DNA from: Sinonovacula constricta
Taxonomy: Eukaryota > Mollusca > Bivalvia > Cardiida > Solecurtidae
Direction: 5' to 3'
Length of the DNA: 64,000 nt
Assembly: GCA_007844125.1 (NCBI GenBank)
Contig: CM017563.1
Location: 26,938,694 to 27,002,693 of the forward strand
Shown here: one piece after another, positions 1 through 64,000 of the stretch
Layout of the letters: the number at the start of each line of letters is the position of its first letter
How positions within the stretch are numbered: position 1 is the stretch's first letter
Program-made: the position numbers and the translations under genes
The notes under the pieces: generated by a model
Seen by the model: only the letters and a program-made list of their open reading frames with translations
Told to the model about the DNA's origin: nothing
Database searches by the model: none

Positions 1-2292
1 ACATTAAGATGCCGCCGACAAGTTTGATTAGGGTGCAGATTGTGTGACTGTCGGTGGAGTGTGTATCACCTACATTAAGATGCCGCCGACAAGTTTGATT
101 AGGGTACAGATAGTGTGGCTGTAGGTGAAGTGTGTATCACCTACATTAAGATGCCGCCGACAAGTTTGATTAGGGTACAGATAGTGTGACTGTCGGTGAA
201 GTGTGTATCACCTACATTAAGATGCCGCCGACAAGTTTGATTAGGGTACAGATTGTGTGACTGTCGGTGAAGTGTGTATCACCTACATTAAGATGCCGCC
301 GACAAGTTTGATTAGGGTACAGATTCTGTGGCTGTCGGTGGAGTGTGTATCACCTACATTAAGATGCCGCCGACAAGTTTGATTAGGGTACAGATAGTGT
401 GGCTGTAGGTGAAGTGTGTATCACCTACATTAAGATGCCGCCGACAAGTTTGATTAGGGTGCAGATAGTGTGACTGTCGGTGAAGTGTGTATCACCTACA
501 TTAAGATGCCGCCGACAAGTTTGATTAGGGTACAGATTGTGTGACTGTCGGTGAAGTGTGTATCACCTACATTAAGATGCCGCCGACAAGTTTGATTAGG
601 GTACAGATTGTGTGGCTGTCGGTGAAGTGTGTATCACCTACATTAAGGTGCCGCCGACAAGTTTGATTAGGGTACAGATTGTGTGGCTGTCGGTGAAGTG
701 TGTATCACCTACATTAAGATGCCGCCGACAAGTTTGATTAGGGTACAGATTGTGTGACTGTCGGTGAAGTGTGTATCACCTACATTAAGATGCCGCCGAC
801 AAGTTTGATTAGGGTACAGATTCTGTGGCTGTCGGTGGAGTGTGTATCACCTACATTAAGATGCCGCCGACAAGTTTGATTAGGGTACAGATAGTGTGGC
901 TGTAGGTGAAGTGTGTATCACCTACATTAAGATGCCGCCGACAAGTTTGATTAGGGTGCAGATAGTGTGACTGTCGGTGAAGTGTGTATCACCTACATTA
1001 AATGCCGCCGACAAGTTTGATTAGGGTACAGATAGTGTGGCTGTCGGTAAAGTGTGTATCACCTACATTAAGATGCCGCCGACAAGTTTGATTAGGGTAC
1101 AGATAGTGTGGCTGTCGGTGAAGTGTGTATCACCTACATTAAGATGCCGCCGACAAGTTTGATTAGGGTACAGATAGTGTGGCTGTAGGTGAAGTGTGTA
1201 TCACCTACATTAAGATGCCGCCGACAAGTTTGATTAGGGTACAGATAGTGTGACTGTCGGTGAAGTGTGTATCACCTACATTAAGATGCCGCCGACAAGT
1301 TTGATTAGGGTACAGATAGTGTGGCTGTCGGTGAAGTGTGTATCACCTACATTAAGATGCCGCCGACAAGTTTGATTAGGGTACAGATAGTGTGACTGTC
1401 GGTGAAGTGTGTATCACCTACATTAAGATGCCGCCGACAAGTTTGATTAGGGTACAGATAGTGTGACTGTCGGTGAAGTGTGTATCACCTACATTTGGAT
1501 GCCGCCGACAAGTTTGATTAGGGTACAGATAGTGTGACTGTCGGTGAAGTGTGTATCACCTACATTAAGATGCCGCCGACAAGTTTGATTAGGGTACAGA
1601 TAGTGTGACTGTCGGTGAAGTGTGTATCACCTACATTAAGATGCCGCCGACAAGTTTGATTAGGGTGCAGATTGTGTGGCTGTCGGTGAAGTGTGTATCA
1701 CCTACATTAAGATGCCGCCGACAAGTTTGATTAGGGTACAGATATTGTGACTGTCGGTGAAGTGTGTATCACCTACATTAAGATGCCGCCGACAAGTTTG
1801 ATTAGGGTACAGATAGTGTGACTGTCGGTGAAGTGTGTATCACCTACATTAAGATGCCGCCGACAGGTTTGATTAGGGTGCAGATTGTTTGACTGTCGGT
1901 GGAGTGTGTATCACCTGCATTGAGATGCCGCCGACAAGTTTGATTAGGGTGCAGATTGTGTGACTGTCGGTGAAGTGTGTATCACCTACATTAAGATGCC
2001 GCCGACAAGTTTGATTAGGGTACAGATAGCGTGGCTGTCGGTGAAGTGTGTATCACCTACATTAAGATGCCGCCGACAAGTTTGATTAGGGTGCAGATTG
2101 TGTGGCTGTCGGTGAAGTGTGTATCACCTACATTAAGATGCCGCCGACAAGTTTGATTAGGGTACAGATAGTGTGGCTGTCGGTGAAGTGTGTATCACCT
2201 ACATTAAGATGCCGCCGACAAGTTTGATTAGGGTGCAGATTGTGTTACTGTCGTTGAAGTGTGTATCACCTACGTTAAGATGCCGCCGACAA
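1..2292. repeat. 71-bp satellite array (about 32 copies)
   Basis: Units beginning acattaagatgccgccgaca recur every 71 bp (starts at 1, 72, 143, 214 and onward) until the array stops at about 2292. Copies differ by a few substitutions (tacagat/tgcagat, gtgtggct/gtgtgact, ctgtcggt/ctgtaggt), and one has a 1-bp deletion near 1001. Diagnostic variants recur 497 bp apart (7 x 71), so amplification was in multi-unit blocks. The array reaches the left edge, so its full length is unknown. It lies just upstream of a receptor exon on the same strand and is inferred to be intronic. Confidence 0.97.
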
Positions 2293-2820
2293 GGACCTAA
2301 TTTGAAAACCGTAGAGTAAATGAACAACTTTAAATAAAGTAGAACCCACAGCAGTTGGCCATTAGTAGAAAGTAATTAAATGTCGTTTAATATTTTCTTT
2401 CGTAATCATTAATTTAACTAACCTCATCCCCACTTTTTCCCGACAATTTTTATGTATGCTTATAAAACTGCTTATATTTAAATACTGATTTACGAACTAT
2501 TAATTAACAACATCCAACTGTAGTCTACTTTGATGAAGTATTGTCTATAAAACAAGAATACAATAATAATAAAAATATGAATATGATTATTATGACGATT
2601 ATGATGATAACGCTGTCAGATAGATAAGCTTTACGGTGATAAACAACTTTCCAAGTGTTTGGATATTTAAGCGCAATATCCGTTCTATTTTATCAAATGT
2701 TAAATTAAATAGAGTCACCTAAACAACTTTTCAACTGCTGTCAACTCATTCAACATTATCGCCGTCAAATGTTAGGAAAAACAACACCACAACTGTCCAA
2801 ATTGTTGTCTCGTCACCCAG
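2293..2820 (+). other. AT-rich intron sequence before the TM6-TM7 exon
   Basis: This is AT-rich unique-looking DNA with short AAT/GAT runs around 2566-2610. I see no additional exon. It ends with a pyrimidine-rich stretch and CAG at 2818-2820, a plausible 3' splice site for the exon starting at 2821. Confidence 0.6.
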
Positions 2821-2983
2821 GGGCAGTATCCGTGCCATGTTCACCCTGATGCCTCTGCTAGGCCTCACATGGATCGTTAGCCTCCTGGTGCCCCTCAGTG
2901 TGGTGTTCCACTACTTGTTCGTCATTATCAACACCGTCCAGGGCATGTGTATCTTCTTCTTGCACTGTATTTGCAATGACGAG
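2821..2983 (+). CDS. Adhesion (family B2) GPCR, TM6-TM7 exon
   Basis: This exon encodes the last two transmembrane helices of an adhesion-type G-protein-coupled receptor. The peptide contains FTLMPLLGLTWIVSLL, the family-B2 TM6 signature, then YLFVIINTVQGMCIFFLHC, the TM7 and QG-x-FIF-x-HC signature. The acceptor is CAG at 2818-2820. The first base completes a codon begun in an upstream exon, and 54 codons follow. The donor is GTAAGC at 2984 directly after a GAG codon (phase 0). Reading through the donor gives a non-family tail, which supports splicing there. The earlier helices and the extracellular/GAIN region are not in the window and must lie upstream of the 71-bp array. The receptor would act in the plasma membrane; ligand and G-protein partner cannot be judged. 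The match excludes a random ORF; the subfamily is not assignable. Confidence 0.88.
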
Positions 2984-3800
2984 GTAAGCGGAACACAGAG
3001 AGTACACAGATGTAACAATCTGCAATATTCAAATACACATATCTTTGATAAATACAAAATTCAAATATTAATTTAATACATTTTGGCATTTTTTCGAAGC
3101 AGACATTTGATCCCGAACCATATTATTAGGTAAGTTCTTTAGAATTAAATAGCGTATATGGAGCGAGCGTTGTTATAACCCATTTTGAAACAAAAACTCG
3201 TTCTGAGATAATTACCTCAAAACATTTTTGTTTGTTCAAAACGAGTTGAAAAGTCCTACCACTTTTAAAATAACCCATTTTGAAATATACTTTTTATAAA
3301 ATGCCTAAAGTCACTTTTGACACATTTGTTGTTGTGGATCATTATGAATATACTTTATACCAAAACTAACTCGGCATGAAAGCTGTAATGGGCTTTTCAA
3401 CAAATAACAAAAATCGACAGAAAATGTATTTTTTCACTTTTTACATGTTGGAAAACAGATATATATGACAAAAACAATCAAAAGAAGCTAGAAATATATA
3501 TTTGAGGGCCTAAAATGGGCTTACCAGCAAATTGCAAAATGGACTGAAAACAACATTGTCCTACTTTTCTTTTCATTTACATATATCTGATTTTCGATAT
3601 GCAAATAGCGAAAATTATATTTTGTGTCGTTTTTACAATATTTTACAGCTAAGATAATAATTTAATGGTTAAGGTGTCCTACCACTATCACTGTGCCGGT
3701 ACCGAATCCACACTTTGACGGTATGAATCCACTTTGCCGGAATCGAATCGAATCTTCTTTTTTTAGAAACTTAGCGATCTAGACTTAACGTCTGCTTTCC
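2984..3800 (+). other. Receptor intron, AT-rich part before the 29-bp array
   Basis: AT-rich intron sequence with no coding signature. Related motifs (aacccattttgaaa, at about 3178 and 3272) recur loosely. A short stretch around 3690-3750 repeats gaatccac/gccggaatcg motifs. Nothing else is recognisable. Confidence 0.55.
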
Positions 3801-6800
3801 ACATGGTTTGTTGTTGCAATTGTCTTGCCATGTGGTGTGTTTTTACAGGGGTCGTGCCATGTGGTGTGCTGTTACAGGGGTCTTGCCATGTGATGTGTTG
3901 TTACAGGGGTCTTGCCATGTGGTGTGCTGTTACAGGGGTCTTACCATGTGGTGTGTTGTTGCAATTGTCTTGCCATGTAGTGTGTTCTTGCAATTGTCTT
4001 GCCATGAGGTGTGTTGTGTGTTGTTGCAATTGTCTTGACATGTGGTGTGTTGTTGCAGGTGTCTTGCCATGTGGTGTGTTGTTGCAAGTGTCTTGCCATG
4101 TGGTGTGTTGTTGCTATTGTCTTGACATGTGGTGTGTTGTTGCAAGTGTCTTGACATGTAGTGTGTTGTTGCAGGTGTCTTGCCATGTGGTGTGTTGTTG
4201 CAAGTGTATTGCTATGTGGTTTGTTGTTGCAATTGTCTTGCCATGTAGTGTGTTGTTGCAATTGTCTTGACATGTGGTGTGTTGTTGCAATTGTCTTGCC
4301 ATGTGGTGTGTTGTTGCAATTGTCTTGACATGTAGTGTGTTGTTGCAAGTGTCTTGACATGTGGTGTGTTGTTGCAATTGTCTTGCCATGTGGTGTGTTG
4401 TTGCAATTGTCTTGCCATGTGTAGTGTTGTTGCAATTGTCTTGCCATGTGGTGTGTTGTTGCAAGTGTCTTGCCATGTGGTGTGTTGTTGCAACTGTCTT
4501 GCCATGTGGTGTGTTGTTGCAAGTGTCTTGCCATGTGGTGTGTTGTTGCAATTGTCTTGCCATGTGTTGTGTTCTTGCAAGTGTCTTGCCATGTGGTGTG
4601 CTGTTGCAAGTGTCTTGCCATGTGGTGTGTTGTTGCAATTGTCTTGCTATGTGGTGTGTTGTTGCAAGTGTCTTGCCATGTGTTGTGTTGTTGCAATTGT
4701 TTTGACATGTGGTGTGTTTTTACCGGGGTCTTGCCGTGTGGTGTGTTGTTACAGGGGTCGTGCCATGTGGTGTGCTGTAAAAGGGGTCTTGCCATGTGAT
4801 GTGTTGTTGCAATTGACTTGCCATGTGGTGTGTTGTTGCAATTGTCTTGACATGTGGTGTGTTGTTGCAGGTGTCTTGCCATGTGGTGTGTTGTTGCAGG
4901 TGTCTTGAGATGTGGTGTGTTGTTGCAGGTGTCTTGAGATGTGGTGTGTTGTTGCAGGTGTCTTGAGATGTGGTGTGTTGTTGCAGGTGTCTTGACATGT
5001 GGTGTGTTGTTGCAGGTGTCTTGACATGTGGTGTGTTGTTGCAAGTGTCTTGACATGTGGTGTGTTGTTGCAAGTGTCTTGACATGTGGTGTGTTGTTGC
5101 AGGTGTCTTGCCATGTGGTGTGTTGTTGCAGGTGTCTTGAGATGTGGTGTGTTGTTGCAGGTGTCTTGAGATGTGGTGTGTTGTTGCAGGTGTCTTGACA
5201 TGTGGTGTGTTGTTGCAGGTGTCTTGACATGTGGTGTGTTGTTGCAAGTGTCTTGACATGTGGTGTGTTGTTGCAATTGTCTTGCCATGTGGTGTGTTGT
5301 TGCAGGTGTCTTGACATGTAGTGTGTTGTTGCAGGTGTCTTGACATGTGGTGTGTTGTTGCAGGTGTCTTGACATGTGGGGTGTTGTTGCAAGTGTCTTG
5401 ACATGTGTTGTGGTGTTGCCAGTGTCTTGACATGTAGTGTGTTGTTGCAGGTGTCTTGACATGTGGGGTGTTGTTGCAGGTGTCTTGACATGTGGTGTGT
5501 TGTTGCAAGTGTCTTGACATGTGGTGTGTTGTTGCAGGTGTCTTGGCATGTGGGGTGTTGTTGCAGGTGTCTTGACATGTGGGGTGTTGTTGCAAGTGTC
5601 TTGACATGTGTTGTGGTGTTGCCAGTGTCTTGCCATGTGGTGTGTTGTTACAGGGGTCTTGACATGTGGTGTGTTGTTGCAATTGTCTTGCCATGTGGTG
5701 TGTTGTTGCAATTGTCTTGCCATGTGGTGTGTTGTTCCAAGTGTCTTGCCATGTGGTGTGTTGTTGCAATTCTCTTGCCATGTGGTGTGTTGTTTCAAGT
5801 GTCTTGCAATGTGGTGTGTTGTTGCAATTGTCTTGCAATGTGGGGTGTTGTTGCAAATGTCTTGACATGTGTTGTGGTGTTGCCAGTGTCTTGACATGTA
5901 GTGTGTTGTTGCAGGTGTCTTGACATGTGGGGTGTTGTTGCAGGTGTCTTGACATGTGGTGTGTTGTTGCAATTGTCTTGACATGTGGTGTGTTGTTGCA
6001 ATTGTCTTGCCATGTGGTGTGTTGGTGCAAGTGTCTTGCCATGTGGTGTGTTGGTGCAAATGTCTTGCCATGTGGTGTGTTGTTGCAAGTGACTTGAGAT
6101 GTGGTGTGCTGTTACAGGGGTCTTGCCATGTGGTGTGTTGTTACAGGGGTCTTGTCATGTGGTGTGTTGTTGCAGGTGTCTTGACATGTAGTGTGTCGTT
6201 ACAGGGGTCTTGTCATGTGGTGTGTCGTTGCAATTGTCTTGCTATGTGGTTTGTTGTTGCAATTGTCTTGACATGTGGTGTGTTGTTGCAATTGTCTTGA
6301 CATGTGGTGTGTGTTTGCAGGTGTCTTGACATGTGGTGTGTGTTTGCAGGTGTTTTGACATGTAGTGTGTTGTTGCAAGTGTCTTGCCATGTGGTGTGTT
6401 GTTGCAAGTGTCTTGCTATGTGGTTTGTTGTTGCAATTGTCTTGACATGTGGTGTGTTGTTGCAGGTGTTTTGTCATGTGGTGTGTTGTTGCAATTGTCT
6501 TGACATGTAGTGTGTTGTTGCAAGTGTCTTGCCATGTGGTGTGTTGTTGCAATTGTCTTGCCATGTGGTGTGTTCTTGCAAGTGTCTTGCCATGTGGTGT
6601 GCTGTTGCAACTGTCTTGCCATGTGGTGTGTTGTTGCAATTGTCTTGCTATGTGGTGTGGTGTTGCCAGTGTCTTGACATGTAGTGTGTTGTTGCAGGTG
6701 TCTTGACATGTAGTGTGTTGTTGCAGGTGTCTTGACATGTGGTGTGTTGTTGCAGGTGTCTTGACATGTGGTGTGTTGTTGCAGTTGTCTTGCCATGTGG

Positions 6801-9800
6801 TGTGTTGTTGCAATTGTCTTGACATGTGGTGTGTTGTTGCAATTGTCTTGCCATGTGGTGTGTTGGTGCAAGTGTCTTGCCATGTGGTGTGTTGGTGCAA
6901 ATGTCTTGCCATGTGGTGTGTTGTTGCAAGTGACTTGAGATGTGGTGTGCTGTTACAGGGGTCTTGCCGTGTGGTGTGTTGTTACAAGTGTCTTGTCATG
7001 TGGTGTGTTGTTGCAGGTGTCTTGACATGTGGTGTGTCGTTGCAATTGTCTTGCCATGTGGTGTGTTGTTGCAAGTGTCTTGACATGTGGTGTGTTGTTG
7101 CAATTGTCTTGACATGTGGTTGTGTTTGCAGGTGTTTTGACATGTGGTGTGTGTTTGCAGGTGTTTTGACATGTAGTGTGTTGTTGCAAGTGTCTTGCCA
7201 TGTGGTGTGTTGTTGCAAGTGTCTTGCTATGTGGTTTGTTGTTGCAATTGTCTTGACATGTGGTGTGTTGTTGCAGGTGTCTTGCCATGTGGTGTGTTGT
7301 TGCAATTGTCTTGACATGTAGTGTGTTGTTGCAAGTGTCTTGCCATGTGGTGTGTTGTTGCAATTGTCTTGCCATGTCGTGTGGTGTTGCAGGTGTCTTG
7401 CCATGTGGTGTGTTGTTGCAATTGTCTTGCCATGTGGTGTGTTCTTGCAAGTGTCTTGCCATGTGGTGTGCTGTTGCAACTGTCTTGCCATGTGGTGTGT
7501 TGTTGCAATTGTCTTGCTATGTGGTGTGTTGTTGCAAGTGTCTTGCCATGTGTTGTGTTGTTGCAATTGTTTTGACATGTGGTGTGTTTTTACCGGGGTC
7601 TTGCCGTGTGGTGTGTTGTTACATGCGTCGTGCCATGTGGTGTGCTGTAAAAGGGGTCTTGCCATGTGATGTGTTGTTGCAATTGACTTGCCATGTAGTG
7701 TGTTGTTGCAATTGTCTTGACATGTAGTGTGTTGTTGCAGGTGTCTTGACATGTGGGGTGTTGTTGCAGGTGTCTTGACATGTGGGGTGTTGTTGCAGGT
7801 GTCTTGACATGTGGTGTGTTGTTGCAAGTGTCTTGACATGTGGTGTGTTGTTGCAATTGTCTTGACATGTGGTGTGTTGTTGCAATTGTCTTGCCATGTG
7901 GTGTGTTGTTGCAAGTGTCTTGCCATGTGGTGTGTTGTTGCAGGTGTCTTGACATGTGGGGTGTTGTTGCAAGTGTCTTGACATGTGTTGTGGTGTTGCC
8001 AGTGTCTTGACATGTAGTGTGTTGTTGCAGGTGTCTTGACATGTGGGGTGTTGTTGCAGGTGTCTTGACATGTGGTGTGTTGTTGCAATTGTCTTGCCAT
8101 GTGGTGTGTTGTTGCAATTGTTTTGACATGTGGTGTGTTGTTGCAATTGTCTTGCCATGTGGTGTGTTGGTGCAAGTGTCTTGCCATGTGGTGTGTTGGT
8201 GCAAATGTCTTGCCATGTGGTGTGTTGTTGCAAGTGACTTGAGATGTGGTGTGCTGTTACAGGGGTCTTGCCATGTGGTGTGTTGTTACAGGGGTCTTGT
8301 CATGTAGTGTGTTGTTGCAGGTGTCTTGACATGTAGTGTGTCGTTGCAATTGTCTTGCCATGTGGTGTGTTGTTGCAAGTGTCTTGACATGTGGTGTGTT
8401 GTTGCAATTGTCTTGACATGTGGTGTGTGTTTGCAGGTGTTTTGACATGTGGTGTGTGTTTGCAGGTGTTTTGACATGTAGTGTGTTGTTGCAAGTGTCT
8501 TGCCATGTGTTGTGTTGTTGCAATTGTCTTGCCATGTGGTGTGTTGTTGCAAGTGTTTTAACATGTGGTGTGTTGTTGCAATTGTCTTGTCATGTGGTTT
8601 GTTGTTGTAATTGTCTTGCCATGTTGTGTGTTGTTGCAATTGTATTGACATGTGGTGTGTTGTTGCAATTGTCTTGCCATGTGGTGTGTTGTTGCAATTG
8701 TCTTGCCATGTGGTGTGTTGTTGCAATCGTCTTGACATGTGGTGTATTGTTGCAGGTGTCTTAACATGTGATGTGTTGTTGCAGGTGTCTTGACATGTGG
8801 TGTGTTGTTGCAAGTGTCTTGACATGTGGTGTGTTGTTGCAATTGTCTTGCCATGTGGTGTGTTGTTGCAAGTGTCTTGCCATGTGGTGTGTTGTTGCAA
8901 TTGTCTTGCCATGTGGTGTGTTGTTGCAATTGTCTTGCCATGTGGTGTGTTGTTGCAGGTGTCTTGCCATGTGGTGTGTTGTTGCAATTGTCTTGCCATG
9001 TGGTGTGTTGTTGCATGTGTCTTGCCATGTGGTGTGTTGTTGCAACTGTCTTGCCATGTGTTGTGTTGTTGCAAGTGTCTTGCCATGTGGTGTGTTGTTG
9101 CAATTGTCTTGACATGTGGTGTGTTGTTGCAGGGGTCTTGCCATGTGGTGTGTTGTTGCAAGTGTCTTGCCATGTGTTGTGTTGTTGCAAGTGTCTTGCC
9201 ATGTGGTGTGTTGTTGCAATTGTCTTGCCATGTGGTGTGTTGTTGCATGTGTCTTGCCATGTGGTGTGTTGTTGCAACTGTCTTGCCATGTGTTGTGTTG
9301 TTGCAAGTGTCTTGCCATGTGGTGTGTTGTTGCAATTGTCTTGCCATGTGGTGTGTTGTTGCAGGTGTCTTGCCATGTGGTGTGTTGTTGCAAGTGTCTT
9401 GCTATGTGGTGTGTTGTTGCAAGTGTCTTGACATGTGGTGTGTTGTTGCAATTGTCTTGACATGTAGTGTGTTGTTGCAAGTGTCTTGACATGTAGTGTG
9501 TTGTTGCAAGTGTCTTGCCATGTGGTGTGTTGTTGCAATTGTCTTGCCATGTGGTGTGGTGTTGCAGGTGTCTTGCCATGTGGTGTGTTGACGCAAGCGT
9601 CTTCACATGTGGTGTGTTGTTGCAATTGTCTTGCCATGTGGTGTGTTGTTGCAATTGTCTTGCCATGTGGTGTGTTGTTGCAATTGTCTTGCTATGTGGT
9701 GTGTTGTTGCAATTGTCTTGCCATATGTTGTGTTGTTGCAATTGTTTTGACATGTGGTGTGTTTTTACAGGGGTCTTGCAATGTGGTGTGTTGTTACAGG

Positions 9801-10370
9801 GGTCGTGCCATGTGGTGTGTTTTTACAGGGGTCTTGCAATGTGGTGTGTTGTTACAGGGGTCGTGCCATGTGGTATGTTTTTACAGGGGTCTTGCAATGT
9901 GGTGTGTTGTTACAGGGGTCGTGCCATGTGGTGTGCTGTTGCAATTGTCTTGCCATGTGGTGTGTTGTTGCAATTGTCTTGCCATGTGGTGTGTTGTTGC
10001 AATTGTCTTGACATAGGGTGTGTTGTTGCAATTGTCTTGACATGTAGTGTGTTGTTGCAATTGTCTTGACATGCGGGGTGTTGTTGCAATTGTCTTGACA
10101 TGTGGTGTGTTGTTGCAATTGTCTTGACATGTGGGGTGTTGTTGCAGGTGTCTTGACATGTGGTGTGTTGTTGCAATTGTCTTGCCATGTGGTGTGTTGT
10201 TGCAATTGTCTTGACATGTGGTGTGTTGTTGCAAGTGTCTTGACATGTGGTGTGTGTTTGCAGGTGTTTTGACTTGTGGTGTGTTGTTGCAAGTGTCTTG
10301 ACATGTGGTTTGTGTTTGCTGGTGTTTTGACTTGTGGTGTGTTGTTGCAAGTGTCTTAACATGTGATGAC
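3801..10370. repeat. 29-bp minisatellite, about 225 copies, inside a receptor intron
   Basis: The unit approximates tgccatgtggtgtgttgttg followed by caattgtct and recurs every 29 bp for about 6.5 kb. Variants are limited: caattg/caagtg/caggtg, gccatg/gacatg/gagatg, and an acaggggtc type. The consensus lacks stop codons in every frame on both strands. Since 29 is not a multiple of three, each frame cycles through all three phases as a 29-residue repeat: Cys/Val-rich on +, Gln/His/Thr-rich on -. The long open frames here (for example 545 codons on - at 3941-5578) follow from this and are not called as genes. Blocks are duplicated at about 2870, 841 and 1304 bp. The array runs to within about 26 bp of the next exon. 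Confidence 0.97.
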
Positions 10371-10396
10371 TACGATATATCTTTACGTGATTTCAG

Positions 10397-10492
10397 ATCC
10401 GGAGGAAGTTCCAGGAAAAACGACGCCGCTGGTCAACCACAAGGACCGGAAGTGACGCTGAGATGAGCAATCCTGGACGCAGGAAACGTGGG
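10397..10492 (+). CDS. Adhesion GPCR, first cytoplasmic-tail exon
   Basis: This is a 96-bp phase-0 exon of 32 codons, between acceptor TTTCAG (ends 10396) and donor GTAGGC (10493). It continues directly from the TM7 exon and encodes a strongly basic juxtamembrane tail starting IRRKFQEKRRRW. That resembles the (V/I)R-basic-W stretch that follows TM7 in adhesion GPCRs. The donor is weaker than consensus. The exon sits about 26 bp after the end of the 29-bp array, so the branch point and polypyrimidine tract must lie in that gap or in the last repeat units. Confidence 0.8.
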
Positions 10493-13400
10493 GTAGGCCT
10501 GACGTAAACGTCTTATCGTGTGCACGGGGGTTCCTCATGATAACACAATAATGGGAAATTATTACCTTATTTATATTGCAGTCTAAACTGTCCACTTCTT
10601 GGAAAGAATTAGAACCAATATAGTAGTTACATGGAACATTGTTAATACTATTGCCATATACTTACGTCATGAACCCATCGCATTTACCACTCCCCACGGA
10701 CGCGAGCCCACTACTGTGTGTTGGTGTCAGTGTGTGCTTGTGTGCATTCCTGTAAGGGGTCTTTATAGTTGTGTTCAACACCAAATACTCCAAACATAAC
10801 ACGACCCGTTTTGGTGAAATATTTATGACATTCTAAAATAAAAGATCAAGTGTTAAAGCTGAACAGTGCTCAGTGAGATGTGAATGTTCTTTCAATACAA
10901 TGAAGGGGAGGAAGGTATTCCTTCAATGCAAAGGTAAAAAGATGTGCTTTGTTTCAAATAAAACGTCTCTTATAGTCCATGGGAGAGATTTTTATACGCT
11001 TGTACATTCCATCTTTGATGATGTCGATGCGAGTTTTAATATCGGAAATGTATAACATTTAATAAACGGAAGAAGGCAAAATGGCTTATACGATTTTAGG
11101 TTCTTGGTTTTATTGTATTGTTAGTAAAAAGCGAATGACATTTTCCCGTAACAGATGTTTTCAATAACAACACACGTTTGATAGTTACAGTATAAGCCAG
11201 CCATTGACGATTTCTTAAATAATGTTGAATTAAAGGCATCGACATGTGTCAAGACGGTATATTTAATATTCAGAGCAGTTTTGCTCATCTTGAACTTTAA
11301 AATTTTAAAAATAAAAAGTATTATTTTAATGGGGATTCGAACCTGCAAAATATTATTTTAAGGAGGAACTAACCAATGGACCAAACTGTAGGTTGTCTTT
11401 TTGTATATTTTAAAAATAAGAGTTTGTGTTACGTAACCGTGCTTTTAGGCAGGTAAGTGTTTGTATACAACGGTCAAATGATAGGTTTTTTTCTTTTTTT
11501 ATAAAGATCTGCTGGATCTGTATGTTATTTTCTGTCCATTTGACAAGAAATAGCATTGTGGTCACGCTGCCGAATTATAAATTCTACTATCGAAATTACA
11601 AACCCGTAACTAGTTTCTTTTTCTTTGTAAATTTTAATACTCTTTAAGTGTGTACCTCTTTAAAAAGAGGGCGCCTGTGACCAAGCGGTTAAAGTCAAAG
11701 ACATCAGTCATCTTCCTACGTCCGTCTGTCTGTGCGTCCATCTTTCCATTAGCTATTTCTTGTGCGGAAATTTAGTTCTTAAGTGCTCACATTTGAATTT
11801 ATTCATTTTTGCATATGTAATTGATATTGATAAGATGTTGCGCATGAATGCGAGCCAGCTCGAATTGAATGGTTCACTGATTGTGCAGAAAAGTTTTCCT
11901 TTATTAATTCTATGTATAATTGATAGTGATAAGTAGATGTGCATGAATTCGAGATAACTCAGATTACATTGTTCGTCCCGGAGAGAGCTGCGTGTGCGTG
12001 CGAGTGTATTTAAACGCAATGTATAATATTCAAGAAGCATTAAACCATAAATGAATGCTAAACAGGCATCAATCATCACCTACATGAAAGGTTTTGACCA
12101 AAGAAATCAATGCTTCAAATATAAACATCTTACAGCCAAGATCCACAACTTTTTAGCATCTTTGAGGGGTCGAAAACCGAATATGCTATACGTACTAGGG
12201 GTTCCTGGGAAATAGCTCCCCGTTAAAAAATGTTTCTAAAATGGCGAAGATGCTTTCTGAAGTGCATCTCGACAAAAAGTTAATAGTTTAATGGTTTTAT
12301 TAAACAGACTTCGAAAGTCTGAGAATTCAAAGACATAACTTTGTTGTTGAAAACTGATATGAATTCTTAAAAAAATTAAATATGCCGAAATAGGCAAACA
12401 CATACTTCTTATAGTTGGAACATATTATGCAGCTAGATTACATTGTAGCTCCATTTTCCCATTGATCGCCCTTTGTATATATTGGGAATAATAATAATAA
12501 TTTCAGTAAATGGTGTGGCAAACAAAAACAATAAAGATTTGCCGCAAATGCTTTCTTAGCTGTTGGACCCGACAACATACAACCATCAGTAATTATTGTT
12601 GAACAAACAAAATATAACTAAGCCTTTTCAACTTTAGATCTTTTCTCTAAACTATACATTGAAGTTTCTTCACATCAACCAAGTAAAGCGTTTGTTATAA
12701 CTTGGACCAAAATATAACATATTGTGCAAACATCGTCAAACTACTGCTTTGTTCAGTTCACTGTTCATTTAGAAAAAATCCTTACTACAATTGCCAAAGC
12801 CTAGTAGAGATGTGTTTAAATGTTTAAACAACAAACAAAAAAGCACAAATTGTTAAGTACTTTTTCTGCACAAGGTGCTTCTTACAGCTGCAAATCACTA
12901 AAGTTAGCAATATATCTTTCCTTTTCTACTTTTTGCAACTTGATACATACTGATATAACCCTGTGTGATTGCTAAAAACGAAGTACGGACAACATCCTCC
13001 CGTATTTTTTTCCAATGCGGATAAATTTTCCACATTCTGTAATAATGTTTATATTGCTCACAAAGTTAAGTCTCGCAAATACACTGATAATGATGTCGGA
13101 CTTTTGTGATAAAATTCCAGCTTCAAGATTTATTTAACTGTAATTGTATGACGGGAGTAATGGGATACATTGGTTAAATGGAAATTGTCTCGCTTGGGAG
13201 TTAATATCCGAGGTATTCCAAACAGTAGTTAGGTCCTTTTAGTTGGAATTCTTTGACTTAATCGCCTGTTCTTTTGTAGAGATTGCAATTACAAACAGTG
13301 ACATTTCTTACTTTTGCATAAATATAAGCTTAAATACATTAAATACTTATAGAGGTTTGTTATTAAAAAAAAAATGAAAATGGAGGTGTTTGTTGATGAT

Positions 13401-14462
13401 GGTTAACCTGAGTGTCACAACAAAGGCTGAAAAATCAACATGCACTCCAAAGAACACAAGCATAAAACCCGAGTTAAACAAATGTAAGGACCTTTTTGCA
13501 TCGACTGTTTTTTTAGGGGAGACTATTCATGAATGTCTCTCATTTTGTTTATTTTTGTTGTTATTTTTTGGTTTTGTCCGCCCATGCTAAAATTAAGGAA
13601 AGCAATTTTGACCGAGAGATATTTTGTCCTACAAATGCTAGAACAATTACCGCTGTTTGTGTTTTTAATTTGCTTGGATATATAATTTAAAATTGCATTT
13701 TTGCTCTAATCCTCGCCAGAATCAATCTCAAAGCTGTGTCCTCAAAATATATTCACTCAAAAATATCATTATTGTAAAACAACAAAATTCTTTTTTTTTG
13801 CATCTTTTAACCATTTGTTTTGGTCTGAAAAAGTTAACTTGAAGTACACGGTAAATCTACAGTGTACGTTGATTGGGATGCAAGGTGACAAACAATAGAA
13901 ATATCTCGGTTAATCACGTTTGCACCACCGCCGAGGAGTGCCGATTAACCTCGTAAGTGGGGACAGAGAACATATCAGCGAATGTTATATACACTGCAGA
14001 TGTTGTGCAGGAGCTAGAACCAATGCCCTTTCGCATCGTGACTCACCCGCGGTAAATTAGAGCAGTCTTACACTGCAGCGTAAGATAAAAAGAGTAGCAG
14101 AAATAATACCTTTATTTGTGAACAAAGGGCACTTAATACAAGGTGAATGCCACAATCTTATTAGTCATTGTGTCGTCTGAAAGAACGAAACTCTTGTCAT
14201 GTATACCGGCATACGGTCGCTCGACGACTGGTTGGACCACCAGACCGAAGTGGCACAATAACAATATGCCATATTCAATCTGGTACATCTGATTTGACAT
14301 AATTAAGCGGGGCACTTTATTATAAGATGAATTTTTGTCATTTGTTGGTATTGTAAAGTAATATAAATCCTCCGATTTGGGACATATATGGCGACGTAGT
14401 AACCCATTGCATGACAAATTGTACAAGCATGTCACACGGCAAGCTGACATACAATAATTATT
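10493..14462 (+). other. Receptor intron, non-repetitive part
   Basis: About 4 kb of AT-rich intron between the tail exon and the 51-bp array. I see no exon with family similarity. A possible SINE head lies near 11668-11700 (a tRNA A-box-like ccaagcggttaaag). Short open frames in this stretch have neither homologous motifs nor splice support. Confidence 0.5.
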
Positions 14463-16745
14463 CAGTAGTTTAGAACAAGTGTGAGTGTGAGGCTATGATG
14501 ACGGTTATCAATGATTCTGATTGACATACAAATATCACCCAGTACCAAACAACACGTGTCAGTGTGCAGTTATCATGACGATTATGAATTATTCTGGTTG
14601 ACAAAAAAAATCATCCAGTAGTTTAGAGCAAGTGTCAATAATTCTGACTGACATACAGTAATCATCCAGTAGTTTAGAGCAAGTGTCAATAATTCTGACT
14701 GACATACAATAATAATCCAGTAGTTTAGAGCAAGTGTCAATAATTCTGACTGACATACAATAATCATCCAATAGTTTAGAACAAGTGTCAATAAATCTGA
14801 CTGACATACAATAATCATCCAGTAGTTTAGAGCAAGTGTCAATAATTCGGATTAACATACAATAAACATCCAGTAGTTTAGAGCAAGTGTCAATAAATCT
14901 GACTGACATACAATAATCATTCAGTAGTTTAGAGCAAGTGTCAATAATTCTGACTGACATACAAAAATCATCCAGTAGTTTAGAGCAAGTGTCAATAATT
15001 CGGATTAACATACAATAAACATCCAGTAGTTTAGAGCAAGTGTCAATAATTCTGACTGACATACAATAATCATCCAGTAGTTTAGAGCAAGTGTCAATAA
15101 TACTGACTGACATACAATAAACATCCAGTAGTTTAGAGCAAGTGTCAATAATTCTGACTGACATACAATAATCATTCAGTAGTTTAGAGCAAGTGTCAAT
15201 AACTCTGACTGACATACAATAATCATCCAGTAGTTTAGAGCAAGTGTCAATAATTCTGACTGACATACAATAATCATCCAGTAGTTAAGAGCAAGTGTCA
15301 ATAATTCTGACTGACATACAATAAACATCCAGTAGTTTAGAGCAAGTGTCAATAATTCTGACTGACATACAATAATCATCCAGTAGTTTAGAGCAAGTGT
15401 CAATAATTCTGACTGACATACAATAAACATCCAGTAGTTTAGAGCAAGTGTCAATAAATCTGACTGACATACAATAATCATCCAGTAGTTTAGAGCAAGT
15501 GTCAATAATTCTGACTGACATACAATAATCATCCAGTAGTTTAGAGCAAGTGTCAATAATTCTGACTGACATACAATAATCATTCAGTAGTTTAGAGCAA
15601 GTGTCAATAATTCTGACTGACATACAAAAATCATCCAGTAGTTTAGAGCAAGTGTCAATAATTCGGATTAACATACAATAAACATCCAGTAGTTTAGAGC
15701 AAGTGTCAATAATTCTGACTGACATACAATAATCATCCAGTAGTTTAGAGCAAGTGTCAATAATACTGACTGACATACAATAAACATCCAGTAGTTTAGA
15801 GCAAGTGTCAATAATTCTGACTGACATACAATAATCATTCAGTAGTTTAGAGCAAGTGTCAATAATTATGACTGACATACAATAATCATCCAGTAGTTTA
15901 GAGCAAGTGTCAATAATTCTGACTGACATACAATAATCATTCAGTAGTTTAGAGCAAGTGTCAATAACTCTGACTGACATACAATAATCATCCAGTAGTT
16001 TAGAGCAAGTGTCAATAATTCTGACTGACATACAATAATCATCCAGTAGTTTAGAGCAAGTGTCAATAATTCTGACTGACATACAATAAACATCCAGTAG
16101 TTTAGAGCAAGTGTCAATAATTCTGACTGACATACAATAATCATCCAGTAGTTTAGAGCAAGTGTCAATAATTCTGACTGACATACAATAAACATCCAGT
16201 AGTTTAGAGCAAGTGTCAATAAATCTGACTGACATACAATAATCATCCAGTAGTTTAGAGCAAGTGTCAATAATTCTGACTGACATACAATAATCATCCA
16301 GTAGTTTAGAGCAAGTGTCAATAATTCTGACTGACATACAATAAACATCCAGTAGTTTAGAGCAAGTGTCAATAAATCTGACTGACATACAATAATCATC
16401 CAGTAGTTTAGAGCAAGTGTCAATAATTCGGATTAACATACAATAAACATCCAGTAGTTTAGAGCAAGTGTCAATAATTCTGAATGACATACAATAATCA
16501 TTCAGTAGTTTAGAGCAAGTGTCAATAATTCGGATTAACATACAATAGTCATCCAGTAGTTTAGAGCAAGTGTAAGTGGAGGTTATCATGACGGTTATTA
16601 AGGAGTCTGTTAGACATAGCATAAACTTCATGTTGTTAAAAGCATGTGTCAATTGGAGGTTAGGATGACAGATATCAATGATTTGTTTAATATACAATAA
16701 TCATCCAGTAGTTTAGAACAAGTGTCAGTATGAGGTTGTGATGAC
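14463..16745. repeat. 51-bp satellite array (about 40 copies) flanked by 77-bp ancestral units
   Basis: The core unit runs cagtagtttagagcaagtgt, caataattctgactgacata, caataatcatc (51 bp), and starts recur at 14667, 14718 and onward. At both edges (14463-14616 and 16554-16745) the unit is about 77 bp because 26 bp (gagtgtgaggctatgatgac plus ggttat) lies between 'caagtgt' and 'caat'. The 51-bp form is therefore most simply an internal-deletion derivative that was then amplified. Fifty-one is 17 x 3, so reading frames persist through the array on the - strand (470 codons at 15285-16697) as a 17-residue repeat. This is not evidence of a gene. Confidence 0.96.
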
Positions 16746-16949
16746 GGTATGATACTGGCATTTATTTATAATATTTGTTTACGTTTAAAATTCAAAATTG
16801 CGTAACAATACTGATTACAATACATATAAATAAATTAAATTGTTTTAAGGATTAACAATATAGATATTTTGGGTACATATGTTCGCATCTTCTGTTATAG
16901 TGGTTGTAGTGCATTAAATATTTTAATATTAAGATCTCGTTATTTTCAG

Positions 16950-17004
16950 AGTTTCGATGCTATTAAAACAACCGTGATGGTCACTCAGCCAGCCGCAGAT
17001 TACG
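16950..17004 (+). CDS. Adhesion GPCR, second cytoplasmic-tail exon
   Basis: This is a 55-bp exon between acceptor TTTTCAG (ends 16949) and a strong donor GTAAGT (17005). Entered in phase 0 it gives SFDAIKTTVMVTQPAADY plus one base of the next codon. It is stop-free in the required frame and joins the terminal exon at 19423 in frame. It has no domain match of its own. The call rests on splice sites, phase continuity and position, and is less secure than the TM exon. Confidence 0.65.
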
Positions 17005-18808
17005 GTAAGTAGATTGACATCACGCAACCACTACTTGTGGATCTATTGTATTGTATCGTATTGCATTACATTTCATTATCCGCATACTTTTTGATCGGAC
17101 AAATACCTCAGAAATGCACGATGTTTTGTCGGTCTATGTGGGGCAGATAACTTTTCGCCTGAAATCGTTATTGAAGCCAGTTATATTAGGATTTAAGTTA
17201 CAGCAAATGTAAGGCTGCACCTTCAATTCAAAAGTATCAAAAGTTAAAATTGCTTCAAAACTGGGCGTTGAGGGTTCGAATCGCGGTATGGGCGCGCATG
17301 ACATTTGTCTGCATCAGTCTACCAGATAAAGAATAAAGCATATGTAGTTTTTCCATTTTTATTTTGTGAATGATTTTTATTGAATGATATGTGCTAAGTT
17401 TGATTAATATTTATCACCTGTTATATTCTAAGTTCAAAAAATTCAGAACAATGTGGCGGAAATATTTTATCTTTTGCAGCATCAGCATCAACTAAAAACC
17501 TTACAAAGCATATCATTTTATTGGCAACTTTAAGTCGTTTGGCTATCAAGAGCTGAGTAATTTTTTAAATAAAGCGCAGTCAGAAGAACAAATGCGAAAA
17601 TTAGCCTAAAACGTGTTGAGTTTGCAAGCAATAAATGTTATATTTGAGATAGTTTAAGTCAAACCAATCAAGTAACATATTTTGTTGGTTTGTCTTATGC
17701 TAAAATTTGTTCCAAAACTATATCCAATAGCAAAACACTTCTCCTAAAGAGTCTATAGCATAATAATTGGAACGTTCTTATTTCTTAAAAGGAGACCCCT
17801 TAAATATCAATGTTATACGAAAAAACATCTATTAGTTCAAAACTGGTTGGAGAATTTTCCTAAAATTCGACATACACGTCAACATTAAAGTATACAACAC
17901 AAAAGATGGGTAAAAGGTGGTATTTGACAGTTTCCCTATATCATATTCCTGTAACAATATCGAACCACTGCTTTGGGGTATTAGGGCATAATTTCTGAAT
18001 AAACTCATACTTTTGTATAAGTAACGACGGGTTTGAACACCGACTGTATTGTTTTCAGCACAAATCGCTATAAAACACTTTAAAGGTTCAGTCATTCGCA
18101 ATCTATCGACAATCACCATAGTGACCTCTGCTTAAAATAGACAACGCAGTCAGAACGAATTACCCGGAGGACAATATAACGTAATCTCAAAAAGGAGTTG
18201 TCAAGTGGTTTTCTTAGTTTAAAAGTAGCTATTCCTGCAGCGTGGCTCACATAGGAAATATCTGCAATGAAGAATATGGATTTATGGTTTAATGCTCAAA
18301 CTGATCTAGGGCATAAATAATCAGCATTTTGCAGGATCGTTTTAGGTAACAATGACTTATTTGGTTATTTGAGAAAAATATTTTGGTGTAAACTATCGGA
18401 TTCCACCTTTAATTTTCAAAATCTGTATATTGTCTATTACATTTGATTTACAGTAACCATTTAAAGGCCAATTTGATTTCTATGGATAATTTTATGGATG
18501 AAAATAGTAGCAGAGGCAATATTCGTTGCTACTAACATAACTCCTGACCATAAAGCGTAAGTTTACATCATTCAATCGTTAAAACCGTGTTCCTGTCTAT
18601 TGTTTACAATATTCCTAATGGAATCAAAGCGCCTATTTTCCCCGCGGCTCAATGACGTGTCAAAATGTCACGTGATTTTCACTTTACAAATAAACAAAAT
18701 GACTGAAACTAGTAACAATTCGGGTAAGGTTTATACTGACAATTCACACACAATCGTCACCGGACGTTCCAAGTACGCTTTGCAAAAATCACGCGGATTC
18801 TAAAACTG
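17005..18808 (+). other. Last receptor intron, 5' part
   Basis: AT-rich intron sequence. A tRNA B-box-like segment (gagggttcgaatcgcggt) at about 17268-17288 suggests a SINE head fragment. Nothing else is supported. Confidence 0.45.
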
Positions 18809-19026
18809 GTATTAAAAGGCTACGCAGCCTTAAAATGAGAAAATGAGAAAAATACAACAACAAAAAACAAAAACAACAAAAACAACAACAACAACACACA
18901 CACACACAAACAAACAAACAACACAAAAAACAACAACAACACAACACAACCTCAACAACAACAACAACAAAAAACAAACTTTTGCACATTTTTTTTTCAT
19001 TTTAAGTCTGCGTAGCCTTTTAATAC
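18809..19026. mobile_element. MITE-like element with ~33-bp terminal inverted repeats and an AAC-rich core
   Basis: The left end (from 18809) reads GTATTAAAAGGCTACGCAGC, then CTTAAAATGA. The right end (18993-19026) is its reverse complement apart from about two differences. The core (18850-18975) is almost entirely CAA/AAC and ACAC simple repeat. There is no coding capacity. The size (about 218 bp) and terminal inverted repeats fit a non-autonomous DNA transposon; the flanking target duplication is not clear. Confidence 0.75.
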
Positions 19027-19109
19027 TTAATTTCATTTTATTTTAATTAAACAGATTATATACTGTTGTCACCGTTTTTTAAATATGGTGAATATCTGGT
19101 TTGGCCTTT

Positions 19110-19360
19110 AACATGAAACCACGCCCAGTGAAATTATCCTGATATCGTGCCAATAAGTTTTATCGTGTTTATGTAACCCTGTGACATGGAACCACGCCCA
19201 TTTACATTGTGCTAACATTTGTCCCATTTCCATCCCCTCGAGCACTAGAACTGTCGCTATTCTTTGTAAATAAGATAACGTAAGGAAGTCAAAGTACTTC
19301 AATACCATTATCAAAGAAAGAGGTTGTTATCGTTCGGCATGGGTTTCAACTCCAGATCTT
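19110..19360 (-). mobile_element. Degenerate SINE related to the one at 45.6-45.9 kb
   Basis: The segment near 19114-19165 (aaccacgcccagtgaaatta, then tcctgat) aligns with the SINE body at 45728-45765 (taccacacccagtcacatta, then tcctgac) in the same orientation. The tRNA-like head would fall near 19340-19360, where B-box-like ttcaactcc occurs. It lies just before the receptor's terminal exon. Confidence 0.45.
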
Positions 19361-19422
19361 CACTGTCTACTCTCTGCCAGGATATGCGTTATTTGGAGCA
19401 CACGTGTTTGTGTTTCAGCCAG

Positions 19423-19526
19423 ACGGAGTGCCTGGAAGTAAGGCTGATGATAAAGGATTTGCGGAGCATCGGATGGTTTACACAGGAAGTTCAACCCCAG
19501 CAGTTCATGACTTGAGCGACACTTAA
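19423..19526 (+). CDS. Adhesion GPCR, terminal coding exon
   Basis: Two bases complete the split codon from the exon ending 17004 (giving Asp). Then 33 codons and TAA follow, with peptide start GVPGSKADDKGFAEHRMVYT and end AVHDLSDT. The acceptor used is CCAG (AG at 19421-19422). A competing AG four bases upstream (19417-19418) would shift the frame to a stop after about seven codons. The peptide is hydrophilic and Ser/Thr/Asp-rich, consistent with a cytoplasmic C-tail. No PDZ-type hydrophobic C-terminus is visible. A polyadenylation hexamer follows about 110 bp after the stop. Confidence 0.65.
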
Positions 19527-19636
19527 ATTCTAAAAGTAGTGGATAAATATGATTGGCTTCACAAGACAACAATTCATGTTAGCAATATTTAAAGGTCTTT
19601 TTGTATCCTCATTTTTCTTGTGTTTGTTTAATTATA

Positions 19637-19642
19637 AATAAA
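19637..19642 (+). promoter_or_regulatory. Polyadenylation signal of the receptor gene
   Basis: AATAAA lies about 110 bp downstream of the TAA at 19524-19526, in an otherwise non-coding AT-rich stretch. The position is consistent with a short 3' UTR. Confidence 0.55.
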
Positions 19643-19659
19643 ATATAAAACCGCATGTT

Positions 19660-22540
19660 TTCAGCTTTCGAAAACATTAATTCGTCCTCAAACAAGCCAA
19701 CCGTTTTTTTTTTCCAAAGATTTTGAAAAAGTGTACAGCCGTTTTTCAAATCCAACTTTAGTACTTACTGGCACTGTATGTAGTAACTTAAATACGTTTC
19801 AGAATATATTTAAGTTTTGTACGTTCTGTTTTATTAATCTCACATGGCCAGGTTGGTGTCCGACAGTTACAACACTGTAGCAGCAGCATTTATCCCCCCT
19901 CTGTAGCAACCACATAGATACATGTAATACTACCAATATCCAGTTGTCAAAGAAAATTTTCGAAGCAATAACTATCATAATGTTTTTAATTTAGTATTTT
20001 TGTTAGTTAAATATTACAAATGTTAAGCAAAAGAAACGATTAAAAACCCCAATGTTGAAATATTTAAAAAGTATATAATATCAATACAGAATTGATCAGT
20101 ACAATGCAAATGAAAATATGACCAAAAACAAAAAACAAGTAATGAATACAGGAAACTATTAACTATTAATAAATAATATAACGACATAAAATTATATAAC
20201 AATCTTTTTTCCGAGTACACCGATATTGGTCTTGATTTAAATATACATTAACACAATTGTTAAAAAATATAAACTTTATTTGTTATATGTTGCATATTTT
20301 TAACATGTAGGTACATAAGGTTGAAATCTCCAGAACAACAATGTTCTAAAGGCAGAGCCCAAAATTATCTAAGTCAGATAAAAGACCCAATATTTAATCT
20401 TCTATCTCTTAATTTTCATCTACAAAAACTACTTCACCCTATAGTTTAGAATATACAGTTTCCCACAGTTTTTTTCATCTTCGTAATTTATAAACTGTCG
20501 ATATTGTTTCTTTTTTTTTCAAGAATAGTTATTGTTTTATCTTTCGGTTTGTTGTATTTTGCTCTCTTGTCATATCATTAGCAATGTGATGAAAAGACAA
20601 AGTTGCCAAAAGGATGGTAAAAATAATTGGTCTGTTAACTTGTTAATTTAGCAACAATTGGTATTCTCATAATTTCTGAAACAATATTGTAACGTGTAGG
20701 GTTTGGGGTTATTAAGTAAACATGCTCAATGCAAATATGTGTGTGACGAATACTTATCGAGTAATAATGTCCAACCTCTTTTTTAACATGTAAAGAAACA
20801 TACTACAGTCAACCTCATTTTTATAAACTAAACAACCTTTATCTTAAAGTAATCATCTACAGAATGATGAAACAACTGTAAAAAGAGGCGAAGTTTCGGT
20901 CTAAATTGTCACATACATATCACTATAACTACATATGAAGATTGTATATATTCTTTTCTGTTCATGTTTCTGTTAACCTTTCACGCATTTATGTCTTAAT
21001 CTACATATTTTGTAGTTAAATGTCGAAAGAAAAGAAATAAAAGTTTAAAAAATGCTTCCGGAAAGGACCGGCGAGATTCTATTTGTTGACGTCTTACGTA
21101 TGTAAGAAATTTGAAGCATGGCACGCAACCGCATAACATAGGCCCAGTAAAGCGCAGTGCGGCATTGCATATACAAATACGGATTAACAGAGAAATATAT
21201 AATATTTTCAAGCATTTAAAACGTTTTAAAACGGGTGGATATGGTGGACAAGTTCAGCTTGATCAACTGCCCCATTTTGTCATACTGTCACTCTTTCTGG
21301 TACAGTTTATATTTATGGAACTGTATAGCACTAGTAACCATCAACAACATTTCATGGTAAACCACACGAAAAAAGATATTATAATTACTCGTATATAATG
21401 TTCTCAATACAATTTACCCCATCATTAATTTTAAATAAGTTGAGCTTATTAAATGCATATGTTTAAATTAATTGTCAAATTAAAAGCCAAACAAAACTGG
21501 CATACATTAGATGGATACTCTCACATAAGAACATCTTTACACATAAATATGTCTTCACTTGTTTATAGAACAACATCGCGTTATCTGTAGGACCTTACCA
21601 GGAATAGTTACGCGGCATCAATATTGAATACGGGTGCGTATCCTCAAACATAAATGTTAGAAACGTTATGCATCCTTTATCTTCTTTGTTAGAGCATATA
21701 GTCTATCATACCATCTTAAATATAACATTCAACACATTTTAAGGTGAAAATAATGTTTCATTTGACAAGTACTAATTAATATTTCTGAGACTTTATAATC
21801 TCTACCAACTTCCCTATTAACATGGACCCCTGCAGATGTGCTTAACACGTGAACGCAGTAAAATACGAGTCCAGATCTGCCGACATTAGGATGGAAATCG
21901 TTGCAAATACAGGGATTATTTTAAAAACGGTTGTCATGCTGAACAGCCTTTGCAATAACTCCATTTGCAATAAAATATATTTCGGATATAGTATTATTTC
22001 TTTGAATAAGATTTTTAACAGTAATTCTTTGACAAAAGTAAAGACATGATAAATTATAGCGAAAAATTTCGCACGAAAAGCAACTGATAAGTCGAACAGT
22101 TTGTACAATAAAACATCATTACAGGGCGTAAGAAGAAGTTTATAAGAAGTTTATTAGTTTAGATAGTTAATTGATAAATTCAAAACAAGTATGATAAATT
22201 GAAGGATGTAAACTGTAGTTTTAACCTAAAGACGAGTTGTGGCGAAAATTGGTTGATATTGATTTTTGTTTAGAAGCGACCGTAATGGTTGAAAATGGTT
22301 CAATTATTTATAAAAAGCACTTCTAACCAACTTTCAAATGATTTTTCGAAACTCCAATTTTCATTCACTTTTGTTGCAAATACGGGGATATCAAAAACAG
22401 TTGATATGTTAACCGGTGCATCAGTGCGAAGGTTTTCTGAATAATTAGGTCCAGTATTAAATATTTTAGGAAAAACTTATGCTCACACTAAATATTATAT
22501 TTTAAGATACCTTCTCATTTAAAGTAAAGTGGATACAGGT
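19660..22540. other. AT-rich intergenic DNA, no gene seen
   Basis: Unique-looking AT-rich sequence. The short open frames (20023-22108) overlap each other, lack recognisable motifs and look random. Confidence 0.5.
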
Positions 22541-25500
22541 GAACATTGCCTGGATTATCTGAAGCACTGCTGTCATTAGATTTCAGTGATAAAAACCATG
22601 CCGCCATTATATTCCAGTGGTTAAACCGGTTCTGCCATTATATGCTTCTGCTAAACCTCTTATGCATTTATATTTTAGTGGTAAAAGCCCTTTTCCGTTA
22701 GACCCCAGTTATTAAACTTCTGCTTCCATTATATTCCAGTGGTTAAATAACTGGCGCCATTATAGTTCAGCGATAAAACCCTTCTGCCGTTATATTCCAG
22801 TGGTTTAATCAATTCTGCCCTTACACCAGCGATTATATCCCTTTCTGACGTTACATTTCAGTGATTTAACCCATTCTGCTGTTAGACTCCATTTATAACT
22901 TATTTGTCATAACATTAAAGTGATTAAAGCGATTCTGCCGTTTGATTTAAAATGTTTAACCCCTGCCGCTGTTAGACTCCAGTTATATAAACTCTGCCGC
23001 CGTTAGGTTCTGTGGTTAAACCCCTTCCGCCGTTAGATTCCAGTGGCTAAACGCCTGTCGCTGTTAGATTGCAGTGGTAAAAACCATGCCACCGTTAGAT
23101 TCCAGTGCCTTCATCCCTGCCACTGTTAGATTCACGTGATATAATCTCTGTCGCAGTTATATTCAAGTGATATAACCCCTGCAGCTGTTTCAGATGCTAA
23201 AGCCGTGCCGCCGTTAGATTCCAGTGGTTAAACCCCTGTCACCATAAGATTCCGTTGACTAAACCCCTGCTGTCGTATAAACCGTTTCCGCCATTAGAGT
23301 CCAGAATTAAACCCCTGTCGCCATAAGATTCCAGTGATCAACCACCTGCTGCGGTTAGATTTCAACTGTTATGCCCCGTCTGCCGTCAAATTCTAGTGCT
23401 ATAACCCTTGCTGCCGTTAGGTTTATGTGGTCAAACCCCATCCGCTGTTATATTCCAGTGGCTAAACGCATGCGGCTGTTAGATTGCAGTGGTTAAAACA
23501 TTGTCGCCGTTAATTCCAGTGGCTAAATTCCTGCCACTGTTAGAGACCATTGGCTAAACCGCTGCCGCCGTTAGATTCCTGTGGTCAAACCCCTGCCGCC
23601 GTAAGATTCCTGTGTTCAAACCCATGACGCCGTTAGATTCCAATGGTTAACACGCTGCCGCCTTTAGAGTCATCTGGTCAACACCCTGCGGCCGTTAGTT
23701 TCCCATGGTTAAACCCCTTCCTTCGTCAGAGTCCAGAATTAAAGCACTGCCGCCGTAAGATTCCAGTGGTTAAACCCCTGCAGCCGTAGATTGTAGTGGC
23801 TAATTCCCTGCCACTGTTAGATTCCATTGGCTTAACCCTTTCTGCCGTTAGATTCCCGTGGTTAAACGCCTGCCACCGTTATATTCCTGTGTTTAAACCC
23901 CTGTCGCCGTTTGATAATAGTGATTATAACCTTGCTGCCACTAGATTCAAGTGGTTAAAACTCTGCCGCCATTAGAATCCTGTGGTTAAAGCACTGCCGC
24001 CGTTAGATTTCAGTGGCTAACCCCTGCCGTTTGATTCCAGTCGTTAATCCCCTGCCGCCGTTAGTTTATAGTAATTAAAACCTTGTCACCATTAGATTCT
24101 AGTGGTAAAAACTCTGCCGCCGTTAGATTCCAATGGTTAAATCCCTGCCGCCTTAGACTTTAGTGCTTTAAACCCTGCCACCGTTTGATTCAAGTTGTTA
24201 AAACCCTGTCGCTATTAGATTCCTGTGGTTAACCCCTGCCATGATTTTATTATAGTGATTAAAATCCTACCGCCATTAGATTCCACTGGTAAAAACCCTG
24301 CCGCCTTAGATTTCTGTCGTTAAACCTCTGCTGCCATTAGATTTCAGTGGCTTAGTTGCTGTTACCATTAGATTCCAGTGGTTGAAACCCTGCCGCCATT
24401 AGATTCCTGTCGTTAAACCTCTGTAGCCATTAGATTCCTGTCGTTAAACCCCTGCCGCCGTAAGACTCTATGGATTAAACCTCTACCGCAATCACATTGC
24501 CAGTCTGTCGTTAGATTTATGTGGCTAAAGCCCCGCCATTAGACTCCTGTGCTTAAAAGTCTTGTGCAATTAGACTTCATCGATGAAAACCCATTTGCCA
24601 TCAGATTACACTGATTAAACCCCTTCGGCCATTAGACTTCATTAATTAAACCCATGTCAAAATTAGATTCCAGTGATATAACACCTGCCGCCGTAAGGTT
24701 TCTGTGGTTAAACCCAATCCACCGTTAGACTCCATTGACAAAACCCCTGCCGCCGTTAGATTCAAGTGGTTAAACACACCCCCACCCGCCGTTAGACTCC
24801 ATAGATTAATTCTCTGCTACCATTACATAGCCAGTCTGCTGTAAGATGTATGTGGCTAAAGGCCTTCCTCCATTATATTCCTGTGATTATAAGTCTTCTG
24901 CAATTAAACTTCATTGATGTAAACCCATTTGCCATCAGATTCTACTGATTAAACCCCTCCGGCCATAAGACTTCATTGATTTAACGCACGTCGCCGTTAG
25001 ATTCCAGTAATATTACACCTGCCCCCGTTTAGTTTCTGTGGTTGAACACCATTCGCCGTTAGACTTCAGTGGCTTACCCCTGCAGCCGTTAGACTCCGGT
25101 GATATATCCCCTGCCGCCGTTAGGTTTTTGTGGCTAAACCCTGCCGCCGTTAGATTCCAGTGGTTAAACCCCTTCACCATAAAATTCCAGTGGCTAAATC
25201 CCTGTTGCCATTAGATTCCAGTGACTAAATCCCTGCTGCCATTAGATTCCAGTGACTAAATTCCTGCTGCCATTTAATTCCAGTGACTAAATCACTGCTG
25301 CCATCAGATTCCAGTGACTAAATCCCTGCTGCCATTAGATTCCAGTGGTTAAATCCCTTCAGCATAAGATTCCAGTGGCTAAATCCCTGCTGCCATTAGA
25401 TTCCAGTGACTAAATCCCTGCTGCCATTAGATTCCAGTGACTAAATCCCTGCTGCCATTAGAGTCCTGTGACTAAATCCCTGCTGCCGTTAGATTCCAAT

Positions 25501-28500
25501 GGCAAATTCGCTGTCGTCCTTATATTTTAAGTGGTAAACCTCTGCAGCCATTAGAATCCTGTGGTTTTACCCCTGCAGATGTTAGATTCCATTGGCTTAA
25601 CCCATGCAGCCGTTAGATTCCAGTGGCTAAATCGTTGTCACTGTTAGATTCTATTGGCTTAACCCCTGCGGTTGTTAGATTCTTGTCGTTAAACTGCTAA
25701 CGCCGTTAGATTCCAGGGGCAAACCCCTGCCACCGTTAGATTCCTGTGTTTTAACCCCTGCCGCCATAAGATTATAGTGATTATAACGCTGCCTTCGTTA
25801 GATTCCATTGGTTAATCCCCTGCCGCTGATATATTCCAGTGGTTAATCTCCTGCCGCCCTTAGATTACAGTGAATAAAACCCTGTCGACGTTAGATTCCG
25901 ACTGTTAAACCCTGCCGCCGTAAAGGATCCAGTATTTAAACCCCCTGCCGCAGTTTGATTCTGTTGATTTTTTTTTAATTTATTGTTGATTTATTCCGGT
26001 GATTTGGCCTTGTCGCCATTAGATTCCAGTGATAAAACCGCTTATGCCACATACGACTCTAGTGGTTAAAGCCCTATTACCGCTAAATTCCAGCGGTTTA
26101 ACCTTTGTGCTATTAGATTCTAGTGATATAATACATGACCCCTTTAGATTTCAGTGATAAAACACATTCCGCCGTAAAACTCCAGTGTTAAATGTCTAAC
26201 GCTGTTAGATTCAAGTGGTGAAACCCTGCCGCCGTTAGATTCCAGTGGTCAAACCACTGATGCCGTTAGATTCCAGAGGTTTACCCCCTGCCGCCATTAG
26301 AGTTCTGTGGTTAAACCACTGCTGCTGATAGATTCCAGCAGTTAAAACCATGCCGCCGTTATTTTTCTGTGGTTAAAAACCATCGACCGCTTGATTCTAG
26401 TGGCTTAACCCCTGCCACCGTTAAATTCATGTGGTCAAAACCCTGACGCAATTAGATTCAAATGGTCAGCAACCTGCCGCTCTAGTGCCAAAATTAAAGC
26501 CCTGTCACCATTATATTTCAGTGGTTAAACCCTTGCCGCCGTTAGACTCTATGGACTAAGCCTCTGCCGCTATTACATTGCCAGTCTGCCGTTAAATTTA
26601 AGTGGCTAAAGCCATGGCGCCATTAGATTTCTGTTGTTAAAAGTCTTCTGCAATTAGACTTTATTGATTTAACCTCTTTGCCATCAGATTTCACTGATTA
26701 TACCCTCTTTTACTGTAATTAGATTCCAGTGATAAAACACGCCGCCGTTAGGTTTCTGTGGTTATTCGCCGTTAGACTCCAGTGGCTTAAGCCCTGCTGC
26801 CGTTAGATTCCAGTGCTTAAACACCTGCCGCCTTTAGATTCCTGTTGTGAAACCCCATCCGCCGTTAGAGCCCAGAGATAAACCCCATCCGCTATTAGAA
26901 TCCTGTGGTTAAACCTCACGCGCCGTTAGATTCATGTGGTTTAATCCTGCGGTTAAACCCCGTCCGCCGTCAGATTCCTGTGGTTAAACCCCATCCGCCG
27001 TTAAAACCAAGAGTTTTACCCAATCCGCCGTTTGATTCCTGTTGTTTAACCCCATCCGCCTTTAGACTCCTGTTGTGAAACCCCATCCGCCGTTAAAGCC
27101 CAGAGATAAACCCCATCCGCCGTTAGAGCCCAGAGTTAAACCCCATCAGCCGTTAGATTCCTGTGGTTTAAACCCATCCGCCGTTAGAGCCCAGAGTTTT
27201 ACCCCATCAGGCGTTAGATTCCTTTGATTAAACCCAATCCGCCGTAAGAGTCCAGAGGTAAACCCCATCCGCCGTAAAACCCCGTTAGAGCCCAGAGTTA
27301 AACACCATCCGCCATTAGATTCCTGTGGTTAAACCCCCTCCGCCGTCAGATTCCTGTGATTACAACCCATCCCCGGTTAGAGCCCAGAGTTAAATCCCCT
27401 GCCGCCATTAGATTTCTGTTGTTAAACCCGCCGTTGGATTCCTGTGGTTAAACCCCATTCGCCGTTTAAGCCCAGAGATTAACCCCAACCGCTAATTGAT
27501 TCCTGTGGTTTAACCCCATCCGCCATTAGATTCCTGTGGTTAAATCCCATCCGCCGTTATATTCCTGTGGTTAAACCCCAACCACCGTTAGATTCCTGTG
27601 GTTAAACACAATCCGCCGTTTGATCCCAGAGTTCAACCTCATTCGCCCTTAGATTCCTGTGGTTAAACCCCATCCGCCGTCAGATTCCTGTGATTACAAC
27701 CCATCCGCAGTTACAGCCCAGGGTTAAACCCCCTGCCGCCATTAGATTTCTGTGGTTAAACCCAATCCGCCGTTAGATCCCAGAGTTAAACCTCATTCGC
27801 CGTTAGTTTCCTGTGGTTAAACCCCATCCACAGTTAAAGCCCAGAGTTAAACCCCATCCGCCGTTAGATTCCTGTGGTTAAACCCCATCCGCCGTTAGAT
27901 TCCTGTGGTTTAATCCCATCCGCCGTTAGATGTCTGTGGTTAAACCCCATCCGCCGTCAGATTCCTGTGATTACACCTCATCCGTCGTTAAAGCCCAGAG
28001 TTAAACCCCCTGTCGCCATTAGATTCCAGTGGTTAAACCAAATCCGCCGTACGACCCCAATCTGCCGTTATGTTCCTGTGGTTAAACCCCATCCGCCGTT
28101 AGAGCCCAGAGTAAAACCCCATCCGCTAATAAATTCCTGTGGTTAAACCCCATCCGCGTTAGATTCCTGTGGCTAAACCCCATCCGTCGTAAGATTCCTG
28201 CGGTTAAACCCCGTACGCCGTCAGATTCCTGTGGTTAAACCCCATCCACTGTTAGAGCCCAGAGTAAAACCCCTGCCGCCATTAGATTCCTGTGGTTAAA
28301 CACCATCCACCGTAAGATTCCTGCGGTTAAACCCCGTCCGCCGTCAGATTCCTGTGGTTAAACCCCATCCGCCGTTAGATTCCTGTGGTTAAACCCCATC
28401 CTCCGTCAGACTTCTGTGGTTAAACCCCATCCGCCGTTAGAGCCCAGAGTTAAAACCCTGCCGCCATTAGATTTCTGTGGTTAAACCCCATCCTCCGTCA

Positions 28501-28920
28501 GATTCCTGTGGTTAAACCCCATTCGCCGTTAGAGCCCAGAGTTAAATCCCTGCTGCCATTAGATTCCCGTGGTTACACCCAATCCGCTGTTAGATTCTTG
28601 TGGTTAAACCCCATCCGCCGTTAGATTCCAGAGGTTAAACCCCTCCTTACATAAGATTACTGTGGCTAAACCTCATCTGCCGTTAGATTCCTGTGGCTTA
28701 ACCCAATCCGCCGTTATATTCCTGTGGTTAAACTCCATCCGCCGTTAGAGCCCAAAGTTAAACCCCATTCCGCCCGTTAGAGCCCAGAGTTAAGCCCCAT
28801 GCCGCCGTTAGATTCCTGTGTTTAAACCCCATCCGCCGTACGATTTCAGAGATATAACCCCTGCCGCCATTAGTTTGCTTTGGTTAAATCCCTGCCGTCA
28901 TTACATTCCTGTTGTTAAAC
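22541..28920. repeat. Decayed 31-bp satellite, about 200 copies over 6.4 kb
   Basis: The unit approximates ccgccgttagattccagtgg followed by ttaaacccctg and is cleanest at 25207-25480, where gccattag recurs every 31 bp. The left two thirds are highly diverged. From about 26,900 on, a subfamily with 'cctgtggttaaaccccatcc' and a 'gagcccagagttaaacccca' variant is more uniform. Open frames inside (for example 27874-28146) are incidental. Confidence 0.93.
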
Positions 28921-30060
28921 CATAGACATATAGTAACGGGTAAGCCGACTGCGCAAGGTGCGCGAATCTTCCATTTTCGCAGCGCAATCACCGGGAGTCA
29001 TAGAAAGCCTTCTGGTCAGTGTTTTGCAGGCAATAGCATAAAGCTGACAAATAAAACAGAGATTTGAAAAAAGAAACGGCCACGCAAAATGAATCAACTT
29101 GAAAATGGATTGCAGGTAAATATCTTCTTTGTATGTGTATTCATCGCCTGCTTTTAGTTTTCCATGAATCGGCAGTAAACATATCGTAACCAAGTACACT
29201 ATAATCAAAGGACCCGAATTCTGAATGAATCATAGACAACGTCCCATTTAGGCCTTATTTTTTGCTGCCCATTTTCCTTAAATATTTTCATAGCTAATAC
29301 TGTGAAACTGGTAGTATTTATTATGGCTTATGTTTGCCAAAACTGCACGGAGAGAGGTAAAATATTTAATTAAAATAAAATAAGTCGTTTCTTGGAGACA
29401 AAGGAGGAAAACTGCGCAAAGACAGATGGTGGAAAAGATTAAGCGTGCAAGAATTGGAAGAAAAAGAAGCACACTCAACTATCAATATTTGAACAAAAGT
29501 ATAAAGTATAATTAGATTATACTGTGTCTATAGAGTATGCACTTAATTGTCATTGTGTACTGATTTTAGGAATAAGACAACTGTAATGAATGCCCTGACC
29601 AAGAGACGTCTCTGCCTGGCCTGTGCCTGTTGCTCTGAGACGTTCAACTTGTACGGGGGAATTTTAAACATATCTTGGAGCCAGAATTCTTCCAGACAAT
29701 ATTAAAAATTACCATTGGGTTGTAAGATGTCAAAATATTCATTTTCTGTTATAACGGAACATTTTGAGAAACAACTAACAACATTGCAGCTGTGGTCTTC
29801 TTTGTGTGTTAAATTTTGATATATATCGTATTGACAAACAGAGCTTATTACCTACTTCTGAAATATAGTTTTAACATTTCATATCAGGGGAACCCGGGAT
29901 TACATATTTTAGTACACTTATTAAAAATTGAGTAAATGTAGAAACTCCATTACTTGAATTTTTTATATATTTTTTGTTTTTTGTTTTGACAATATAAAAA
30001 TGTCAAAGTTCAGAGTTAAACTAGACACAGCAATACATGTCGCGGATCCTCCAATGAACC
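28921..30060. other. AT-rich spacer between the 31-bp and 33-bp arrays
   Basis: No gene is supported. A relatively GC-rich patch at 29580-29660 (Cys-rich in one frame) could be an exon but has no family match. The first THAP exon, expected upstream of 30989, could not be located here. Confidence 0.4.
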
Positions 30061-30470
30061 TTGCTGCTCACATGACCAGCGCATCCACTGTACCATGCCG
30101 CACAAATGGTCAGCATCATCCACTGTACCTGGCAAAATAGATGACAAGCATCGTTCACTGTATCCTCCCCTGTACAATGCCTCACACGTGGCTAGCATCC
30201 TTCAATTTATCTTGCCACACACATATTGCCAGCATCATTCACTGAACCTTTTCACAAACAAGACCAGCATTCTCCACGGTACCGTGCCACACCGATGGCC
30301 AGCAACCTTCACTGTACCTTACCAAACACATGGCCAGCATCCTCCACTGTACCCTGGCGCATACGGCCAGCATTCTTCACTGTACCATATCCTACACAAG
30401 GTCAACATCCTCCACAATACCTTGCCCTACACATGGTCAACATCATACATGGTACCTTGCCAATGACTGG
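30061..30470. repeat. 33-bp minisatellite, left island (diverged)
   Basis: Roughly 12 copies of a unit like ggccagcatcctccactgta, ccttgccacacat. They are more diverged than, but clearly the same family as, the array at 33.6-34.9 kb. Confidence 0.85.
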
Positions 30471-30685
30471 GCTAAGTACATGTAATTCAATGTCACAAGA
30501 CGTTAGGATAAGTAATACATGTCGGCTAAGAGTTGATTTTTTCGTTTAAATGGGATGGCCCTGTAGATATGATGCACTAGCCTAGCTACTGGTATTTCCA
30601 TGTCTGATTTAGCATATACTCAGTACACATACCTTGGACATCTTCTAGTGCCATAAATTGTTCTGTAGTGCATATAGGCATAAAG

Positions 30686-30897
30686 AAAATCTTAGAGGAG
30701 ACAATAATCCTGGTCCTAACAGGGATTTGAACCCGGGACCTTCAGATCAGTAGGCTGACACTCAACCACGTCGCTTAAGGGTTACCTTGCTGTTGGGTTA
30801 ACCCTTTAGCGACGTGGTTGAGTGCCTGGCCTACTGATCTGGCGGACCGGGTTCGAATCCCAGTTAGGGCCAGGATTATTGTCTCCTCTGAGATTTA
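30686..30897. mobile_element. Head-to-head tRNA-derived SINE copies forming a palindrome
   Basis: Arms 30686-30785 and 30798-30897 are reverse complements at very roughly 85-90% identity, separated by about 12 bp. The right arm read on + has an A-box-like segment (tggttgagtgcctgg) and a canonical Pol III B box (gggttcgaatcc), spaced as in tRNA genes. It does not give a clean cloverleaf, so a SINE head is preferred over a tRNA gene. It lies about 90 bp before the THAP exon's acceptor. Confidence 0.75.
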
Positions 30898-30988
30898 CTT
30901 TAGTTCTTAGTATTTAGGTGAGGTTTAGTGAGCTTTTAATACACTATACTGGGTAATACCATACTTAAATTTCCTGTTTATTTTTCAG

Positions 30989-31188
30989 TTTCCCAAACAA
31001 AAGACAAGTTGCCTGAACGGCACAGCAAGTGGATTGTAGGTTGTAGAAGGGCTGGTGCTACACCTTCCAAGCATGCGCTTGTCTGCAGCCAGCACTTCAC
31101 TGAAGACGTTATTGACTGCACTGGCCAGATAACGAGACTGCGGGGTGGAGCCGTCCCAACAATTGTTGACCTTCCAGTACAACTTCAG
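30989..31188 (+). CDS. THAP-domain protein, exon with the C-terminal part of the zinc finger
   Basis: The acceptor is TTTTTCAG (ends 30988) and the donor GTATTT (31189), leaving phase 0. The two leading bases complete an upstream codon. The peptide has the second half of a THAP C2CH zinc-dependent DNA-binding domain: R-H-S-K-W-I, then P-S-K-H-A-L-V-C-S-Q-H-F (the zinc-binding Cys-x2-His), then RLRGGAVPTI, matching the family's AVPTI box. The first two zinc cysteines and the start codon must be in an upstream exon not identified here. THAP proteins are DNA-binding nuclear factors or domesticated P-element relatives. Whether this is a functional gene or a remnant cannot be decided. Confidence 0.75.
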
Positions 31189-31488
31189 GTATTTTATACT
31201 ATATAAAATTATTTAATTACTGCATTATTGTGACAGTAAGCAAAATTTGTTGATTGTCTTATAACATTTGAAAATACCATTTGTTATCATTTAAGAAGAA
31301 AAAATCCTTGAAATAATACTGCATGGAAAATACTTTTAAATAATCAGCCCAGAAATGAGGTAAATATCCATGGCAGCTGAAAACAAACATAATAAAACAC
31401 CCAGACACAGTTACTTTATAACATGTTTGTGTTTATTATTGACCTGATTATCTTTGTAATTAATTGTAAGTATTATTTATTTTTGCAG

Positions 31489-31542
31489 AAGAAAATGGTT
31501 CCTCGCAAAACTCTGACGTCACTGCAAGAGTGCACCACATGA
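31489..31542 (+). CDS. THAP-domain protein, probable terminal exon
   Basis: After a 300-bp intron, acceptor TTTTGCAG (ends 31488) opens a phase-0 exon of 17 codons (KKMVPRKTLTSLQECTT) ending in TGA. It is consistent in frame with the preceding exon but has no domain match. The protein would then end soon after the THAP domain, which is short for the family. Alternative splicing to a later exon is possible. AATAAA hexamers occur at 32210 and 32734. Confidence 0.45.
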   Translation, partial: KKMVPRKTLTSLQECTT

Positions 31543-33535
31543 CCAAGACTTTAAATTTGTGACAGAAGGGAAAAACAATGCGAAATAACTCAAACAAAAA
31601 AACAAACAAAACAGTTCTTTTTAAAAGACAATAAGTACACATTTGTAAGAGATACAATATTTTAGTTGAAGTCAACTGAGATAAAGAGAAAGCCCCAAGG
31701 AAACATAGCCTGATGGTGTTAAGTTTTGTACATCTTCACATCCATGTATACATGTGTATTTGAAAGACTTCAATTCTGTGGAAGATTTAAGCCACATTTG
31801 TGGAATATTTGTCCAATATCTTTGCTTTAAAAGACCTGCTGTTGTAAAGCAGCTTAATTCTTGTGCATTGTTTAGTAAATTCATACTTATTATACAAAGT
31901 CTCCAGGACTCATTCTGAGCATAGACATTGTAAATATTTTTTATATAAAACTCTAATGATTGCTACTAAAGCATAAATGAACTTGAGATTTCATATGCTA
32001 GTTTGAAAGAACTATGCACACACAAACTATACACATTTTGAGAAAATCAGTTCTTGTCCATGTGATAGAAAATCACTTGTTCCATATTATGCAATTTGTT
32101 TTTCTACTTCACTGTCATAATACTTTTTCGTGTTGCCCTTTCAAAGAAAAGCAAAGGGATCGCTTTGCCGCTCTATGTTAACTTTTTTTTATTTTGACCA
32201 AGGTGTTCAAATAAACACTTATCTACATGTAGTTAAATTGGAGATTCAACATTGTGACTTCTTGAAATCACGCGTTCTGTGCTTTGGTTCCTTCTAACAA
32301 AGATATTATGTTAGCTAATTAAATATGCATTAAGATTCATAGTATTATAAAGCTATGTTTTAGTAAACATTTTTGAAAATGTTTTATTACTTCAAACATC
32401 TTTTATAAACTAGCATAGTGAGCTGAAATTTAACAAACAAGTTTTTATTAATAACATTAATATAAGGGCATGTCATGCATGTTACCTTAGTATTCTACAC
32501 AAATTAAAAATATTCTTACCTCAACCAAAACCTTTTGCAAATCTTGAGCATTTAACTTTGCTGTATGAACATTTATTTCTTTAAATGCTTACAGTTTGTA
32601 TTATTAAAACAAGTGGCATATTTAAAATTTATGTTATGATGTCACACGTAAATTAGTGATTTTCATTGTTTGGTAATAATATTTTAGTGTATAACTGTGG
32701 TCAGACTACAAAATTGTATTGATAATGAGTATAAATAAAAGCTACGAACTGATTGACTTACTAATTCTTATTGTTGTGTCCTGTGATGTTGAAGATTTTG
32801 GTGCTGCCATGTGTGATTCCTCATGCAAAGTGAACTAGATAGATCTAGTATTAACGAAAATTATTATCTTTAATAAAACATACACGCCAAGTATAATCAG
32901 TAACTTATATGGTACTCAAAACCTCAGTCTCTGTAGGTGTACATCTACATGTTTGCATATAAACATGGCAAACATATTAAAGTGATTTTAATGAAAAAAC
33001 AATAGCTAAGTGTATGCATCATCTTCTGGGATCGTGCAACAAAGTACTGAAAATTCTTATAACTTTTTTATTCATATTTTTAAATCCAATATTTGGCCTC
33101 AGTCTGGCTACCAGAAATACTTGCTTATATTGTTCTTAACATTAGTTTATGTACCAAGTAGATCTGAATAGTCCGTTATAATTGAAATAAAAGAGAAAAA
33201 TAACATTACTCTAACTGTAGTCATAGTCATCAGTATAGTCATCCTGTACATAAATCATATAAGAGCGATACAATAGGGGAAAATCCCCTATATACTTCTC
33301 GATCGTTACATCCAATCTAGATTCCTACTATGTACAGCATCATGTCTATAAATCAGATCAGGTAAAATTAATTTAAATAATATGAATTACTATGCATATA
33401 AAGACACAAAAGATATAAACTACTGCAGAAAATGTGTCGTTTAATACTCTGAAGGAAATAAAAATACATAAAACGCGCAGTGTTATCGGAAAATATTCTA
33501 CGATTTTCCTTGTATAATCATAGCGTATCTAATGT
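31543..33535. other. AT-rich DNA downstream of the THAP exons
   Basis: Probably 3' UTR and intergenic sequence. No coding motif or repeat family is recognised. Confidence 0.4.
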
Positions 33536-33540
33536 GCTCT

Positions 33541-33576
33541 CCAAGATGGCGGCCAATAGCGCACGGGTTATAAATA
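33541..33576 (+). promoter_or_regulatory. Candidate core promoter (YY1-like, CCAAT, TATA)
   Basis: A compact CpG-containing island in AT-rich surroundings. AAGATGGCGGC (33543-33553) matches the YY1 consensus, GCCAAT overlaps it, and TATAAATA (33569-33576) follows within 20 bp on the + strand. Transcription from it would run into the 33-bp minisatellite. This is motif evidence only. Confidence 0.35.
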
Positions 33577-33625
33577 GCGCGCCCGGTCTATCTATTTATA
33601 TGTCTATGACCTAGCCTGACATGGG

Positions 33626-34880
33626 CAGCTTTCTCCACTATACATAGCCACACGTATGGCCATCCTCCTCCTCTGTACCTTGCAACACACAAGACAGCAT
33701 TCTCCACTGTATCTTGCAACAAACATGGCCAGTATCCTCAACTCTACCTTCCTACCACAAACAAGACCAGCATTCTCCACGGTACCTTGCCACGCACAAG
33801 ACCAGCATTATACACTGTACCTTGCCACACACATGGCCAGTATCATCTACTGTACATTGAAACACATGGCAGCATCACCCACCGTACCTTGCCACAAATG
33901 ACCAGCATCATCCAATGTACCTTGTCACACACGGTCAGCATTCTCCACTCTAACTTGCAAGGCCAACAATATACACACAGCCTTGCCACAGGGGGTCAGC
34001 ATCCTACACTGTACCTTGCCAAACATGACCAGCATCAGACACTGTACTTTGCCACACATGACCAGCATCCTCCACCATACCTTGCCACACATGGCCAGCA
34101 TCCGCCATTGCACCTTGCCAGACATGACCAGCATCCTCCACCCTACCTTGCCACACGTGGCCAGCATCCGCTTTGGTACCTTGCCAGACATGACCAGCAT
34201 CCGCCATTGAACCTTGCCAGACATGGCCAGCATCCTCCACCATACCTTGCCAGACATGACCAGCATCCGCCATTGTACCTTGCCAGACATGACCAGCATC
34301 CTCCACCATACCTTGCCAGACATGACCAGCATCCGCCATTGTACCTTGCCAGACATGACCAGCATCCTCCACCATACCTTGCCACACATGACCAGCATCC
34401 TCCACCATACCTTGCCAGACATGACCAGCATCCTCCACCATACCTTGCCAGACATGGCCAGCATCCGCCATCGTACCTTGCCAGACATGGCCAGCATCCG
34501 CCATTGTACCTTGTCAGACATGGCCAGCATCCTCCCTTGTACATTGACACACACGACCGGCATCCTCCACCATACCTTGCCACACATGGCCAGCATCCTT
34601 CACTGTACCTTGCAAGACCTGCCCAGCATCCTCTACTCTACGTTGGTACACACATGGCCAACATCCTCCACTGTACCTTGCCACACATGACCAGCAAGCT
34701 TTACTGTACGTTGGTACACACATGGCCAACATCATCCACCCTTCCTTGGCACATCCTCTTTCACTGTACCTTGAAACATACATGACCGGCATCCTCCACT
34801 TAACTTTGCCACACACATGGCCAGCATCCTCCAATGTACATTGGCACACACAAGACCAGCATCCTCCACTTTATCTTCCC
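33626..34880. repeat. 33-bp minisatellite, right island (about 37 copies)
   Basis: The unit ttgccagacatgaccagcat, cctccaccatacc recurs every 33 bp and is most homogeneous at 34040-34520. Because 33 is 11 x 3, frames stay open on both strands as 11-residue repeats (+: 332 codons at 33787-34785; -: 223 codons at 33925-34596). No signal peptide, domain or conserved flank supports a gene. Confidence 0.95.
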
Positions 34881-35860
34881 ACACTGATAATTGCTTCTGT
34901 GGTGTCAGACAACTAAGTTAAGTTTCAAAGCTCTACATTGAACGGTTACTGAGACAAAGACAACTTTGACACACAAAAAAAACAAACTTGAAATGAAAAA
35001 TGAAATGTTGACGCCCGCCCGCCCAACGACATACCCCAATCTAATAACCAGGATTTTCCTGGTTAACAAAAAAAAACAACAACTTGAAATACTAATGTTT
35101 GCTTAAAGTTTAAATATACTTTTTCAAAGTGAGACAGTAAAGTGGGTAGTAAATAGCTAATCAACTACTGATTTGTCGTTATAATGAGCTCTTTTCGAAC
35201 ACGATATGCATTCGGCAACTCTTGCTTAGCGTATGACGTAACGCGAAAGGCGATGGTAAATAAAACCAATAGACCGATTGGCAAGCTGTTTCTCTGCCAC
35301 TATTCTAATTTTGTTTAATCCGCGAAGCATTTCAAGTCCATGAAATGTATACTATGCGGGTCAGTATGAGCATTTAAGACGGGACAGCTAACATGACTAA
35401 CAATCGAAACTGAAAGTATGTCGATCTTAAAACAGAACACAAATAACGGAAACACAAACACTCTTTGTTTCGTGGCGGTGGAAGTTACGCAAAATGACAA
35501 TAATATAGCGTGTATATGCGAACGTTTAAATGTTTATCACAAATATTTCAAGTTTCAAATACATTTTAAACACTATGTTTAATATCAGTTTTCGCATATG
35601 ACCGATATTTAAAACCATTGTTGATTTGTATACATTAGATATAATACTGATATTCTACTAGACAGATGGAACACCTCAGAAGATTGATATACAATCGGAC
35701 AGAGTGTAGTAACTGTTGGGTTTGCTTTATGTGTTTAAAGACACATCATAGATCTGTTCTCACTTTTACATATCGGATGCATGTGAATACATTGGTCCTC
35801 TTCCTGTTCAGGTTTTAGAATATGTTGCAATGCTCATGCGGCTGTTTTATATTTCCTTAC
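34881..35860. other. Intergenic spacer, no gene seen
   Basis: AT-rich sequence with no coding motif. Short open frames on - at 35315-35500 look random. Confidence 0.4.
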
Positions 35861-35869
35861 TCATATATA

Positions 35870-36075
35870 ATCATCAGACAATTGGAAGACTTTGGAAGAT
35901 ATACCATTAGCTGGAAGAGCTTAAATATACTTCTGATATACATCAGATGGCTGGAAGACATGGCTGATATGCCACCAAAAAAGCTGGAAGACTTCGTAAT
36001 ATATACAGTCATGCAGCTGGAGGACTCCATAAGATATACAATCAAGCAGCTGGAAGACCCAAGAAAATATAATAC
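35870..36075. repeat. Short degenerate ~36-bp repeat
   Basis: Five to six imperfect copies of an agctggaagac...atatac motif. In one + frame they read as QLED-x-RYT-like repeats. The copies are diverged and the unit length is irregular. Confidence 0.5.
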
Positions 36076-36436
36076 TAGTGATATGCTACCAAACAGTTGA
36101 AAGACCCACTCACATGAAATAGATCACCAGTGATGTCATTCAGCCCTAACCCTCTTGCTTTAGGAGCCACTGTTCACGTTCAATAAATAAGTGCATAATC
36201 CTCTTCACTGTCATACCCCAATCTGGCTCTGGCTAAAAGTTGCTTCCTAAATGTTGTGATATGCTCTCAGCTTTACTGGAGAGTTGTTTAATCTTTAAGA
36301 AATGTAACTCTTGCAAACTTGATCGATCAAGTATGTCGTAGACTTGCTTACAATTTTGCATTAAGATTACAATAGTATGATTGATTATCTGACTTAATAT
36401 GCAGATTTCAATACAGTCAAGCAGTAAAATATATAA

Positions 36437-37648
36437 CAAGAGGGCCATGATGTCCCTTAATGGCTCACCTGATGACACAGGCTTTTAGTAGGCTCAAATC
36501 TGGCATCAAGTAATCAAGAGTTATTTACTCCAGAAATCTTTGGTGAAGATTGGACCATTAGTGTGACCGCTGGGTTGATAACATTTTCTAGAATTTTACC
36601 AAGTAACCTACTGAATCCACATGATCTACTTCAAAACATAGTTAAAATTTCATACTGTCAAACAGTCTGGCCGAGTTTAGTAAGGATTGGGCCATCAATG
36701 TAGCTTCTAAGTGTTTTCACAAGGTTTTTCTAAAATGTAACCTAGTGAGCTACTTTTTGACCCCACTTTACCCAATAGCGAACTCGTCCAAGATTTCATG
36801 CAGACAAACATTCTGACCAAGTTTGGTGAAGATTGGGCTATTAATGTGGTGTCTAGTGTGTTCACAAACTTTTTTTTTTAGATTTGACTTAGTGATCTAC
36901 TTATTGATCCCATGTGACCCAGTTATGAAGTCATCCAATATTTCATAAGGGCAAACATTCTGATCAAGTTGGATGAAAATTGGGCCATTCATGGGGCCTC
37001 TAGTGTGTTCACAAGCTTTTGCTAAGATTTGACCTAGTGACCTACTTTTTGACCCCACGTGACCCAATAATGAACTCATCCAAGATTTCATGCAAACATT
37101 CTGACTAAGTTAGGTGAAGATTGGGCCATAAATGTGGTCTCTAATGTGTCCACCAGCTTTTTCTAAGATTTGACCTACTTATTGACCCCACGTGACGCAG
37201 TTATGAACTCATCCAAGATTTCATGCAACCAAACATTCTGATCAAGTTTGTTGAAGATTGGGCCATAAATGGGGCCTATAGTGTGTTCACCAGCTTCTTC
37301 TGAAATTTGACCTAGTGACCTACTTTTTGACCCCACGTGACACAAAAACGAACTCATCCAAGATTTCATGCAGACAAAACATTCTGACCAAGTTTGATGA
37401 AGATTAGGCTATAAATGTGGTCTCAAATTTTTCCTAAAATTTGACAGTGACCTACTTTCTGACACCAGGTGACCCAATAATGAACTCATCCAAGATTTTA
37501 TGCAGACAAACATTCTGACCAAGTTTGATGAAGATTTGATAAAAACTGTAGCCTCTAGTGTGTTCACAAGCTAAAATGTTTAGGCCGGACGCCAGATGAA
37601 GCGGTATCACAAAATCTCCCCTTGAGCATGTTGTGCTCAGGTGAGCTA
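36437..37648. mobile_element. Bivalve-type repeat element with ~140-bp tandem core and terminal hairpin, copy 1
   Basis: It begins caagagggccatgatgtccc and ends ttgagcatgttgtgctcagg plus tgagctaaaa. Inside are about eight ~140-bp units (gaccaagtttggtgaagatt; tgacctagtgacctactttt). A near-terminal palindrome (GAGCAtgtTGTGCTC) and matching ends (GGCTCACCTGA / TCAGGTGAGCT) resemble Helitron/HINE or 'pearl'-type non-autonomous elements. The element has no coding capacity. The family is one I recognise as widespread in bivalves; the class assignment is inference. Confidence 0.75.
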
Positions 37649-38460
37649 AAAAAAGTAATTACTACTTACAATTATCATTCTGTGTGCAATGATCCTCTAG
37701 ACCTTTTCTAAAAAATCCTAACTATCAAAATACTTGTAAAATCAAGATAAATAAACTAGCATTTATGATATATTGAGATAAAATGTTTTAGCAAGTAGAT
37801 CATGTATTAGTTTTTATTAATTTTCAGTCTTAATAGATGCAAAAAAGAACTCGATATCTTACAAATGATATTAAATAATGGTAAAGATAAAGGAAAATGT
37901 ATTAACAGAGGAGGTGCTAAACTTGCACATGAACTGATTTTCTTTTTTAAGCTCACAGTATTTAAAAATGAATTTTTATAGTCCAAAAAATGCACCCCAC
38001 CCCAAAATAAGAAGAGGAGTTCACAGTTGAAAAGGTCATCAACTGCAAATGTATTGGTATTTTGTCACTCTTGATTTAAATGGGTTTACTACACTGTTAT
38101 TGGTTAGCATGTATTAACTGAACATTCTAGTCCCCATTAACCCACCCAAGCCCAGTAGTCCATTTATGAAACCAGGAATGGGACAGAATGCTGTTAGATG
38201 CCATGCCTACCAATTTCTAATGCCTTTACATTTAAACTACCTGCCTAAGGTTTACTTAATTTTAAATTTAAACAGAGTTTTTTCTGCAAACAGCACAGTT
38301 AACTACCTAAAATTCTTAGCTTAAAAAAGCATAACTCTGGCAAAATTAAATTAAGGGTTTCCAGCTCTTTTAAAATGGATTCTGCTTGAGATAAATTTGT
38401 CAAGATAATTAAATTGAAGTGAGTACTTTTTACAGTTTTCAAAGAATAGATCTTAACATA
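37649..38460. other. AT-rich spacer
   Basis: No gene, repeat array or RNA gene is recognised between the tandem-core element and the LINE fragment. Confidence 0.4.
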
Positions 38461-38484
38461 AAGGTAAAGGTCTCAGAGTAAGGA

Positions 38485-39335
38485 CCAAGGTGCGCAAGGT
38501 CCTCATCTTGGAGATGCTCTTTGCATATGACGCCCACTCACTGCTCATACAGAAGCCGCCCTTCAACAACTCATCACTCTGTTTGCCAAGGCATGCACAG
38601 AGTTTGGCTTCACCATCAGCCTGGAGAAGACCAACATCATGGGTCAGGCCAACTTCCACAATTACCATCAGCGATCATACCCTGGAGGTGGTGGACAAAT
38701 TCACATATGTCAGCTCCACAATCTCCAGCAACCTATTCCTGGATGCTGAGCTCAACGCGAGGATAGGCACAGCAGCAACTGCTGCGGCCCGCCTAGCGAA
38801 ACATGTGTGGGACAACTGCACTCTGACCGTCAACACAAAGATGAAGGTGTAACAATCCTGCATGCTGAGCACCCTTCTGTATGGCAGTGAATCTTGGACC
38901 CTGTACACACACCAAGAAATAGACTGAACTCCATCCACCTGTGCAACCTCTGATGACTCCTCGGTATCACCTGGCAGGATCACGTCATCAACACAGATGT
39001 TTTGGCCCAGGCAGGCATGTCAAGCATGTTTGCCACCCTTTCCCAGAGGCGCCTGCTCTTGCTCGGACACATTCGCTGGATGGACGATAGTTGCATCCCA
39101 AAGGACATCCTCTATAGGGGGATTGCCACAGCCAACCAGACAACCCGGTCTGTGCTACAAGGATGTCTGCAAGAGGGGTCTAAAGTCATGCAACATCAAC
39201 CCAGCAGATCTCGAAACAACAACTCTGACCGCTCTAGCTGGCGTGCAAATGTCAAACCAAGCTTAAGCAGGCTGAAGAAAAGAGAAAGAGCTGCAAACAG
39301 CAGAGACCATGTCATACCACTGCTCCACCCATAGT
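38485..39335 (+). pseudogene. LINE reverse transcriptase, 3' fragment, frameshifted
   Basis: Three reading frames are needed to follow the C-terminal half of a non-LTR retrotransposon RT. They give LEMLFAYDAHSL, then ACTEFGFTISLEKTNIMGQA, then LEVVDKFTYVSSTISSNL, and downstream LLYGSESWTLYTHQ, LLLLGHIRWMDD and a CNINPADLET region. The catalytic (Y/F)ADD box reads FAYD, so an active-site aspartate is lost, and there are several frameshifts. The upstream endonuclease and RT domains are absent (5' truncation). It is a dead copy. Confidence 0.85.
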
Positions 39336-40161
39336 ACCCACTTGCAGCAAGTGTGGCAGACGCTGCAGCTTTCGCATTGGCTTATTCAGCCGCTGCTGCT
39401 GCCCCACAACTAAGTAAATACTCAGGTGCAGACTCCATTGTCTCTAGAGACAAAAGGATGCCAACAGCATTCTGATCTTACTACCGGTCATTTAAAACCT
39501 TTCTATTGTGGGCTATATTTGTGTGCATGAATTTGGTACAATGTATTATAAATGGTATATCTTGCAACTCAGATACAAAGGGGACTTAATAATAAATATG
39601 CAAATTTTAATGGTGTTTATCAAAAATAATTTGGAAGAGGTTAATTGATATGTTTAAATATGATATTATATACTTTGAGTGATTAAAGTATGAAGGAAAG
39701 AAATGCATGCAGTTTGTTTAATGTACACTGCATCTGGGTAATAAAAAAACAGCACATATATTACATCTTCATCATCTGGAAAAATGACATTTATTTTCAT
39801 ACTATTTCATGTAAAATAAATGAATACAGATTGTTTTCAAAACTGTTTTAATGAAAGGATGCACAACAATTAAAACACAAAAAATGTGTTAACAATATTC
39901 CTTCCTAATAGTTATTGTGTTTCTTAATGTTCTTGAACATAACAATGTTTAAGAGCTTTTCTATCTTAACATTGAAACATATATTTTTTTTCTAGTATGA
40001 TTATACTTTAATGATTATTGGTCAGAGTTAATGCTGTTATTAAAATCACCATTTAAAATATGGTATCTTATTCTTTTAAGTTTGATGACTTACAGGCAAA
40101 ATCAAGAACATGTAGGTGTTACAAAGCTGTTTTCTATATATGCTGCATCAAAATAACAAAC
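39336..40161. other. LINE 3' end and AT-rich spacer
   Basis: GC-richer sequence to about 39480 is probably the LINE's 3' untranslated tail. The rest is AT-rich with no feature seen. Confidence 0.35.
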
Positions 40162-41148
40162 AAGAGGGCCATGAATGCCCTTTATCACTCACCGCAGGCT
40201 TTAAGAAGACTCATATCTTGCTTTAAGTAATTAGGAGTTATTTCCTTTAGAAATCTTTGGTAAAGATTGGACCATTAAATGTGGCCATTGGTCTGATAAC
40301 ATTTTCTAAAATTTTACCTAGTGACCTACTGAATCCACATGACCTACTTCAAAACATATGTTAAGATTTCATACTGGCAAACATTCTGGCCAAGTTTGGT
40401 AAAGATTGGGCCATCATTGTGGCCTCTAAGTGTTTTTAGAAGTTTTTTTTAAAAGTTGACCTAGTGACCTAGTTGTTGAACCCATGTGACCTTGTTACAA
40501 ACTCACCCCATATTTCTTGCAGACAAACATTCTGACCAAGATTGGTGAAGACTGAGCAATATATATGTGGTTTCTAGTGTGTTCACAAGCTTTTTTTGAG
40601 ATTTAACCACGTGATCTATTTTTTGACCCCACATGACCCAATAATGAACTCATCCAAGATTTTGTGCAGATATATATTCTAAAGTTTGGTGAAGATAGTG
40701 CCATAAATTGGGCCTCTAGTGTGTTCACAAGCATTTTTTAAAGATTTGACCAAGTGACCTACTTTTTGACCCCACATGACCTAATAATAAAATCATTCTG
40801 ACCAAGCTTGGTGAAGATTGGGCTATAAATGTGACTTCCAGTGTGTTCAAAAGCCTTTTCTGAGATTTGACCTAGTGACCTACTTATTGACCCCACGTGA
40901 CTTATTTTTAACCCTATTCAAGATTTCATGCAGCCAAACATTGTGATTAAGTTTGGTGAAGATTGGGCTATAAATGTGGTGTCTAGTGTGTTCATGCAGT
41001 CAAACATTCTGACTAAGTTTGATGAAAATTTAAAGATGTGGCTTCTAGCGTGTTCAGAAGCAAAAATGTTGATGATGCACGACGGACGCCGGGGTAGCGG
41101 ACAAGCTCACCCTTGAGCACGTTGTGCTCAGGTGACTTAAAAACACAA
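40162..41148. mobile_element. Bivalve-type repeat element with ~140-bp tandem core, copy 2
   Basis: Same family and orientation as the copy at 36437, starting caagagggccatgaatgccc and ending with the palindrome GAGCACGTTGTGCTC then aggtgacttaaaa. About six to seven ~140-bp core units lie inside, one truncated near 41000. An extra GC-rich stretch (gatgcacgacggacgccggg) precedes the terminal hairpin. Confidence 0.75.
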
Positions 41149-42475
41149 TACAACTTGTATTCTCTAATAATGTAACAGCTTAAATGAGTCTGATAAAGTT
41201 ATCTGGTATGATGTGACTGTCGGACTTAGACAGTGTATAGAAAGACAACTCTGAGTTTTTTTAAAAATACATGCTTACAGAAGTTACCTCCCATATTAAG
41301 GATTAAGCAACACAATGCCTAAATTGGCACTTGTAACCTGTGTAAAGACTCATAAATACACCAGACACATTGTGAAAGAATACATCTGATATAAGTTACC
41401 AATCAGAGCTGTAACAATACCCTCCATGCACGATACTATACATATTTGCAGTCTATGTTTGAATTCAATATTTTATGATATGGTACATTTGGTAAAATGG
41501 GACACTTAAAATTTACTATTTACTGTTCAGTGTGTTATTTTACAGTCTGAAAAAAAAATATTAATGTTAAACAATAACTATTTAAATGAACCAGCAAACA
41601 TCTGTATAAACATAATAAACTTTAACAAACCATAGATTAAAAAGTATTTTAAGAAATTGTACAAACAGTAGAAATTAAAAATAAAACTTTCAAAGAGTAA
41701 GAGATAGTGTAATTATTATGACTCGACAATAACATTTACTTTTGACATGAGTAATCTCATGAAAAAGGCATAAATTGGTTTATCTAGTGAACTTTAGTGA
41801 ATTTGGCCAACATCATGTACTGCTGTTTTCATTTCATTTTGATTGTTTTAGCTACAACATATACAATGTAGCTCTCATTTGTGTTAAAAAGTGTACACTA
41901 CGAATATAATTCTAAAAGTACTGCATACATAAAAGTGTTTAATAAAAAAACATATTTCTTAAAACATCAAAATTTAATTCTCTATAAAACAAGCGACATT
42001 CTACAACAAAAATCCCTTGCTTATTTATAATATATATATACATATATATATTTCTTAAAACATTCTTCTTACTAAAGTTGTTCTAATTTAAAAATATTAA
42101 AACCTGCACAAGAGCTCAAGCTGCATCCATACTAAACTAAAAAATATTAATTTTCTTGGCAACAGAAAAAATACATTGAAAGTTAACTAGCTTAACTAAA
42201 ACCTAAGTCCTGCAAGATAAATAACCATTATTTTTGTTCTGTTGTCAATATTCAGAAACTGACAAGAAACCTTGCTGTGCAAGAAACAAATAATTTAAAA
42301 GCAAATCTAAAGAATAAACTCTTCATTAAATATATATCTTTAATACAAAACAACAAGTAAGCCACAGAGATAGAACCATCTGTGTACTTTTCATACATAT
42401 TTCCTGATTTAAGCAGATGGAATGCCTGTACCAATTTTAGTTAAAGTAATATCCACAGAGTTTCTTTTTGAACTT
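41149..42475. other. AT-rich spacer downstream of MSL2
   Basis: Intergenic DNA with an AT dinucleotide run near 42030-42050. No gene is recognised. Confidence 0.4.
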
Positions 42476-42492
42476 CACAAGGCTACAATTCC

Positions 42493-42498
42493 TTTATT
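42493..42498 (-). promoter_or_regulatory. Polyadenylation signal of MSL2
   Basis: TTTATT on + (AATAAA on -), about 380 bp beyond the MSL2 stop codon. It is the first such hexamer I find downstream. Confidence 0.45.
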
Positions 42499-42875
42499 TT
42501 AAACAGTTAACAAATATAAAAATTAATTACAGTAACAGTTTTAGTATGTTTTGAATAGGAGACGAGTTATCATTTCTAAAATTTCATGTAATGCATCAGT
42601 TATAGAAATACATGGTTTGGTAAGTTGGTTTTAATTTTCTTCCATTTTTGAAAAGTGGCAGTGTTGGACAGAATCATTTAGGCTGAAATCCCTCTTAGCA
42701 AAAGCTCAATGAAAAAGATGTGAGACATTTATACATATGCACTCAAAACATTGAATTTTCTATAAACAAATTTTCATAATCATAAAAAAACAAGCTTTAA
42801 AAGAACATCAATATAACATAAAAAACAATCAACTGTCAGTCTAGTTGTGACACTACTTAGCTAACTATATGTACT

Positions 42876-44027
42876 TTAATAACTCACACACACATTATCA
42901 CTTAATGACCGGGTTCCTGAACGCAGCACAGACAAGCTCAAGGTTGATTTTGTTGTGCCAGGATGTTCAGGGCCTTTTTTAGGGTTCCGGCACCCTTTGC
43001 ACTTGCAGCCGATACATGGAAGTTTCATGCTGTAACAAGCACATCTCTGGCCAAGGCAGGTCAGCTGATTGAAGTTTCCAGATTTACCACACTTGCAGAA
43101 GCTCAAAGGCTTTAACTCTGGTGGTGATAGTTCTTGCTTTTGACGTTTTTTATGAGGTACTGAATTATCAATTTTTTCTAATTCCATAGGTTCTGCATTC
43201 ACCAGCTTACTTATCATTTGTTTTTCTTGATACTGTTTGTCCCTTTTCTGTTTAGAGATATGAATTGCCTTCCTCTTCAGCTTTTTTGTAAACAATACTT
43301 TCTTTGGAGGTGTAATTGACTTATTCAACAAGAGTTTTCTTGATGTACGTTTGATTCTTTTGCCTCGGCCTACTTCATGTTCTGGTAATTTTGACTCTTC
43401 GTTTAACATTTTATTTTGAAGTATTTGACTTGATTTGATTTTCTTCTCCGATTCATGTTTGACTGCATGCATTTGTTCATTTTGTTTTAAATCACTTATA
43501 GATGAACAAGGCTCACTTGGTCCAGCCATAATTTTGGTGTCTATTTCCATTTTTTCATGCTTCAGTTGTGAAGGATTTAATGCTTGGTTGCAATTGGAGA
43601 CATAATCATCATTGAATTCAATGACCTCATTGATTATTCTTAAGATTTCATTTTTTTCACCATTTTGTGTACTGTTTTGAATAGCATCGCCAATTGGAGA
43701 GTTCAAAACACAAACACACAGCTTCTTAAAGCATTGAACTAGAATTTTTATTAATGGGTTGGGCTTAAAATCCCACTGATCTTTACACCAGCTGCAAGAT
43801 GGTTTGAGCTTCATCTTTCCACCTACACATTTGCTACAAATCAGATGCTTACATACATTGTGGGTCGGGCCGATAGGATCATACAACAGATCGAAACAAA
43901 CATAACATGTCAGTGACCGACGTAAACACGGCATGAGTCTATAAAGATCGGCCCAACTCTCTGGGTCTGAGGCATCGGCTTTCATGACACATCGGCATGC
44001 TGACAGATAAAAGTCCATAGCAAACAT
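42876..44027 (-). CDS. MSL2: MSL2-like E3 ubiquitin ligase, intronless coding region
   Basis: This 383-residue protein has both MSL2 hallmarks. Residues 41-81 form the RING finger: Cys41-x2-Cys44, Cys59-x-His61, Cys64-x2-Cys67, Cys78-x2-Cys81, with PSCSWCKD as in other animals' MSL2. Residues 311-346 form the CXC domain with nine cysteines (CKCGK ... LTCLGQRCACYS ... CKGC). Between them is a Lys/Arg-rich low-complexity region (about 220-300) with nuclear-localisation-like clusters. The N-terminal segment LYRLMPCLRRSLTCYVC aligns with the family. In known MSL complexes MSL2 pairs with MSL1, ubiquitinates histone H2B and supports H4K16 acetylation by MOF; its CXC domain binds DNA. An in-frame TAA lies about 33 bases upstream of this ATG. 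The protein is shorter than human (577) and Drosophila (about 770) MSL2, mostly in the linker. Confidence 0.93.
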   Translation of the reverse strand: MFAMDFYLSACRCVMKADASDPESWADLYRLMPCLRRSLTCYVCFDLLYDPIGPTHNVCKHLICSKCVGGKMKLKPSCSWCKDQWDFKPNPLIKILVQCFKKLCVCVLNSPIGDAIQNSTQNGEKNEILRIINEVIEFNDDYVSNCNQALNPSQLKHEKMEIDTKIMAGPSEPCSSISDLKQNEQMHAVKHESEKKIKSSQILQNKMLNEESKLPEHEVGRGKRIKRTSRKLLLNKSITPPKKVLFTKKLKRKAIHISKQKRDKQYQEKQMISKLVNAEPMELEKIDNSVPHKKRQKQELSPPELKPLSFCKCGKSGNFNQLTCLGQRCACYSMKLPCIGCKCKGCRNPKKGPEHPGTTKSTLSLSVLRSGTRSLSDNVCVSY

Positions 44028-44127
44028 TTTTCGAAAGTTAACTCCTGTGTTTCTTTGATTTTAGCGATTTGATGCTTATAACAGATCGCCAAAGTGAAAG
44101 AATTTTATGTGTATGCGTAATTTTGTC

Positions 44128-44135
44128 TGACGTCA
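44128..44135. promoter_or_regulatory. Palindromic CRE/ATF site upstream of MSL2
   Basis: TGACGTCA lies about 100 bp 5' of the MSL2 start codon on the - strand, in the expected promoter or 5' UTR. It is a full 8-bp CREB/ATF palindrome. No clear TATA box is seen. Confidence 0.5.
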
Positions 44136-45594
44136 TCATTTTTTGCGCATTTACACCGTAATTATTGCACATTCGTGAAAATTTCACGATGGACGTATAA
44201 TTGTCGGCACAATGTGGCCATGCTTATGTAATGCACATTTCTAGTAACCTAAACTATTTGTTTGACTAATATGACAATATGTGCTACCTAATTCGGGGAA
44301 AGCCAAAATATATAAAATAAGCTTTATAATCATTGAAATATCAAATATCAATGAGCTATTTTATACTGAGATATTTAGGGCTATATCTCCACCCATGGTG
44401 GATAATAATTTTTTCGTTTCACTAAAAGCGTTACAATAAACAACAGAACATAAATTGTACATGTTATCATAAGTATCATGCTTTAGAGAAACAGTATTGG
44501 TCAACAATACGAAAATGGTAGGGGAAAGTAAAAGGAACAGCTGCTCTATTAAAGTAAAATAGTTACGCTTACTGAAGTGATACACACTTACCGCTGTCAT
44601 TTCATCTTTATTTAAATCTTCATTTAAAACCCATCTTGGTAGCTGACATCAAGCAGCACTGCGCAGGATGCAGCAAAGTTTGTGATTTAAAGGAAAGTAA
44701 TCGTAATCGAGGCTTTTGACTTTGGAAATTAGATCGTTAATTAATTACATAAGTGATTACTAAATGAAATTAAGATTGTTTAAGGTAATAAATCCAAATT
44801 GGATTATCGCTTTACCCTAACTTCTGACGACGCTCAATAAATTTCCGATAGTAGTATACGGAGATTACCGAATGGTCAAGAAACTTGAATGGTTTCCCAG
44901 TGTACAAAAAATACGTACACTCGTACCAAAAAGTGGGAATTTAAATACTAAATTCGTACTCAAACTGAATCGTATTCAACATAGCACAAACTGAAGTTTT
45001 TGGTTGGTTTTATATGACCTTTATTTATATCATTTAATATAATCAACATTTTCATCACTGTACGGAAAGTTATTCCTTATTAGGTCTATTTCTTCAAGTA
45101 GAGAAAAAAAACCTAGAACCGTGAGAGTTGTATTATTTCATACTGTGCCCGCTCAGAACCACTCTTTACACTTTCATCTATTCAGAGGAAATAGCTGCTA
45201 AACTTCAAGATATTATTGTAAATAACAAAATTACCTATTTAAATTATGACCATCTTTCTGGATACCAGTTCTCTGTATTTAAAATAAAAATACTGATTTT
45301 GAATAACATCAACATAGAGTAAAAAATTATTTCAGAAAACGACAGTATTTTAAACGAAACATAATAAAGCCAGTTAACTTGTAGATATATAGATGGCATT
45401 GCACTTTCTTGCAATAGTCAGCATGGTTTGCATATATTTGCACTTTTCAGTGCACAAATTGTTAATGAATTGAAATTTAAATATTGAATGTGAGTGTGCA
45501 TTTGATATTACGGCTTTCAGTTAAGAGTAATTACTGAGTTAGTGACTGACATATCATCAACTGTAATCTAACATTTAAAAATAGACATTCAAAT
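44136..45594. other. Intergenic DNA upstream of MSL2
   Basis: AT-rich sequence. No other gene is recognised; short open frames at 44361-44600 and 45128-45322 have no motif. Confidence 0.4.
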
Positions 45595-45915
45595 TTGTTT
45601 GTTTGTTTGTTTGTTTGTTTAATGGGTTTATCGTCCCACCAAGAGTATTTCAGTTATCTTAAGACGGTGTCCCCCTGAAGCAGATATAGTACTGCCTTCA
45701 GTGTGTATAGCATGCCGTGAACACCTGGGTTGATACCACACCCAGTCACATTATCCTGACACCGGCCCAACCAGTCATGGAACTACCCTTATATTAGCAA
45801 GGGAGCTATACCACTTACATTTTTAACGACTTTGGTATGTCACGACCCGAGATCGAACACGGTGAATTCCGTACCTGGAGCCGACGCTCTACAGATTGCG
45901 CTACCAGGCCCGGGC
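45595..45915 (-). mobile_element. tRNA-derived SINE, V-SINE/RUDI-like
   Basis: Read on -, the head at 45915 has an A-box-like tggtagcgcaatctgtagag and a B-box-like gttcgatctcggg. A long body follows with atgtgactgggtgtggtatc and an end ggtgggacgataaaccc, then a (CAAA)n tail (TTTG runs at 45595-45618 on +). The layout (tRNA head, conserved body, short simple tail) matches molluscan V-SINEs. The RUDI assignment is from memory of the family. Confidence 0.75.
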
Positions 45916-46955
45916 TTTAAATTTATGGTGCAGTTAGTGACTAACATGCCACCCACCGCAAATAGCCTGAGATTGTGAGAAGCATTAATGATCTGTATAG
46001 AAAATGCATGTAACATAATCCCGATGAAATTTTTAGCGCAATATTATTATTGAATTTAATTTTGATATTTTACATGAATGTGTATTTAGTATTACGGCTT
46101 TCAGTTGAAGTCATATACTGGACAATGAAAACAAAAGGTTAACATTGGCTTCACTGACCTACACGATCTAGCGAAGTGGTCTCTTAAATGGATAAAACCA
46201 CTCGAGCTTAAGTTTTTTTTTTAACTTTTATAAAAAAAAGGAGTTGTTGCATTACTTTCATTTTCGTCAAAAAATGTATATCACATCCATATATCTTTTC
46301 GGCAGTTACCGTCAATATGATGGAAAGTGTAACAGTGGGCCGTGAAAATCTGCACAGTTCAATTGTACTTAATTGGATCAAAGCAGCAGGAAAAGGTTGT
46401 TTTGAAAAAATAAAAACATTTTATGTACTAGACTAGCCTGTGGTCGGCAGAGTTTCAAGAGATTTAGAAAACGTAAAGAAAACGAATGCTTTGGGACGAA
46501 CGATAAGCTGGCAAGCAGTTCCCAGCAAGCAGTTACTGTGAAAACTTTACACACGAACGGCGAGCGACAACGATACCCGATACTAACTTTAAATGTATTC
46601 AGCAAACCGCTCTTTATGTAAGAGATATAGAATAATAAAGGTTATGCAAAACAGTAGTTATTATTCATTTTAAGAGTAAAAACATTTCCGCAAAACGTGC
46701 AATGAAGATAGACTATTTTGAAAAGAAATAAATCAGCTGCTTAAGATTAAAAAAATGAACGTAAAAGGTTCAACGTTTTTTAACAGATTACCATTAATGC
46801 TCAACAAGAATAATATTTCCTCAAATATTATTACTTTTCTGAGTTAAGGGGAGGATTAAATTAATGTTGGGTATATATTTTTAATGCCCCTTTACAAACA
46901 TGTTATAGTCTTTTTAAAACAAGATAGATGCACACCAGGATACAGAAGCAAATGT
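45916..46955. other. AT-rich spacer
   Basis: No coding, RNA or repeat feature is supported between the SINE and the next repeat block. Confidence 0.4.
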
Positions 46956-46959
46956 AGGT

Positions 46960-47930
46960 GGAGACGGTATTTTTTTGGTAGCATGTCGGACTCTTTCCGA
47001 CGCAGTAAAGGCAGACAGAGGAAATATGACACTATCAAGAGGATCGAACCTTTTTAATACCCATGAAGTAGCTTAGACACTATCTTAGGACTGACTACCT
47101 ATAAGATGTCTCCGTAAGTGGTTAAAAATCCGCAAAAAACAACAACGGATTTTTAGTTGCACATATGCCTCTTTCCGACCTCGACAGGGCTGACACAGAG
47201 AAAGTGTGACACCACTTCTTCATATGCAACTGAAAGAGGATCAAACCAGTTTTCGACTACTGAGGACCCTTTGGCTCTATCTTGGGTCTGACTGCCTGAA
47301 AAATGTCTACGTAAGTCTTAGAAAATCTGCAAAAAAGGGATTTTTGATCTTGGATTCGATTCTTTCCGAGCACGACAGGACCGACATAGAATGAATGTGA
47401 AATCATGGTCTGACTGCCTGAAAAATGTCTCCGAATGTGGTAGAAAAATTGCAAAAAGGGTGATTTTTGATCACGGATAGGACTCGTTCTGACTAAGACA
47501 AACCCGACATAGAGGAAATCTGACACCAATTCTTCATATGCATCTGAAAGAGGATCAAATCACCCTAGGTTTGGGTTCCGTCTTGGGGCTTATTGCCTGA
47601 AAAAAGTCTCAGTAATTGGTAAAAAAGCTGCAAAAAAGCGGATTATTGGTCGCGGATACGACTCTTTCCGACCCCGACAAGGCCGACATAGAGGAAATGT
47701 GACACACCTTCTTTACGTGCAACTGAAGAAGGATCGAACCAGCTTTCAACTCATGAAGAGCTTTCGGCTCTATCTTGGGACTGACTGCCTGAAAATGTCT
47801 CTGTATATCGTCAAAAAAAGGGAGGGGAAAAATCGGATTTTTTGTGTGTCTCGGATAGGCCCCTTTCCGACTCCGACAAGACTGACATAGAGGAAATGTG
47901 ACATCACTGCTACATTTGCTTCCGAAGAAT
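46960..47930. repeat. ~170-200-bp tandem repeat, about 6 diverged copies (block A)
   Basis: Repeated landmarks are tccgac...cgacatagaggaaatgtgac, then gaaagaggatcaaacc, ggctctatcttgggactgac, tgcctgaaaaatgtct and aaaatctgcaaaaaagggat. Copies start near 47000, 47180, 47350, 47480, 47660 and 47860, with unequal spacing from internal deletions. Confidence 0.85.
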
Positions 47931-47934
47931 AAAG

Positions 47935-48838
47935 ACACTTTGTAAAGACCATTACATCTCATGTAGAATAAAATCATCTAATGTAGAATAAAGACAGTTT
48001 GTAAGCACCAGCATATCTTATGTAGAATAAAGACACTTTGTAAAGACCATCACACCTCATGTAGAAGAAAGGCGGGTTGTAAGGAGCAGCATAGCTAATA
48101 CAGAATAAAGGCAATTTGTAAGGACAATCTCATCTAGTCCAGAATACAGTCAGCTTGTTGGAACCCGCACATGTAATTCAGAATACAGTCTGTTGAAAAT
48201 ACGAACATATCTAATGTAGAATAAAGTCGGTTTGTAAGGACCATTACATCTAATGTAGAATAAAGTCAGTTTGTAAGGACCATTACATCTAATGCAGAAT
48301 AAAGTCAGTTTGCAAGGACCATTACATCTAATGTAGAATAAAGTCAGTTTGTAAGGACCATTACATCTAATGTAGAATAATGTCAGTTTGTAAGGACCAT
48401 TACATCTAATGTAGAATAAAGTCAGTTTGTAAGGACCATTACATCTAATGTAGAATAAAGTCAGTTTGTAAGGACCATTACATCTAATGTAAAATAAAGT
48501 CAGTTTGTAAGGACCATTACATCTAATGTAAAATAAAGTCAGTTTGTAAGGACCATTACATCTAATGTAAAATAAAGTCAGTTTGTAGGGACCATTACAT
48601 CTAATGTAAAATAAAGTCAGTTTGTAAGGACCATTACATCTTATGTAGAAAAAAGACAGTTTGCAAGGACCGGCACATCTTATATAGAATGAGGTCAGTT
48701 TGTAAGGACCAGCACATCTAATGTAGAATAAGCTCAGATTGTAAGGACCAGCACATCTAATGTAGAATAAGGTCAGTTTGTAAGGACGATCACACTTATT
48801 ACAGAATTAAATCCGTTTGTAAAGACCATCAAATTTAA
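47935..48838. repeat. 39-bp satellite, block A
   Basis: The unit is taaggaccattacatctaat, gtagaataaagtcagtttg (39 bp). The first units are diverged and the middle ones nearly identical. The array breaks off inside a unit at 'catcaaatttaata', the same position as a diverged unit at the end of block B (about 55970). Confidence 0.95.
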
Positions 48839-48852
48839 TATATATATATATA
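48836..48852. repeat. TA dinucleotide run
   Basis: Alternating TA at the exact edge of the 39-bp block A. It may be the simple-repeat tail of the adjacent - strand LINE. Confidence 0.7.
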
Positions 48853-49568
48853 TACCTTTATTTCCTCCTTTAACAGAAGATTGCATTACAATACATAATA
48901 TATATAAACATATACAAATAGAATTACAACATGAGCTATTAAGAATCAAACACATGTCGCATCTATGATGAGGAATAGGCGTACAAAAACATCAACACTA
49001 GAGAATGAATAACACGTGAACACTGGAAAGGATCAAAACGCAACATTCATGCGCACATAGACACACACAGATACAAACAGACACGCACACGCGCGTCACA
49101 CACACGCGCGTCACACACACGCGCCTATTTGCGCGTGCACCCGCACGCACACGCATACACATGCACAAGACACGCCCACATGTGTGTCAGAAAGAAAAAA
49201 AAGACGGAAAAAGCATACATGTAATTGAAAAGAACCAGTACAGTTATTTTACGTTTGTAGCTTTCACTTACTTAGAGCTTGTAGAAACAAGAATTGAAAG
49301 TGAAGTACTCATTAGTTAAATAAACTAAACAAATGACATTTTATGCACTTACGCTTATATGCTCAAACTTGCCGAAACGAAAAACAAGAAGAGCGTTAAT
49401 TAATAAGAGTGCATATGCAGGACAGACGATTTACTTAAATACAATATATTAATAAGAGTGCATATGTAGAAAAGACGATTTATCCTAAATGTGTTAACAA
49501 TATATAAATGACTCATGATGTGGACTAAAAGCGTAGACATCGTTATCCAAATCCAAGATGCGTCTAAC
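48853..49568. other. Probable LINE 3' region with embedded CA/CG microsatellite
   Basis: AT-rich sequence beyond the end of the LINE coding region. At 49060-49165 it holds an alternating purine-pyrimidine tract (CACACG, GCGCGT runs). No gene is recognised. Confidence 0.5.
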
Positions 49569-52500
49569 TTATTTGTAAGATAACCACATGAGATGGACAT
49601 GGCGAAATAGAACATTTATCAAAAAATGATACGGTATGCTTAAACAAGCAGACAGTGTTGGACACTGGCCAGCAAGAAGTGCATTCACTTTTGTTCTCTC
49701 ATCTAAAGAGAGAAAGGTTGACAACACGTGATCTCCGAATTCGCTTTGCAGACAGACCGCCAACTGACGTCGGTGTGTATACAAATGTGGACAGACAGTG
49801 AGAATATGATCAGCAAGATTAGTTTCGTTTAGCTCAACGCCACATCTTCGACATGACCCACCCTGCCAGGATAAATAAGTAACCAGTTTGCAAACTGTTC
49901 TGCAATAAGTAAGTTGGCAAGAATTTCTATAATTATACTGCCAAATCTCGCTTATCTCATACAGTGTATGAATAGATCGGACACGAGCGAATTCCACCGC
50001 ACAATATCTATCTGTCCAGTCAATGATCGCCTTTGAACGGATCTTGAGATAAACGATGCGTTTCCATGTAAACTTTCCCGGAAGATTTCCGTCGCCTAGG
50101 AAATCGTTTAAATAGTTTGTTAAATTATAATACTCAAACAGACCCCACATATCCTTAAAGAAACCAGATATCCTAGAGGGGTTTAACTTGCTATAAGTTA
50201 AACGAAACAGAAACACGTGCCTTACTGCTTTGTTACCCAGCAGGCGACACAGTTGACCAAGAACAATCAGTTTCCGTTGATCAATAAGAGATTTTATAGG
50301 TAAAATATTAAGCATACTAAGTGCTATATCAGTACATGTCCGCCAGCTGAATCCTTGCATAGATTTGACGCACCTACGATGAGCCCTCTCAAGGGAGATT
50401 ATTTCATGGGACGATTAGGTGTAGAGACATCCAGTACCGTAAAGTGCTTTTGGAAGAACTACATGATCATCCATCCTTTTACATGTGATTGGATTTAGTT
50501 GTCTGAGAGATTCATTGTCCAGAGTGCCGAAGAACGTTTTCCGTAATTTTTCGGAAATAAATTTAATCCGTTGGTTTAACTTATAGTCACAGTAGCACAT
50601 AACACCCAGGTGTAAGTAGTTATCGACTTCGGATATTGTGTCATCACCCAGATGCCATGATCTGGCCGAACGGAGGTAAGATATTTTATTTTCATTGAAA
50701 ACCATAACGGCACATTTAGCAGGATTATATTGAAACCTCCACTTGCACGCATAACGGTGACAAGTGTCTAGAAGAGTTTGGAGGCCCCCGCATTGACAGA
50801 GATAACAGAAGCATATCGTCGGCTACGGTTGGTGCACATAGATTGTAACCGTTTATACATAAACCGACCTGTATATTAACAAGTTGTTGTATTAACTCAT
50901 GAAGCACAAGTAGAGAAATGGTGACCAACGCGAGCCTTGACGGGTAGACTGAAGTATCGGGAACCAGTCAGATTTACGTCCCCTGTACAATACACAACTG
51001 GTCATTCCAGTGTGCATATTCACAATCGCATGCCAGAGACGACCTGTTATACCCATAGAACATAGCTTGTAGAAGAGGCCATTATGCCATACCCTATCAA
51101 AAACTTGACGGGCATCCAAATAGCATGCATATAACTTGCTCTTGTTTTCTTTACAATAATGTATACACTCTTGTAACAGAAAACTGGTCATATTACAGCC
51201 CATCCCCTCCTGAAATCCGCCCTGTAGTGGATGAAAAGGGTATTTATATGTTCTTTTAACCGCAATGAAAGCATGCTCTCGTACAGTTTGAGAAGACATG
51301 AAGAAAGAGTGATAGCTCGATAACTATTCGGATCATCTTTACGTTTATTGCCTTCTTTGAATAAGGTAATAATGCAACCTTGTTTTAACTGACTAGGTAC
51401 ATAAGACTGCGACAACATATTATTGAATAATAAAAGTATATATTCGTAGAGTACATGCCCTCCATTAATTATATGCTCATTATAGATGGAGTCTAAACCG
51501 CACATTTTACCTTTATTTAGGCTTTTAATACACCCCATCAATTCCTGGAGTGAAAATGGAGGCTGATCAGGGACCATATTGCTTTCACATTTCAACTGAT
51601 CAACTGTATTATCAACTACTTGACGAAAGCTTGGATCATACAACTCATGATTTGTACCACTATACAAATCAGCGAAATAGGAACCCCACTCTTGAGTAAT
51701 ATCGTTAGCGTCGCGTACTACACGACCATTAAAGTTAAGCTCACATGTACATGATGATGAATTGCCCTTTCTCTTAGCATTAAACAGCTTCCAGAACAAC
51801 CCGCAGTCAATAGGTACAGCGGCCTCAATATCACGATACGGTTGACTCATATAATTACCAGCTACGGTGAGAGCGTCTAAACTTTGCTTTGGCCTCCTTA
51901 TATAATATGAAAGTTTCGTGAGTTCTATCACGTGGTCTACCGGCTGCTAGCCACTCACCGCGCTTCTGACGCATCCACGCATGAAGGCCCTTTAAGGTCT
52001 GGCCCCAATATGGTCTGAGGTATGAGCGATAGAATGAGCGTGGAAGACATGTGTCCGACGCATATTTAATAGATTCGACTATCTCCGTATACAGCCTATC
52101 AATATCATCATGTGATGTTACTTTTAAAGCGCGGCCCTGTCGTGAGTTGAGTCGACACATTAGAATATGTTGAAAATGTAATAACTCTCTCGGCGTTACG
52201 TTAGCCCATTTGATTGATGCAGCACGTGCATGAATCGGGAGATCACGTGTTATCTGTATCAGTAATTTAACCATAACAGGACGATGTGTAGATACATTGA
52301 CACAGTTATCATCAACTATATGACATGATTTAACAAAATCAACACAACTAAACGGTATCACAATGTGGTCAATCAATGATTCGGTGGTGCCATCATAGGA
52401 AACAAATGTAGATTCTGCTCCTGTACATAAAGGCAACGTATCAACAGCAACAAGATGATGATTATGTATCATATCATATAGGTCACTACTTCTCGTAGCC

Positions 52501-53271
52501 TATCATTCGGCTTGATGAATGAACGACCTTGAAGATGACCGTTGAAATCACCCATAACGATAACACGCCCCCTAGTGGAGTATGAGCAAATAATATCCTG
52601 TATATGAGTCAAATGATCCCTATACAATTTAGTACTATAATTAGAACTAGGTGCATATATTTGAAATATATATATTTATAGTCATCAGCCGCAACTTTCA
52701 GTTGTATACCAATTATACGATCGTGATCAACATGTAAAAGACTGATCTGATAATTCAAGCTTGCATGCCAGAGCAGTGCAACACCGCCCTTGGCTCTTCT
52801 TCTTGTAGAACAGTACATATCAGTACACTGACCAACCCCCTTATATGATGGATGAATACTGTTGATAAAATCTACATTTGATTGGGTCAGCCAATGTTCT
52901 GACACACCACAAATACTGATTTTGTGGGTATCTAGCAACTGGCTGAGGTAAAACGCACTTGACATTATGCCTGTTGCGTTCCATGTACATATATTTAACG
53001 ATGACAGCGTTACCATTGTATATATGGTCAAACAAGTATTAAGCAGTTTCATAAAGTTGTTTGCTTACGTGTTAGCTTGTTAAACATCACAGTTATGCCT
53101 GCTCGATTGTTCACGTGACTGTCCACGTGGTAGTCCACCTGACCGTCTACCTCGCGGCGGTCTATTCAACCATGGCCTGCAGGTAACACCCGGTGGGCAA
53201 AATCCGTCGCTAGTAATCAATGTAGAATTATAGTCATCTACGTTTATTTGTATTGTAGCTGTGTCGCGGTA
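49569..53271 (-). pseudogene. Non-LTR retrotransposon (LINE) with endonuclease and RT, broken by frameshifts
   Basis: Read on -, in order: a Gly/Arg-rich tail of an upstream ORF (53271-53080, FCPPGVTCRPW then RGRRSGG); an AP-type endonuclease (LNICTWNATG, GVSEHW near 52970-52880; MGDFNGH near 52555; SLIDHI and STHRPV in 52472-51855); and RT motifs (LFKEGNKRKDDPNSYRAITL; motif A YLDARQVFDRVWH; motif B STRQGS; catalytic VADDMLLL near 50815). Last comes a C-terminal zinc-knuckle-like CRRCGVELNETNLADHILTV with a following Cys, at about 49830. The parts lie in different frames with at least six shifts (near 52600, 52480, 51900, 51240, 50910, 50720-50390), so it is inactive. The clade is not assigned. 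Confidence 0.88.
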
Positions 53272-53338
53272 TTAAGATCTGAATATTCTAATATAATTAA
53301 AATGAGCACCGTTTTGCAATCCAATAGAGTACAAAATG

Positions 53339-53765
53339 TTGTCCGTTCTGACCAAGACAAGCCCGACATAGAGGAAATATGACACCAATTCTTCATATGC
53401 ATCTGAAAGAGGATCAAATCACCCTAGGTTTGGGTTCCGTCTTTGGGCTTATTGCCTGAAAAAAGTCTCAGTAATTGGTAAAAAAGCTGCAAAAAAGCGG
53501 ATTATTGGTCGCGGATACGACTCTTTCCGACCCCGACAAGGCCGACATAGAGGAAATGTGACACACCTTGCAACTGAAGAAGGATCGAACAAGCTTTCAA
53601 CTCATGAAGAGCTTTCGGCTCTATCTTGGGACTGACTGCCTGAAAATGTCTTTGTATATCGTCGAAAAAAAAGGAGAGGAAAATCGTTTTTTTGTGTGTG
53701 TCTCGGATAGGTCCCTTTCCGACTCCGACAAGACTGACATAGAGGAAATGTGACATCACTGCTAC
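53339..53765. repeat. ~200-bp repeat, block B (near-identical to 47485-47935)
   Basis: From 53339 the sequence follows 47485 onward with only scattered differences, including a ~10-bp deletion near 53570. It begins part-way through a unit. This marks a segmental duplication with block A. Confidence 0.92.
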
Positions 53766-56700
53766 ATTTGCTTCCGAAGAATAAAGACACTTCGTAAAGA
53801 CCATTACATCTCATGTAGAACAAAATCATCTAATGTAGAATAAAGACAGTTTGTAAGCACCAGCATATCTTATGTAGAATAAAGACACTTTGTAAAGACC
53901 ATCACATCTCATGTAGAAGAAAGGCGGGTTGTAAGGAGCAGCATAGCTAATACAGAATAAAGGCAATTTGTAAGGACAATCTCATCTAGTCCAGAATACA
54001 GTCAGCTTGTTGGAACCCACACATGTAATTCAGAATACAGTCTGTTGAAAATACGAACATATCTAATGTAGAATAAAGTCAGTTTGTAAGGACCATTACA
54101 TCTAATTTAGAATAAAGTCAGTTTGTAAGGACCATTACATCTAATGCAGAATTATGTCAGTTTGTAAGGACCATTACATCTACTGTAGAATAAAGTCAGT
54201 TTGTAAGGACCATTACATCTAATTTAGAATAAAGTCAGTTTGTAAGGACCATTACATCTAATTTAGAATAAAGTCAGTTTGTAAGGACCAATACATCTAA
54301 TGTAGAATAAAGTCAGTTTGTAAGGACCATTACATCTACTGTAGAATAAAGTCAGTTTGTAAGGACCATTACATCTAATGCATAATAAAGTCAGTTTGCA
54401 AGGACCATTACATCTAATGTAGAATAAAGTCAGTTTGTAAGGACCATTACATCTAATGTAGAATAATGTCAGTTTGTACGGACCAGCACATCTAATGTAG
54501 AATAAAGTCAGTTTGTAAGGACCATCACATCTAATGCAGAATAATGTCAGTTTGTAAGGACCAGCACATCTAATGTAGAATAATGTCAGTTTGTACGGAC
54601 CAGCACATCTAATGTAGAATAAAGTCAGTTTGTAAGGACCATTGCATCAAATGTAAAATAAAGTCAGTTTGAAGGGACCAGCACATCTAATGTAGAATAA
54701 AGTCAGTTTGTGAGGACCAGCACATCTAATGTAGAATAAAGTCAGTTTGCAAGGACCATTACATCTAATGTAGAATAAAATCAGTTTGAAAGGACCAGCA
54801 CATCTAATGTAGGATAAAGTCAGTTTGTAAGGACCATTACATCTAATGTAGAATAAAGTCAGTTTGTAAGGACCATTACATCTAATGTAGAATAAAGTCA
54901 GTTTGTAAGGACCATTACATCTAATGTAAAATAAAGTCAGTTTGAAAGGACCAGCACATCTAATGCAGGATAAAGTCAGTTTGTAAGGACCATTACATCT
55001 AATGTAGAATAAAGTCAGTTTGTAAGGACCAGCACATCTAATGTAGAATAAAGTCAGTTTGTAAGGACCAGCATATCTAATGTAAAATAAAGTCAGTTTG
55101 TGAGGACCATTACATCTAATGTAGAATAAAGTCAGTTTGCAAGGACCATTACATCTAATGTAGAATAAAGTCAGTTTGTGAGGACCATTACATCTAATGT
55201 AGGATAAAGTCAGTTTGTAAGGACCATTACATCTAATGTAGAATAAAGTCAGTTTGTAAGGACCATTACATCTAATGTAGAATAAAGTCAGTTTGTAAGG
55301 ATCATTACATCTAATGTAGAATAAAGTCAGTTTACAGTAAGGACCATTACATCTAATGTAGAATAAAGTCAGTTTGTAAGGATCATTACATCTAATGTAA
55401 AATTAAGTCAGTTTGAAAGGACCGGCACATCTAATGTAAAATAAAGTCAGTATGTAAGGACCATTACATCTAATGCAGAATAAAGTCAGTTTGTAAGGAC
55501 CAATACATCTAATGTAGAATAAAGTCAGTTTGTAAGGACCATTACATCTAATGTAAAATAAAGTCAGTTTGTAAGGACCATTACATCTAATGTAGAATAA
55601 AGTCAGTTTGTAAGGACCATTACATCTAATGTAGAAAAAAGACAGTTTGCAAGGACCGGCACATCTAATGTAAAATAAAGTCAGTTTGTAAGGACCATTA
55701 CATCTAATGTAAAATAAAGTCCGTTTGTACGGACCATTACATCTAATGTAAAAAAAAGTCAGTTTGTAAGGACCATTACATCTAATGTAGAAAAAAGACA
55801 GTTTGCAAGGACCGGCACATCTAATGTACAATAAGCTCAGATTGTAAGGACCAGCACATCTAATGCAGAATAAGCTCAGATTGTAAGGACCAGCACATCT
55901 AATGTAGAATAAGGTCAGTTTGTAAGGACGATCACATTTATTACAGAATTAAATCCGTTTGTTAAGACCATCAAATTTAATACAGAAAGTCAGATTGTAA
56001 GAACAATAATCTAAAGCAGGATAAGGTCAGGCTGTAAGCTCAGTACACGTAAAGCAAAATAATGTCAGTTTGATAGGACCATTACATCTAATGTAGAATA
56101 ATGTCAGTTTGTAAGGACCATTACATCTAGTGCAGAATAAAGTCAGTTTGTAAGGACCATTACATCTAATGTGGAATATTGTCAGTTTGTAAGGACCAGC
56201 GTATCTAATGCAGAATAAAGTCAGTTTGATAGGACCATTACATCTAATGTAGAATAATGTCAGTTTGTAAGGACCATTACATCTAGTGCAAAATAAAGTC
56301 AGTTTGTAAGGACCATTACATCTAATGTAGAATAAAGTCAGTTTGTAAGGACCATTACATCTAATGTAGAATAATGTCAGTTTGTAAGGACCAGCATATC
56401 TAATGCAGAATAAAGTAAGTTTGTAAGGACCATTACATCTAATGCAGAATAATGTCAGTTTGTAAGGAACAGCACATCTAAGGAAGAATAATGTCAGTTT
56501 GTACGGACCAGCATATCTAATGCAGAATAATGTCAGATTGTAAGGACCAGCACATCTAATGAAGAATAATGTCAGTTTGTACGGACCAGCACATCTAATG
56601 AAGAATTATGTCAGTTTGAGAGGACCATTACATCTAATGCAGAATAATGTCAGTTTGTAAGGACCAGCACATCTAATGAAGAATAATGTCAGTTTGTACG

Positions 56701-56995
56701 GACCAGCACATCTAATGCAGAATAAGGTCAGTTTGTGAGGATCATCATACTCAACAAAGAACAAAGCCAGTTGGTAAGGAGCAGCACATTTAATAGCGAA
56801 TATTGTCAGATTGTAAGGACCATCGTATCTAATGTAGAATAAGGACAATTTGTAAGGACAATCATATCTAACGCAGAATAAAGTCAGTTTGTAAGGACCA
56901 GCACTTCTTATGCAGAATAAAGCCTGTTGAAAAGTTACCATCACATCTTATGTAGAATTACGTCAGTTTGTAAGGACGATCACACCTAGTGTAGT
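53766..56995. repeat. 39-bp satellite, block B (about 82 copies)
   Basis: Same unit as block A and, in its first ~300 bp, the same ordered series of diverged units (ctcatgtagaa, ggcgggttgtaaggagcagc, cagcttgttggaaccc). The array then runs much longer, mixing 'ccattacatct', 'ccagcacatct', 'gaagaataatg' and 'gcagaataatg' variants. Thirty-nine is 13 x 3, so - strand frames such as 55403-55831 stay open as 13-residue repeats without being genes. Confidence 0.95.
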
Positions 56996-59460
56996 ATACA
57001 AATACGTTTGTATGGACCATCACACCTAGTGTAGTATACAAATACGTTTGTATGGACGATCACACCTAGTGTAGTATACAAATACGTTTGTATGGACCAT
57101 CACACCTACTGTAGTATACAAATACGCTTGTATGGACCATGATACCTTGTGTAGTATACAAATACGCTTGTATGGACAATCACACCTAGTGTAGTATACA
57201 AATACGTTTGTATGGACCATCACACCTAGTGTTGTATACAAATACGTTTGTATGGACCATCACACCTAGTGTAGTATACAAATACGTTTGTATGGACCAT
57301 CACACCTAGTGTAGTATACAAATACGCTTGTATGGACCATGACACCTAGTGTAGTATACAAATACGCTTGTATGGACAATCACACCTAGTGTAGTATACA
57401 AATACGTTTGTATTGACCATCACGTCTAGTGTAGTATACAAATACGTTTGTATGGACCATCACGTCTAGTGTAGTATACAAATACGTTTGTATGGACCAT
57501 CACGTCTAGTGTAGTATACAAATACGTTTGTATGGACCATCACACCTAGTGTAGTTAACAAATACGTTTGTATGGACCATCACACATAGTGTAGTATACA
57601 AATACGTTTGTATGGACCATCACGTCTAGTGTAGTATACAATTACGTTTGTATGGACCATCACACCTAGTGTAGTATACAAATACGTTTGTATGGACCAT
57701 CACACCTAGTTAGTATACAAATACGTTTGTATGGACCATCACACCTAGTGTAGTATACAAATACGTTTGTATGGACCATCACATCTAGTGTAGTATACAA
57801 ATACGTTTGTATGGACCATCACATATAGTGTAGTATACAAAAACGTTTGTATGGACCATCACACCTAGTGTAGTATACAAATACGTTTCTATGGACCATC
57901 ACACCTAGTGTAGTATACAAATACGCTTGTATGGACCATCACACCTAGTGTAGTATACAAATACGCTTGTATGGACCATTACACCTAGTGTAGTATACAA
58001 ATACGTTTGTATGGACCATCACACCTAGTGTAGTATACAAATACGTTTGTATGGACCATCACACCTTGTGTAGTATACAAATACGTTTGTATGGACCATC
58101 ACACCTAGTGTAGTATACAAATACGTTTGTATGGACCATCACACCTTGTGTAGTATACAAATACGTTTGTATGGACCATCACACCTAATGCAGTATACAA
58201 ATACGTTTGTATGGACCATCACACCTAGTGTAGTATATAAATACGTTTGTATGGAACATCACACCTAGTGTAGTATAAAGTCAGTTCATAAGGACTATCA
58301 AACCTAGTGTAGTATAAAGTCAGTTCATAAGGACTTTTACACCTAGTGTAGTATACAAATACGCTTGTATGGACCATCACACCTAGTGTAGTATACAAAT
58401 ACGCTTGTATGGACCATTACACCTAGTGTAGTATACAAATACGTTTGTATGGACCATCACACCTAGTGTAGTATACAAATACGTTTGTATGGACCATCAC
58501 ACCTTGTGTAGTATACAAATACGTTTGTATGGACCATCACACCTAGTGTAGTATACAAATACGTTTGTATGGACCATCACACCTTGTGTAGTATACAAAT
58601 ACGTTTGTATGGACCATCACACCTAATGCAGTATACAAATACGTTTGTATGGACCATCACACCTAGTGTAGTATATAAATACGTTTGTATGGAACATCAC
58701 ACCTAGTGTAGTATAAAGTCAGTTCATAAGGACCATCACACCTAGTGTAGTATAAAGTCAGTTTATAAGGACCATCAAACCTAGTGTAGTATAAAGTCAG
58801 TTTATAAGGACCATCAAACCTAGTGTAGTATAAAGTCAGTTCATAAGGACTTTTACACCTAGTGTAGTATAAAGTCAGTTTATAAGGACCATCACACCTA
58901 GTGTAGTATAAAGTCAGTTCATAAGGACCATCAAACCTAGTGTAGTATAAAGTCAGTTCATAAGGACTTTTACACCTAGTGTAGTATAAAGTCAGTTTGT
59001 ATGGACCATCACACCTAGTGTAGTATAAAGTCAGTTTATAAGGACCATCAAACCTAGTGTAGTATAAAGTCAGTTCATAAGGACTTTTACACCTAGTGTA
59101 GTATAAAGTCAGTTTGTATGGACCATCACACCTAGTGTAGTATATAAATACGTTTGTATGGACCATCACACCTAGTGTAGTATATAAATACGTTTGTATG
59201 GAACATCACACCTAGTGTAGTATAAAGTCAGTTCATAAGGACCATCACACCTAGTGTAGTATAAAGTCAGTTTATAAGGACCATCACACCTAGTGTAGTA
59301 TAAAGTCAGTTCATAAGGACTTTTACACCTAGTGTAGTATAAAGTCAGTTTATAAGGACCATCACACCTAGTGTAGTATAAAGTCAGTTTATAAGGACCA
59401 TCACACCTAGTGTAGTATAAAGTCAGTTCATAAGGACCATTACACCTAGTGTAGTATATA
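56996..59460. repeat. 40/39-bp satellite, subfamilies with 'cacacctagtgtagtata'
   Basis: From 57001 to about 58270 the unit is 40 bp (tatggaccatcacacctagt, gtagtatacaaatacgtttg). It then alternates with a 39-bp form ending ...gtataaagtcagttcataa. Both derive from the preceding 39-bp satellite. Higher-order copies are visible: a 438-bp shift (57963 vs 58401) and a 200-bp shift (57121 vs 57321). Confidence 0.95.
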
Positions 59461-59464
59461 TAGA

Positions 59465-59605
59465 GAATACCAGTTTAGTGTTGATATAGATAAATGTTAT
59501 CATGCGAGGCTAAGAAAATCAGAATGCACGAGGCTTGCCGAGTGCTTTCTGATTTTCGGGCCGAGCATGATAACATTTATCTATATCAACACTAACCTGG
59601 TATTC
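59465..59605. mobile_element. Foldback hairpin (~59-bp arms, 22-bp loop)
   Basis: Arms 59465-59524 (gaataccagtttagtgttga...) and 59547-59605 (...tcaacactaacctggtattc) are reverse complements with only a few mismatches. The size and structure fit a foldback MITE or the terminal arm of a larger element. Confidence 0.8.
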
Positions 59606-59853
59606 TTTTTATCCCACCATCAACAGCTTTTCAAAGGTAAACATTTAAATTTACCGCTACTGCTCCTCCCTTACATGATCTGACATTCCAATGCAATACA
59701 CGAAATAAAAAAATAAGACAATAAACATGTTATTTCTTTTATTTTATTTTATTTGCGCTTTACATAAGGTTGTAATTTTATTGATAACGATAACTGAAAA
59801 AAATGGTCGGAAAAAAAACCACAACAAAAATCACAACCTCGTGTAAAGTTATA

Positions 59854-61709
59854 CGAGGGTTGTTCGGGAAGTTCTGAGAATTTTGTCATATCTCCTATTT
59901 TTTTGTTTGTTTCTAATACGCAATATTTGGCACATACTAAGATTAGCATATCACGGAACTATTCCTAAAAATTGAATAGAATCAGACAACAATAGCCGGA
60001 AATAGCAGTAACCATAGCAACACTATAACGCCGCACCGGAGCAGTCCGACTCTAAAGAAAGGTATAACGCGCTACACTAATCATATTTTGTAATTTTGAT
60101 AACGTAAAAAATGCGCGAAAACGCTGGTCAGCAGCGGAACGTCATGACGTCATTTCCCGAAAATATCATAACGTTATTTAAATTCTCAACGGATCAACAT
60201 TGTTTTAAAGTTGTTGCCCAGAGCCACTGAGTAAACAACATGACGTCGATAGGTGACGTTGAATTGCGAAGCATCGTGAAACTTTGTGTTGCGCTGGAAA
60301 AGTCTCCCACAGAAACAATGAAAATGATCAATTCTACAGGAAAAAACAAGAAATGCAGTCCGGCTACAGTGTATAGAAACTATAGATGGCATGCTCGTTT
60401 TAAAGAAGGAAGAAACTCGATCGAGGACGATCCTAGATGCGGTCGGCAGTCTGTTGTTGCATGTTCAATTAAGGACTCGGTAAAAGACATGATAAATTGC
60501 GACAGAAGAACGACAGTTAGAGCTATTGCAAATGAACTTTGCGTATCAGTTTCTACTGTACACGGAATACTTACAAAAGAGCTCGGTATGTCTAAAGTGA
60601 GTGCACGTTGGGTACCACGGTTGCTAAAGGACAATGAAAAGGATTGTCGGGTGCGATGCTCTCAGGCATTTCTATCACGCTATGACGCCGAAGGTGATGA
60701 GTTCTTAGACAGAATAATAACAGCTGACGAAACTTGGTTCCACCACTTTGATCCAGAGACTAAGGCTATGTCATCGGTATGGAAAACCCCGCGTACACCT
60801 CCCCCAAAGAAAGCCCGGGTGCAGAAAAGTGCGGGAAAACACATGTTTATTTTCTTCATGGACCGGCACGGGATGATTCTGCAACACAGAGTTCCGGAGG
60901 GTCAAACTGTCACGGCGGCTTACTATTCAAAGGTAACTAAAAGTATACATTTCTAATTATAATATATTTTAAAACGTATTTATTGATAAACATATAATAT
61001 TATAAACATAATATTTATAAAATTAAACATTTAAAATATAAAAGTTTTGAGTAAGATAAGTGCAAATCAAATTTTTAACCGCATGCGTTTTTTACAGGTT
61101 CTGAGGCGGGATCTCGTTAACGCGATACGGAAAAAGCGCCCCACATGGACCATGACCGCATCATACTTCATCAAGACAATGCGCCGGCCCACAGAGCGGA
61201 ATCTACCCAGTTAGAGATCAGCCTCTTGGGGTTTGAGATCTTAGAGCACCCTCCATACAGCCCGGACCTCGCTCCGATGGACTTCCGTGTGTTCCCGGAG
61301 CTCAAATCACAGCTGCGTGGAAAACGCTTTGACTCAGCTGACAATCTTGTTAAGCATACGCAAGTTATAGTCTCGTCCTTTACCGATAGCTGGTACGTGG
61401 AAACATACAATAAGTGGATCAGCCGACACAGGAAATGCATCTAAATTGCAGGTGACTACGTTGAAAAGGTGCGACGATCGATGGACTTTAACGTCGCATA
61501 ACGTTGCAAATGACGTCGGCGTGCTCCGGGTGTTTGTTATATGGTTATTTACTATTTTTATTATGTTTTAGTTTCTGTGTGTATGATGATGATATTTTCA
61601 GATACTGTACAGTATATATTGAAATAAATGCGTATGTATTTATATTTACACTAACCCGACTACAACGTGTCCTATACAACAATTCTCAGAACTTCCCAAA
61701 CAACCCTCG
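59854..61709 (+). mobile_element. Mariner-family element with TA target duplication
   Basis: Inverted termini begin cgagggttgttcgggaagtt (59854) and match the complement of ...aacttcccaaacaaccctcg (ending 61709) with one difference over about 30 bp. TA flanks both ends (59852-59853, 61710-61711). The 1856-bp length exceeds a typical mariner (about 1.3 kb), partly because of a 165-bp intron-like segment. Confidence 0.9.
60240..61444 (+). pseudogene. Mariner transposase, apparent intron and one frameshift
   Basis: This is a DD34D transposase. The N-terminal paired helix-turn-helix region includes WHARFKEGRNSIEDDPRCGR and TVRAIANELCVSVSTVHGIL. Then come the linker ARWVPRLL and the catalytic aspartates in TADETWFHHF, ILHQDNAPAH and YSPDLAPMDF, with 34 residues between the last two. 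ATG at 60240 opens the frame. Coding runs to AAG at 60930-60932, meets GTAACT, and resumes after TTTTTTACAG at 61098 in phase 0 with VLRRDLVNAIRKKRP, the expected family continuation. Near 61130-61145 the frame shifts by one base before the second aspartate. The second half ends at TAA 61442-61444. The DNA-binding and catalytic residues are intact, so the inactivation looks recent. Confidence 0.85.
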
Positions 61710-61882
61710 TACATGTAGTGTGTAATGTCAAGGCCGTGTAATATTAAAGTTGCTACGCACTTGGCATTAAGAAACGCGAATTACATTCGAGGTTTGTGTG
61801 TGTGTTTGTGGCTGTAACAAACAGTAGCTCATGGATTTTAATTGGTGATGACATTGAAATTATGAACATTGTATATAGGGCT

Positions 61883-62287
61883 TTAAAATTTCGAAGATAA
61901 TTGTGTTTTTGACAGGATGACTTGCGAAATTTGGAGACATGTTGGGATTGGAGGTGGTGGGTTGGTGTTCATGTTTACGTCTAGAAACTGTGATTTTTTA
62001 GCACATTTGTCCAGATCTGTGCAGTCAGCTGTATTTGGTTCTACTAAAGATCGAGCTCTATCTAAACCATTTGAATGTTCATCATGTAACGACATTTGAT
62101 CATCAGGGTCTGCCCTAAGATTAGGCAGATGATTGCAATCTGAGACAGTCACCACAGATTCAAGATCAATTTCATTCTCAAAAATGTTCGGATTAAAGCC
62201 AGATTTTGCCTCGAAATCCTCGTAATTCGTCTTTTCAACACTGCTTAGGTTTTTACACGATTCTTCATCACATTCTTTCAATTCACA
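61883..62287 (-). CDS. Hypothetical exon in the composite insertion
   Basis: On -, an acceptor-like TTTACTGTAG precedes a 134-codon open stretch ending in TAA. It starts CELKECDEESCKNLSS and is acidic, Asp/Asn/Ser-rich, with a PPPPIP motif near the C-terminus. Composition looks coding-like, but I recognise no domain. It could be the last exon of the host transposon's protein or a captured gene fragment. The stretch upstream (62526-62786 on -) is open too but contains the tRNA-like segment and is not convincing. Confidence 0.3.
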   Translation of the reverse strand, partial: CELKECDEESCKNLSSVEKTNYEDFEAKSGFNPNIFENEIDLESVVTVSDCNHLPNLRADPDDQMSLHDEHSNGLDRARSLVEPNTADCTDLDKCAKKSQFLDVNMNTNPPPPIPTCLQISQVILSKTQLSSKF

Positions 62288-62514
62288 CTACAGTAAATAA
62301 CATCAACACAACGGGGTGTCTCGCATGATCGGGCATTTCGAGAGTTGTTTTTATTTTTGCTACAAATTCGGACTTTTATTGATTTCATTACTATTACTAA
62401 ACAATTTTAATCATGTTCCTGTAGTACATGTTGTTTCATTTTTCTGGTAAGATTTTTTTTTTTCAAATTTTCTATATCATTGTTAAATAAAACTTCGGAA
62501 AGTTGAGAGGAACT

Positions 62515-62600
62515 GTCCGATTAGCTCAGTCGGTAAAGACGCAGCCACTTATGTTTTCAATCCTGCAGGTCAGAGATCGAGACCGCTCGCATTCTCTTTT
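62515..62600 (+). other. tRNA-like segment (SINE head or tRNA relic) with T-run
   Basis: ccgattagctcagtcggtaa is an excellent tRNA A-box/D-arm. About 40 bases later gagatcgagacc resembles a B box, and a run of T (62595-62604) could end Pol III transcription. The acceptor stems do not pair, so a functional tRNA is not claimed. Confidence 0.5.
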
Positions 62601-62827
62601 TTTTAATAGCCTCTTTTGCTCTATTTCACCAATATTTATATTAGGGACATTTTTGGGGTGACCACAATCATAATTACGGGATAAATGAGTTTCGTTCTCG
62701 TAAACACTCCTGATCGTTTCGTCAAAAAAGTAGTCCGGCTTAGAGCAGGTGCGCGAATATCGGTTGATAAAGCTCATCTTTATCACACGGGTTATATCAA
62801 CCGATATTTACAGAGATGGTGGGATAA

Positions 62828-63440
62828 AAATACGTTTGTATGGACCATCACACCTAGTGTAGTATATAAATACGTTTGTATGGAACATCACACCTAGTGT
62901 AGTATAAAGTCAGTTCATAAAGACCATTACACCTAGTGTAGTATAAAGTCAGTTTATAAGGACCATCACACCTAGTGTAGTATAAAGTCAGTTCATAAGG
63001 ACTATTACACCAAGTGCAGTATACAAATACGTTTGTATGGACCATCACACCTAGTGTAGTATATAAATACGTTTGTATGGAACATCACACCTAGTGTAGT
63101 ATAAAGTCAGTTCATAAGGACCATTACACCTAGTGTAGTATAAAGTCAGTTTATAAGGACCATCACACCTAGTGTAGTATAAAGTCAGTTTATAAGGACC
63201 ATCACACCTAGTGTAGTATAAAGTCAGTTTATAAGGACCATTACACCTAGTGTAGTATATAAATACGTTTGTATGGACCATCACACCTAGTGTAGTATAA
63301 AGTCAGTTTATAAGGACCATCACACCTAGTGTAGTATAAAGTCAGTTCATAAGGACCATCACACCTAGTGTAGTATAAAGTCAGTTTATAAGGACCATCA
63401 CACCTAGTGTAGTATAAAGTCAGTTCATAAGGACCATTAC
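62828..63440. repeat. 40/39-bp satellite resumes
   Basis: Continues the same mixture of 40-bp 'tacaaatacgtttg' and 39-bp 'gtataaagtcagttcataa' units seen before the insertion at 59461. Confidence 0.95.
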
Positions 63441-64000
63441 ATATAACGCAAAATAAAGCCGGTTTGTAAGGACCAGCACTAGTAATACAGAATTAAGGCA
63501 GTTTGTATGGACCAGCACTAGTAATACAGAATTAAGGCAGTTTGTATTGACCAGCACAAGTTATACAGAATTAAAGCAGTTTGTATGGAGCAGCACAAGA
63601 AATACAGAATTAAGGCAGTTTGTAAGGACCAGCACAAGTAATACAGAATTAAGGCAGTTTGTATGAACCAGCACTAGTAATACAGAATTAAGGCAGTTTG
63701 TATGGACCAGCACAAGTAATACAGAATTAAGGCAGTTTGTATGGACCAGCACAAGTAATACAGAATTAAGGCAGTTTGTATGGACCAGCACAAGTAATTC
63801 AGAATAAAGGCAGTTTGTAAGGACCAGCACAAGTAATACAGAATTAAGGCAGTTTGTATGGACCAGCACAAGTTATACAGAATTAAGGCAGTTTGTATGG
63901 ACCAGCACAAGTAATACAGAACTAAGGCAGTTTGTATGGACCAGCACAAGAAATTCAGAATAAAGGCAGTTTGTAAGGACCAGCACAAGTAATACAGAAT
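63441..64000. repeat. 39-bp satellite, 'ccagcacaagtaatacagaattaaggcagttt' subfamily
   Basis: The unit tatggaccagcacaagtaat, acagaattaaggcagtttg (39 bp) is repeated about 14 times to the window edge. It is a distinct but related subfamily (shared tatggacc and cagtttg). - strand frames stay open because 39 is divisible by three. Confidence 0.95.

Follow-up and report, generated by a model that had tools for sequence, protein, structure and literature searches.

Different minisatellite arrays in successive introns of a predicted ADGRD1-like receptor gene of the clam Sinonovacula constricta

The receptor gene and its arrays in the window

The window analysed here is a stretch of 64,000 nucleotides of Sinonovacula constricta (GenBank assembly GCA_007844125.1, contig CM017563.1, positions 26,938,694 to 27,002,693 of the forward strand); positions are counted from its first letter, and negative positions lie upstream of it. 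Judged by homology, with orthologous proteins standing in for transcripts, the exons found in the window belong to an adhesion GPCR gene of ADGRD1-like type, of which they form the 3′ end. The following features were located:

1..2293, + strand: 71-bp minisatellite in the ICL3-to-TM6 intron (TRF, 96% matches)
2821..2983, + strand: TM6-TM7 coding exon of the predicted ADGRD1-like adhesion GPCR (AG/GT borders, Pfam, ADGRD1 match, orthologues)
3804..10365, + strand: 29-bp minisatellite in the TM7-to-tail1 intron (TRF, 6,562 bp, 226 copies)
10397..10492, + strand: tail1 coding exon, encoding helix 8 and the beginning of the C-tail (73–79% identity to three orthologues; gapless against Mya and Ruditapes)
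14440..16740, + strand: 51-bp minisatellite and its edge relatives in the tail1-to-tail2 intron (TRF core 14587–16573, 39 copies)
16950..17004, + strand: tail2 coding exon (AG/GT borders, in phase, orthologue alignment)
18854..18979, + strand: short ACA-rich repeat of 126 bp in the last intron (TRF)
19419..19441, + strand: last coding part with corrected acceptor and stop, tail ending YARRSAWK (comparison with orthologues)

The joined exons of the window matched Pfam 7tm_2 (PF00002; E 1.9e-4, 21.2 bits, cut-off 20.6), the seven-transmembrane domain of the secretin/adhesion class. Among solved adhesion GPCRs the best match was ADGRD1 (E 1.7e-14), with an alignment that crosses the first exon junction. 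A GPS motif was present before TM1 (WSSDGC...CSCNHLTNFAILVIY at -40046..-39932), and the GPS exon aligned with orthologues bearing PF01825, cleavage at this site being putative. Four bivalve proteins aligned with the composite protein from GPS to tail (345 aa) at identities of 70, 70, 69, and 60%; the alignments with the orthologues of Mya and Ruditapes, each at 70%, had no internal gaps. Exon borders were GT-AG from the GPS exon through the last exon, and the joined reading frame from TM5 to the stop was open throughout. An Rfam scan and a tRNA scan gave no matches.

The original prediction joined four exons in phase. The exons at 2821–2983, 10397–10492, and 16950–17004 were retained with their AG/GT borders, but the last exon, placed at 19423–19526, was rejected, and comparison of orthologue tails showed the real last coding part to be 19419–19441. 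Use of an acceptor 4 nt upstream of 19423 gives the YARRSAWK ending with a stop at 19441. For the Ruditapes tail (YASRPAWS), local alignment of the last piece scored 29 with the corrected ending and 9 with the rejected one, or 15 when the whole rejected tail was used, and the acceptor at 19419 is therefore clearly favoured. The last piece alone was undecided between the acceptors for Mya (7 vs. 7, or 8 with the whole rejected tail) and for Dreissena (11 vs. 9, or 13). Global scores for the corrected and rejected tails were 79 and 23, 55 and 17, and 26 and -3; these differences arise in part because the rejected tail is longer. A C-terminal AW followed by one or two residues was found in 7 of the 11 best-ranked relatives and likewise in the clam tail; among these 11, Mya and two others end without AW, and Dreissena ends in VVWS. 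Of 178 proteins, none matched the rejected tail above the best score of its rival (37 vs. 65).

Arrays with 71-, 29-, and 51-bp units had been described in three successive introns, and all three were confirmed by TRF, except that the window edge truncates the 71-bp array, which TRF traced from -11621 to 2293 and which encloses a 50-bp array. The 29-bp array, put at 6.5 kb originally, measured 6,562 bp; its intron is 89% array, and 31 bp separate the array from the tail1 exon. Decayed 77-bp relatives of the 51-bp unit were present at both edges of the 51-bp array (the right edge was read by eye). Apart from the ACA-rich repeat, the last intron yielded no tandem repeats. The three units were unrelated as claimed, apart from a marginal score between the 29- and 51-bp units (18 vs. 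a shuffle maximum of 15, in 182 comparisons).

Extent of the minisatellite island

Three introns understate the extent of the arrays. Minisatellites were found in 8 of the 10 introns between the exon preceding the GPS exon and the last exon, seven of them consecutive, and made up 33–96% of each; the GPS-TM1 intron and the last intron were without arrays, save for the 126-bp ACA repeat. Between the pre-GPS exon and the last exon, the successive intervals had array contents of 93, 0, 71, 77, 84, 73, 96, 89, 33, and 5%. From GPS to the last exon the mean was about 75% (29 tiles of 2 kb), and in the intron preceding GPS it was 97.5% (8 tiles). Upstream of about -58 kb, the next 52 kb, in which the located 5′ exons lie, contained 1% arrays (25 tiles). 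Past the 3′ end of the gene the DNA was 36% and then 21% array, and the island is regional in that the arrays continue beyond the gene.

Random 2-kb stretches of the same genome were 9.1% array on average (n = 50; arrays in 15, more than half array in 3), and a sample of 40 stretches was 7.5% array. Array density at the locus was about eight times that of the genome sample, and the enrichment exceeds chance. The same two means rule out that the arrays are mere background of the window, which is 44% array. Tiles from introns of other adhesion-GPCR genes resembled the genome as a whole, 3 of 8 containing arrays. Other array-dense spots also occur in the genome sample. The roughly eightfold density supports the suggested locus-specific repeat proneness, but this extends neither to the gene in its entirety nor to introns in general: the 5′ part is 1% array, the 3′ flank is 36% and 21% array, and introns of other adhesion-GPCR genes are about average.

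It is unlikely that the pattern stems from a satellite domain, pericentromeric or heterochromatic, that by chance spans half of a gene. At 27 Mb of a 62-Mb contig, the locus is not near a contig end, and the continuation of the arrays downstream of the gene would fit such a domain. A classical satellite, however, consists of one abundant monomer in very long arrays, and here many small, unrelated units without a dominant monomer form arrays of about 1.7 to 16 kb beside a 5′ side nearly free of arrays.

Array units and the splice junctions of TM3 and TM5

The compared units were unrelated except for two 50-bp variants (50a and 50b), and internal matches differed between arrays (71–96%). A genome search with a three-unit stretch of the 51-bp array matched only its own locus; as this search skips very common words, rarity of the unit is likely but unproven. 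These three observations support the independent array births proposed originally. Hairpin-prone units as a common cause gave no general signal, 2 of 11 units folding clearly better than shuffles (58, z -2.0; 50b, z -2.9). Pairing of arrays between introns, with exon looping and circular RNA, was unconvincing (lowest z -2.6 among 55 pairs).

Two arrays upstream of the window appear to involve splice junctions of the gene itself, a 74-bp array with TM3 and a 31-bp array with TM5. The 74-bp unit resembles a copy of the start of the TM3 exon, comprising the acceptor region and the first coding bases. Against the TM3-4 exon alone the array scored 41 (shuffle maximum 33, 0 of 200 shuffles); with 60-bp flanks it scored 77, a value to which a single array copy within the flank contributes. 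This pair ranked first (z 10.2) among 90 array-exon pairs, a comparison that excluded the 19-bp array and used long arrays only in part. The acceptor AG was kept at its exact place in 0 of 49 decoys and close by in 2 of 49, and selected loss of AG was dismissed because a single founder mutation explains this equally well.

The 31-bp array begins on the TM5 donor, overlapping the last two bases of the exon and GTAATG. It contains 67 units, the first being the real donor; GT is kept in 59 and GTAATG in 48. The TM5 exon alone did not match the array (score 13), only two bases being shared. The high scores of this array (75, and 44 as the second of the 90 pairs) arise from the intron flank, which already belongs to the array, and thus reflect position rather than descent from coding sequence. 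The third and fourth pairs were not neighbours (41-bp/TM1, z 4.9; 71-bp/TM5, z 4.1), and the 32-bp array reached z 3.6 with tail1; such values can therefore be reached by chance, or other origins were missed. No exon origin was seen for the 58-, 32-, 29-, 51-, and 19-bp arrays against their neighbouring exons, and the 71-, 29-, and 51-bp arrays of the original prediction would all seem to lack a clear one.

Import of the arrays by mobile elements that carry tandem repeats, such as those of Helentron type known from oysters or pearl elements, is very unlikely. A single family of 39-bp arrays does recur at several sites, both inside the window and further on, and Helentron-carried arrays are described from Crassostrea gigas (PMC7492417). 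Against this, the 51-bp stretch matched one place only in the genome search, which passes over very common words; the 74-bp unit is similar to the exon next to it, and the 31-bp array lies on the adjacent donor. Long arrays are also hard to assemble, and an assembly error may have placed or inflated them; this is very improbable given that the exons between the arrays stand in the right order, on a single strand and in phase, and that the 74-bp array resembles the exon it adjoins.

The splice-junction arrays could act as a brake that limits full-length receptor to a degree set by their length, with decoy donors after TM5 competing for U1 and each decoy use inserting at least 31 nt and ending the protein before a correct TM6. 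In silico, retention of one to six units gave an early stop each time, the array's own frame stopping at codon 20, and the real donor was no better than a decoy (6 of 9 each in a simple consensus count). Splicing effects are described for the human ABCA7 array, where skipping of exon 19 rises with VNTR length and unit retention is independent of length (PMC5954066). The donor columns, however, were conserved no better than the rest of the unit, as expected without selection, and such a brake is unlikely. It is improbable that the island is kept as a working splicing rheostat in which 58 decoy donors after TM5 yield truncated, decayed transcripts; receptor output would then vary with array length.

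Known systems and a probable origin of the island

The closest known cases are human ABCA7, with a donor-born VNTR, and human TERT, with several intronic minisatellites. As described for the ABCA7 intron 18 VNTR (PMC5954066), the clam array starts at an exon, has the donor in its first unit, and would shift the frame when one unit is retained. The ABCA7 VNTR is a single array of a 25-bp unit with measured length polymorphism, whereas the clam array has 67 units of 31 bp, lies in one of eight array-bearing introns and is known from one assembly. Human TERT is reported to carry 42- and 61-bp minisatellites in intron 2, 38- and 36-bp minisatellites in intron 6 and a 28-bp minisatellite in intron 12 (PMC2915984). 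The clam gene likewise holds different minisatellites in several introns, but in 8 of the 10 introns of its 3′ half, seven consecutive, at the contents given above. Minisatellites at exon-intron borders, as in the clam, are described from human segmental duplications, where they change splicing or introns (PMC2812944); those average four units of 30 bp and lie in paralogues of recent duplication, and the clam arrays run to tens of units and lie in a receptor that is conserved among bivalves. Besides, CeRep25B of C. elegans, found near alternative exons, is also an intronic minisatellite beside splicing decisions, but it is one dispersed family (PMC4039745), whereas the clam units are local and unrelated.

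We consider it probable that the locus is a regional minisatellite island of separately born arrays that introns tolerate and whose decoy splice sites may have an effect. The island would start in the intron before the GPS exon of the ADGRD1-like gene and run past its 3′ end. Each array would have been born separately, by tandem duplication of sequence already there, and would then have expanded by slippage or unequal exchange. Twice the duplicated unit may have taken in a splice junction: in the 74-bp array the TM3 acceptor region with the first coding bases, and in the 31-bp array the TM5 donor, the putative founder of that array. Intronic arrays would be tolerated while one working donor and acceptor remain, normal splicing presumably persisting through the donor that lies outermost and the acceptor copy in which AG is retained, and the island may be neutral. 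For the effects on splicing, length or chromatin suggested originally, the copies of splice sites lying upstream of the window are the only apparent hint.

Short tandem repeats thus make up about three-quarters of the second half of this clam receptor gene, and the repeat differs in most introns. For two arrays the unit can be tied to a splice junction, which points to the founding site, and the copies of the gene's splice junctions that they contain make the gene a natural test of how splicing is achieved in spite of them. One true TM5 donor faces 58 GT-keeping copies, and the outcome can be read from RNA: RNA with the first TM5 donor only would favour early co-transcriptional commitment, whereas a ladder of 31-nt inserts would not.

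Exon structure of the receptor gene

The end of an adhesion GPCR gene had been placed at 2821-2983, 10397-10492, 16950-17004 and 19423-19526. The first three exons were shown to be correct and in phase. The joined exons matched 7tm_2, and among solved adhesion GPCRs ADGRD1 ranked first, with the alignment spanning the first junction. A search with the receptor exons gave 266 proteins at E ≤0.001, of which the best 120 were listed; the top three were from Mya arenaria, Ruditapes philippinarum and Dreissena polymorpha. The other exons were located by tblastn of these three bivalve relatives against the region.

The analysis covered 110 kb of DNA upstream of the window, which lies at C9:26938694-27002693, and 40 kb downstream of it.

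Receptor exons located upstream of those in the window (negative coordinates continue the window numbering upstream, the genome position being 26938693 plus the coordinate; GPS to ICL3 by tblastn with the bivalve relatives)
about -75.6 kb, -72.0 kb and -59.4 kb: extracellular pieces, weaker tblastn matches
about -58.1 kb: additional pre-GPS exon, read by eye in the reading frames
-40046 to -39932: GPS exon
-37360 to -37257: TM1 exon
-32735 to -32633: TM2 exon
-28049 to -27823: TM3-4 exon
-24890 to -24824: TM5 exon
-21988 to -21903: ICL3 exon, followed by the window exons

The GPS-to-tail protein of 345 aa showed 70% identity to each of the Mya and Ruditapes proteins in alignments without internal gaps, 69% to Dreissena and 60% to Sinanodonta. 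The last exon had to be replaced by one with its acceptor at 19419, a last coding part at 19419-19441 and the tail end YARRSAWK. When the last piece was compared alone, this acceptor was clearly favoured by the Ruditapes tail YASRPAWS, and Mya and Dreissena were indecisive. The 19419 frame also fits because AW plus one or two residues forms the C-terminal end in 7 of the 11 best-ranked relatives whose ends were inspected. The AW-ending relatives (proteins P0060, P0063-P0065 and P0067-P0069) show a short conserved C-terminal motif of the receptor tail.

Array content of the introns

Tandem arrays were found in eight of the ten introns from pre-GPS to the last exon, seven of them in a row. Farther 5', array content was 0, 3 and 0% in the three intervals that separate the exons placed there, where further exons may be missing.

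Array content by intron (arrays with a period of at least 10 bp)
pre-GPS to GPS: 93%, 19-bp unit, about 16 kb
GPS-TM1: 0%
TM1-TM2: 71%, 58-bp unit
TM2-TM3: 77%, 74-bp unit
TM4-TM5: 84%, 30- to 32-bp units
TM5-ICL3: 73%, 31-bp unit
ICL3-TM6: 96%, 41-, 50- and 71-bp units, 23.7 kb
TM7-tail1: 89%, 29-bp unit
tail1-tail2: 33%, 51-bp unit
last intron: 5%

The original prediction that the 71-, 29- and 51-bp arrays share no unit held when 14 unit sequences were compared, only the two 50-bp variants (50a and 50b) being clearly related. Internal matches were lowest in the 41-bp array, at 71%, and highest in the window part of the 71-bp array, at 96%; this spread means that age or homogenisation is not the same for all arrays. 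Decayed 77-bp versions of the 51-bp unit flank the 51-bp array, and three 51-bp units searched against the genome, skipping very common words, gave 20 matches, every one inside this array.

A 568-aa open frame (3941-5647, minus strand) consists wholly of the 29-bp array; it was rejected as a gene, being expected from the stop-free unit. The 29-bp unit nearest the tail1 acceptor (10355-10396) carries CTTAAC, a branch-point-like motif, about 37 nt from the AG; elsewhere in the array this motif occurs once, at 8760. Judged from sequence, the branch point for this acceptor may come from the array.

Arrays at the TM3 acceptor and the TM5 donor

Among 90 array-exon pairs, the 74-bp array and the TM3-4 exon ranked first. 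The unit matched the first 38 bases of the exon alone with a score of 41 (shuffle maximum 33, n = 200), and with 60-bp flanks included the score was 77, a lone array copy sitting in the flank. The match spans the acceptor, with 24 of 29 coding bases identical. Four other bivalves conserve the protein sequence of the exon, which makes the exon the ancestral partner. Of 49 copies, 48 in the array and one standing alone, none kept AG at the acceptor place, and two had an AG nearby.

The 31-bp array begins on the final two TM5 exon bases and the donor GTAATG. Beyond these two bases no TM5 exon sequence was found in it (TM5 exon alone scores 13), and the high scores of this pair arise because the intron flank is already part of the array. 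Ranks 3 and 4 of the 90 pairs were held by non-neighbours, 41-bp/TM1 (z 4.9) and 71-bp/TM5 (z 4.1), which may be chance matches or may point to further origins. Counting the real donor, GT was kept in 59 of 67 units and GTAATG in 48 of 67, the donor columns being conserved no more than other columns. Decoy donors 1 to 6, if used, are predicted in silico to end the protein early.

Array density, neighbouring features and possible consequences

The 29 tiles of 2 kb between GPS and the last exon had a mean array content of 75%, and the 8 tiles of the intron preceding GPS had 97.5%. The mean was 1% for the 25 tiles between -110 kb and -58 kb, a stretch that contains the located 5' exons and continues past them, 36% for the 22 tiles of the remaining window and 21% for the 19 tiles farther downstream. 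Fifty random 2-kb stretches of the 1.22-Gb genome (177 contigs) had a mean of 9.1%, 35 being array-free and three more than half array; the first 40 had a mean of 7.5%, with 2,168 of 80,000 bases being N. Eight 1-kb intron tiles of other adhesion-GPCR genes were 0, 0, 36, 0, 0, 22, 27 and 0% array. In this one assembly, the receptor locus is an outlier in array density compared to a small genome sample. Tiles 10 to 20 kb from three array-rich random spots contained arrays in 1/4, 1/4 and 2/2 cases, which shows that other dense regions exist. On contig C11 at about 35.67-35.69 Mb (loci L072, L052 and L073), three tiles across 20 kb were 67, 33 and 100% tandem arrays, possibly a second minisatellite island.

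Other features of the window and its surroundings
42876-44060, minus strand: uninterrupted 394-aa frame with Pfam zf-RING_10 (E 1.4e-22) and MSL2-CXC, by its domains a predicted MSL2-like E3 ligase; best named relatives bivalve (Mactra antiquata 45%, Mya arenaria 47%, Dreissena 42%); 72% covered by a 100% identical database protein fragment (P0004)
47513 and 53372: frame starting RKxDTNSSYASERGSNHPRFGFRL, seen twice
49569-53064, minus strand: LINE reverse transcriptase-like pieces between two 39-bp arrays, RVT_1 match under cut-off
60231-61444: Tc1/mariner-type transposase across two frames, Transposase_1 and DDE_3 matches
47955-48829, 53807-59458, 62834-64000 (continuing to about 68.2 kb) and 76.5-77.3 kb: one 39-bp repeat family, differing from the intronic units in recurring at several neighbouring places
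L021 (locus on the array-poor 5' side), about 1206 and 6474: frames recurring about 5,268 bp apart, which suggests a tandem duplication

Most likely, the receptor stretch is prone to tandem duplication. Duplications landing in introns could expand with no obvious damage to the reading frame, which would be kept by the outermost donor at TM5 and by the AG-bearing acceptor copy at TM3; this predicts correct, perhaps leaky splicing. Several intronic minisatellites in one gene are also known from hTERT (excerpted text of PMC2915984). In the titles and opening abstract lines of the papers listed on bivalve or mollusc minisatellites and on satellites at or from exons, the present combination was not found, which leaves its absence from print unproven. 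Human ABCA7 has a 25-bp array which, like the clam 31-bp array, starts on a splice donor; it shows single-unit retention, and exon 19 is skipped more as the array lengthens (excerpted text of PMC5954066). By analogy with these effects, it is plausible that the clam arrays affect splicing of the receptor.
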